Shown here in pieces: positions 1 through 42,190 of a DNA stretch of 42,190 nucleotides (position 1 is the first letter of the stretch; each line of letters begins with the position of its first letter). The notes beneath the pieces were generated by a model. That model did not search any database and had not been told where the DNA came from. It saw only the letters and a list, made by a program, of their open reading frames with translations. Source of the stretch: a virus; IMG/VR virus record IMGVR_UViG_3300021378_000054, positions 1-42,190 of that record; one strand, given 5' to 3'. The translations under genes were made by a program, and so were the position numbers.

Positions 1-1
1 A

Positions 2-3000
2 AATGTTTCAGGCAACTTGTTTGCTTCAGGAACAATTACTGCGGCAGGTAATATTACACTAGGTGACGGAAACACAGACAACATTACTTTTAATGCAGAT
101 GTTGTAAGTGATATTTTACCAGACGAATCAAACAAATATGTTTTAGGTAATCCAAGTAAGCGTTGGAAAACTATTGATTCTAATCAAGCAAATATTGGCG
201 ATCTACAAATCACTGACAATGTAATACAACCACAAAACACTAACGAAAATTTAATTATTCGTGCTAACGGTACAGGAGTTGTAAACATTTACGGACTTGA
301 AATTACTTCAGGTGGTAATGTAAACTTAACAGGCGACGAATTAAGATTTGGAAATATTCTAGTTGATGGCGATGCAGACAACACAGGAATTTACGCAACA
401 AATTCAAACACAAACATTAACATAAACAGTTCTGGTACAGGACTAGTACTTGCTAATGGCACAAATTTATTATTACAAGAAGGTAATGTTTATCATGTTA
501 CAAAAAATGGTAATGACGCTAATGACGGCGGAGATATTAACGAAGCCTTTGCTACACTAAAACATGCAATATCTGTTGCAACATTTGGAGATACTATTAG
601 ATTAGGTGCAGGTACTTTTGAAGAAGTTGCTCCATTAGATTTGCCACAGGGTATTACAATTACTGGACATGGACTACGTGCTACACAATTAAAACCAACA
701 GCGGCTACAAGAACAAACGACTTCTTTAGAATGAATGGTGATTGTACTGTTGAAAACTTAACAGTAAGAGAAATGGAATGGAGTGGTACAACAGGTTATG
801 CTTTTTGTTATCAACCAAACGCAAGTATTTCAAGACGTTCAGCATATATTAAAGATGTTACAGTATTAAACTTTGGTTCAAGTGTTAGACTTGGAACTAA
901 CGGATCAGATGATCCTTATGGTTATGATGCAGGGGACGCTGGTAGAGGTATTCTTATAGATGGTAGTGCTATTGCTTCAGGATCAATTGAAGCGGCAATG
1001 TTGTTTGACAGTGTAACACTTATTGTTCCAAATTCAAAAGGTATTATTATTACTGAAGGTGGTAGAGCAGAATGGCTTAACAGTTTCATTTACTTTGCTG
1101 AACAAGGTATTACAGGTCTAGCAGGAACAGCAGGTACGTTTAATGATGGTAAAACTAAAATTCAACTAGGCGGCATTACAGGAACATTCCTAGCAGGTGA
1201 TGTAGTTACATTTACATCAACTGACGGATCAACAGTAACAACATGTACAGTTGAAAGCGTAAGCGGAAGTGATACACTTATTGTTGACGGACGTTATGAT
1301 GGCTTAGATGGTTTTGATACAACACCTCAAAGTATTGTAGCAACAACAGGCAGTGGTGCAACTGCAACAAGTATTTTAAGATACGACAGAAAAGATTTTG
1401 GCGCAGAAATGCGTTCTATTGCATCAGCAAACGTTTATGGACAGTTTGGTATTAGAGCAGATGGTCCAGATGTACGTTTAAGAATGAGTTCACATGATTT
1501 TGGATACATTGGTACAGGTAAAAAGTTTGATAATAACGATAACGATGTTGCACAAGCAAACGAAGTTGTTGAAGTAAATGCAGGTAGAGTATTTTATAAT
1601 TCAACTGACCAATTTGGTGATTATAGAATTGGTGACTTATTTTATGTAGATCAAGACACAGGTGCAGTTACATTTACTGGTGGAACATTTGATGTTAGTT
1701 CATTGTCAGGTATTAATTTTACTAACGGTGCTAACACTACTATCATTGATCCAGGACAAGTTGCAACAGGTAATATTGTACTATCAGGAAATACTATTTC
1801 AACTTCAACAGGTGATTTAAACTTAACACCTACTACAGGTGAAACTAATATTACAGGTAACTTAAATGTAAGTGGTAACATTGATTTAGAAGGTAACATT
1901 ACACTAGGTAACCAAGATACAGATAATATTACAATCAATGCAGATCTTAACAGTAATTTAATTCCTGATGCAGACATTACATACGATGTAGGTAAAACTA
2001 CAAAACGTTGGAGAAATGCACACATTAAAAACTTCTACGGAGGTGATGGTTCAACTTCTAACTTGATTATGATCTTAGAAGAAAATCAAGTTAATGCAAC
2101 ACAAATACAAGTTGACAATGTTTTAATTAGAAACAACGGTTTAGAAACAACCATATCAGGTGCAAACTTAGAACTACAAGGTAACCAAACAGGTTATGTT
2201 GATATTGTTGGTAATGAAGCACTTAATATTCCGACTGGTACAACAATACAAAGACCAACTGGTGTTACAGGACACATACGTTTTAATACAACAACACAAC
2301 AGTTTGAAGGATATGCAACTAATGCATGGAGTTCTTTGGGCGGTGTTAGAGATGTCGACAGTGATACATATATTCAACCAGAAACAGGCCCAGGTAATGA
2401 TGAAGATATTTTACAATTCTTTACAGGTGGTACTGAAACTGCACAGTTAGATGCAACAAGTTTTAGAACAAATACTTTACAACCACTAACAGATGATTTT
2501 ATTAAGTTTGACAACACAACTGCTATTAAGTTACCAGTTGGTACAGATGCAGAACGTCCAACAGGAAATGTAAACTTATTAAAAGGTACAGTAAGATTTA
2601 ATACTGATACAACACAATTTGAAGGCTTTAACGGAACTGCTTGGTCAAGTTTAGGCGGAGTACGTGATGTTGACAACGACACTTATATTATTCCAGAAAG
2701 TGTTCCTGGTGCTGATGAAGATAGATTAGATTTTTACACAGGTGCTACTAAGGCCGCAGAACTAGATTCAACAAACGGATTTGCAACTGATAAAATAAAA
2801 GCATTAGATGTTACTGCTGGTTCTTATGTTGACTTTACAGGTACTGTTGGTATTAAAATTCCAACAGGTACAACACTGCAAAGACATGTAGGGTATGGAA
2901 CAGGTGATACAGGTGTTATTAGATATAATAGTAATTTAAGATCAATTGAAGCATGGTCCGGTAGTGCATGGGAATTAATTGGCGGTGGTTCAATTACAGA

Positions 3001-4267
3001 TGGCGACGGTGACACATATGTAACTGTTGAAACTGCGAATGATGACTCAGACCAATTTACATTTTATGTAGGTAACAACTACGGAGAAACTCCACCAGAC
3101 TATCCAAAAGTTATTATTTCGAGAGGTGGACTTGTTGTAGATAACAAAGTTAGTATTAACGATAACGTAATTGAAAATATTAATACAAACGAAGATTTAA
3201 TTTTACGTGCAAACGGAACAGGTAGAGTTTTAATTGATGGTGGATCAAGTGCACCGAGTAGTTCAGGTAACGTATTCTTTACAGATCCTTTGATTTCGCT
3301 TAACCAAAGTGCAAGTGGAGCCAACGCAGTTGACATGGGTATGATCCTTGAAAGAGGAAGTGATATTAACGTTGGATTTGTTTACGATGAAAGCGAAGAT
3401 GAATTTGCGGCAATAAGATCAATTGAACAAGGTACACAAGTTGGTGACATTACAATCAGTGGATACGAAACTATATCTGCTAACACAGTAAAACTTAAAG
3501 GTTATTCTGCAAGTAAACTTGTAGTAACTGATACAGATAAAAAAGCAATTACAAGTGACAACGGAACTACTGCTAAAGCGGACGGTGCTATAGATTTTGA
3601 AGATGGTAGGCTTATATTACCAAGAGGAACAACAGCAGAACGTGCAGTTTCTCCAACAACTGGTGAAGTAAGATTAAACACTGAAACTGATAAATTTGAA
3701 GCATACTTTGCAAATGGTGGATGGAGTTATTTAGGTATTGGTTATGGCACTCCAGTAACACAACAATCATTTACAGGTGATGGTACAGAATACGCCTTTA
3801 CACTTTCAACTACACCAAACTCAGCAGAATCACTTATGGTTGCTATTAACGGTGTTGTGCAGACTCCAGGCGAAGCATATATTATTGCTGGAAAAGAATT
3901 AATCTTTATAGATAGTACATCAACTGCATATCCAGTTGAGAATGGTGCGATAGTTGATGTAAGACATTTAAGCAGTCCAAGTGTTCCGGCAACTAATGTA
4001 GATTCGTTTACAGGTGATGGTAGTACTGTCGCTTTTATAATGGCAAACGAAGCATTAGATAAGTACGGAGTGTTAGTGTTCTTAAATGGTGTGTATACAA
4101 ACCCAAGTGAATTTAGTGTTAGTGGTACAACATTAACATTTGATACTGCTCCAAGTGATACAGTGGCAATAAGTATAGTAAATTATAGTACTATACCTGC
4201 TCCAAATGTAATAACAAGGGCACAAGCAGTAGATGAAGCAATAACATATTCGATAGCGTTAGGATAA
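2..4267 (+). CDS. Long tail fibre / virion structural protein, 5' truncated by window edge
   Basis: The reading frame is open to the left edge, so the true start lies upstream; a TTG at 17 is in frame but has no reason to be the start. At least 1,416 residues remain. About bases 489-1440 encode a region resembling a pectin-lyase-type right-handed beta-helix, opening with a DUF1565-like stretch (YHVTKNGNDANDGG). It is followed at about 1470-1700 by a module (RMSSHDFGYIGTG ... GRVFYNSTDQFGDYRIGD) that recurs in two other fibres here. Two copies of an NITLG.xxTDNIT...KRW motif occur (bases 50-170 and 1890-2020). Three to four copies of a roughly 95-residue unit carry RPTG..G.IRFNT...FEGY...WSSLGG. 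The C-terminus has two SFTGDGT...NGV repeats. All-beta, repetitive composition and neighbours mark a virion fibre; which fibre it is cannot be told. Confidence 0.8.
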   Translation, partial: NVSGNLFASGTITAAGNITLGDGNTDNITFNADVVSDILPDESNKYVLGNPSKRWKTIDSNQANIGDLQITDNVIQPQNTNENLIIRANGTGVVNIYGLEITSGGNVNLTGDELRFGNILVDGDADNTGIYATNSNTNININSSGTGLVLANGTNLLLQEGNVYHVTKNGNDANDGGDINEAFATLKHAISVATFGDTIRLGAGTFEEVAPLDLPQGITITGHGLRATQLKPTAATRTNDFFRMNGDCTVENLTVREMEWSGTTGYAFCYQPNASISRRSAYIKDVTVLNFGSSVRLGTNGSDDPYGYDAGDAGRGILIDGSAIASGSIEAAMLFDSVTLIVPNSKGIIITEGGRAEWLNSFIYFAEQGITGLAGTAGTFNDGKTKIQLGGITGTFLAGDVVTFTSTDGSTVTTCTVESVSGSDTLIVDGRYDGLDGFDTTPQSIVATTGSGATATSILRYDRKDFGAEMRSIASANVYGQFGIRADGPDVRLRMSSHDFGYIGTGKKFDNNDNDVAQANEVVEVNAGRVFYNSTDQFGDYRIGDLFYVDQDTGAVTFTGGTFDVSSLSGINFTNGANTTIIDPGQVATGNIVLSGNTISTSTGDLNLTPTTGETNITGNLNVSGNIDLEGNITLGNQDTDNITINADLNSNLIPDADITYDVGKTTKRWRNAHIKNFYGGDGSTSNLIMILEENQVNATQIQVDNVLIRNNGLETTISGANLELQGNQTGYVDIVGNEALNIPTGTTIQRPTGVTGHIRFNTTTQQFEGYATNAWSSLGGVRDVDSDTYIQPETGPGNDEDILQFFTGGTETAQLDATSFRTNTLQPLTDDFIKFDNTTAIKLPVGTDAERPTGNVNLLKGTVRFNTDTTQFEGFNGTAWSSLGGVRDVDNDTYIIPESVPGADEDRLDFYTGATKAAELDSTNGFATDKIKALDVTAGSYVDFTGTVGIKIPTGTTLQRHVGYGTGDTGVIRYNSNLRSIEAWSGSAWELIGGGSITDGDGDTYVTVETANDDSDQFTFYVGNNYGETPPDYPKVIISRGGLVVDNKVSINDNVIENINTNEDLILRANGTGRVLIDGGSSAPSSSGNVFFTDPLISLNQSASGANAVDMGMILERGSDINVGFVYDESEDEFAAIRSIEQGTQVGDITISGYETISANTVKLKGYSASKLVVTDTDKKAITSDNGTTAKADGAIDFEDGRLILPRGTTAERAVSPTTGEVRLNTETDKFEAYFANGGWSYLGIGYGTPVTQQSFTGDGTEYAFTLSTTPNSAESLMVAINGVVQTPGEAYIIAGKELIFIDSTSTAYPVENGAIVDVRHLSSPSVPATNVDSFTGDGSTVAFIMANEALDKYGVLVFLNGVYTNPSEFSVSGTTLTFDTAPSDTVAISIVNYSTIPAPNVITRAQAVDEAITYSIALG

Positions 4268-4275
4268 TTAATAGT

Positions 4276-4608
4276 ATGGCAAACAGTTTTGATAACAAAT
4301 TAAATGCAGGAATAGGAACAGCAGATGTAACTGTATACACCCCTGGTGCTAGTGTAATTTACACTACAATTATCGGGTTTACAGTATCAAATAGAACATC
4401 AAATAGTGTTGTATTAGATATATTTGTGCGTGATGTAGATAGTACAGAAGTATATCTACTTAAAGGAACAACATTAAATGCAGGTGCGGCAACTGTACCA
4501 GTAGGTGGAGAACAAAAACTTGTTATTAAGCCTAATCAAGAACTATGCGTTAGATCAGATACTGCAAATAGTTTAGATAGCATTGTAAGTGTATTGGAGA
4601 TAACGTAA
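4276..4608 (+). CDS. Small virion-associated protein, unknown function
   Basis: A 110-residue protein I cannot assign to a named family. It has alternating hydrophobic and polar residues typical of a small beta-sandwich, with no signal peptide and no membrane segment. It lies 8 bases after the preceding fibre gene and 1 base before the next gene, so it is almost certainly co-transcribed and co-expressed with virion genes. AGGA at 4261-4264 is a possible ribosome binding site, 11 bases before the ATG. A fibre accessory or decoration protein is a guess from position only. Confidence 0.7.
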   Translation: MANSFDNKLNAGIGTADVTVYTPGASVIYTTIIGFTVSNRTSNSVVLDIFVRDVDSTEVYLLKGTTLNAGAATVPVGGEQKLVIKPNQELCVRSDTANSLDSIVSVLEIT

Positions 4609-4609
4609 T

Positions 4610-4870
4610 ATGGCAACTATACCTAATTTTATTGGAAATCCACAAGGTGGTCCTGCAGGAAGTGGCCAAGGACGTAGTTGTTTCCATGGATTTAATAAGA
4701 ATTCAAATGGTAATTTAGAATATACTAGAATTACTAGCGGAGAAGTTAAACTTAAAGACGGTAACAATGTTGATTTGTTTACTGAAAAATACATTGGTGA
4801 CGATGATGGAAAGTATTCGATAAATACCAATGGACAACTAATATATACGTATAGAGAGAACCCACAATGA
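4610..4870 (+). CDS. Small fibre-associated protein, paralogue of the gene at 21805
   Basis: An 86-residue protein of unknown function. Its N-terminus is glycine-rich (GNPQGGPAGSGQG), followed by FHGFNKNSNGNLEYTRI and a C-terminal DDDGKYSINTNGQLIYTYREN. The same order (FHAL..NDDGMLKYTKF, then DDDGNLIVRFNEN) is seen in the 124-residue protein at 21805. Each of the two directly precedes a very large fibre with carbohydrate-binding-like modules, so the pair looks like a duplicated unit. Its stop overlaps the next start by 4 bases (ATGA), which implies translational coupling. A role as chaperone, connector or cap of the downstream fibre is inference. Confidence 0.7.
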   Translation: MATIPNFIGNPQGGPAGSGQGRSCFHGFNKNSNGNLEYTRITSGEVKLKDGNNVDLFTEKYIGDDDGKYSINTNGQLIYTYRENPQ

Positions 4871-7800
4871 CAGTTATTAACCTAGGAAATTTAAAATTTA
4901 CGTGGAAGGGCGATTGGGCTCCTACCACTGCATATAACAAAGACGATATTGTAAAATACGGTCCTAGTGTCTACGTTTGTATTGACGCTCATACAAGTGA
5001 CACTGTTTTTGTTAATAATTCATCAAAATTCGAGGTAATGTCAGAAGGACTTGAAAGTGCAGGAGTATGGGGAACCTCAACACTATACAAAAAAGGACAA
5101 ACAGTAACATACGGTGGAGCAGTATATATTGCTTTACAAGAAAGCACAAATCAAAATCCATATGATCAGCCAGGTTACTGGAGTAAATTTGTAGATGGCC
5201 AACAATTTGAAGGCGATTACAGTATTTCAGTAAATTATCAAAAAGGTGATATAGTTTATTATGGTGGTTTCTTATACGTATGTAAACAAAATTCATTAAA
5301 CAACGATCCAACAAATACTGTATATTGGGATATCTATTCAAAAGGATATGAAAATGTAGGAGCATGGGGAGATGCTACACAGTATAGACCAGGTGACGTT
5401 GTTAACTACGGTGGTAATCAATATGTTGTACAATCAACAAAAAGACCGTTAGGTCAAACTGAAAATCCAAGTAACACTGCTTTTTGGGATATATTATCAA
5501 CAGGTTTAAAATGGTTACAAGATTGGAATAATATTTCAGATTATGCACCTAACCATGTTGTAAAATATGGTGGTAAAATTTATGTTTGTAAAAGTGCAAT
5601 TTTTTATGATAATGTAAATCCACAAACACCCCCAACAATTGATACTAGTGGATGGGATTTACTAGTAGATGGATTTAACTGGAAAGGTGGCTACGATGGC
5701 TCCACTAGTTATAAACCGGGAGATGTAGTTAGATTAAATGGTAGATCATATATTTGTACTGAAGGGTATGAAAATGATGGCTCTACTTCCCCTGAGCCAC
5801 CAAATGCAGATTATTGGGAATTATTTTCAGATGGTTTTTATTGGAGAGGTGCTTGGGACATTGCAACTGAATATGAAATAGGCGATGTTGTAGAATATGC
5901 TACTTCAAGTTACGTTTCATTAACAGCAGACAATACAGGTACAACACCAGGTACTGATAATGCTATTTGGCAGATGATGGCACAAGGTGATTCGAATGCT
6001 GTTTTAACAACTAAAGGTGATATAATCTTTAGAGATGCAACACAAACAACAAGATTGCCAGTTGGTCCTAGTGGTTCTTTCTTAACAGTTAAAGATGGTG
6101 CGCCATATTGGGGACACTTAACTCCACAAAATGATTATTATGTATCTCCACAAGGAGATGATACAAACGATGGTAGAACACCTACAACGTCTTGGAAAAC
6201 ACTTAAACATGCGGCAACTCAAACATTTAGTTTAGGACAATGCCGTATTAACGTTCAAGCAGGTACATACACAGAACAATGTCCAATCAAAGTAGGACGC
6301 AGTGTAGTACTTGAAGGTAACGGCTTAGGTGCTGTTACACTTGGACCGGATACTACAAATGACAACGGGTTCGGTGTTGGTATATCCGATGATGGATCAA
6401 CACCAAATGCTAACTCCGATGTGTTCCACATGAACAACGGTTGTAGATTACGTAACTTTGTGTTTAGAAATTTCTCAACAGGAAGTGTTATTGTAGGATT
6501 AGATCCAGGTACTGGTCCTGATGATACAAGTGTTTGGATTACTTCACAATCACCTTATGTACAAAACTGTACTTCATTTACTCCAGGCGGAACTGGATTT
6601 AAAATCGACGGTGCTCTACACAACGGTGGTTATAAGAGTATGGTTGCAAATGATTGGACACAGATTAACAGTGACGGCGTTGGTGTACATGCACTAAATG
6701 ATGGTAGAACTGAGATTGTAAGTTGTTTTACATATTACTGTAATAACGGTTATCTTGCAGAAAGCGGTGGTAAAATTCGTGCTATTGTTGGTAACAACTC
6801 ATATGGAGAATATGGCGCTGTTGCTCGTGGGTATTCACAATTAGAAACACCCCTAACAGGAACATTACAGTTAACCGATCAAACTATTAATTCAGTTACA
6901 CAATTAGGCACAAATGTACATGTGTTTACAAGTTATAGAGATAGTGTTGGTAATAGAATTTTCGTAGGACATACAAATCCTACAGGTACAGATGTAACTT
7001 CAAGTTGGTCAAACACAGCAAGTTATCCATTTATTTGTAAATTTAATTCAGCAGGAAGTTTAGACTGGGTGTACACTTACGAAAGCAGTTATGGAGCAGT
7101 TCATAGTGTTGTAGAAGTAAGTGACAGATATTATGCAGGCGGTGTTATATATGATAGTGCAACAAATAAAGGTTTTGTTTTAAGTATTTCTAAAGCAGGT
7201 GAAATACAATGGCAGAAAACTATTGGTGATACTTCAGAAATTGCTGATATAACAACAGATGGTAATAACTTATATGCCATCGGTACACATACAACAACAG
7301 GATCAAGTGTAACAAAATTAAATCCATCAGGTATAGAACAATGGTCAAGAACATTAGAATATAATGATAGTGCCGCGGCAAATACACTTGTTGCAAGTTC
7401 TGCATGTGTAGCGGCAACACCGACTACATCAACAGATACATATGCACTAGCAGGTGATGCAACAGCGTCTGGTAATATATATATTGCAAGTTACGATTCA
7501 ACTGCTAACCAATCAGTTATTACAAGACTTGAATCAAACGGTGCTTACGTAGCATCATACATTTATGGTGATGTAAGAATAAACAAATTAAGATTAGACA
7601 CAGGTAACGGTGATGGTATCTATTTGGTAGCAGTAGGTTATTATGATGCCGGCGCAGTAAACAAAAATCCTTTAGCATTTAGAATAAATGTAAAAGGTGA
7701 TATTGCATGGCAAAAACAATTAGCATTAAGTACAGAAGAAGGCGAATGGAAAGATGTTTTACCTTTTGGCAATGATGTATACCTTGTAGGTTATATGAAC

Positions 7801-9390
7801 GAAGGTACTAACAATAATAATACTGGATTAGTAGCAAGATATTCAAGTGCTGGAGTAGAATCATGGACACAAATTTTTGATAACGGAACTAGCAATATAG
7901 CACTTAACGGTGTAATGCTTGACGGTGTTAATGTTATTGCCGCAGGTTCGGAACAAGGTAATAGTGTTATATTAAATGTACAACGTAACATTGCCTCAGG
8001 AATTGGTACTGTAACATCTGGAAGTTATGTGTTTGCGGCGATCGTCGGAGCCACACAAACTACAAACACAGTAGTTACTAAATCAATTGAAGAAATAACA
8101 GCGGCCAGCCTTACTTTAGGAAGTACTGACTCAACACTTACACTTAACCAATCACCTAGTCAAACAAGAACACTTGTAGCAAATAGACAAGGTTTTGCAG
8201 GTATTGGAACAGGTGTAATTTTTACAATTGATGGCTTAACAAGATCACCAAAAGAAGGTTCTGTATTACAAATTACAGGAGACACAGAAACATATTTTGT
8301 TATTGGTGTAAGTAATTTTGATCCAAACACAGGTATTGGTACAATACAAATAGATCCTGCTATTCCGAGTAACAAAACACCAGACGATAGTACATCAGTT
8401 GTATTCCGTGAAGCATTTAGTCAAGTTAGAATGAGCGGACATGACTTCTTAGATATTGGTACTGGCGGATTTGCAGATACAAATTATCCAGTTATTATTC
8501 AAGCAGATTATCCACAGCAACCGGATCAGAATAAAGAAACACTTGCTGAAGATGGTGGTAGAGTTTTCTATGTAACAACAGACCAAGACGGTAACTTTAG
8601 AGTAGGTGACTATTTCAAAGTTGAACAAGCAACAGGACGAGCAACACTTTCGTCTGAAGAGTTTGATTTATCTGGTTTGAACGAACTACAACTAGGTAGT
8701 ATTACAGCAGGTAGGCAGGGTGCTACAGTTAACGAATTTAGTACTGATGGTACTTTTGCTGATAATTCAGATGAATCAGTTCCAACAGAAAAAGCAGTTA
8801 AAACTTATGTTGATCAAGAAATTACAAGTCTAAGTGCAAGCCAAGGTACTATTGTTGCAGGTAATAGTCCTTCACAATCTAAAGTAGAAGTAAACGGAAA
8901 TGGTGCGGCCACAGACACAATTGACTTTGATATTGCAGGTGTTGAAGTAGCAGAGATTGGTGGTTCACACTTTAAATTACCAAGTGGTACAACTGCTAAT
9001 AGACCAGGTTCACCTGTATCAGGTATGTTCAGATACAACACTACAACAAATAGTTTAGAAGTTTATGGAGCATCTAGTTGGGAACCAGCAGGTAGTATTA
9101 AATGGTCAGAAGTTTCTACCGCAACTGCAATCACAAAAGGCGAAGGCTTTATGTGTGATACAACAAGCGGCGGTTTTATTATAACACTTCCAGCGTCACC
9201 AGCAATGGGCGATGCTGTAAGAATTTTAGATCTAGCAGGAACTTTTGATAGCAACAACCTAGTATTAGGAAGAAATGGAAATAACATAATGGGACTAGCA
9301 GAAGACTTGACACTGTCTACAGAAAATTCAGCAATAGGTCTTGTATATACAAATGCCACACACGGCTGGAAATTGATTGAGGTATTATAA
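4867..9390 (+). CDS. Giant tail fibre with seven carbohydrate-binding-like modules, beta-helix and propeller-like region
   Basis: 1,507 residues. Residues 1-370 hold seven tandem modules of about 50 residues with the pattern W.G.W...T.Y..GDVV.YGG..YVC, resembling chitin-binding CBM5/12 modules. Residues about 423-660 look like a right-handed beta-helix, opening YYVSPQGDDTNDGRT. Residues about 665-1065 look like propeller blades, with repeated GEIQWQKT / GDIAWQKQ and DGNNLYAIG-type strands. At about 1185-1300 lies the shared RMSGHDFLDIGTGGF ... GRVFYVTTDQDGNFRVGDYF module, then SVPTEKAVKTYVDQ, a common fibre motif, and an RPGSPVSG.FRYNTTT unit. Domain order is the same as in the 2,381-residue protein at 22204. 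It probably binds surface glycans of the host; the precise fibre is unknown. Its stop shares a base with the next ATG (TAATG). Confidence 0.8.
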   Translation: MTVINLGNLKFTWKGDWAPTTAYNKDDIVKYGPSVYVCIDAHTSDTVFVNNSSKFEVMSEGLESAGVWGTSTLYKKGQTVTYGGAVYIALQESTNQNPYDQPGYWSKFVDGQQFEGDYSISVNYQKGDIVYYGGFLYVCKQNSLNNDPTNTVYWDIYSKGYENVGAWGDATQYRPGDVVNYGGNQYVVQSTKRPLGQTENPSNTAFWDILSTGLKWLQDWNNISDYAPNHVVKYGGKIYVCKSAIFYDNVNPQTPPTIDTSGWDLLVDGFNWKGGYDGSTSYKPGDVVRLNGRSYICTEGYENDGSTSPEPPNADYWELFSDGFYWRGAWDIATEYEIGDVVEYATSSYVSLTADNTGTTPGTDNAIWQMMAQGDSNAVLTTKGDIIFRDATQTTRLPVGPSGSFLTVKDGAPYWGHLTPQNDYYVSPQGDDTNDGRTPTTSWKTLKHAATQTFSLGQCRINVQAGTYTEQCPIKVGRSVVLEGNGLGAVTLGPDTTNDNGFGVGISDDGSTPNANSDVFHMNNGCRLRNFVFRNFSTGSVIVGLDPGTGPDDTSVWITSQSPYVQNCTSFTPGGTGFKIDGALHNGGYKSMVANDWTQINSDGVGVHALNDGRTEIVSCFTYYCNNGYLAESGGKIRAIVGNNSYGEYGAVARGYSQLETPLTGTLQLTDQTINSVTQLGTNVHVFTSYRDSVGNRIFVGHTNPTGTDVTSSWSNTASYPFICKFNSAGSLDWVYTYESSYGAVHSVVEVSDRYYAGGVIYDSATNKGFVLSISKAGEIQWQKTIGDTSEIADITTDGNNLYAIGTHTTTGSSVTKLNPSGIEQWSRTLEYNDSAAANTLVASSACVAATPTTSTDTYALAGDATASGNIYIASYDSTANQSVITRLESNGAYVASYIYGDVRINKLRLDTGNGDGIYLVAVGYYDAGAVNKNPLAFRINVKGDIAWQKQLALSTEEGEWKDVLPFGNDVYLVGYMNEGTNNNNTGLVARYSSAGVESWTQIFDNGTSNIALNGVMLDGVNVIAAGSEQGNSVILNVQRNIASGIGTVTSGSYVFAAIVGATQTTNTVVTKSIEEITAASLTLGSTDSTLTLNQSPSQTRTLVANRQGFAGIGTGVIFTIDGLTRSPKEGSVLQITGDTETYFVIGVSNFDPNTGIGTIQIDPAIPSNKTPDDSTSVVFREAFSQVRMSGHDFLDIGTGGFADTNYPVIIQADYPQQPDQNKETLAEDGGRVFYVTTDQDGNFRVGDYFKVEQATGRATLSSEEFDLSGLNELQLGSITAGRQGATVNEFSTDGTFADNSDESVPTEKAVKTYVDQEITSLSASQGTIVAGNSPSQSKVEVNGNGAATDTIDFDIAGVEVAEIGGSHFKLPSGTTANRPGSPVSGMFRYNTTTNSLEVYGASSWEPAGSIKWSEVSTATAITKGEGFMCDTTSGGFIITLPASPAMGDAVRILDLAGTFDSNNLVLGRNGNNIMGLAEDLTLSTENSAIGLVYTNATHGWKLIEVL
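6521..6574 (+). repeat. Near-identical repeat shared with 24281-24334 (copy 1)
   Basis: These 54 bases inside the beta-helix of the first giant fibre match 24281-24334 with a single difference that I could see (T at 6558, C in the other copy). The two genes align without gaps through this zone at a constant offset of 17,760 bases, at least from 6361 to 6574. The flanking sequence is similar but less so. Confidence 0.75.
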
Positions 9391-10982
9391 TGAGTGATTT
9401 AAGAGATTTTACTGGAAAAAATAGAAGGTTTACTGGTACTGGAAGTATTAAAGTTCCGGGAGGCACATCAGCACAACGGCCAACTGGATCAGTAGGTGAA
9501 CTTAGATATAATTCTACTTTAGGTTTTTTAGAGCAATACAATTCAACAGGTTGGGCAGGTATTGATGCTCCGCCAACTGTTAGTAATCAAACTGGTACAA
9601 TTTATGAAGCAACCGACGCTACTATTACTATTACAGGATCAAATTTTAAAACTGGATCACAAGTACAAGTAACTGGTGCAGGTGTTAGTAACATTGACAG
9701 AACACTTTCAACAACTTTTGTAAACTCAGGTGAACTCACTTGTGCAACAAATGCGGCAACTGTTAACTTTGTTCCAGCACAGAGTTATGGAATAAAAGTA
9801 ACTAATCCATCAGGACTTTCAGCAGTGTTAGAACCAGCGGGAACAATTAATACATTTCCAGTTTGGTCAACAGGAGCAGGAAGTGTTGCTACAATTTATG
9901 ATAGTGGTAGATCAGGTTATCCTACAATTACACTTACAGCAACAGATGCTGACGGTGGAACTCCTACATACTCAATAGTAAGTGGATCAGTTCCGTCAGG
10001 AATGACTTTTAATGCTAATGGTACAATTACAGGTACAGCAAGTGCCCAAGGATCAGACACAACTTCAAACTTTACTGTTAGAGCAACAGACAACGAAGGT
10101 GACACACTAGATAGAGCATTTTCTATTACAGTTAAAGCACCAGTAACATCAACTTATACATCCACAGGCGGATTTACTTTCAACGTACCAACTGGCGTTA
10201 GTTCAGTTAGAGTACTTGTAGTTGCAGGTGGTGGTGGCGGTGGTACACGTAATGGTGGTGCTAACTCCGGCGGTACTGACGGTGGTGCAGGTGCAGGAGC
10301 AGGCGGCATGATTGATGTACCTAGTTTCCCAGTTAGTCCAGGAGGATCCGTAAGTGGATCAATCGGACGTGGAGGCTTCGGAGGCGCTAACGGTTACTCA
10401 GGTGGAGAGACACCAGGAGAAAAAGGAACAAATACTACATTCGGAACACTAACAGCAATTGGTGGTGGTTACGGTGGCTGTGGTCCAGGAGGACCAATAG
10501 CAAACGGTGGGCCAGGTGGATCAGGCGGTGGACGTGGAGGCGGAGGTTCTGCAAGTGGACCAACAGGATCTGCAGAACAACCAGGACAACCAGGAGATAG
10601 TGGAACATACGGTTACGGTAATGCTGGTGGACCAAATCCAAACCAATCACCATATTCAGGAGCAGGTGGCGGCGGCGCTGGTGGAGTCGGCGGTACTGGT
10701 GGTAACGGACGTAGAGCACCAGGTGGTTCAGGACGTAACTCAGATATTTCAGGTTCAACAGTAACATACGCTGGAGGCGGTGGAGGAGGATCAGGATCTT
10801 CTACTAGTATTGGTGCAGGAGGCGGCTCTGGAGGAGGCGGCTTTGGTGGTGAGCCAGGTCAAAACGGCGGCGACGGTAGTAATAACCGTGGTGCTGGCGG
10901 TGGCGGTGGCGCAGGTGCTAACCCATCAGGTGGTGGCGCAGGTGGCCGTGGTGGACCAGGTATTGTTATTGTAAGATACTAA
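9390..10982 (+). CDS. Glycine-rich adhesin-like tail fibre protein
   Basis: 530 residues. It starts with an RPTGSVGELRYNSTL...W unit (about 24-55) seen in the other fibres, followed by an IPT/TIG-like domain (about 65-145), a cadherin-like/putative Ig domain (about 150-250, with TATDADGGTPTYSI and RATDNEGDTL), and then about 260 residues dominated by Gly, with many GGGGGG, GGPGG and GQPGDSG runs and few large hydrophobics. Glycine-rich tips of this sort serve as receptor-binding regions in phage adhesins such as T-even gp38, though that is a parallel and not clear homology. IPT and Ig modules also occur near the C-terminus of the protein at 22204, so this gene and its upstream neighbour together resemble that longer protein split in two. 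It faces a minus-strand oxygenase gene tail to tail, 5 bases away. Confidence 0.75.
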   Translation: MSDLRDFTGKNRRFTGTGSIKVPGGTSAQRPTGSVGELRYNSTLGFLEQYNSTGWAGIDAPPTVSNQTGTIYEATDATITITGSNFKTGSQVQVTGAGVSNIDRTLSTTFVNSGELTCATNAATVNFVPAQSYGIKVTNPSGLSAVLEPAGTINTFPVWSTGAGSVATIYDSGRSGYPTITLTATDADGGTPTYSIVSGSVPSGMTFNANGTITGTASAQGSDTTSNFTVRATDNEGDTLDRAFSITVKAPVTSTYTSTGGFTFNVPTGVSSVRVLVVAGGGGGGTRNGGANSGGTDGGAGAGAGGMIDVPSFPVSPGGSVSGSIGRGGFGGANGYSGGETPGEKGTNTTFGTLTAIGGGYGGCGPGGPIANGGPGGSGGGRGGGGSASGPTGSAEQPGQPGDSGTYGYGNAGGPNPNQSPYSGAGGGGAGGVGGTGGNGRRAPGGSGRNSDISGSTVTYAGGGGGGSGSSTSIGAGGGSGGGGFGGEPGQNGGDGSNNRGAGGGGGAGANPSGGGAGGRGGPGIVIVRY

Positions 10983-10995
10983 AACAATTAGTTTT
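10981..10995. terminator. Weak AT-rich hairpin between convergent genes
   Basis: AAAAC (10981-10985), loop AATTA, GTTTT (10991-10995). The stem can extend imperfectly with the flanking CT and TAG. It covers both stop codons of the convergent genes and is followed by T-rich sequence. With only five A/T-rich pairs, a terminator role is tentative. Confidence 0.3.
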
Positions 10996-11611
10996 GTAGT
11001 TTTATATTTCCACTTAAACTTATACGATAATCATTAGAAGTATAAAACGGATTTACATAGTGTAACATTTCTGAAGGAAACATACATATTTTTCCTTCAA
11101 AGTTTTTGTCTACATGTATATTGTAAGTTTTTATTTTACCTAACCCATCTGTATATAAAAAATTAAACATACTTGTCTTACTTCCTTGATTTACATTGCC
11201 AAAGTAGTCTAATTCTTCTTGTAAATCATAAGGTATCTTTAACCATATTACAAAACTAAAAACACCACTGTGAGAATGAGGAGGATTAAATTCATGCTTC
11301 TTTTGAAAATTAACCCAATGGTTGTGTAATCCTAACGGAGCATCGTTGAATAATACATTGTAATCTTTAAGGTAATTTGGATATTTTTCATTATAATCTG
11401 TAATAAGATTGTTTAAGAAAATATCTAAATCTGTGTCATAGTCTAAAGCATATTCGTGTTTAATATGTCCTACTAGATTGTCATTGAAACTATTTCCTTT
11501 TGTAAAATCTTGTTGTAAGTTATCAGTAATAGTATCGAGTTTAGTTTTTAGTTGTGTAGGTAGATCACAAAGAATAACTCCTACTTCGCCTACTTCTATA
11601 AAATTATTCAT
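10988..11611 (-). CDS. 2OG-Fe(II) oxygenase-like protein, HxH type
   Basis: 207 residues, last gene of the minus-strand operon. The start at 11611 is chosen because this ATG overlaps the preceding stop (ATGAATAA); the frame is open further upstream, but that would overlap the upstream gene more. The core resembles the phage family of putative 2OG-Fe(II) oxygenases (TIGR02466/PF13759-like): FNPPHSHSGVFSFVIWL supplies H112 and H114, then MFPSEMLHYVNPF supplies H184, and R196 in DYRISLSG is the likely 2OG carboxylate anchor. Such enzymes use 2OG and O2 to hydroxylate a substrate at Fe(II). The substrate is unknown; the neighbouring Gly/Pro-rich fibre is a candidate only by position. Confidence 0.65.
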   Translation of the reverse strand: MNNFIEVGEVGVILCDLPTQLKTKLDTITDNLQQDFTKGNSFNDNLVGHIKHEYALDYDTDLDIFLNNLITDYNEKYPNYLKDYNVLFNDAPLGLHNHWVNFQKKHEFNPPHSHSGVFSFVIWLKIPYDLQEELDYFGNVNQGSKTSMFNFLYTDGLGKIKTYNIHVDKNFEGKICMFPSEMLHYVNPFYTSNDYRISLSGNIKLQN

Positions 11612-12260
11612 GAGTTGGATTTTCTTTTGGACCTGGAAATAATTTCCATTGTTTATCACTATCCCATTTGCGAGTTTCAGGACCCATACCAAGCATAGGT
11701 CTAGTATCATATTTTAAAACTGCTTTAGGACCTTTTGCTCTTACAAAAAAGAAAAAAGCATTTATTTGTTCTGTTCCCTCGTAAGGATCTCTCCAATGAA
11801 AAAGTTCATTACCTTTATATAATACTGCATCCCCGGGTTCTTGTACAATATATTTTCTTTCGCCTTGCAACGTTTCCATTCCTAAGTGCCACGGGTGATT
11901 AGGATCTGTTTTAACACATAATGATACACTAAATTCACTACTACTTCGGTCAATATGATATTTCATTTCTGCACCTGTATAGTATATTCTTGCATAGGTA
12001 TATGTAGGAAAAACAGGTTCTCCTATTTCTTTTTCAACAATATCCTTTATTATTGTATCACTTAAACTTTCAAATGCTAAAGCACTGTACCAACTAAAAC
12101 TATTTTCAACCATCTCATCTTGATAGGGAAATTTATGTCCATCTCTAACAGCCGCAGTGGCAATGTCTTTTGCCATTTCAAATTCACGAGCCGCTACTCT
12201 GCAAACTTCTTTAGGAACTGCACTTTTAATTTCTTTATATAAATCCTTTTTAAAACTCAT
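11604..12260 (-). CDS. 2OG-Fe(II) oxygenase, HxD type (prolyl-4-hydroxylase-like)
   Basis: 218 residues. FPTYTYARIYYTGAEMKYHI precedes the metal motif H102-I-D104. The distal ligand is H155 in KGNELFHWRDPY, with R157 nearby. The same layout (PTYxYxRLY ... HxDRxxxE ... LYKGxExxHWR) is found in the products at 14854 and 32551, so the three are paralogues. Expected reaction: 2OG- and O2-dependent hydroxylation. It starts 1 base after the upstream oxygenase gene and overlaps the next by 8 bases, so it is part of one operon. Substrate unknown. Confidence 0.75.
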   Translation of the reverse strand: MSFKKDLYKEIKSAVPKEVCRVAAREFEMAKDIATAAVRDGHKFPYQDEMVENSFSWYSALAFESLSDTIIKDIVEKEIGEPVFPTYTYARIYYTGAEMKYHIDRSSSEFSVSLCVKTDPNHPWHLGMETLQGERKYIVQEPGDAVLYKGNELFHWRDPYEGTEQINAFFFFVRAKGPKAVLKYDTRPMLGMGPETRKWDSDKQWKLFPGPKENPTHE

Positions 12261-12261
12261 T

Positions 12262-12858
12262 TTAACTTCTTTCTTGTATAAAGTTGTAAGATATTGTTAT
12301 TCTATCATTGCTGTTATTATGACGTTCTACACTATGACTAGTATCACTAGTAAACATTAATAGTTTACCTGCATCAACATTGTAGTTAATAGTACCAAAT
12401 GTATTATTAGAAAATTCTTCATATTCTATATGAAACATCTCATTTTTAGGACTTTTAAAATATACCTTTGCACTATCTTTATCTCCTGCTAACATATAAA
12501 TTGCACTTATAGTTAGACCAGGGTGTACATGAAACTCTTGGTAATCATTTTTATCGTATATATTAAACCAACTACAATGTGGGATTAATGTATTTTTAAT
12601 TTTAAGCATTTGAGCATAATTATTAACTTGTTCTGATACCCATTTATTAAGTGTAGAAAATTTTTCATCTTCAAAACAATCATGTTTTCCGTCACTAGTA
12701 TTATATGTATCTTTAGACAACCAGTCTTGTCCTCCCGGCTGTACAGACAGTTTTAAATTTTTACAATGCTCAATTAAATCTTTTTCTATTTTATCATGAT
12801 GAGGATTAAAAACATATCCTATAGTAGTAGGGAACCAATGTTCTAATTGAATACTCAT
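12262..12858 (-). CDS. 2OG-Fe(II) oxygenase, TIGR02466-like (HxH type)
   Basis: 198 residues. It opens with LEHWFPTTIGYVF, matching the start pattern of this family (xxxxFPTxIxxxx). The core EFHVHPGLTISAIYML gives H110 and H112; SDTSHSVERH gives H175; R186 in NDRITISYNF is the likely 2OG-binding arginine. The family normally shows HxHxxxxxSGVYY, so this copy is slightly divergent (TISAIYM). The gene begins with a 4-base ATGA overlap with the carbamoyltransferase stop, so the two are translated together. Confidence 0.75.
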   Translation of the reverse strand: MSIQLEHWFPTTIGYVFNPHHDKIEKDLIEHCKNLKLSVQPGGQDWLSKDTYNTSDGKHDCFEDEKFSTLNKWVSEQVNNYAQMLKIKNTLIPHCSWFNIYDKNDYQEFHVHPGLTISAIYMLAGDKDSAKVYFKSPKNEMFHIEYEEFSNNTFGTINYNVDAGKLLMFTSDTSHSVERHNNSNDRITISYNFIQERS

Positions 12859-14516
12859 TTTATTAATACTCCTAATTCGGGAACATACAAATAATCAATT
12901 TTGCTTTTTTGTAGAGTATCTATAGCATCTTGTATTGTTTCAACTATACAATCGCCTGCAAGATTAAAACTTGTATTAAACAATATAGGAACCTGTGTTA
13001 TATTTTCAAATTCTTTTATTAGTTTATAAAAATTTGGATTTTGTTTTTGTGTGAGTGTTTGTACTCTACATGTATTATCTATATGATTAATTGCAGGTAT
13101 ACTATCTATCTTATTTTTTACTGTATCTACAGCGTACATCATATATGGAGATTCATCTAAGCCTGCCATATCAAACCAATCATTTACTTTTTCCAAAAGT
13201 ATAGTTCCTGCAAACGGCCTAAACCATTCTCTGTTTTTAACAGTGTTTACAATATCTTTTCCTTTTGGATTGCGTGGATCAAAAAGTATTGATCTATTAC
13301 CTAATGCTCTAGGCCCACCTTCGCTTCTACCTTGATATATAGCAACAATATTTCCATCAGCAATTAGATTTGCGACTGTTTTAGCATCTGTATTGCTGTA
13401 TGTAGTAGTTTGTATGTCATCAAGTGTTAACGTGTACTGTAGGCCCGTGTATAGCGTTTTAAGAGGCCTTTTAGTAGTGTCTTTAGTACTTGTATGGTGC
13501 AAGTATTTGGCCGCACCAAAACTTGTTCCAGCATCACTACTAATTGGTTCTATGTATAAATTAATATTTTTTGGTAAGCGTTTTTTGTAATAATAATTGG
13601 CAACACAATTTAAAAAATAACCACCTGATAAACAAACATTATTGTGTCCAGTTTTTTCTACCAATCTAATTATATCATTCAGTACTTTGTGTTGTGTTGC
13701 TTCTTGTAAAGCACGAGCAAAATTTGCTTGTATTTGAAAATCATCTGTATCTAAATATGGATAATTTTTTACGTTTAATGTAACTTCTTTTGTAGTTGAT
13801 AATTCATTATTAAACAATTCTGGATTAATTTTATTATCTACATATATAGGAGGAACATTAGGATCAGGCTTACCGTAACTTGCCATTCCCATTACTTTTC
13901 CAGCATCTAATTCGTGAAATCCAAAATGTTTTGCTGTTTTTTGGAAGGCTAATCCTTCACTTACGGTGTTTGTATAAGTTACATTGTCGCTGGTATAGTT
14001 ACAGTCAAACGGAACATAAACTTCTCTTTCAACTTGATAAAACATGTTAGGATAGGAACCTTCAAATACACTTGATATTTCTCTACCATAACTTCCTGAT
14101 TTAAAATTGCTGTCTGTAATAGGATATTCACTGCCCATGCCATCTTTTACTATACATAGTGCAGTGTCAAATCCACTGTTGTAAAAAGCATGTGCGGCAT
14201 GTAAGAAATGATGATCCATTCCATAATCACATACATCAAATCCTTTGTCTAAAAAACTTTTATTTAGACCTTGTACATATTCGCTATACACATCACTTGA
14301 AGTAAAATCTTCAAAAGTTTTTAGATTATTACATCCTGCAATAGCAAGACTGTCAATATCTTTTGTATATGTTTTTAGTTTGTTTAATGTTAAAAAAGGA
14401 TATGAATCGTATTTTATGTTTGATAGTCTTTCATTTTCCAGATGGAATTTAAGTTCCCCATTTTCTAAATAGGTCACTGCACTATTATGGATACGATTAA
14501 TACCTACTACTTTCAT
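12855..14516 (-). CDS. Carbamoyltransferase, NodU/CmcH/TobZ family
   Basis: 553 residues, full length for the family. The N-terminal part is ASKHA-like: GINRIHNSA with H10, then the signature HHFLHA (H102, H103, H106) and KDG with D125, which are the expected metal and carbamoyl-adenylate residues. The C-terminal YrdC-like half shows LSGGYFLNCVANYYY (about 295-310), EPISSDAGTSFGAA (about 325) and SEGGPRALGNRSILFDPR (about 397-412), which are hallmark motifs. Family members transfer a carbamoyl group from carbamoyl phosphate, via carbamoyl-AMP, to a hydroxyl group of a sugar or antibiotic. It lies between oxygenases in an ATGA-coupled operon, so an oxygenase could create the hydroxyl that it carbamoylates; that link is inference. 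Confidence 0.9.
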   Translation of the reverse strand: MKVVGINRIHNSAVTYLENGELKFHLENERLSNIKYDSYPFLTLNKLKTYTKDIDSLAIAGCNNLKTFEDFTSSDVYSEYVQGLNKSFLDKGFDVCDYGMDHHFLHAAHAFYNSGFDTALCIVKDGMGSEYPITDSNFKSGSYGREISSVFEGSYPNMFYQVEREVYVPFDCNYTSDNVTYTNTVSEGLAFQKTAKHFGFHELDAGKVMGMASYGKPDPNVPPIYVDNKINPELFNNELSTTKEVTLNVKNYPYLDTDDFQIQANFARALQEATQHKVLNDIIRLVEKTGHNNVCLSGGYFLNCVANYYYKKRLPKNINLYIEPISSDAGTSFGAAKYLHHTSTKDTTKRPLKTLYTGLQYTLTLDDIQTTTYSNTDAKTVANLIADGNIVAIYQGRSEGGPRALGNRSILFDPRNPKGKDIVNTVKNREWFRPFAGTILLEKVNDWFDMAGLDESPYMMYAVDTVKNKIDSIPAINHIDNTCRVQTLTQKQNPNFYKLIKEFENITQVPILFNTSFNLAGDCIVETIQDAIDTLQKSKIDYLYVPELGVLIK

Positions 14517-14857
14517 TCAACTTTAAAATCTTTAATTACACCAAATAACTGATCTAATTTTCTTATGTCATCTGTTATACTACAAACAGGATATAGAACC
14601 CCATTATCTTCTACATGTCCTTGTATGTTGACATATTGTCCACCTTCTTTACATGCTTTTACAAATAAACTTTCTTCAGGGTTTATTTTAGGCATAGGAT
14701 CTAATGCAAAGTTTTTCTTAACTAGTTCGTTTACAATTAAAGGATCACCGTGTTGTTGCATAAGACGTAATATTTCAACTGCCGCCTTTTTATGTTCATC
14801 ATTTAAATTATCGTAATTAAACATTTCTTCACTTAGGTTGTTTAAATCAAAACTCAT
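14513..14857 (-). CDS. Unknown 114-residue protein in the oxygenase/carbamoyltransferase operon
   Basis: I do not recognise the family. The start at 14857 is preferred over an in-frame ATG at 14914 because it overlaps the previous stop by ATGA and has a strong ribosome binding site. The first 60 residues look helical and acidic (SEEMFNYDNLNDEHKKAAVE). The second half looks like beta strands, with ACKEGGQYVNIQGHVEDNGV and two cysteines (ACKEG, PVCSI). There is no membrane segment. Being tied by 4-base overlaps to an oxygenase upstream and the carbamoyltransferase downstream, it may be an accessory or carrier subunit; this is inference. Confidence 0.7.
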   Translation of the reverse strand: MSFDLNNLSEEMFNYDNLNDEHKKAAVEILRLMQQHGDPLIVNELVKKNFALDPMPKINPEESLFVKACKEGGQYVNIQGHVEDNGVLYPVCSITDDIRKLDQLFGVIKDFKVE

Positions 14858-15522
14858 TTTTCTCTCCTTGTTTGGAACCCTCTTGGTATACCTAAAATAG
14901 GGCGGCCATCCCATTTTTTAGCAAAAGGACCATCTTCGTCGTTGTAATGTAAGAATACCTGTGCATGATTGCGTCCTTTAAAAGGTTCACGCCAGTGATC
15001 TATCTCATGACCTCTGTATATAATCATATCACCTGGATAAAGTTTTATAGGTAGTTCTTCACCGTTTTTATTTTGTACCCACATAGGCCAATTATAATCT
15101 GGATATGTATTTTGATCTACATTTTCAACATCATAACCAATACAAAGTGTTGTACTAATTTCACAACTAGGTCGATCTTTGTGTCTTACTAGTTCATCGT
15201 TTTGTGTATACAATCTATAATAACTATAGGTAGGAATAGTATTAGAGCCTGTATAATTTTGCATGATATTAGATGCTTCATTTAAAATTGTATCAAACAT
15301 TGGATCTCCATACCTACTGTATGCCCCGGGTGCTTGTGGATCAATCCAATTACCGTCCCAATGCTCGTTGTATAAATCTATATCATTTTGATATTTGTAA
15401 TCTGAACGTTGTACATTTATCTTTATATATTCATAAAGTATGTGTGCAAATTGCTTATCTATAAAGTTGTTGATTACAACATAACCATTATCTTTAAAAA
15501 AATTTTGAATTTCGTCGCTCAT
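14854..15522 (-). CDS. 2OG-Fe(II) oxygenase, HxD type (prolyl-4-hydroxylase-like)
   Basis: 222 residues. The N-terminus FFKDNGYVVINNFIDKQFAH is a typical opening of phytanoyl/prolyl-hydroxylase-like oxygenases. IPTYSYYRLYTQNDELVRH leads to H114-K-D116, and the distal region YRGHEIDHWREPF supplies H176. It is a paralogue of the products at 11604 and 32551. It overlaps the upstream gene by 4 bases (ATGA) and the downstream unknown by 4 bases. Substrate unknown. Confidence 0.75.
   Translation of the reverse strand: MSDEIQNFFKDNGYVVINNFIDKQFAHILYEYIKINVQRSDYKYQNDIDLYNEHWDGNWIDPQAPGAYSRYGDPMFDTILNEASNIMQNYTGSNTIPTYSYYRLYTQNDELVRHKDRPSCEISTTLCIGYDVENVDQNTYPDYNWPMWVQNKNGEELPIKLYPGDMIIYRGHEIDHWREPFKGRNHAQVFLHYNDEDGPFAKKWDGRPILGIPRGFQTRREK
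14862..14869 (-). promoter_or_regulatory. Strong ribosome binding site that fixes a start
   Basis: On the minus strand the sequence reads AAGGAGAG, four bases before the ATG at 14857. This supports the shorter 114-residue form of the downstream protein and suggests extra ribosome loading mid-operon, inside the end of the preceding oxygenase gene. Confidence 0.6.
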
Positions 15523-16274
15523 CTAAATGGCCTTCCTAAACTCCATAGTACTAAACTGTACCTTGTACCTTTTGTTACAGGAGTAACACAATGGGGTAAA
15601 AAACTAGGAAATACAATTATACTTCCCCGTGGGCGTATTTCCTCGCATGTATGAAAACGATTGCCGCTGTCTGTATGTTCACCAAAATCGAACTTTAAAT
15701 CTCCACCTTCATAACTTTCAGGTTCAGCAATATTGATTGTTACACTTAACTTTCTTACTTTTCCTACCATGTCTGGATTAAGTGTGTGTCCTGTAGGAAT
15801 TCTGCCTTCATCTTCGTGTGTTATACCTGGAATAAATCTTTTAAATTTTCCTAAATGGTCGCTGTTTCCGTCTCTGTGCCACCCATAAAATCCTGCAGGA
15901 TTATATTTTGTAAATTGAAAAGATTCGTGAAAATCAATATCAAAGTTCCAGCCTGCATTGTAATTTGCTAGTTCTACATATGGAGTAATTTCATCATAAA
16001 CCCATTCATCATCTAACCAAGATACTTCACTATCTCTTACGTAAGTAGATTCTGGCTGAATACCTTCTTCAATTAACTCACTACGGGTTTTATCTGTTTG
16101 GGGATTTGCTTCTGGTTTGTTACTTTTTTCTCCACCTCCCCACGTCCAACCTTCCGCAGAACCTTCATTCTGTTTGATTTCTTCTATTTTGTTTTTGCCT
16201 AACGCAAGTACACTATCGCAAAACTCGTTTGATAGTGCAGACGTATAGAACCAATAATTGTGTTTTAACAGCAT
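15519..16274 (-). CDS. 2OG-Fe(II) oxygenase, prolyl-4-hydroxylase-type (PF13640-like), first gene of minus operon
   Basis: 251 residues. The core is the clearest of the nine oxygenases: FTKYNPAGFYGWHRDGNSD gives H133 and D135, a middle strand SVTINIAEPESYEGGDLKF follows, and VFPSFLPHCVTPVTKGTRY gives H228 and R238 (2OG-binding). This is the standard P4H/PHD-type double-stranded beta-helix layout. A roughly 35-residue stretch near 38-75 is rich in charged residues and Gly/Trp (AEGWTWGGGEKSNK). It heads the seven-gene minus operon and is divergent from a fibre gene 78 bases away. Substrate unknown; peptidyl proline or lysine in fibres is one possibility. Confidence 0.8.
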   Translation of the reverse strand: MLLKHNYWFYTSALSNEFCDSVLALGKNKIEEIKQNEGSAEGWTWGGGEKSNKPEANPQTDKTRSELIEEGIQPESTYVRDSEVSWLDDEWVYDEITPYVELANYNAGWNFDIDFHESFQFTKYNPAGFYGWHRDGNSDHLGKFKRFIPGITHEDEGRIPTGHTLNPDMVGKVRKLSVTINIAEPESYEGGDLKFDFGEHTDSGNRFHTCEEIRPRGSIIVFPSFLPHCVTPVTKGTRYSLVLWSLGRPFR

Positions 16275-16296
16275 ATACTTAATTATGTTATATATT

Positions 16297-16338
16297 TTAC
16301 GTAAAGCGTATCTTTGGCTACACGCTAAATATACGTAA
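16297..16338. promoter_or_regulatory. Imperfect dyad in the divergent intergenic region
   Basis: TTACGTA (16297-16303) and AGCGT (16305-16309) are mirrored by ACGCT (16322-16326) and TACGTAA (16332-16338). The arms sit between the first gene of the minus operon and the plus-strand fibre gene at 16353, and the right arm overlaps a late-promoter-like box. It could be an operator for both directions or an RNA hairpin in the 5' leader; the sequence alone does not decide. Confidence 0.4.
16325..16331 (+). promoter_or_regulatory. Late-promoter-like box CTAAATA
   Basis: CTAAATA lies 21 bases before the ATG at 16353, followed by a good ribosome binding site (AAGGAA, about 16340-16345). T4-type late promoters are TATAAATA, and marine relatives use related AT-rich boxes read by the gp55-type sigma factor. 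Spacing is right for a late fibre gene. Confidence 0.4.
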
Positions 16339-16352
16339 CAAGGAATAATCGT

Positions 16353-19271
16353 ATGGCAAGAACTAGAGTATCAAGTGGACAAATATCAGGGAGTTTAGTA
16401 TTTGACGGTAGCACGGGTATAACAGTACCGCGTGGCAATACAGCAAATAGAAATCCATCACCAAACCAAGGTGAAATTCGATATAACACAGATTTAAATG
16501 TAATGGAAATTTACAATGGATCCGCATGGGGAAGCATGGGACCATTTCCGTTTGCTTTTACAGAATACTTTATAGGCGACGGAACAACATACGAATTTAT
16601 ACTAACAAACAATGTAGCAAACGCTAATGACATTATTGTAACAAACAATGGTGTTCAAATGAGAGCAAATAAAGATTTTAGAATATTTGACTCTAACATA
16701 TTAAGTTTTACCGAAGAAGATAGTTCACAAAGTCCACCAATTGATGGTGCTGAAATTAATGTTAGAGGTTTTTCACCTATTACAAGTGCAAGTGTTCCAG
16801 CAGGAAGTGTTACACTAAATGAACTAAATTTTTCAGATGGTAGTGCAGGACAATTTTTAACTACTAATGGTAGTGGAGTTTTAAGTTTTGGCGATATTAC
16901 TTTTCCTTCTAACTACAATGTAGGCGGTGATGTAACAGGTACCACTGATAATGTACAACTTAAAGCAAACACTGTTGGAGTTAATGAACTACAAGTTAGT
17001 GATGGTACTATGGGGCAAGTACTTGCTACAGACGGATCAGGAAATTTATCATTTATTACAGTGTCTAGTGGCGGTGGCGGTGCAGGAACAGTAGCAAACT
17101 TTTTTGATCTAAGTGGTCAAATTGCTTATTCACAAATACCTAACAGTTTAATTACTATAGAAAAGGTAGATGTTGTTGACGGTTCGTCAGGAGATTTATT
17201 AAGCACAGATGGCGCAGGAAACTTTGCATTTGTATCACCTAACAATATTGCAGACACAGACGGTTTATCTGAAGGTACAAATAATTTATATTTTACAAAC
17301 ACAAGGGCAGATGCTAGAGCAGATTTAAGAGTTGCGGCCGCGGTATTAAGTGATCTTAATAATGTAGATAGTACAGCACCAGCAACTGACCAAGCACTGA
17401 TTTGGGATGGTTCTGCAGGTAAATGGAAACCAGGAACAGTTGCTAGTTCACAAAATGTATTTGCAACATTTACAGCCGATACAGGAACTACAACTGCAAA
17501 CGCAATAACTGATACATTTACAATTACAGGCGGAGTAGGTATTACTACAAGTATTGTAGGAGATACTGTAACTATTACAAACACAGGCGGATCAGGTGGT
17601 TCACAAAACTTGTTTGAAACTATTGCTGTGTCAGGACAAAATAGTGTAGTTGCTGATGTTGTAAATGACACATTAACTTTAGCAGGCGGCAGTGGACTTA
17701 CAATTACAACAAACAATCTTACAGATACAATTACATTTGCTGTAGATAATGAAAATAAATTTACAAGTGTTGTAAGTGATAACGGAACAGTAACTCCGAC
17801 AACAACTGACGATGCTATTACTATTGCTGGCGGTACAGGAATTGGAACTATTGTTGCAGGAAGTACACTAACAATAAACAACGATGCACCTAACTGGTTA
17901 AACATTGCCAGTGACAGTGGTACAGCAACAGCAAATACAGTAAGCGATACACTTACAGTTACAGGTGGTACAGGAATTACAACAGCAGTTGTTGGCGACA
18001 CGTTAACTATTAATTCAAGCACAAGTGCAAATACATTTAATACTATCAGTGTAAATGGACAGGGAGATGTTGTTGCAGATTCAACAACAGATACTTTAAC
18101 ACTTGTAGCAGGATCAAATATTACACTTACTACTGATCCAACTACTGATGAAATTACAATTAATGCAAGTGCAGGAGCAGGAGGCTCAGGAACAGTAACA
18201 AGTGGTCTAGCAGGTAGAATTGCATATTACTCAGCAACAGGAACAACACTAGTAAACACATCAAGCGGTTTATCGTGGAATAACGGTACAAACACTCTAA
18301 GTGTACAAAATGTTGCTATCACTGGTACAACAGGCTCTATTACAAGCACAGGCACCATTACAGCGGCAGTTATCGATGCACCTAGTATACAAAGTAGCGG
18401 TGCAGGAACTCCTACATTACAATCTGGAAATGATTTGTTATTTGATGTTGTAGGTGAAATTAATTTGCAAGATACTAAAATTGTAAGATTATTAGATCCA
18501 ACAAATGCACAAGATGCGGCTACTAAAAAATACGTTGACGAAAACACACTTACAAGTTTTGGTATTGGTGCAGACGATTCTACAATTAGAAATGTAGGCC
18601 CTGGCGAAAGTATAAAAATTATAGGTGGTACAAACGTAACTACAGCAAGTGATGCTGAAGGTAACATTACAATTAATTCATCAGGTAGTAGTTCTAATTC
18701 TTTTGAAACTATAGTGGTTGCAGGACAAAATGATGTTGTAGCAGAATCTTCAACAGATACATTAACACTTGTTGCTGGAACAGATATTTCAATTACTACT
18801 AATAACAGTAGTGATACTATTACAATTAATAGTACTGCTAGTGGCGGTGCAAGTAATTTAACACAACTAACTGATGTTAATCTAAGTTCAGTTGAAACAG
18901 GACAAATGTTAGTTTATAACGGAACTAACTGGGTGAATGCAAACGGTCCAAGTTATCGTTACGAATTTAATGCTACTGATGCAAGTAACTATCAAGTAGG
19001 CGGCCCGGGATTAACAGGAACACCAAATGATCCAGATTTATATTTTAGAAAAGGCAATACATATTATCTTGATAACTCAGGTACAGGTGGCGCACATCCG
19101 TTGTTAATAAAAACAACTGCAGGAACAGGTACAGGAAATCAATACACAACTGGTGTTTCAGGTAGTGCAAACGGTGTAATAATTTTTGAAGTACCAATGA
19201 ATGCTCCATCAACATTGTATTATCAATGTCAATTCCATGCCGGCATGGTTGGCACGATTAACATTTCATAA
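16353..19271 (+). CDS. Repeat-rich tail fibre with C-terminal cupredoxin-like domain
   Basis: 972 residues. The N-terminus has an RNPSPNQGEIRYNTDLNVME unit followed by YNGSAW, shared with the other fibres, then a GDGTTYEFILTNN module. The middle (about 370-860) contains about six repeats of some 45 residues with the pattern F.TI.V.GQ..VVADS..DTLTL..G..ITTT...DTITI, predicted all-beta. At about 720-735 is QDAATKKYVDE, a common fibre junction motif. Residues about 868-972 look like a cupredoxin fold: YFRKGNTYYLDNS, AHPLLIK (H915), VPMNAPSTLYYQ and CQFHAGM (C959, H962, M965). The C-x2-H-x2-M spacing equals that of amicyanin-type blue copper sites. A late box and ribosome binding site precede it. 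Ten bases separate it from the protease gene. Confidence 0.8.
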   Translation: MARTRVSSGQISGSLVFDGSTGITVPRGNTANRNPSPNQGEIRYNTDLNVMEIYNGSAWGSMGPFPFAFTEYFIGDGTTYEFILTNNVANANDIIVTNNGVQMRANKDFRIFDSNILSFTEEDSSQSPPIDGAEINVRGFSPITSASVPAGSVTLNELNFSDGSAGQFLTTNGSGVLSFGDITFPSNYNVGGDVTGTTDNVQLKANTVGVNELQVSDGTMGQVLATDGSGNLSFITVSSGGGGAGTVANFFDLSGQIAYSQIPNSLITIEKVDVVDGSSGDLLSTDGAGNFAFVSPNNIADTDGLSEGTNNLYFTNTRADARADLRVAAAVLSDLNNVDSTAPATDQALIWDGSAGKWKPGTVASSQNVFATFTADTGTTTANAITDTFTITGGVGITTSIVGDTVTITNTGGSGGSQNLFETIAVSGQNSVVADVVNDTLTLAGGSGLTITTNNLTDTITFAVDNENKFTSVVSDNGTVTPTTTDDAITIAGGTGIGTIVAGSTLTINNDAPNWLNIASDSGTATANTVSDTLTVTGGTGITTAVVGDTLTINSSTSANTFNTISVNGQGDVVADSTTDTLTLVAGSNITLTTDPTTDEITINASAGAGGSGTVTSGLAGRIAYYSATGTTLVNTSSGLSWNNGTNTLSVQNVAITGTTGSITSTGTITAAVIDAPSIQSSGAGTPTLQSGNDLLFDVVGEINLQDTKIVRLLDPTNAQDAATKKYVDENTLTSFGIGADDSTIRNVGPGESIKIIGGTNVTTASDAEGNITINSSGSSSNSFETIVVAGQNDVVAESSTDTLTLVAGTDISITTNNSSDTITINSTASGGASNLTQLTDVNLSSVETGQMLVYNGTNWVNANGPSYRYEFNATDASNYQVGGPGLTGTPNDPDLYFRKGNTYYLDNSGTGGAHPLLIKTTAGTGTGNQYTTGVSGSANGVIIFEVPMNAPSTLYYQCQFHAGMVGTINIS

Positions 19272-19280
19272 GGTGTATAA

Positions 19281-21767
19281 ATGAGTGAAGAAAATAAAGC
19301 AGTAGTTACATTGCACAAAGGTGTTAATGCTGACGAATTTTTAAATAATATGACAACTACTTTTGGTAGTGACTCTATTCCTGCACGTTCAGTTACAATA
19401 CACAACGAAAAAATAGATTCTATTAGTAACTTTGATTTTGTTCTTACAAAAGCAGAAGCAGAAACATTAAAGAATGACCCAAGAGTACGAGATGTTCGTT
19501 GGGGTACAAAAACAGAAAATGGCATTATGCCTATGCACAATGTTACTGAGCCTGTAAGAAATCACAACAGAGATAACACAGTTGATAATACTGATTATCC
19601 ATGGGCATTTGCTGAATGTACTTCACGCACAAGTAGATATGCTGGAGGAACAACATCAGACTATACTCATGCTTATAATTTAGATGGTACAGGTGTTGAT
19701 GTTATAATACAAGATAGTGGAATAGAAGTTGGTCATCCTGAATGGCTTGCTAGAGACGGTGTAACTACAAGATTAAAACAAATTGATTGGCCAGTCGAAA
19801 GTGGATTGAGTGGTGTTTACACCCAAGGTGCTCAACACTATACTGATCAATATGGTCATGGTACTCATTGTGCAAGTACAACAGCAGGAAAACTATACGG
19901 CTGGGCAAACAACGCTGACATTTATGCTATTAAGATTTTTGATACAGATTTATATGGTGTAAGTGCAAGTTTTAATTTAATGAGAGCCTGGCATAATTTA
20001 AAGAAAAATGATAGACCAACTATAGTTAATATGAGTTGGGGATACTTTGGAACTTATACAAATATTGTTGGCGGTAATTGGAGAGGTACAACTTGGACAG
20101 GCACTTCTGCTGAAGCACAATACGGAATGATACAAAGAAATTTAAATGGTGGACTTTATACACACCCTATAAGAGTAACATCAGTTGATAGTGATATAGA
20201 AGATTGTATCGAAGCAGGAATGATTCTAGTATCTGCGGCAGGAAATGCGGCTCATAAAATGGATTTGTCAACTGGATTAGATTATAATAATTACTGGACA
20301 AGTTCAACGCTAGGTAATAGATATTATCATCGAGGCGGAACACCTCAAGCAAGTTCTAATGTAATATGTACAGGAGCAATTGACTATAATTATACTAACG
20401 TATCACCAGATCCAGAATACAACAATGGCGCTTTTAGTAATGTTACAGGCAATGGTAGTGATTTTTTCAAACGTGAAGTTACAGTTAATGGCGTAAGAAT
20501 TATGGCGGCAGGTGCAGTTGGAGGACAAACAGCAGTTCCTGATTCGTTTGTTGAAAAAGTAGCACGTATGTTTGAACTTTTTACAGATCCAACAGGACCT
20601 GGAATAAACGGATCAGCACAAAGAGGATTAATACAAAACCTAAGTGGTGACGCAGGAACATATCATGCAGGGGTACCAACAATACAAAGAGTAGCAAGAG
20701 GTGCTGGCTCAGACTATAGCACAAACTTTTTAACAGACGCTGGCATTGTATTTTGGGATCTAACAGACTTGTTTGATAATACTGTTCAGAACGATATGGT
20801 GTGGTATTTGAATTCAACCGGCGATGGATACGGTGATGGTGACATTGATGCACAAGAAGTTATTGAACACGTATTCCATACATTACACATGCATGGTTTA
20901 GATGCACAAACATTAAAAATGTATCCTTTTATAAGTTCAGACTGGGCAACTGGTCCATTATATGCGGCAATGGAAGAAGCATACGATGCAGGTAAATGGG
21001 ATCCGTCAGGATATAACAATCCATCAAATGATTGGAAGACCGATGGAGATGCATTTGAAGTAGCGGCAAAAGAATATTTGTTTCTACTAAACTTTGCTAT
21101 GTTTGAGTATACAGAATTATGGGAAAATGGAAGTCTTAGTCCCGAATGGACAGACGATATGCGTACACAGTCTGGTATTCAAACAAATAATCCTCTAGGT
21201 TATGCATTACACAATACATATATTGCTCCTGTTATTAGTAGGCCTACGTTGTCAACAATTAGAAGTATATTCCAAGACGGAAATACACCAGCACAAGATG
21301 ATCCAACTCAAGCAGGACGATCAGGTTATTTTGTTACACAGTTAGTAAAAGAACGATCTACAGACTTTAGCGAAAAAGGACCAAGAGTTGATATTTTTGC
21401 TCCTGGTTATGCAATTCAAGCGGCAATTCCAAGTGGAGCAGATTTAGATGCTAATAGTACAACACACCCTGATAATGCAAGTTACAAAATTAGAAAGTTA
21501 CAAGGAACATCAATGGCATCACCACAAGTTTGTGGTATTTTAACTCAATTATTACAAGCAAGACCCCATTATACACAAGCAGATTGTCTTGCGTGGCTAC
21601 AAGATCAAGCAGTAGATAACAGACTAAATGACCCAACTGTTGGTACTCCTAGTACAGATTATCAAAATTTTAGAGCATTAAATGGTGCTAATAACAAATA
21701 TTTACAAACACCCTTTGTAAGTGGTTTAAAGTATAATTTTACAGGCGGAATTAGTTTTTCCAGATAA
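19281..21767 (+). CDS. Subtilisin-family (S8) serine protease with large insertion
   Basis: 828 residues. Residues 1-85 resemble an inhibitor-I9-type propeptide (VVTLHKGVNADEF ... VRDVRWG). The catalytic triad is complete: D145 (VDVIIQDSGIE), H193 (YGHGTHCAS) and S744 (LQGTSMASPQVCG), with oxyanion N322 (VSAAGNAAH). N322 and S744 are about 420 residues apart, against roughly 65 in subtilisin, so a domain of about 350 residues is inserted. In it, D515-E526 (DGYGDGDIDAQE) matches an EF-hand/dockerin-type calcium loop, followed by a His-rich helix (H530, H533, H536, H538). No signal peptide is evident. Lying between fibre genes, it may be a virion protease that degrades host surface protein or matures fibres; that role is inferred. 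Confidence 0.85.
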   Translation: MSEENKAVVTLHKGVNADEFLNNMTTTFGSDSIPARSVTIHNEKIDSISNFDFVLTKAEAETLKNDPRVRDVRWGTKTENGIMPMHNVTEPVRNHNRDNTVDNTDYPWAFAECTSRTSRYAGGTTSDYTHAYNLDGTGVDVIIQDSGIEVGHPEWLARDGVTTRLKQIDWPVESGLSGVYTQGAQHYTDQYGHGTHCASTTAGKLYGWANNADIYAIKIFDTDLYGVSASFNLMRAWHNLKKNDRPTIVNMSWGYFGTYTNIVGGNWRGTTWTGTSAEAQYGMIQRNLNGGLYTHPIRVTSVDSDIEDCIEAGMILVSAAGNAAHKMDLSTGLDYNNYWTSSTLGNRYYHRGGTPQASSNVICTGAIDYNYTNVSPDPEYNNGAFSNVTGNGSDFFKREVTVNGVRIMAAGAVGGQTAVPDSFVEKVARMFELFTDPTGPGINGSAQRGLIQNLSGDAGTYHAGVPTIQRVARGAGSDYSTNFLTDAGIVFWDLTDLFDNTVQNDMVWYLNSTGDGYGDGDIDAQEVIEHVFHTLHMHGLDAQTLKMYPFISSDWATGPLYAAMEEAYDAGKWDPSGYNNPSNDWKTDGDAFEVAAKEYLFLLNFAMFEYTELWENGSLSPEWTDDMRTQSGIQTNNPLGYALHNTYIAPVISRPTLSTIRSIFQDGNTPAQDDPTQAGRSGYFVTQLVKERSTDFSEKGPRVDIFAPGYAIQAAIPSGADLDANSTTHPDNASYKIRKLQGTSMASPQVCGILTQLLQARPHYTQADCLAWLQDQAVDNRLNDPTVGTPSTDYQNFRALNGANNKYLQTPFVSGLKYNFTGGISFSR

Positions 21768-21769
21768 GC

Positions 21770-21777
21770 ATAAATAC
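21770..21777 (+). promoter_or_regulatory. Late promoter box CATAAATA
   Basis: One mismatch from the T4 late consensus TATAAATA, starting just after the protease stop and 27 bases before the TTG start at 21805. A GGAG ribosome binding site follows at 21793-21796. Confidence 0.5.
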
Positions 21778-21804
21778 TTTTAAGTTTACAACGGAGATAC
21801 TATT

Positions 21805-22179
21805 TTGGCAAGTAATGCAAGAGTTATAGCAGACGGAGGCGGCGGCGGAGGCGGCGGCGGAGGCGGCGAATATGCTGGTACAAGAAATGACAGTTTTCAC
21901 GCTTTATCAGTCAACGACGACGGAATGCTAAAGTACACAAAATTTGATATGATTGATAAAAATTCTACACTTGAAATTTCAACTGATGCTGGAAATTCTA
22001 GTTGGGAAGGTATTACCTATAGTTTTGATAACTACAATCATACAACAGGAAAACCAAATAGTAATACGTTATATGATCAATACAAGTTTAGTGGAAGGGA
22101 TCAATTTTATTTTATCGACGATGATGGTAATCTTATTGTTAGATTCAATGAGAATTATACACACACCGAGCCAAAATAA
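21805..22179 (+). CDS. Small fibre-associated protein with poly-glycine run, TTG start
   Basis: 124 residues. The start is TTG: GGAG at 21793-21796 lies 8 bases upstream and no ATG or GTG fits better. After ASNARVIAD comes a run of 11 glycines, then YAGTRNDSFHALSVNDDGML and a C-terminal FIDDDGNLIVRFNEN. The layout matches the 86-residue protein at 4610, which also precedes a giant fibre, with an extra middle segment of about 35 residues here. Function unknown. It has its own late-type promoter box, so it may head the transcript for the 2,381-residue fibre. Confidence 0.7.
   Translation: MASNARVIADGGGGGGGGGGGEYAGTRNDSFHALSVNDDGMLKYTKFDMIDKNSTLEISTDAGNSSWEGITYSFDNYNHTTGKPNSNTLYDQYKFSGRDQFYFIDDDGNLIVRFNENYTHTEPK
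21835..21867 (+). repeat. 12-base GC-rich tandem repeat encoding poly-glycine
   Basis: The unit GGAGGCGGCGGC occurs 2.75 times in a row. The unit is a multiple of three, so copy-number change would lengthen or shorten the glycine run by four residues without a frameshift. It is strikingly GC-rich in otherwise AT-rich DNA. Confidence 0.8.
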
Positions 22180-22186
22180 ATAAATA
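22175..22186 (+). promoter_or_regulatory. Overlapping AATAAATA late-promoter-like boxes
   Basis: Two overlapping AATAAATA octamers (22175-22182 and 22179-22186) span the stop of the small gene and lie 17-21 bases before the ATG at 22204. AAGGA follows at 22186-22190. A one-mismatch fit to the T4 late box; AT-rich background makes chance occurrence possible. Confidence 0.35.
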
Positions 22187-22203
22187 AGGATGGGTAATAG
22201 AAC

Positions 22204-25200
22204 ATGGCAGATTTTAATCTAGGTAGAATTAAGTTTAAATGGAGAGGCGCTTGGGTAACAGGCTACTCATACATTAAAGACGATGTAGTACTACATGGTG
22301 GTATATCATATGTAGTAAAAGAAAATCATACTTCTTCAAATGTCGAAGGCGATCTTTCAAGTGCTAAACTTGAAAAAATGGCAGGCGGTACTGAGTGGAA
22401 AGGTGATTGGGTTACAGCAACAGTTTACAAACGTGGAGATATTGTTAAGTACAAATCAAACGTTTATATTGTAACTGAAGGACATACTTCAGGAGCAAAC
22501 TTTGAAACTTCTACTAGCACAGATGCAAACTTATATATTTCAGGTATTGAATATGATGGCGAATATAATAACGCTTCAGAATACAATATTGGTAACCTAA
22601 TAACTTATGGAAATTCACTTTACTTAAACATACAACATACAACTGGTAATAATAAACCAAGTGGTACCCCATCTACAACCACTTATACTATTACTGTTAA
22701 CGTTGACACACTAGGCGGTACTGGTGGAAACAGATATTTTGTAGACGGAACACAAGCACCAGACTTAGCGTTTACTGAAGGTAACACTTATATCTTTAAT
22801 CAAGATAGTGGTACTAACAACGGACACCCAATACTATTTTCAAGAACAGGAAATGGTACTCATGCTACACCAGCAGGTGCAGTATACGAAGAAGGTGTTG
22901 AATATTATTTAGACGGACAATTACAGTTAAGTAAAACACAATACCTAGCAGGATTTGATGCCGCAACAACAAGACAGGTAAGAATTACAGTACCACAAAG
23001 TTCACCAAATACTTTATACTGGTATTGTCATAATCATCCTGACATGACTGAACAAGCAACAGATGGTGATTGGTCAACAATCACTGTTAGTGAAAGTTCA
23101 ACGTATTGGGCATTAGTTGCCGCAGGTTCAGGCTGGAGAGGCGCTTATAATTCTTCTGAAAGTTATTACTTACAAGACATTGTTACATACGGTGGTTATC
23201 TTTACATTGCTAAAAATGACTCAACAGGCGTAGCACCAACAGAAACAAACAACTGGGACATCTTTGCAACTTCTTATAATGAAAGAGGTACATGGGATAA
23301 TACTACAGTTTACTCCGCTGGTGACGTTATCAAGTATGGAGCAAAAAGATATATTGTTAAACAAGGACAAACTCCACCAGTAGGTACAACACCAACAACT
23401 ACACAATACTATGATGTGTTTGTTGAAGCCTTTGAATACAAAGGAATTTGGCAAGATTCTACAGAATACTATCCAGGAGATATTGTATTAGAAGGTGGTA
23501 GATTATGGGAAGCACAAGTAGTACATACTTCTACAGTTTCTAATAACCCAAGTGATCCAGCAAGTGGTGGCGGTATATGGTCAACATTCCTTCCAGGTAT
23601 GAAATGGAATGGAACATATAATGCAACAACAACATACTATACAGATGATGTAGTAGAATATAATTTAAGTTCTTACATTGCACTAAGAGAAACATTAGGT
23701 GATACACCTAGCAGTTCTCCATCAGATTGGAGTCTAGTTGCACAAGGCGATGCAAGTACTATTACTACAACACGTGGTGACATAGTTGTTAGAGGATCAG
23801 TTGGAAACATTCCACTATCAATTGGACCAGCAGGTTCATACTTATACAGTGATGGAACTGATGTAAAATGGGGTGCTCAAACTCCACAACAAGATTATTT
23901 TGTATCACCACAAGGTGATGACACAAACGATGGTAGAACACCAGCAACAGCATGGAAAACAATTAGACATGCGGCTGACACTGTGTTTAACAGAGGCCAA
24001 AGTATTATTGCTATTGCGTCTGGATCATATAAAGAACAGTGTCCAATTAAAGTTGGTAAAGGTATTGTTGTAGAAGGTGGCGGCCTAGGTGCTGTTGACG
24101 TACAACCGGATACTACAAATGATAATGGTTTTGGTGTTGGTATATCCGATGACGGATCCACTCCGAATGCCAACTCAGATGTATTCCAAATGAACAATGG
24201 TGCAAGATTACGTAACATTGTATTTAGAAACTTTAGTACTGGATCTGTACAAGCATGTTTAGATCCTGGAGTAGGTCCAAATGATACAAGTGTTTGGATT
24301 ACTTCACAATCACCTTACGTACAAAACTGTACTAACTTTACACCAGGTGGTACTGGAATGAAAATTGACGGTGCTCTACACAATGGTGGTTATAAGAGTA
24401 TGGTTGCAAATGACTGGACACAAATTAACTCCGATGGTATTGGTGTACACGCACTAAACGATGGACGTTCAGAACTTGTTTCTGTGTTTACATACTATTG
24501 TGATGTAGGTTACCTAGCAGAAAGCGGTGGTAAAATTCGTTCAGTTAACGGTTCAAGTGCATATGGTGAATTTGCTGTTAGAGCAGATGGTTTTTCACAA
24601 GCAGAAACACCACTAACAGGACACATTAGACTAGCAACACAAGAACTAAACGCTATTCAAGAAGTACAACATGATGTAACATTTAACAATTCATTCAAAG
24701 ATTCAACAGGTGATATTTTTGCAGTTGGACACACAGCACCAGCGTACTCAGGTACAAACTATGCAACTTTCCAACAAGCATCATCTTACATGTATTTTGC
24801 AAGATGGACAGGTAACACATTAGATTGGCAACAAACACTAGGTGCACCAACAAGTGATAACGTTGGTTTCACAGGAGAACTTAATTGTGTATGTGAAGAT
24901 ACTGCAGGTGGTTACTATGCGGCAGGTAGAATTTACCAAAACAGTGTGTACAAAGGTTTTATTGTTAAGTTTACAAGACTAGGTGAAATACAATGGCAGA
25001 AAGTTATTTCTGCTACAGATAATATTACAGGTATGGTACATGATGAAAGTCAAGCACTATACATAGCAGGTAATCACTCAACAGCAGGTGCAACACTTGC
25101 TAAATTATCAAATGGTGGTGTAATACAATGGAGTGAAACTATCAACTATGATGGTAGTACAACTAACTCAATTGAAGTTGTAAGTCTAGCATTTGGTAGA

Positions 25201-28200
25201 CCAAGTTTATCAAGTACTGTAACGTACACAACAGAAGGTGCGGCAGACTTAGAAGGAAAAATATTTTTAGGATTTAACGATACTACTGCAAACGAAACAG
25301 GTATTGTAGCATATGATTCAAACGGAAACTACATTAAGAGTTTCCACTTAGGCGACTATAGTATGTTTGATATGAAGTTTGACAACACAGGTGAAGACGG
25401 TTTATACTTTGCAGTTGGCGGACAGTATGTAAGAAGTGTTACTTCGTATGCTTACCCACAAACACAATTAACATATTCAGGATCAACACCAACTACAGTT
25501 GCTAACGTAAACATTGGCGGTGGTCAAGGTGGATCTGTTAGAATTGCTTTTGATACAGGCGGAGCAACACTAGATCAAGACGCTAATATTACAGTAGGCT
25601 ATAGTTTATTCAGTAGTGGTACTGGAGTTGCAACAGTTGTTGCTAACCAAGGTGTTACAGGTAACCAGCACATTATTGATGTTAACATTACAAGTGGAAC
25701 ATTTGTAAATGCTGAAACTGTAGAGATGAGATCACCACCAACAGTTAACACATATGATAACCCAATTCTTGCAAGAATTAGATTAGATGGCGAAGTTGCA
25801 TGGCAAAAACAATATGCTTCATTAAAAACAGGCCGTTATAAAGCAATTACTCCACTAGGTGATGAACTTTATGCAGTTGGATCTATTGAAACAGTTGCAG
25901 GATCTAATGTATACAACGGTTTGATATCAAGTTTTGATTCAGCAGGTATACATGCATTTAGTAGAGAATTATCAGATAACGATTCAGGTGTAGAACTAAA
26001 CAGTGTTTCCATTGATGGTGTTAACCTTATTATGGCAGGTATGACAAATGGTAACAACGCAGGTTACTTTAACTTTACAAGAACAGGTGGCGGTTTTGGT
26101 ACACTAGATGATTCAAGTGGAGCATACAATTATATTACAGTTACACCTACTATTGAAGATGCAACTATTTTAGATTACAAATTCCATGACATGGACTTTA
26201 GTGATGCAACACTTGCACTTACAGATACAAACGGTGTTGTTGATAACTCACCAGAAAAAGTATTATCGATCCAAGCAACTAGACAAGGTTTTGCTAGTAT
26301 TGGTACAGGTATTAGTTTTGCTGTAGACGGATTAGAAAGACCAATTAAAGATGGTTCGGTAGCATTTATTGATGGAGATAGTGAAACTTACTTTATTATT
26401 TCTACAAGCGGTTACCAACAACCTACATTTACAACTGGAAATGATCCAAATGCTTATGCGTTGATTAATGCTAACAAATCATTCTTACAAGAAGAAGTTA
26501 TTCAATATATTGATGCAACATATCCGTCATTGGTATATGACAAAACATTATGTAGACGTGATACAGGATTAATTATTGATGCAGTATTATTTGACTTAGA
26601 TACAGCATCAAATGGTAAATCAGTTGACGCTGGTTATTCATATTATTCAAGTCCATCTGCAAGATATGCAATTACAACACAAAAAGCAGAAACAGTTGCG
26701 GCAAACACATACTTAAAAACTATTATTGCTAACGTTGTCAACGAAACAGTACCAGCAACAGTACGTGGTACAGTTCCGCAGGTTACAGATGCAGGACTTG
26801 TTAGAGAAGCAGGCTCAGATACTAGAGCACAAACACTTGTACAAGTAGTAATTGACATTATTAACATTGGTAAAGGTTCGGCTCCAGCAAAAATAAACTA
26901 CGGTACATCAAACATTGCTGTTGATCCAAAAGTTCCAAGTAACAAAACACCAGATGAAGGTGCAAGAGTAACAATACGTGAAGCATTTAGTCAGGTACGT
27001 ATGACAGGACATGACTTCTTAGACATTGGTACAGGTGGATTTGCTGATACTAACTATCCAGTTATTATTAAAGCAGACTACGGACAAACACCAAACCAAG
27101 AAGCAGAAACTATTTCGCAAAACGGTGGTAGAGTGTTCTACGTAACCACTGACCAAGATGGTAACTTTAGAGTTGGTGACTACTTTAAGGTTGAACAGGC
27201 CACTGGTAGAGCAACACTATCGTCAGAAGAATTTGACTTAACAGGTTTGAACGAACTACAACTTGGTAGTATTACAGCAGGTAAAACTGGTGCTACTATT
27301 AACGAATTTAGTACAGATCCAAACTTAACAGATATTTCAGATAACAGTGTTCCAACAGAAGGTGCTGTTTACAAGTTTGTTAAATCAGGATTTATGGGTA
27401 CAGACGCAATGGTACTTGCACGTGGTGCAACTAACCAACGTCCAACAGAAACAATTGAAGGTATGTTACGTTACAACAGTACCTTAAAAACAATTGAATT
27501 CTATAACGGTACAGAATGGGCAACATCAGGCGGTGCTGGTCTAAGTATTGTTAGTATTACACCAAACATATTTGATCCAGATGTAGATACTACAATTGAA
27601 ATCTTAGGTGATAAATTTAGTGATCCAACAGGTGTTAAATTTGGTACTATTACAGTTCCACTGAGTTCAGTTACATATGTAAGTGAACAAGAAATTACAG
27701 TACAAACAGGCGCAGGCGTGTTTAGTGGACTAGCGGCAGGTAGATACAATGTAGAACTTACAACTACAAACGGATCTAAATCAACATTACCAAGAGGTAT
27801 TGAAATTGATAATGCTCCTAATGCTAATACACCAGCAGGTAGTTTAGGTAGTTTCCAAGAAACTACAACAGTTAACATTACAAGTGTAACAGCAACAGAT
27901 CCAGATGGTGATACGATTACTTACAGTATTATACTTGATGCAGGAAGTTTATTTGCAGACCAAGGTGGTCCGCTAACAATGAACAGTGCAACTGGTGCAA
28001 TTACAGGTACTTTACCTAGTGTTCCTAGTACAACAACTAAAACATTTACAGTTAGAATGGCTTCACAAGGTACAAACGGTACAGTAAACACTGATGTAAT
28101 TTACTCATTAGAGATTTTACAGAATACTTCACCAACATTTACATCACCAACAGCAGGTACAACACCAGGCGGTGATGATGGTACAACAAGTGATAGTACA

Positions 28201-29349
28201 TACGGTACAACAAGTATCCAACTTACAGCAAATGACCCAGATGCAGGACAAACACTTACTTACAGTGTACAAGCAGATGCTGAAGGTTTATTCAGTAACG
28301 GTCTAAGTTTGAATACAGGAACAGGTTTAATTAGTGGTACAATTAACCATAGTTGGTTGAACAGAGGATACGACAGAACAGGATCAGTAACTATTAGAGT
28401 TACAGACGATGCGGCGTTCCCAGCAAGTGATGATGTAACATTTAATATCAAAGGTAGAACTACTTGGAGATATAGAACTGTTATTAACAGAGGTTACATG
28501 GCAGGTGGATATAGGAGTTCGGTTCCATGGTCAAACGTTAACAGAACAAGTCACTCAAACGATACTTCAAATAACTTAGGTAACTTGATGGATCAACCAG
28601 GTACATATATGGACGGTGGACATAGTGATGTAACAGGATGGTCATGGGGTAACGATCCAAGTTATCCTACTAACTCAAACAGAGGTTGGGCGTTTAACAT
28701 GACAACCGATTCACGTAAGGGTTACAACAATAGTTCGTTGAACATGAGTACTGGACGTAATGACCACGGTGTTTCAAACTACGATACACAGTTTAGTGTA
28801 ATTACAGGTGGCGGTAGTGCTAACACAGACATTATGAATCACTCTACAGAAACTATGCGTACAAACGTTAACAACTCAGGTATAAGTGCAGACTATGTTG
28901 GAGCGGCATGGAGTCAAAGTGCTGGTTATCACTGGAATGGTGGTACACACAGAAGGATTGCATTTAGTACAGAGTCTTGGAGTGGACTGTTTAGTACACA
29001 GGGTACACACTCAAAAGGATTAACAAGTAAGTACGGTTACTACTACATTGGCCCACCAAACAACTCACGTAACTTAGAGAAAGTTAACTCTAGTAATGAT
29101 AGTTCACAAGGAACAATTGGTAACTTCCCGAATGGTCAGAACACACAAGGTGAGCATAACATGCAAATGGGTCAGGATGCAGGATACTCAATTGGTATGT
29201 GGCAGGGTTCAAATGGTCAGGCTAACGACAGTTGGAAACTTACATATTCAAATGATAGTATGAGTAACGGATCAAGTGGACAAAGTGCATTACAACCAAA
29301 AGGCCAGCCTGGATGTTCATCAGGGGCGTGCTTTAGTACAGGGATTTAA
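22204..29349 (+). CDS. Giant tail fibre with carbohydrate-binding-like, cupredoxin-like, beta-helix, propeller, IPT and Ig modules
   Basis: 2,381 residues, the largest gene here. It has seven CBM5/12-like modules (W.G.W...Y..GD.V.YG...Y) within residues 1-530, interrupted after the third by a cupredoxin-like domain (about 158-298; H208 in NNGHPILFS; C275, H278, M281 in YWYCHNHPDM). Then follow a beta-helix (about 564-800, FVSPQGDDTNDGRT), a propeller-like region (about 800-1340), a helical insertion (about 1405-1580, with NKSFLQEEVIQYIDATYPSL and CRRDTGLIIDAV), the shared RMTGHDFLDIGTGGF / GRVFYVTTDQDGNFRVGDYF module, an RPTETIEGMLRYNSTL unit, an IPT/TIG domain, two cadherin-like Ig domains, and a tip of about 290 residues rich in Asn, Ser, Gly and Trp beginning RGYMAGGYRSS, perhaps kelch-like. 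It is a paralogue of the protein at 4867, with extra modules. Probably host-recognition fibre. Confidence 0.8.
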   Translation: MADFNLGRIKFKWRGAWVTGYSYIKDDVVLHGGISYVVKENHTSSNVEGDLSSAKLEKMAGGTEWKGDWVTATVYKRGDIVKYKSNVYIVTEGHTSGANFETSTSTDANLYISGIEYDGEYNNASEYNIGNLITYGNSLYLNIQHTTGNNKPSGTPSTTTYTITVNVDTLGGTGGNRYFVDGTQAPDLAFTEGNTYIFNQDSGTNNGHPILFSRTGNGTHATPAGAVYEEGVEYYLDGQLQLSKTQYLAGFDAATTRQVRITVPQSSPNTLYWYCHNHPDMTEQATDGDWSTITVSESSTYWALVAAGSGWRGAYNSSESYYLQDIVTYGGYLYIAKNDSTGVAPTETNNWDIFATSYNERGTWDNTTVYSAGDVIKYGAKRYIVKQGQTPPVGTTPTTTQYYDVFVEAFEYKGIWQDSTEYYPGDIVLEGGRLWEAQVVHTSTVSNNPSDPASGGGIWSTFLPGMKWNGTYNATTTYYTDDVVEYNLSSYIALRETLGDTPSSSPSDWSLVAQGDASTITTTRGDIVVRGSVGNIPLSIGPAGSYLYSDGTDVKWGAQTPQQDYFVSPQGDDTNDGRTPATAWKTIRHAADTVFNRGQSIIAIASGSYKEQCPIKVGKGIVVEGGGLGAVDVQPDTTNDNGFGVGISDDGSTPNANSDVFQMNNGARLRNIVFRNFSTGSVQACLDPGVGPNDTSVWITSQSPYVQNCTNFTPGGTGMKIDGALHNGGYKSMVANDWTQINSDGIGVHALNDGRSELVSVFTYYCDVGYLAESGGKIRSVNGSSAYGEFAVRADGFSQAETPLTGHIRLATQELNAIQEVQHDVTFNNSFKDSTGDIFAVGHTAPAYSGTNYATFQQASSYMYFARWTGNTLDWQQTLGAPTSDNVGFTGELNCVCEDTAGGYYAAGRIYQNSVYKGFIVKFTRLGEIQWQKVISATDNITGMVHDESQALYIAGNHSTAGATLAKLSNGGVIQWSETINYDGSTTNSIEVVSLAFGRPSLSSTVTYTTEGAADLEGKIFLGFNDTTANETGIVAYDSNGNYIKSFHLGDYSMFDMKFDNTGEDGLYFAVGGQYVRSVTSYAYPQTQLTYSGSTPTTVANVNIGGGQGGSVRIAFDTGGATLDQDANITVGYSLFSSGTGVATVVANQGVTGNQHIIDVNITSGTFVNAETVEMRSPPTVNTYDNPILARIRLDGEVAWQKQYASLKTGRYKAITPLGDELYAVGSIETVAGSNVYNGLISSFDSAGIHAFSRELSDNDSGVELNSVSIDGVNLIMAGMTNGNNAGYFNFTRTGGGFGTLDDSSGAYNYITVTPTIEDATILDYKFHDMDFSDATLALTDTNGVVDNSPEKVLSIQATRQGFASIGTGISFAVDGLERPIKDGSVAFIDGDSETYFIISTSGYQQPTFTTGNDPNAYALINANKSFLQEEVIQYIDATYPSLVYDKTLCRRDTGLIIDAVLFDLDTASNGKSVDAGYSYYSSPSARYAITTQKAETVAANTYLKTIIANVVNETVPATVRGTVPQVTDAGLVREAGSDTRAQTLVQVVIDIINIGKGSAPAKINYGTSNIAVDPKVPSNKTPDEGARVTIREAFSQVRMTGHDFLDIGTGGFADTNYPVIIKADYGQTPNQEAETISQNGGRVFYVTTDQDGNFRVGDYFKVEQATGRATLSSEEFDLTGLNELQLGSITAGKTGATINEFSTDPNLTDISDNSVPTEGAVYKFVKSGFMGTDAMVLARGATNQRPTETIEGMLRYNSTLKTIEFYNGTEWATSGGAGLSIVSITPNIFDPDVDTTIEILGDKFSDPTGVKFGTITVPLSSVTYVSEQEITVQTGAGVFSGLAAGRYNVELTTTNGSKSTLPRGIEIDNAPNANTPAGSLGSFQETTTVNITSVTATDPDGDTITYSIILDAGSLFADQGGPLTMNSATGAITGTLPSVPSTTTKTFTVRMASQGTNGTVNTDVIYSLEILQNTSPTFTSPTAGTTPGGDDGTTSDSTYGTTSIQLTANDPDAGQTLTYSVQADAEGLFSNGLSLNTGTGLISGTINHSWLNRGYDRTGSVTIRVTDDAAFPASDDVTFNIKGRTTWRYRTVINRGYMAGGYRSSVPWSNVNRTSHSNDTSNNLGNLMDQPGTYMDGGHSDVTGWSWGNDPSYPTNSNRGWAFNMTTDSRKGYNNSSLNMSTGRNDHGVSNYDTQFSVITGGGSANTDIMNHSTETMRTNVNNSGISADYVGAAWSQSAGYHWNGGTHRRIAFSTESWSGLFSTQGTHSKGLTSKYGYYYIGPPNNSRNLEKVNSSNDSSQGTIGNFPNGQNTQGEHNMQMGQDAGYSIGMWQGSNGQANDSWKLTYSNDSMSNGSSGQSALQPKGQPGCSSGACFSTGI
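24281..24334 (+). repeat. Near-identical repeat shared with 6521-6574 (copy 2)
   Basis: Second copy of the 54-base stretch in the beta-helix region of the giant fibres. One difference from copy 1. The two are 17,760 bases apart in direct orientation, so homologous recombination between them could delete or duplicate the intervening operon. Confidence 0.75.
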
Positions 29350-29351
29350 AA

Positions 29352-30107
29352 ATGAAATTATTATATTTTGGAAGAGAACAAGAAAACGGTTATATAAAAA
29401 CAATTAAAACTGAGTTTGGTGGAATTATTGCAGAAATTAATGATGCAACATTAGAATTTATCGATTGGTCAAGTTTTATATATGCTAAAAAGTTTACTGA
29501 CGAAGCATATGAAAAAGGTGCAATGAATTCGATGAAGTCCTACAACGAGTTTTGGACTTGTGATCAAACTGGTGAAATTTCCGATACATGGAAACCAACT
29601 AAAACACCAGCACCAGGAATGCCAGACAGAGACCCTGAAGGTAATACATGGGTAAAAACTAAATTACCATGGACAAATTCTGAAGCGGCATGGATTATAG
29701 ATTATGATAAATCATGGATTACAGGAAAAATTGCAACATTTGCATACATGGCATACACTGCAATTGATGTAGATAGAGGTCCTATTGAAAAAGAAACATG
29801 GGATTTACAATATACACAAGCATTATCACATAGATCTACTGGTAGTACAGGTACATTACTTAGATTACTTGCTGACGCAAAAGGTGTAACACCATCTAAT
29901 TTTGCTGATAGTATTATTAGAAATAATGAAGATTATCAAACAAAAGTAGCCAAAGTATTAGCAGTATCTACAAAATTACGCAAAGACTTAAAAAACTGTA
30001 CAACAATAGCACAAGTACAAGCATTTGTTGAAAAGTACTTAGAAGTTGATTATGGTAGAAATGTTGCAGAAGTAACACCAATGCGTACTTTATTCAAGAA
30101 TATCTAG
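29352..30107 (+). CDS. Unknown protein following the giant fibre; possible tail-fibre assembly protein
   Basis: 251 residues, no family recognised with confidence. The N-terminal 120 residues are mixed and Trp-rich (EFIDWSSFIYAKKF, TDTWKP-like, NTWVKTKLPW). The C-terminal 90 residues look helical (TGTLLRLLADAKGVTPSNFADSI ... TKLRKDLKNCTTIAQVQAF), somewhat like domains found in phage fibre-assembly or tail-chaperone proteins. It starts 2 bases after the fibre stop, and in many phages the fibre is followed directly by its chaperone. That role is inferred from position. Confidence 0.65.
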   Translation: MKLLYFGREQENGYIKTIKTEFGGIIAEINDATLEFIDWSSFIYAKKFTDEAYEKGAMNSMKSYNEFWTCDQTGEISDTWKPTKTPAPGMPDRDPEGNTWVKTKLPWTNSEAAWIIDYDKSWITGKIATFAYMAYTAIDVDRGPIEKETWDLQYTQALSHRSTGSTGTLLRLLADAKGVTPSNFADSIIRNNEDYQTKVAKVLAVSTKLRKDLKNCTTIAQVQAFVEKYLEVDYGRNVAEVTPMRTLFKNI

Positions 30108-30111
30108 TCAC

Positions 30112-30119
30112 ATTAAATA
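30112..30119 (+). promoter_or_regulatory. Weak late-promoter-like box ATTAAATA
   Basis: Two mismatches from TATAAATA, 34 bases before the ATG at 30154, in the only gap that separates the fibre operon from the next group. The ribosome binding site AAGGAG at 30143-30148 is strong. Promoter call is tentative. Confidence 0.25.
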
Positions 30120-30153
30120 CTCTGATAACTAATGTTATTAATAAGGAGTTAAC

Positions 30154-30891
30154 ATGTCTGACGAACTATCAAATGATGAAATTATAGACTTTTCGCTAGG
30201 GTTTGACTATGCCTACAGTAAGTACCAAATGGATAGTTATGTTGTTGATACTAATATCACAGACTGGCGTAAAGCAAAGCAATGTTTGATTGAAATTGAA
30301 CATAGAACACAAACTATCGAAGATCGTACATACGATGATAGGAAAAAACAAGCAGAAATTGATATTAAAAAAGAAGAACTAGCACAAGAAACTTCACCTG
30401 CGAAAAAACGTTTATTAGAAATTGAAATTGAAGAATTTGAAAATCATCTTGAACGTAACAAACGTAGAATTGCTGGCGTAATATTAGAACGCGATCGTTT
30501 TTTAAAGAAATTTAAAACATTAATGCCTGACAAAGATGCTATGTTTGATATGGCAAATGATAAAGAAAGTAAAGAGAGAGAATATTGGATTTCACGTATG
30601 GGAAAACAGGCGGCAATGGAAATGCTCTCGTATGGTAAAATTGGTACAGGTAATCTTGAAAGTATTATGCATATGCCTCATGCAGATCAGGATAAAATTA
30701 TCCGCGGAGCATTAGAATATACTAAACAATTTGAAACTGGTATTGTTGCTATCGAAAAAGATGTTGAACAGAAATTAATTAACATGCTAAAAGAAAAGGA
30801 CAATGTAGATATTGTTCCAAAACTTGAGGACACAGTACAAGAAAATGCAAAACTTCTCGATTCCCCTGAATCCAAAACTAGATTACGATAG
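30154..30891 (+). CDS. Coiled-coil protein of unknown function
   Basis: 245 residues. Residues about 45-125 are strongly charged with heptad-like hydrophobics (DDRKKQAEIDIKKEELAQE, RLLEIEIEEFENHLERNKRR), predicting a long coiled coil. The rest is helical and acidic. No signal peptide, membrane segment or catalytic motif. A good ribosome binding site precedes it. It overlaps the next gene by 47 bases in another frame, so it heads the second tailoring operon. Function cannot be assigned; a scaffold or virion component is possible. Confidence 0.7.
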   Translation: MSDELSNDEIIDFSLGFDYAYSKYQMDSYVVDTNITDWRKAKQCLIEIEHRTQTIEDRTYDDRKKQAEIDIKKEELAQETSPAKKRLLEIEIEEFENHLERNKRRIAGVILERDRFLKKFKTLMPDKDAMFDMANDKESKEREYWISRMGKQAAMEMLSYGKIGTGNLESIMHMPHADQDKIIRGALEYTKQFETGIVAIEKDVEQKLINMLKEKDNVDIVPKLEDTVQENAKLLDSPESKTRLR

Positions 30892-32551
30892 TTTTACAAA
30901 ACGATTCATTCCGTTTTTAGAAAAAAATAAAAAGTATATATATGATGTATACTTTACAAGTCGTATACCTCCGTTTGGTCAAGATGCTATGGGTGATGTT
31001 TTTCATCAAGGCGATTGGGGAGCAATTAGCGATAATGCAATTCAAATACAAGAAATAATTGGAATACCTGTTAGTGCAACATTTAATAACATAAATGTAC
31101 CACCAACTATGCAAAACTTACAAACATGGATTAAAAACTTTGCACCGTTATACGAAGCAGGTGTACGTATAGCAACATTACCTCACACTATATGGATGTT
31201 ACAAGGAGCAATTCAAAAAGCATATCCTGAATTACGTGTAAAAAATACAATTTTACGTAATGTACAACGTGCAAACGAAGTTGTAAAACTTGCAGAAGCA
31301 GGTTTTTATTACGTAAATTTAGATAGAGACTTAATGCGTGATAAAGACAAACTTTTAGAAATTAAAGAAGCCAAAGAATACGTAAGAAAAAATATCTGTG
31401 AAGATTTTAAAGTAAGTTTATTGGCCAATGAAGGATGTTGGGGTAATTGCCCTGTACAAGATGAACATTTTGAGTTTAATTTTAGTAGACAAGAAGCAAT
31501 GTCTCCTACTTTCTTTATGGATCCAATATCTAAACCTACATGCCCTAGATGGGATGCCATGGATCCTGCCGCACAATTAAAAGTAGCAAACTTTACTCCG
31601 TGGAGAGAAGACTGGGTAGAACTAATGGATGCCGGTATTGATGTTTTTAAAATGCATGGTAGAGAATCAATTGAAAGATTATGGGAAACAGTAGATTTAG
31701 TTGAACGTTTTGCAAATAAGCAAGATATATTGTTTGATAATTTTAATGAATTTATTGATGTTGGTGATTTAGATAATAAGCCAATCAAAGTATGGCGCGA
31801 TAAAATTAAAAATTGTAAATTTAACTGTTGGAAATGTCATTATTGTGAAGATGTAGTAAGTGCTAAAACAAAGAACAAGTTTATAAGTTCAATTAACAAT
31901 GCTATTGAAAAAAGTATGGATCATACAAGTAAGTTGTCTGAAAATACTTTACAAATTGAAGGATTAACTAGTCATAAGGTTAAACATTTTTTAAATAACC
32001 TATGCGAAACAAAAGATGTAAGATATTTAGAAATTGGTACATGGCATGGTGCAACATTTTGTAGTGCATTAGAAGGAAACAACATACAAGCAGTGTGTAT
32101 TGATAGTTGGCATACTAATGATATAGAACCAATGCGTGAAGTAGATGGATGGCAAGGAAAAGATGGTAATCCATTGAAAATCTTCCAACGTAATATGGCC
32201 AAAGTAAAAGGACCAAACAGAGTATTAGGTTTTAATGAGCCTGTTGAAAGTTTAGACTTGACAAATATTCCACATACTAGTAATATAGTATTTTATGATG
32301 GAGATCATACATATGAACAAACAAAAAACTTTTTATCAAGGTACTATGATAAGTTTGAAGAGACTTTTGTATTAATTATGGATGACTGGAATTGGGTACA
32401 AATACAAACTGCTACTAATGAGCATATAAAAGAGAAAGATTACAAAATATTATTTCAAAAACAACTACAAACTACCGGAGAAGATCCAGATGATTATTGG
32501 AATGGTCTAGGCATATTTGTTTTAAGAAAGAAAAGAGAAAATATTACTTAA
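30845..32551 (+). CDS. Fusion of a U32-like Cys-containing barrel with a SAM-dependent methyltransferase
   Basis: 568 residues from the ATG at 30845 (an in-frame ATG at 30812 would lengthen the overlap). Residues about 15-340 resemble peptidase-U32/UbiU-like TIM barrels: YDVYFTSRIPPFGQDAMG, then AGFYYVNLDRDLMRD and SLLANEGCWGNCPVQDEHF, with C185, C198, C202, C233 and a cluster C324-x3-C328-x2-C331-x2-C334 that could hold an Fe-S centre. Residues about 375-560 are a class I methyltransferase of the Methyltransf_24 type: YLEIGTWHGATFCSAL (E396, motif I), then FYDGDHTYEQ (D485-H488) and VLIMDDWNW. U32-like proteins with Fe-S clusters act in hydroxylation of ubiquinone precursors or rRNA; the substrate here is unknown. 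Stop and the next ATG share a base. Confidence 0.65.
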   Translation: MQNFSIPLNPKLDYDSFTKRFIPFLEKNKKYIYDVYFTSRIPPFGQDAMGDVFHQGDWGAISDNAIQIQEIIGIPVSATFNNINVPPTMQNLQTWIKNFAPLYEAGVRIATLPHTIWMLQGAIQKAYPELRVKNTILRNVQRANEVVKLAEAGFYYVNLDRDLMRDKDKLLEIKEAKEYVRKNICEDFKVSLLANEGCWGNCPVQDEHFEFNFSRQEAMSPTFFMDPISKPTCPRWDAMDPAAQLKVANFTPWREDWVELMDAGIDVFKMHGRESIERLWETVDLVERFANKQDILFDNFNEFIDVGDLDNKPIKVWRDKIKNCKFNCWKCHYCEDVVSAKTKNKFISSINNAIEKSMDHTSKLSENTLQIEGLTSHKVKHFLNNLCETKDVRYLEIGTWHGATFCSALEGNNIQAVCIDSWHTNDIEPMREVDGWQGKDGNPLKIFQRNMAKVKGPNRVLGFNEPVESLDLTNIPHTSNIVFYDGDHTYEQTKNFLSRYYDKFEETFVLIMDDWNWVQIQTATNEHIKEKDYKILFQKQLQTTGEDPDDYWNGLGIFVLRKKRENIT

Positions 32552-33132
32552 TGGAACAGTACAAACTTATAAAAAACTTTATTGAACTTGAAACAGCACA
32601 TTTCTTATATGAATACTTAGAGTTTAGTACTAAGGTTTATATTGAAGAAGGAGATCCACAAGCAAAAACAGGAGACGAAATGGTTCCTGGATGCTTAGGC
32701 CCAAGAAGCGGAGACCTAACATTTGATGCCTTTCTAAATTTTATGCATAAAAAAGTAGAAGGATTGACTGGTTTATCATTGTTTCCAACATATACATATG
32801 CACGTTTGTATACTACTGGAAATGCTATGCCTAAGCATAGGGATAGGCCTGCATGTGAATATAGTTTAACTGTAAAATTACGTGATAACGGAAAAGGTAA
32901 TTGGCCTATTGTTATTGAAGATAAAGAAGTGTTTTTAGAAGATGGAGATGCTGTTTTATATAAAGGTTGCGAAGTAATGCATTGGCGTAATAAGTGTGAT
33001 ATTGAAGATTATAAATTAGGACAAGTGTTTTTGCATTATGTAGACGCAAATGGCCCTTATGCTGATCAGCGTTATGATGGATATTACGATAAAGGAATCT
33101 TTTTTGAAAAAGATCTTAAGGAATTTCTATAA
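32551..33132 (+). CDS. 2OG-Fe(II) oxygenase, HxD type (prolyl-4-hydroxylase-like)
   Basis: 193 residues. The start at 32551 shares its A with the preceding stop (TAATG); an in-frame ATG at 32497 would overlap the methyltransferase by 55 bases. FPTYTYARLYTTGNAMPKH leads to H96-R-D98, and LYKGCEVMHWRNK supplies H144 and R146. Close in layout to the minus-strand products at 11604 and 14854, which implies duplication and dispersal to opposite strands. Its stop shares a base with the next ATG. Substrate unknown. Confidence 0.75.
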   Translation: MEQYKLIKNFIELETAHFLYEYLEFSTKVYIEEGDPQAKTGDEMVPGCLGPRSGDLTFDAFLNFMHKKVEGLTGLSLFPTYTYARLYTTGNAMPKHRDRPACEYSLTVKLRDNGKGNWPIVIEDKEVFLEDGDAVLYKGCEVMHWRNKCDIEDYKLGQVFLHYVDANGPYADQRYDGYYDKGIFFEKDLKEFL

Positions 33133-33773
33133 TGGAAGTAAATTCTATATGGCCTACTAATGTTGGTATTGCACAACGACCAATTGATGATTGTAATGAC
33201 CATGAAACTATTTACAATTTAATAAAACGTCTTGAAAAAGGCAATAGTATTGATAACGGCGAAGGATTAGGTTATGTAACCGACGAAAGTATTCATCAAT
33301 ACGACGAAATGCAATATCTAAATACCTGGCTTATACAACAAGTACATAATTTTTCTGATAGTATAGGCTGGGACGTTGATATCGACGATATATTTGTTGC
33401 TAATAGTTGGGCAGTGGTAAGCAAACACGGAGCAAGTACACATAAGCCTCATATACATGCAAACACATTATTAAGCACAGTGTATTATTTACATGCACCC
33501 GAAGGTTCTGCACCTTTAGGTCTTTTACAACCTGACGTTAAATGGAAACCGTGGCAACCTGACTTTAAACAACGCACAGTAGACACTGAAGGTGAGTTTT
33601 ATGTTCCTGCTAAAACAGGACAGTGTGTAATTTTTAGAAGTGATATTCCACATATGACAGGGCAAAATAATTTTACAAACACTACAGAGTTACAAGAACG
33701 TATTGTTATACCATATACTTTTAATTTAAAGAATTTAGGTAAAAAATCTAGGGGTAGACATTATGGAATCTAA
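33132..33773 (+). CDS. 2OG-Fe(II) oxygenase, TIGR02466-like (HxH type)
   Basis: 213 residues. It begins with NSIWPTNVGIAQ, the family's opening pattern. HKPHIHANTLLSTVYYLHAP supplies H107 and H109; FRSDIPHMTG supplies H174; R190 is the likely 2OG anchor. It overlaps the next gene by 11 bases. A pair with the following paralogue, so tandem duplication is likely. Confidence 0.8.
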   Translation: MEVNSIWPTNVGIAQRPIDDCNDHETIYNLIKRLEKGNSIDNGEGLGYVTDESIHQYDEMQYLNTWLIQQVHNFSDSIGWDVDIDDIFVANSWAVVSKHGASTHKPHIHANTLLSTVYYLHAPEGSAPLGLLQPDVKWKPWQPDFKQRTVDTEGEFYVPAKTGQCVIFRSDIPHMTGQNNFTNTTELQERIVIPYTFNLKNLGKKSRGRHYGI

Positions 33774-34386
33774 TACTATTGGATTATTTCCAACTGGATT
33801 TGTAGAATTTAAACTTGATATTACGGATTATGATATTAGTAATATGATTGATGCTGTAGAGTGGACAAATCATAAGCAAGGATTTGAAGAATTTCCGATG
33901 TATCAAATTTCTAAGCAAAATCTACAAGAAGATACAGCATTTGAATCTTTTACTAAAACAGTTATTGACTGTGGATTAGAATATTGTAATAAAATAGGTT
34001 ATCAACCTGAAAATTTATACATTACTAGTATGTGGATGAATAAATTTAGTAACAGTCAAAGTATTGGACCACACACACATACTAACAGTTTATTAAGTGG
34101 AGTATATTATTTAAACAGTACACCCGATCAAGGTGGTACAGAATTTTATAATCCGATAAGTAAAATGAGAAATACAATTAGTGTTACTAGAGATGGAAAT
34201 AGTCCGTTTTTAACAGATAGAATAAGCAGTAAAGCAGAGCCTAACAAGTTAATATTATGGCCTAGTTATATTGAACACAGAAGTGAGAAAAATATAACAC
34301 CAAAGCCTCGTTATACTCTTAGTTTTAATATGTTACCAACTAAATTAGGAAATCAAGAACACTTTAACTATGCGGAGATAAAATGA
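33763..34386 (+). CDS. 2OG-Fe(II) oxygenase, TIGR02466-like (HxH type)
   Basis: 207 residues. IGLFPTGFVEF is the N-terminal family pattern. IGPHTHTNSLLSGVYYLN is a textbook family core with H104 and H106; WPSYIEHRSEKN supplies H172; R183 (KPRYTLSFN) is the likely 2OG anchor. Most similar in this window to the product at 37273. It overlaps the halogenase start by 4 bases (ATGA), so oxygenase and halogenase are translated together. Confidence 0.8.
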   Translation: MESNTIGLFPTGFVEFKLDITDYDISNMIDAVEWTNHKQGFEEFPMYQISKQNLQEDTAFESFTKTVIDCGLEYCNKIGYQPENLYITSMWMNKFSNSQSIGPHTHTNSLLSGVYYLNSTPDQGGTEFYNPISKMRNTISVTRDGNSPFLTDRISSKAEPNKLILWPSYIEHRSEKNITPKPRYTLSFNMLPTKLGNQEHFNYAEIK

Positions 34387-35879
34387 TTAAAAATATTTGT
34401 ATACTAGGTGGCGGAACAAGTGGATACTTAACAGCCGCGTATTTAAAAAACACTATACCAGGTGCAGTAAAGATACAACTAATTGAAAGTAGTAAGATCG
34501 GCATTGTTGGAGTAGGAGAAGGTACACAACCATACACTACAGAATTCTTACGTAAGTGCGGTTTACAACCAGTTGATTGGATGAAATCTGCAAGAGCAAC
34601 ATATAAGTTAGGTGTAGAATTTAATGGTTGGAGTGACGAACCTTATTTTGTAGACAATGACGACTATGGAAGTTTTGTATTAGGTCCTGAAATTCCATCA
34701 TTTAACTATTGGTTAGGTAAAAGTAAAAAAGAATTTTTTGATTTTGTACAAAGTTATAAACTTGCTAAAGCAAATAAATCTCCAAAACTAAATCATGTTA
34801 TGGATTTTACACACGGGTTTATTGCACCGTCATGGGACGCTGTACACTTTGATGCACATAAGATTGGTGAAGCAGTAAAAGAAAATATTAAAGATAAAAT
34901 TGATATTGTTGATACTGAAATTGTTGAAGTAGATACGTTCGAGCAAGGTGTAAAATGCTTACGTGATAAGGAAGGTGTTGAATATCATGCAGACTTATAC
35001 ATAGACTGTAGTGGATTTAAAAGTTTATTATTAGGAAAAACATTAGGGGTTAGATATATAGACGAAAGCGAAAATCTACCATGTAATAGAGCAGTTGCTA
35101 TCCCAACACAATATAAAAATCCACAAGAAGAATGTCATCCTTATACAAAAGCAACAACTATGAAGAACGGTTGGCGTTGGACTATTCCAACTTATGATCG
35201 TATAGGTAACGGATATGTTTACAGTGATGCATATTGTTCTAAAGAAAACGCTGAAAAAGAATTACGCGAAGCAATAGGCGAGTTTGATGCTCCAGCAAAT
35301 CATTTAGAAATGCGTATTGGTACACACGAAGGCATTGCACATGATAATGTAGTAGCAATCGGATTAAGTGCAGGATTTGTTGAACCATTAGAAGCAACTG
35401 GAATAACATTTACCACAAAGTCAGTTGAATTTTTAGTAGAAAGTTTACGATATAGTGACGGTACATGGGGTAAAGATAATTTAAGTTATATTAACAATCA
35501 ATGGTTATCAATGTACTATGAAATTAGAGATTTTATTTTTACACATTATAAGTTTGCTTCTAGAAAAGATACACAATTTTGGAGAGATGTAACTAGTAAA
35601 GAATTACCTGATACATGTAAAAAAAGATTAGAAAATTTTGTACCAGGGCCAAAAGATAGTATGTTTATTCCTGGAATCACTAGCATGTTCCATACAGGAC
35701 AATGGTTTGAAATGTTATATGGCAGTGATTTTTATAAAAAAAGTATTTCTTTTATGAGTGATGATTATTTGAAATATTCTGACAGTTATGTTGATAGCGA
35801 AAACTATCGTATAGATCGTGTAATGCGTGACTTAGATAACCATTATGACTACTTGACAAAATGGTATAAGAACATATAA
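34383..35879 (+). CDS. Flavin-dependent halogenase (tryptophan halogenase family)
   Basis: 498 residues, normal family length. The FAD-binding GGGTSG (9-14) and GVGEGTQP (43-50) are present. K75 in ATYKLGVEF matches the catalytic lysine (K79 of PrnA). W264-R-W266-T-I268-P269 is the WxWxIP motif that separates halogenases from monooxygenases. GFVEPLEATGI at 331-341 holds E337, matching the catalytic glutamate. These enzymes make hypohalous acid from FADH2, O2 and halide and halogenate aromatic substrates; a cyanophage member (VirX1) is known to iodinate varied aromatic substrates. A separate flavin reductase is needed and none is seen in this window. Substrate unknown; Trp or Tyr in fibre modules is a speculation. 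Confidence 0.9.
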   Translation: MIKNICILGGGTSGYLTAAYLKNTIPGAVKIQLIESSKIGIVGVGEGTQPYTTEFLRKCGLQPVDWMKSARATYKLGVEFNGWSDEPYFVDNDDYGSFVLGPEIPSFNYWLGKSKKEFFDFVQSYKLAKANKSPKLNHVMDFTHGFIAPSWDAVHFDAHKIGEAVKENIKDKIDIVDTEIVEVDTFEQGVKCLRDKEGVEYHADLYIDCSGFKSLLLGKTLGVRYIDESENLPCNRAVAIPTQYKNPQEECHPYTKATTMKNGWRWTIPTYDRIGNGYVYSDAYCSKENAEKELREAIGEFDAPANHLEMRIGTHEGIAHDNVVAIGLSAGFVEPLEATGITFTTKSVEFLVESLRYSDGTWGKDNLSYINNQWLSMYYEIRDFIFTHYKFASRKDTQFWRDVTSKELPDTCKKRLENFVPGPKDSMFIPGITSMFHTGQWFEMLYGSDFYKKSISFMSDDYLKYSDSYVDSENYRIDRVMRDLDNHYDYLTKWYKNI

Positions 35880-35882
35880 ATA
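35875..35882 (+). promoter_or_regulatory. Exact TATAAATA late promoter box
   Basis: A perfect match to the T4 late consensus, overlapping the halogenase stop. It ends only 5 bases before the ATG at 35888, so a transcript starting about 6 bases downstream would be almost leaderless for that gene. It may serve the J-domain gene further on, or be chance in AT-rich sequence. Confidence 0.4.
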
Positions 35883-35887
35883 GTTAT

Positions 35888-36232
35888 ATGAGCATGATTA
35901 AGAAATTTTACACAACTAACGTATACGAAGTAACAGACGTTACAGGTGACACAAGTTTTAGGATGGGTCCATTTTTTACTGAGCAAGTAAGAATTGCAAC
36001 AAGTAATTTAGGATTTCATTTAAGATTTACAAGCGATGATGCAAATTTAAACGAATTAATTACTGCTGAAACATACGACTTGATTATTCCACCTAACTGT
36101 GTTGAAGTAATGCCAAATGTTCGTGGAGGATTTATTGCTGTTAGGCCAATTAAGTACCTCGAAGATAGTACGTTTGTAGATGCTAAAATTTCAATCACTG
36201 AAATCGATTTGCTCTATGACACAAGAAGATAA
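35888..36232 (+). CDS. Unknown 114-residue protein
   Basis: No family recognised. The sequence alternates like a beta-rich domain (VRIATSNLGFHLRFTSDD, YDLIIPPNCVEVMPNVRGG) with no membrane segment. A second ATG lies two codons in (35894). It is preceded by an exact late-promoter box with almost no room for a ribosome binding site, and overlaps the J-domain gene by 17 bases. Confidence 0.65.
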   Translation: MSMIKKFYTTNVYEVTDVTGDTSFRMGPFFTEQVRIATSNLGFHLRFTSDDANLNELITAETYDLIIPPNCVEVMPNVRGGFIAVRPIKYLEDSTFVDAKISITEIDLLYDTRR

Positions 36233-36524
36233 TTTATATCAAATTTTAGGCGTTAATGCTAGTGCTTCACAACGTGAAATTAAAGAAGCATATAGAAAAC
36301 TGTCAATGCAACATCATCCTGATAGAAACGGTGATCCAAAAGTTTTTCAAAAAGTCAAAGATGCTTATGATTTATTAAGCAATTCTGATAAACGTAATCG
36401 TTATGATATAATGATTAATCTTGTACGTATTAGTGAGCCTGAAATTCAAGTTGTAGGCAATGAAAACGGTGTTAAATTTGAAGTAAAGCAGGGCATGGGC
36501 ACTGTTACAATTACCCCTAAGTAA
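36216..36524 (+). CDS. Small J-domain (DnaJ-like) protein
   Basis: 102 residues from the ATG at 36216; a longer in-frame start at 36180 exists but would lie deeper in the upstream gene and precede the usual J-domain beginning. DNLYQILGVNASASQREIKE, YRKLSMQHHPDRNGDP and VKDAYDLLSNSDKRNRYD form a full J-domain with the essential HPD. About 35 residues follow, without the Gly/Phe or zinc region of DnaJ. J-proteins stimulate host DnaK ATPase. In this setting it may recruit DnaK to fold or assemble the very large fibres, or redirect it in infection; both are inference. It overlaps the convergent gene's stop by 8 bases. Confidence 0.9.
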   Translation: MTQEDNLYQILGVNASASQREIKEAYRKLSMQHHPDRNGDPKVFQKVKDAYDLLSNSDKRNRYDIMINLVRISEPEIQVVGNENGVKFEVKQGMGTVTITPK

Positions 36525-37242
36525 ATTTTTTCTTTACATGAAAGTTCTTTTTATAGGCTTCGTCGCCTGAGTCTCCTAATACATTTTGATGACTTTTCCA
36601 TTCGGTCCAATCTGTTTTACTAACTTCCATTTCCCAATCTTGTCTTTTAAATGGAATAACTTGTACCATAGGAGTTTTAGTATCAAAGTCAATTTCTTCT
36701 CCTGCAGGAGTATTCATGATAAATGGAAAGTTAACAGGAACTCTATATGTATCTGTATCAACTATGCCGCTTAACATATGATATTGATCGTTTGGAACAT
36801 TTAATGGGTGGGTAAAAAAGCAACTCCAACCTGGAGGAGTTTCAATAATCCATGGACTAGCAAATTTTAATACAGGTTTACCGTACCATGGAGCATTTTC
36901 AAACTGTCCAATAGCATGTGAACTCATAAAAATTGATCCTTTACCTGTTTTAGAAACTTGCGATTCTGAAATACATTTAACATTAACAGTAGAACAAAAA
37001 TTGATTATATATCCTGATGTTATTGCATCTAAAAATGGCGGACATTTTTTAATAGTTGGCATAGTATCAATAGGTCCGCCTAACGGTTTAGTTTGTTTAA
37101 ACCATTCTGGTACCATCTTTGTAGCAGGCATAGGATCAGGAATAGATTCCCAATCTTCAAATTTATCAACAACTACTTGTTGTGCTGATAAACTATTGAT
37201 TGCTCCGGGGGGTTTAGTAAATCTTATCTTCAGTTTGTCCAT
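36517..37242 (-). CDS. DUF6065-like protein of unknown function
   Basis: 241 residues from the ATG at 37242. The frame is open upstream to 37368, but that would overlap the divergent oxygenase and the extra residues are low-quality. Features: RFTKPPGAINS at the start, a middle with KKCPPFLDAITSGYIINFCS, and IIETPPGWSCFFTHPLNVPN followed by VDTDTYRVPVNFPFIMNTPA and QVIPFKRQDWEMEV. From memory this pattern fits the DUF6065 family found in marine phages; function is unknown. The beta-rich C-terminal part looks cupin-like. It is paired head to head with a 2OG oxygenase 30 bases away. Confidence 0.6.
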   Translation of the reverse strand: MDKLKIRFTKPPGAINSLSAQQVVVDKFEDWESIPDPMPATKMVPEWFKQTKPLGGPIDTMPTIKKCPPFLDAITSGYIINFCSTVNVKCISESQVSKTGKGSIFMSSHAIGQFENAPWYGKPVLKFASPWIIETPPGWSCFFTHPLNVPNDQYHMLSGIVDTDTYRVPVNFPFIMNTPAGEEIDFDTKTPMVQVIPFKRQDWEMEVSKTDWTEWKSHQNVLGDSGDEAYKKNFHVKKKFT

Positions 37243-37272
37243 TGTAGTAATACTTATTATATAACTATTTGT

Positions 37273-37872
37273 ATGAAGAATGAACTGAACATTAGCGGTA
37301 TCTTTCCAATACCAATTGCAACTACAACTATTGATCTTCCAGACATATCCAAAATAAATTGGGTACAAGGAGATAATTTCTTACAAAGCGAAGACGACTT
37401 ACATAAAAAAGACTATATGAAAGATACTGTAAAAAGTATTTTAGATAGTGCATGTGCATTTAGTGAAACAGTAGGTTGGAGGAAAGAAGAGTATTTTATT
37501 ACTCAAATGTGGGGTAATAAGTATGCACCAAAAACTGCTGAAAAGTCAGGTGGAAATATCTATTCACACTTCCATTCAAATAGTTTAATAAGTGGTGTAT
37601 TATATTTTGAAGAAAATACCCCAACTAGAATTTACAATCATGATAAAACAAGACAAATTATAAAAACCAGTAGTGCAGAAAATACTGCATTTACAAGTGA
37701 AATATTTACTATTAACGCTATGCCTGGAAGATTATTATTATTTCCAAGTTATCTAGTACACGACAGTCAACCAAGCGATAAAGAACGTGTAACTATTGCG
37801 TTTAATATACTTCCAAGAAGTTTAGGTATTAAAATGGATTATAACTATCTTAATTTATCAGACGTAAATTAA
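37273..37872 (+). CDS. 2OG-Fe(II) oxygenase, TIGR02466-like (HxH type)
   Basis: 199 residues. ISGIFPIPIATTTI is the N-terminal pattern. YSHFHSNSLISGVLYFE supplies H99 and H101; FPSYLVHDSQ supplies H163; R172 (KERVTIAFN) is the likely 2OG anchor. It is most like the product at 33763 (shared H.H(S/T)NSL.SGV.Y and ILPRSLG / MLPTKLG endings). It stands alone, divergent from the DUF6065-like gene, and its stop overlaps that of the NUDIX gene (37869-37872). No clear ribosome binding site precedes it. Confidence 0.8.
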   Translation: MKNELNISGIFPIPIATTTIDLPDISKINWVQGDNFLQSEDDLHKKDYMKDTVKSILDSACAFSETVGWRKEEYFITQMWGNKYAPKTAEKSGGNIYSHFHSNSLISGVLYFEENTPTRIYNHDKTRQIIKTSSAENTAFTSEIFTINAMPGRLLLFPSYLVHDSQPSDKERVTIAFNILPRSLGIKMDYNYLNLSDVN

Positions 37873-38315
37873 ACAATTAAATCTAAAACTGTTTGTAACT
37901 TATCTTTTATTACACGATTTTGTAATGTATTACGTAATCCTACATGTAATGGTTTAGGCCAACAGTTTACGTTAGTCCAAGCATAACCACTATGTTCATC
38001 ATTTAATGTAGGAATAAATTCATTATCAATAATAGCAAGGTATGTATGAAAATGAAATTTACTATCGTTTGATGTAAACATTTCTAAAGGAATAACTTTT
38101 TTAATTGTTGGAGTTTTTCCAACTTCTTCACTTATTTCACGTTCAAGTGCTGTCCACGGAGTTTCGTTCCCCTCAGCCATTCCGCCAACAAGTCCCCACT
38201 GTCCAGCAGTTTTTGTTTTAGTGCGTTCTAAGAATAGAAATCGTTTAGTAGTACGAGCATAAAATAATGCTCCACTGCAAACAATGTTTTTATCTTTTAT
38301 AGTACTAGTCGCCAT
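37869..38315 (-). CDS. NUDIX hydrolase
   Basis: 148 residues. The NUDIX box is complete (GMAEGNETPWTALE then REISEEVG), fitting G-x5-E-x7-R-E-U-x-E-E-x-G-U, with E's for Mg2+ binding. Substrate is a nucleoside diphosphate linked to another moiety X, such as an oxidised dNTP, NAD or ADP-ribose; it cannot be told which. The start at 38315 overlaps the end of the gp15-like gene by 19 bases, so it is co-transcribed with neck/tail genes on the minus strand. Confidence 0.9.
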   Translation of the reverse strand: MATSTIKDKNIVCSGALFYARTTKRFLFLERTKTKTAGQWGLVGGMAEGNETPWTALEREISEEVGKTPTIKKVIPLEMFTSNDSKFHFHTYLAIIDNEFIPTLNDEHSGYAWTNVNCWPKPLHVGLRNTLQNRVIKDKLQTVLDLIV

Positions 38316-39724
38316 GACCCTTTTAAATACTCACCTTCATAACTTTTTAACCAGGCACCAGCATCATTTGTAAACTTGTACTGTACTCCTGTATATGTAT
38401 TAGTTATGTAGACAGGGGTCTGTGCTACGCTAGAATCGGCACGCTCATCATTAGATCCTGCATCAAAAGTAATTTCCCAGTTGCTTCCATTCCATGTAAT
38501 GATATCGTTTGTACTTGCTTGTACAACTGTACCATCTGCATTTTGCCAAGCATTCATGTTAGAATCTGAACTGTCATTCTTTAAGTGCTGATGTATGTCA
38601 TTTAGAATTAGATAACGTGTACCTTGTGCTAGATTGTCTAAGTCTGGATTAAATGTTAATGGATCAATTATAGCATCAATAGTTCCTCTACTAGCAACAC
38701 TGTCTGTAAGAATTGTGTTTCCAGGTACTGTATCACTATCAAAGTTTAAAACTATTTGTGTGTCATCAGTTGGATTTACACTTGCTGTTGCAACTATTTC
38801 GTTGCCGTCTGCTTTTGCTAATCTTATTGTACTTAATCCTGCTCTAAATTTGCCTGGATATTGATCTAATAGTTTAAACCAACTAACAGCCTCTCCAGTT
38901 CTATCAAAGTTACCTGGTGTTGGTTCTGATACTCCTTCAGCAGGTGCTAATAATTTAGCAGTATTGTTTAATACTAACAAGCCAAAGTTTCCTGGTGTAA
39001 CATTCACTGTTGCCATTGGATCAGCGGCGTCAATAATACCGTCTGAAATACTTCCAGTTTCGTCAAATACACTCATTACAATTTTTTCAATTACACCTAA
39101 CTGTTTTACTTTTGCTGGAGGTGTAATCCATATAGGCATTGTAAATGTAAGTTCTCCGATATCAATTTCTGTTTCTGTTCCTTGTGGAATAGTTCTAGTA
39201 CTAAAGTTTACATTTTGTAATTCGATTAAACTTAAACTTGTCCAGTCTACATAGTTTGCTGTACTTTGTATTTCTAAACTTGGATTGAATAGAACAAGCA
39301 TTTGTTCCATAATTTGTAATTTTTGATCAGTGTTAGTTGACCATACATCACATTTCATTTGTAAGTTAAATGGTACAGGCATAACACGCTCAACTGTGTA
39401 TCCTGGTCCTTGGGTATCTAAGTATTCACCTGTTGCTGAATCATAATCTCTTTCACGTAGATGTACTTTACTTACATGTGTTGGGTTTTGAACTCTATCA
39501 CGAGCATACTCTAAACCTGTAATGTAACAACTTACACGAGGAGCACTTACAACTTTATTTTCACTGTTATCTCTAATGATATGTGCTACTTGTCTAGTAA
39601 GATTTCCATAACTTGTTGGTATCTTACGTAAAGTGCCTGCACTATCTTTGTAACTAAAGTTACTCATAACACGAACAAATTGTGTTACAAAGCGTCTTAT
39701 TTGTCCATCATAAAAATGTTGCAT
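38297..39724 (-). CDS. 15: Tail sheath stabiliser, T4 gp15-like
   Basis: 475 residues. The first 225 match the pattern of T4 gp15: MQHFYDGQIRRFVTQFVRVM, IPTSYG, RVSCYITGLEYARDR, MPVPFNLQMKCDVWSTNTDQ, MLVLFNPSLEIQ and FTMPIWITPPA. gp15 caps the tail and joins it to the head. T4 gp15 is about 270 residues, so about 200 C-terminal residues are extra here, including TWNGSNWEITFD and a final GEYLKGSWRLVL. It begins at a base shared with the gp14-like stop (TAATG). I judged homology by pattern recall, without an alignment. Confidence 0.7.
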   Translation of the reverse strand: MQHFYDGQIRRFVTQFVRVMSNFSYKDSAGTLRKIPTSYGNLTRQVAHIIRDNSENKVVSAPRVSCYITGLEYARDRVQNPTHVSKVHLRERDYDSATGEYLDTQGPGYTVERVMPVPFNLQMKCDVWSTNTDQKLQIMEQMLVLFNPSLEIQSTANYVDWTSLSLIELQNVNFSTRTIPQGTETEIDIGELTFTMPIWITPPAKVKQLGVIEKIVMSVFDETGSISDGIIDAADPMATVNVTPGNFGLLVLNNTAKLLAPAEGVSEPTPGNFDRTGEAVSWFKLLDQYPGKFRAGLSTIRLAKADGNEIVATASVNPTDDTQIVLNFDSDTVPGNTILTDSVASRGTIDAIIDPLTFNPDLDNLAQGTRYLILNDIHQHLKNDSSDSNMNAWQNADGTVVQASTNDIITWNGSNWEITFDAGSNDERADSSVAQTPVYITNTYTGVQYKFTNDAGAWLKSYEGEYLKGSWRLVL

Positions 39725-40872
39725 TAATTATCTGCCTTTGGTTTAAGTACTTGTGATAATGCTTGACGTTCATCAACTTCTGTATTGTTAATAGTATTTT
39801 TACTTTTGTTATTAACAAATGTACCAATTTGATTTTTAGCAGTATCACTGCTAGGTGTTTCAACTCTTACAGCATCTTCGTATTTAACCCATCTATTACC
39901 ATTGTAACGGAAAAGTCTATTTGGAAAGTAGTCAGTTCTTAAAAAGAATTCACCATCACTAGCCGCTTGTGGAAACTGAGATCCAAAACTGTATAAAGCA
40001 CCGTTTGGTGGAACTCCTTGTTCAGTAAGATAGCCAACATAAAAGTTTCCTTTTGCAGTTTTTAATGTTGGAGTACTTGACCCGTCATCATTAATATTAA
40101 TGTTACCTTTATCATCAGTTGGTACTACAAAGTATTGCTTTGTATCATAACCACTAATTACTGGTTGTTCAGGATCGCCTGTAATATCTTCATTTGCTTG
40201 ATTAAGAACTGCTTCGTTAATTTGCATTTCTTTTTCATATGTTGATAGTACATCACGTATTGTTGATCCTGTTCCTTCGCCACTATCTTTATCAAATATT
40301 TCTTTAAATTCTTGACTATCAAGTATTGGTTTACATTTTGCTCTTAATAAATGTGGGTACCATGTTTGACTGAATCCTTCACTCGGACGACTTACATCTT
40401 CTATTACATAAAAACGTTTAAGTGAAACACCATAATCATTAAGTGCATATTCATCTTTTAAGTGTGGTAGTTCTAATACATCACCACTCATTAATTTACG
40501 CCCTAAATTTTCAACACTTGAATTCATATGAAATGTTATAAAAATAGTATCATTCTGTAAGAACATTCCAAACTGTGAAAGATCAAAGTCTAAATCTTGT
40601 ACGTTGTAAATACCGCGGATAACATACACATCATCTGAATATTTTCTATCTCTGTTTTCTAAAAACAATAAATCTTGTATTTTTGTCTCGGGTATATCGT
40701 TTGTTCCATAAGGTTGACTTGGGGTGCTTTTATCAGCACCAGGATCGACAGGACCTTCGTACTTGTGTATGAATATGTCTGTACCGCCTACTTGAAAGGA
40801 TTCGTTAACATTCCTGTCTATAAAGCGATAATCTGCGGATTTCTCCGGTTTATATAAACTGAGTCTGGGCAT
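39724..40872 (-). CDS. 14: Neck protein, T4 gp14-like
   Basis: 382 residues. The start MPRLSLYKPEKSADYRFIDR and the central LDFDLSQFGMFLQNDTIFIT / SGDVLELPHL / KRFYVIEDVSRPSEGFSQ fit marine T4-like neck proteins of the gp14 type (T4: FSNFGMQVNDEVTLSI, GDLIYFPM). About 120 extra C-terminal residues include FLRTDYFPNRLFRYNGNRWV, a motif similar to the W-containing units in the fibres. Forms the neck with gp13 and helps close the packaged head. A TATAAATA box lies 8 bases upstream of the ATG with no ribosome binding site between. Confidence 0.7.
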   Translation of the reverse strand: MPRLSLYKPEKSADYRFIDRNVNESFQVGGTDIFIHKYEGPVDPGADKSTPSQPYGTNDIPETKIQDLLFLENRDRKYSDDVYVIRGIYNVQDLDFDLSQFGMFLQNDTIFITFHMNSSVENLGRKLMSGDVLELPHLKDEYALNDYGVSLKRFYVIEDVSRPSEGFSQTWYPHLLRAKCKPILDSQEFKEIFDKDSGEGTGSTIRDVLSTYEKEMQINEAVLNQANEDITGDPEQPVISGYDTKQYFVVPTDDKGNININDDGSSTPTLKTAKGNFYVGYLTEQGVPPNGALYSFGSQFPQAASDGEFFLRTDYFPNRLFRYNGNRWVKYEDAVRVETPSSDTAKNQIGTFVNNKSKNTINNTEVDERQALSQVLKPKADN

Positions 40873-40880
40873 AGTAAATG

Positions 40881-40888
40881 TATTTATA
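40881..40888 (-). promoter_or_regulatory. Exact TATAAATA late promoter box, minus strand
   Basis: TATAAATA on the minus strand, immediately upstream of the gp14-like gene. It is back to back with a plus-strand box 1 base away, forming a divergent late promoter pair. Confidence 0.55.
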
Positions 40889-40889
40889 G

Positions 40890-40897
40890 AATAAATA
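40890..40897 (+). promoter_or_regulatory. Late promoter box AATAAATA, plus strand
   Basis: One mismatch from TATAAATA, 22 bases before the gp13 ATG, with AGAGGAAA (40906-40913) as the ribosome binding site. Correct spacing for a late gene. Confidence 0.55.
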
Positions 40898-40919
40898 TGT
40901 TTAACAGAGGAAACTTTAT

Positions 40920-41681
40920 ATGAGCAATGATTTAGAAAATAAGAAACAGGCAGTCTTTAATTACGTTAGAACAATGCTCGGTGATGGCATGATCGATGTT
41001 GAACTTGATCCTAACCATTATGATGTAGCATTAGAAAAAGCACTTGGCAAACTTAGACAACGTAGTGAAAACGCTGTAGAAGAATCATATGCTATACTAG
41101 AGTTTCAAGAAGACACAAACGATTATATTTTACCCAATGAAGTAATAGAAGTAAGAGAACTTTTTAGACGTTCAATTGGTTCACGTTCAGGTGGCGGAGA
41201 TGGTGGAACATTATTTGAACCATTTAACTTGGCCTATACAAATTCATATCTTTTAAGTTCATCACAAATGGGCGGACTTGGTACGTATTATGCTTTTGCA
41301 GGATATCAAGAATTAGTTGGTAAAATGTTTGGTAGTTTTATTAACTTTAAGTTTGATCCTGTAAGCAAGAAACTTACAATTATGCAACGTCCTAGATCAG
41401 ACGAACAAGTATTAATGCAACTATATAATTATCGTCCAGACTTTAATCTATTAAGTGATCCTTATGCTGGACAATGGCTTAAAGACTACACATTAGCAGT
41501 ATGTAAATATATGCTAGGTGAAGCAAGAAGCAAATTTGCAACCATATCAACACCGCAAGGCGGAACTTCACTCAACGGTGATGCTCTCAAAGCAGACGCA
41601 ATGGCCGAAATGGAGAAATTGGAAATGGACTTGGCAAATTACGTAGATGGTTCTAAACCATTATCATTCGTAATTGGCTAA
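40920..41681 (+). CDS. 13: Neck protein, T4 gp13-like
   Basis: 253 residues, the usual gp13 size. The start KKQAVFNYVRTMLGDGMIDV and YDVALEKALGKLRQRSENAV, then NDYILPNEVIEVRELFRR, the middle FINFKFDPVSKKLTIMQRP and the end WLKDYTLAVCKYMLGEARSK are typical of gp13 head-closure/neck proteins of marine T4-like phages. gp13 works with gp14 at the head-tail joint. In T4, genes 13, 14 and 15 run in one direction; here 13 is divergent from 14 and 15. Preceded by a late promoter box and a ribosome binding site. Confidence 0.8.
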   Translation: MSNDLENKKQAVFNYVRTMLGDGMIDVELDPNHYDVALEKALGKLRQRSENAVEESYAILEFQEDTNDYILPNEVIEVRELFRRSIGSRSGGGDGGTLFEPFNLAYTNSYLLSSSQMGGLGTYYAFAGYQELVGKMFGSFINFKFDPVSKKLTIMQRPRSDEQVLMQLYNYRPDFNLLSDPYAGQWLKDYTLAVCKYMLGEARSKFATISTPQGGTSLNGDALKADAMAEMEKLEMDLANYVDGSKPLSFVIG

Positions 41682-41688
41682 AAAACAC

Positions 41689-41717
41689 TTGACTTTCCTA
41701 CACAATGACTATACAAT
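41689..41717 (+). promoter_or_regulatory. Sigma-70-type early promoter
   Basis: TTGACT (41689-41694), a 17-base spacer, then TACAAT (41712-41717): one mismatch in each hexamer and ideal spacing. It lies just after the gp13 stop and before the dNMP kinase, a nucleotide-metabolism gene expected to be early. It covers the ATG at 41705, so that ATG is unlikely to be the start. Confidence 0.75.
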
Positions 41718-41734
41718 TTAGAGATACTTTTAAT

Positions 41735-41740
41735 AAGGAA
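41735..41740 (+). promoter_or_regulatory. Ribosome binding site that fixes the dNMP kinase start
   Basis: AAGGAA, six bases before the ATG at 41747 and 18 bases after the promoter -10 box. Confidence 0.65.
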
Positions 41741-41746
41741 TCTTTT

Positions 41747-42190
41747 ATGATAATTGGTATTTGTGGACTTATAGGTTCAGGTAAAGGAACTGTTGCAGAC
41801 TTTTTAGTTGAACAACAGGGATTTAAAAAACTATCTTTTGCAGACAAACTCAAAGACGGCGTTGCTAGTGTTTTTGGCTGGGACAGAGAAATGCTTGAAG
41901 GCAATAACCCAGACTCTCGTGCATGGCGTGAAAAAGTTGATCCTTATTGGAGTACTGAAACAGGAAGTCCTGTTACACCACGACTAGTATTACAACTATT
42001 TGGAACTGATTGTATGCGTAACGGATTCTACGATGGCATATGGGTTAGTTTAGTTAAAAAACAATTATTAGATAATCCACAAGGAAAATTTGTAATTCCA
42101 GATGTACGTTTTGAAAACGAAGCAAATATGCTACGTTCAATAGGCGGATATCTTTGGCGTGTAAAACGTGGAGATGATCCTGAATGGTGG
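41747..42190 (+). CDS. 1: Deoxynucleoside monophosphate kinase, T4 gp1-like, 3' truncated by window edge
   Basis: 148 residues are present and the frame runs off the right edge. MIIGICGLIGSGKGTVADFL holds the P-loop (GxxGSGKG) at residues 7-14, and LSFADKLKDGVASVFGWDRE, GSPVTPRLVLQLFGTD and FVIPDVRFENEANM match T4 gp1-type dNMP kinases, which phosphorylate dNMPs to dNDPs for phage DNA synthesis. The start at 41747 is chosen over 41705 because of the ribosome binding site and the promoter. It is probably an early gene, in contrast to its late neighbours. Confidence 0.85.
   Translation, partial: MIIGICGLIGSGKGTVADFLVEQQGFKKLSFADKLKDGVASVFGWDREMLEGNNPDSRAWREKVDPYWSTETGSPVTPRLVLQLFGTDCMRNGFYDGIWVSLVKKQLLDNPQGKFVIPDVRFENEANMLRSIGGYLWRVKRGDDPEWW

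Follow-up and report, generated by a model that had tools for sequence, protein, structure and literature searches.

The C-terminal domain of a 972-residue tail protein of a marine phage, encoded in the window (the entire 42,190-nucleotide stretch of viral DNA analyzed here, IMG/VR record IMGVR_UViG_3300021378_000054), truly belongs to the cupredoxin superfamily, and its four candidate copper ligands evolve as a unit under selection, being kept or lost all together. The domain resembles the blue-copper electron carriers in fold, ancestry and conservation; the fold is already known, and it is the setting in phage tail proteins that is new with respect to the open-access literature searched.

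A cupredoxin domain at the C-terminus of a tail protein

The open reading frame 16353..19271 (+), with an ATG start, encodes the 972-residue protein, and translation of 18954..19268 (+) yields the 105 residues 868-972 that constitute the domain. The sequence-only reading had placed here a cupredoxin-like domain with a full set of type-1 copper ligands, and H915 (codon 19095..19097, +), C959, H962 and M965 are indeed found exactly at the claimed positions, the latter three in the loop C959-x2-H962-x2-M965 (CQFHAGM; 19227..19247, +); all four are invariant in the 79 aligned homologs. C959 is the sole cysteine of the whole protein, and H915 and H962 are its sole histidines, so that all three fall on ligand positions. 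Because the protein has one cysteine, the possibility that C959 is engaged in an intrachain disulfide is rejected; an inter-chain disulfide via this residue may form.

By its match to the PHROG_677 profile ('baseplate wedge tail fiber connector', gp9-type; E=1.1e-83, best stretch 765-971), the protein is assigned to the fiber/gp9-family virion proteins. Its N-terminus, however, differs from that of cyanophage gp9: the protein contains long fiber repeats, and the N-terminal attachment segment of the T4 gp9/gp10 type is absent, with no PDB match. Thus, of the earlier statement that the domain sits at the end of a tail fiber, the location at the C-terminus of a tail protein stands, whereas the fiber tip is just one of the places where the domain occurs, since elsewhere it is also found near the N-terminus or inside fibers; given the absence of the T4-like segment, a position at a tip is no more than a possibility.

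Structure prediction, proposed in that reading as a check, gave a confident AlphaFold2 model of residues 868-972 (pLDDT 97.3, pTM 0.89, with the 79-sequence alignment), which has nine strands and, as judged from this model and from Foldseek, is a Greek-key beta-sandwich of the cupredoxin type. The best Foldseek matches in the PDB are cupredoxins (E 1.5e-4, prob 1.00), and the matches listed, namely rusticyanin, AcoP, plastocyanin, pseudoazurin, amicyanin, Cu nitrite reductase and laccases, all belong either to the copper cupredoxins or to oxidases that contain cupredoxin domains, with prob of 0.93-1.00 and TM scores of about 0.4-0.6; the moderate TM values toward solved cupredoxins, about 0.5-0.6, imply that the topology of the domain differs from theirs in detail. 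The family profile A2, compared to PDB sequences, matches Cu nitrite reductase (8.7e-6) and plastocyanin (8e-4), and all four ligands of plastocyanin 2plt are in register with it. Furthermore, the Pfam Copper-bind family (PF00127) matches 24 of the 79 homologs (best 7e-8), albeit not the window copy, and the NCBIfam model that matches the largest number of homologs is amicyanin (20 of 79), in agreement with the earlier remark that the C-x2-H-x2-M spacing is that of amicyanin, the loop being of the amicyanin length. The homology to type-1 copper proteins, demonstrated by the Foldseek, profile-versus-PDB and Pfam/NCBIfam matches, runs through relatives: the window copy alone, in single-sequence searches, found neither a copper family in Pfam nor a relative in the PDB, and the matches came from profiles only. 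Taken together, the fold, the profile homology and the register of the ligands, with one histidine placed on an inner strand and the cysteine, second histidine and methionine on the C-terminal loop, support the assignment of a cupredoxin domain with a complete type-1 set. In type-1 copper sites, the ligands adopt a trigonal geometry, with a Cu-S(Cys) distance of about 2.1-2.2 A, and the proteins display bands near 450 and 600 nm and one-electron redox chemistry; we consider it very probable that the candidate site of the phage domain binds copper.

The sequence-only reading described one such domain, which is real, but the window contains two, the second of which had been overlooked. It is part of a 2381-residue fiber protein with CBM5/12 modules (22204..29349, +; PHROG_9851) and occupies 22681..23094 (+), with a full H/C/H/M set (NGHPILF ... 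YCHNHPDM). The AlphaFold2 model of this domain is of lower confidence (pLDDT 84.9) and its best fold match in the PDB is rusticyanin (prob 0.98, E 0.011), with no PDB fold matching below E 0.001, so that its predicted fold is less certain than that of the first domain. Between the two cupredoxin-bearing genes lies a gene for an S8 subtilisin-like protease (19281..21767, +). Fusions of such proteases with the cupredoxin domain were encountered in 11 ORFs of other phages, a count that includes some re-fetched copies of one gene, and, as loci L102, L110, L111, L137 and L143 illustrate, protease and domain are either joined in one protein or encoded side by side, the latter as in the window; this suggests that the protease and the cupredoxin domain are functionally linked. 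Elsewhere in the window, segments 10988-16274 and 33132-35879 contain genes for a ferrochelatase-like protein, several 2OG-Fe(II) oxygenases, a Nol-like carbamoyltransferase and a tryptophan halogenase, the oxygenase-like ORFs in 14854-16274 being assigned by eye only.

Joint retention and loss of the four ligands

The C-x2-H-x2-M motif by itself is unimpressive and near chance: six-frame translation of the window contains it four times, twice in frames without a gene, and the other in-gene occurrence, at 23026 (+), belongs to the second cupredoxin-like domain. What surpasses chance is the conservation. In the alignment of the 79 homologs, which come from viral and bacterial contigs, mean column identity is 32%, and the only invariant columns are H48, Y90, C92, H95 and M98 (domain numbering). 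The loop-length variants C-x2-H-x3-M and C-x4-H-x2-M likewise retain all ligands.

The sampling was extended by an additional, related domain type that was gathered with a ligand-free pattern, GNTYIFN, as well as by copies from phage records found with tblastn and by neighboring copies. Among the 221 non-redundant copies, four ligands are kept in 174, three in 3, two in 2, one in 28 and none in 14, compared to 106.5, 85.6, 25.4, 3.3 and 0.2, respectively, expected if the ligands were lost independently; these copies share ancestry and, accordingly, are not independent events. As one of the two homolog search patterns contained C-H-M, the test was repeated on the 118 copies that had been collected without selection for the ligands, with the same outcome: four ligands in 84 copies, three in 3, two in 1, one in 19 and none in 11, the independence expectation being 42, 50, 22 and, for one or none, 4. 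On a FastTree tree built without the ligand columns, a rough one given the short alignment, there are at least 12 changes between the intact and the lost state. In the three-ligand copies, the axial methionine alone is replaced, either by glutamine (2) or by leucine (1), both of which occur at this position in natural type-1 sites, such as those of stellacyanin and laccases. The second histidine is retained in no copy that lacks the cysteine or the first histidine. Such all-or-none retention is predicted by a metal site, not by packing.

In several copies (L083, at ORF residues about 1071-1185, L180, L183, L184 and L187), both histidines and the methionine have been replaced together by tyrosine, with the cysteine kept; these Y/C/Y/Y copies may reflect either packing or a site of another kind, formed by Cys and Tyr.

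Distribution among phages and relation to known systems

The domain is far from unique to the window protein: it matches 350 phage records, mostly those of Synechococcus and Prochlorococcus cyanomyoviruses, and is carried by most of the related ocean cyanobacterial phages examined, with an identity of about 50% conserved across phages with different hosts. Each of 20 cyanomyovirus genomes, chosen for having matches, contains 1-5 of these. Its typical locations are the C-terminal end of baseplate connectors of the gp9 type, and fibers, spikes and subtilisin-like proteases. In the isolates, it forms the C-terminus of gp9, the N-terminus of which is homologous to T4 gp10/gp9 (as seen in Syn9 gp9), and the ligand cysteine lies 13-14 residues from the C-terminus in 9 of 10 gp9-type proteins and is the sole cysteine in 8 of 10. 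The published virion proteomics of S-CREM2 includes no named gp9 connector. The domain is present in P-SSM4, whereas the genomes of T4, KVP40, HTVC008M and P-SSP7 yielded no domain match. S-PM2 shows a weak, partial match only and has no canonical copy; therefore, not every cyanomyovirus depends on the canonical domain.

With amicyanin, plastocyanin, pseudoazurin and rusticyanin (PF00127), the phage domain shares the fold, the H ... C-x2-H-x2-M order, the ligand register and the amicyanin loop length. It differs from them in having a conserved GTGTGNQY-type segment, the window copy being below the Pfam thresholds, and in its context: the cellular PF00127 cupredoxins are soluble periplasmic or lumenal carriers, whereas the phage domain is part of a virion tail protein. 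Another Pfam family, PF25489 (At5g54830-like), matches 22 of the 79 homologs (best 2.3e-10), although, among these, relatives only, as its profile does not match the window domain. The matching proteins from bacterial contigs share the domain with the H/C/H/M set and, unlike the phage copy, are cellular or of unknown context. Three of them (L127, L128 and L129), two with type IX secretion tails, are candidates for the cellular origin of the phage domain.

Among phage structural proteins, the closest are the 'baseplate wedge tail fiber connector' of cyanophages (PHROG_677, T4-GC 398), whose profile matches the C-terminal part of the 972-residue protein, and T4 gp9/gp10, to which the N-terminus of cyanophage gp9 is related; T4 and KVP40 are devoid of the cupredoxin domain, and the 972-residue protein has a different N-terminus and the fiber repeats. 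A metal held by histidines in a phage tail fiber has a precedent in the iron-binding HxH sites of the T4 gp37 tips and of marine phage fibers (PMC11705849), but there octahedral His6 iron is bound along the trimer axis, in contrast to the His2CysMet type-1 set within one domain that is proposed here. In Synechococcus phage RN05-S (L139, 2446-4788), a protein with a cupredoxin copy lacking the H, C and H ligands (F/A/V/M) contains six HxH pairs near its C-terminus, as in the iron-binding fibers.

A true plastocyanin gene (petE), of the same superfamily, is present in 16 of the 20 domain-bearing genomes, as a small separate gene located elsewhere in the genome, outside the structural proteins. 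In S-SCSM2R, a protein annotated as PetE (XQU50115.1; L027, 2797-3303) is a virion-type domain adjoining a tail protease, with the true petE at record positions 79-321; the PetE call is likely a false metabolic-gene annotation.

The sequence-only reading knew of no described phage fiber with a proven type-1 copper site, and this agrees with our literature search, which covered open-access publications and found no description of a cupredoxin in a phage virion, nor of copper bound by the tail of any phage.

Possible roles of the proposed copper site

On balance, we favor, with a modest preponderance of probability, the explanation that this is a type-1 copper cupredoxin domain employed as a module of phage tail proteins (gp9-type connectors of the baseplate, fibers, spikes and virion proteases). 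Its role would be that of a copper-loaded docking or cap element. Copper would be acquired inside the host, or else taken up from what lysis sets free, and would tie the C-terminal loop to the facing strand with the histidine, thereby fixing a flat face around the exposed histidine. Cellular cupredoxins dock their partners on precisely such a face. The fixed face of the phage domain could then bind a neighboring part of the tail or a conserved partner on the host surface. Since many copies have lost all ligands and retained the domain, the fold does not require the ligands; therefore, copper would add a function beyond merely permitting folding, and the persistence of ligand-free copies points to a use of the fold in metal-free form as well. 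The identity level across phages with different hosts is more in keeping with a conserved interface than with a receptor-binding tip that diversifies. The C-terminal position in the connectors and the modular reuse of the domain also render a docking or cap role the most likely one, and, judging from location and conservation, there is a somewhat less than even chance that the domain is a rigid, copper-locked cap or docking head of its protein.

The same ligands could, alternatively, form a redox switch or sensor that is reduced or oxidized at the host surface, altering docking or triggering the tail and so tying adsorption to the redox or light state of a photosynthetic host. Nearly all type-1 sites in nature are one-electron redox centers, which speaks for this possibility, as does the fact that adsorption is light-dependent in P-HM2 and not in P-SSP7 (PMC7112961, where a report of light-dependent adsorption by Jia et al. 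2010 is also cited). P-HM1, a member of the P-HM2 species, carries the domain (4 matches), and P-SSP7 does not. The phage of the 2010 report, however, is said to have been S-PM2, which lacks a canonical copy, so that the link to light is suggestive and weakened by this phage. Moreover, two or three phages do not make a correlation, and no redox partner is known. We regard the switch as fairly unlikely, and quite unlikely the more specific notion of cyanophage tails with working blue-copper arrays in which host-surface electron flow, or the redox state of copper, gates docking or triggering.

If the four residues served for packing, or bound another metal (Zn, Ni) or none, the domain would be an adhesion module of cupredoxin fold, and the 42 of 221 copies with at most one ligand do indicate that the fold is useful metal-free; this is improbable, though, because packing does not predict that four residues lying far apart in the sequence are lost all or none, nor that glutamine and leucine at the axial position are the sole single replacements. 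Carriage of copper, by which the virion would approach a host copper receptor as a Trojan horse or scavenge metal released from host plastocyanin, could be imagined by analogy with the iron counterpart (Ferrojan horse, HxH tail fibers) proposed for marine phage fibers (PMC11705849). It would be in line with the 1-5 copies per genome, which may mean many sites per virion, and with the plastocyanin encoded by the same 16 of 20 phages. Yet type-1 sites hold copper very tightly and are poor at handing it over. Nor do we know of a picocyanobacterial copper receptor used by a phage, and we deem this role distinctly improbable. That the motif is a chance one, or the domain a captured plastocyanin gene in a metabolic role, has next to no probability: C-x2-H-x2-M does arise by chance in the window and one phage copy is annotated as PetE, but the former is ruled out by conservation, fold and homology, and the latter by the separate true petE in the same genomes and the location of the domain within virion-type genes.

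The comparison of sequences, thus, suggests that cyanophage tails may bind copper. Should the redox switch be real, a metal site of the electron-transfer type would be known in a virus particle for the first time. Provided that copper does occupy the site, the distinction between virion cupredoxins and photosynthetic petE would be easier to draw in surveys of phage metabolic genes, the dependence of infection on redox state or copper would become testable, and there would be relevance for the copper speciation of seawater. The cyanomyoviruses, which are among the most abundant viruses of the ocean, would then count as metalloprotein particles whose baseplates and fibers carry type-1 copper.
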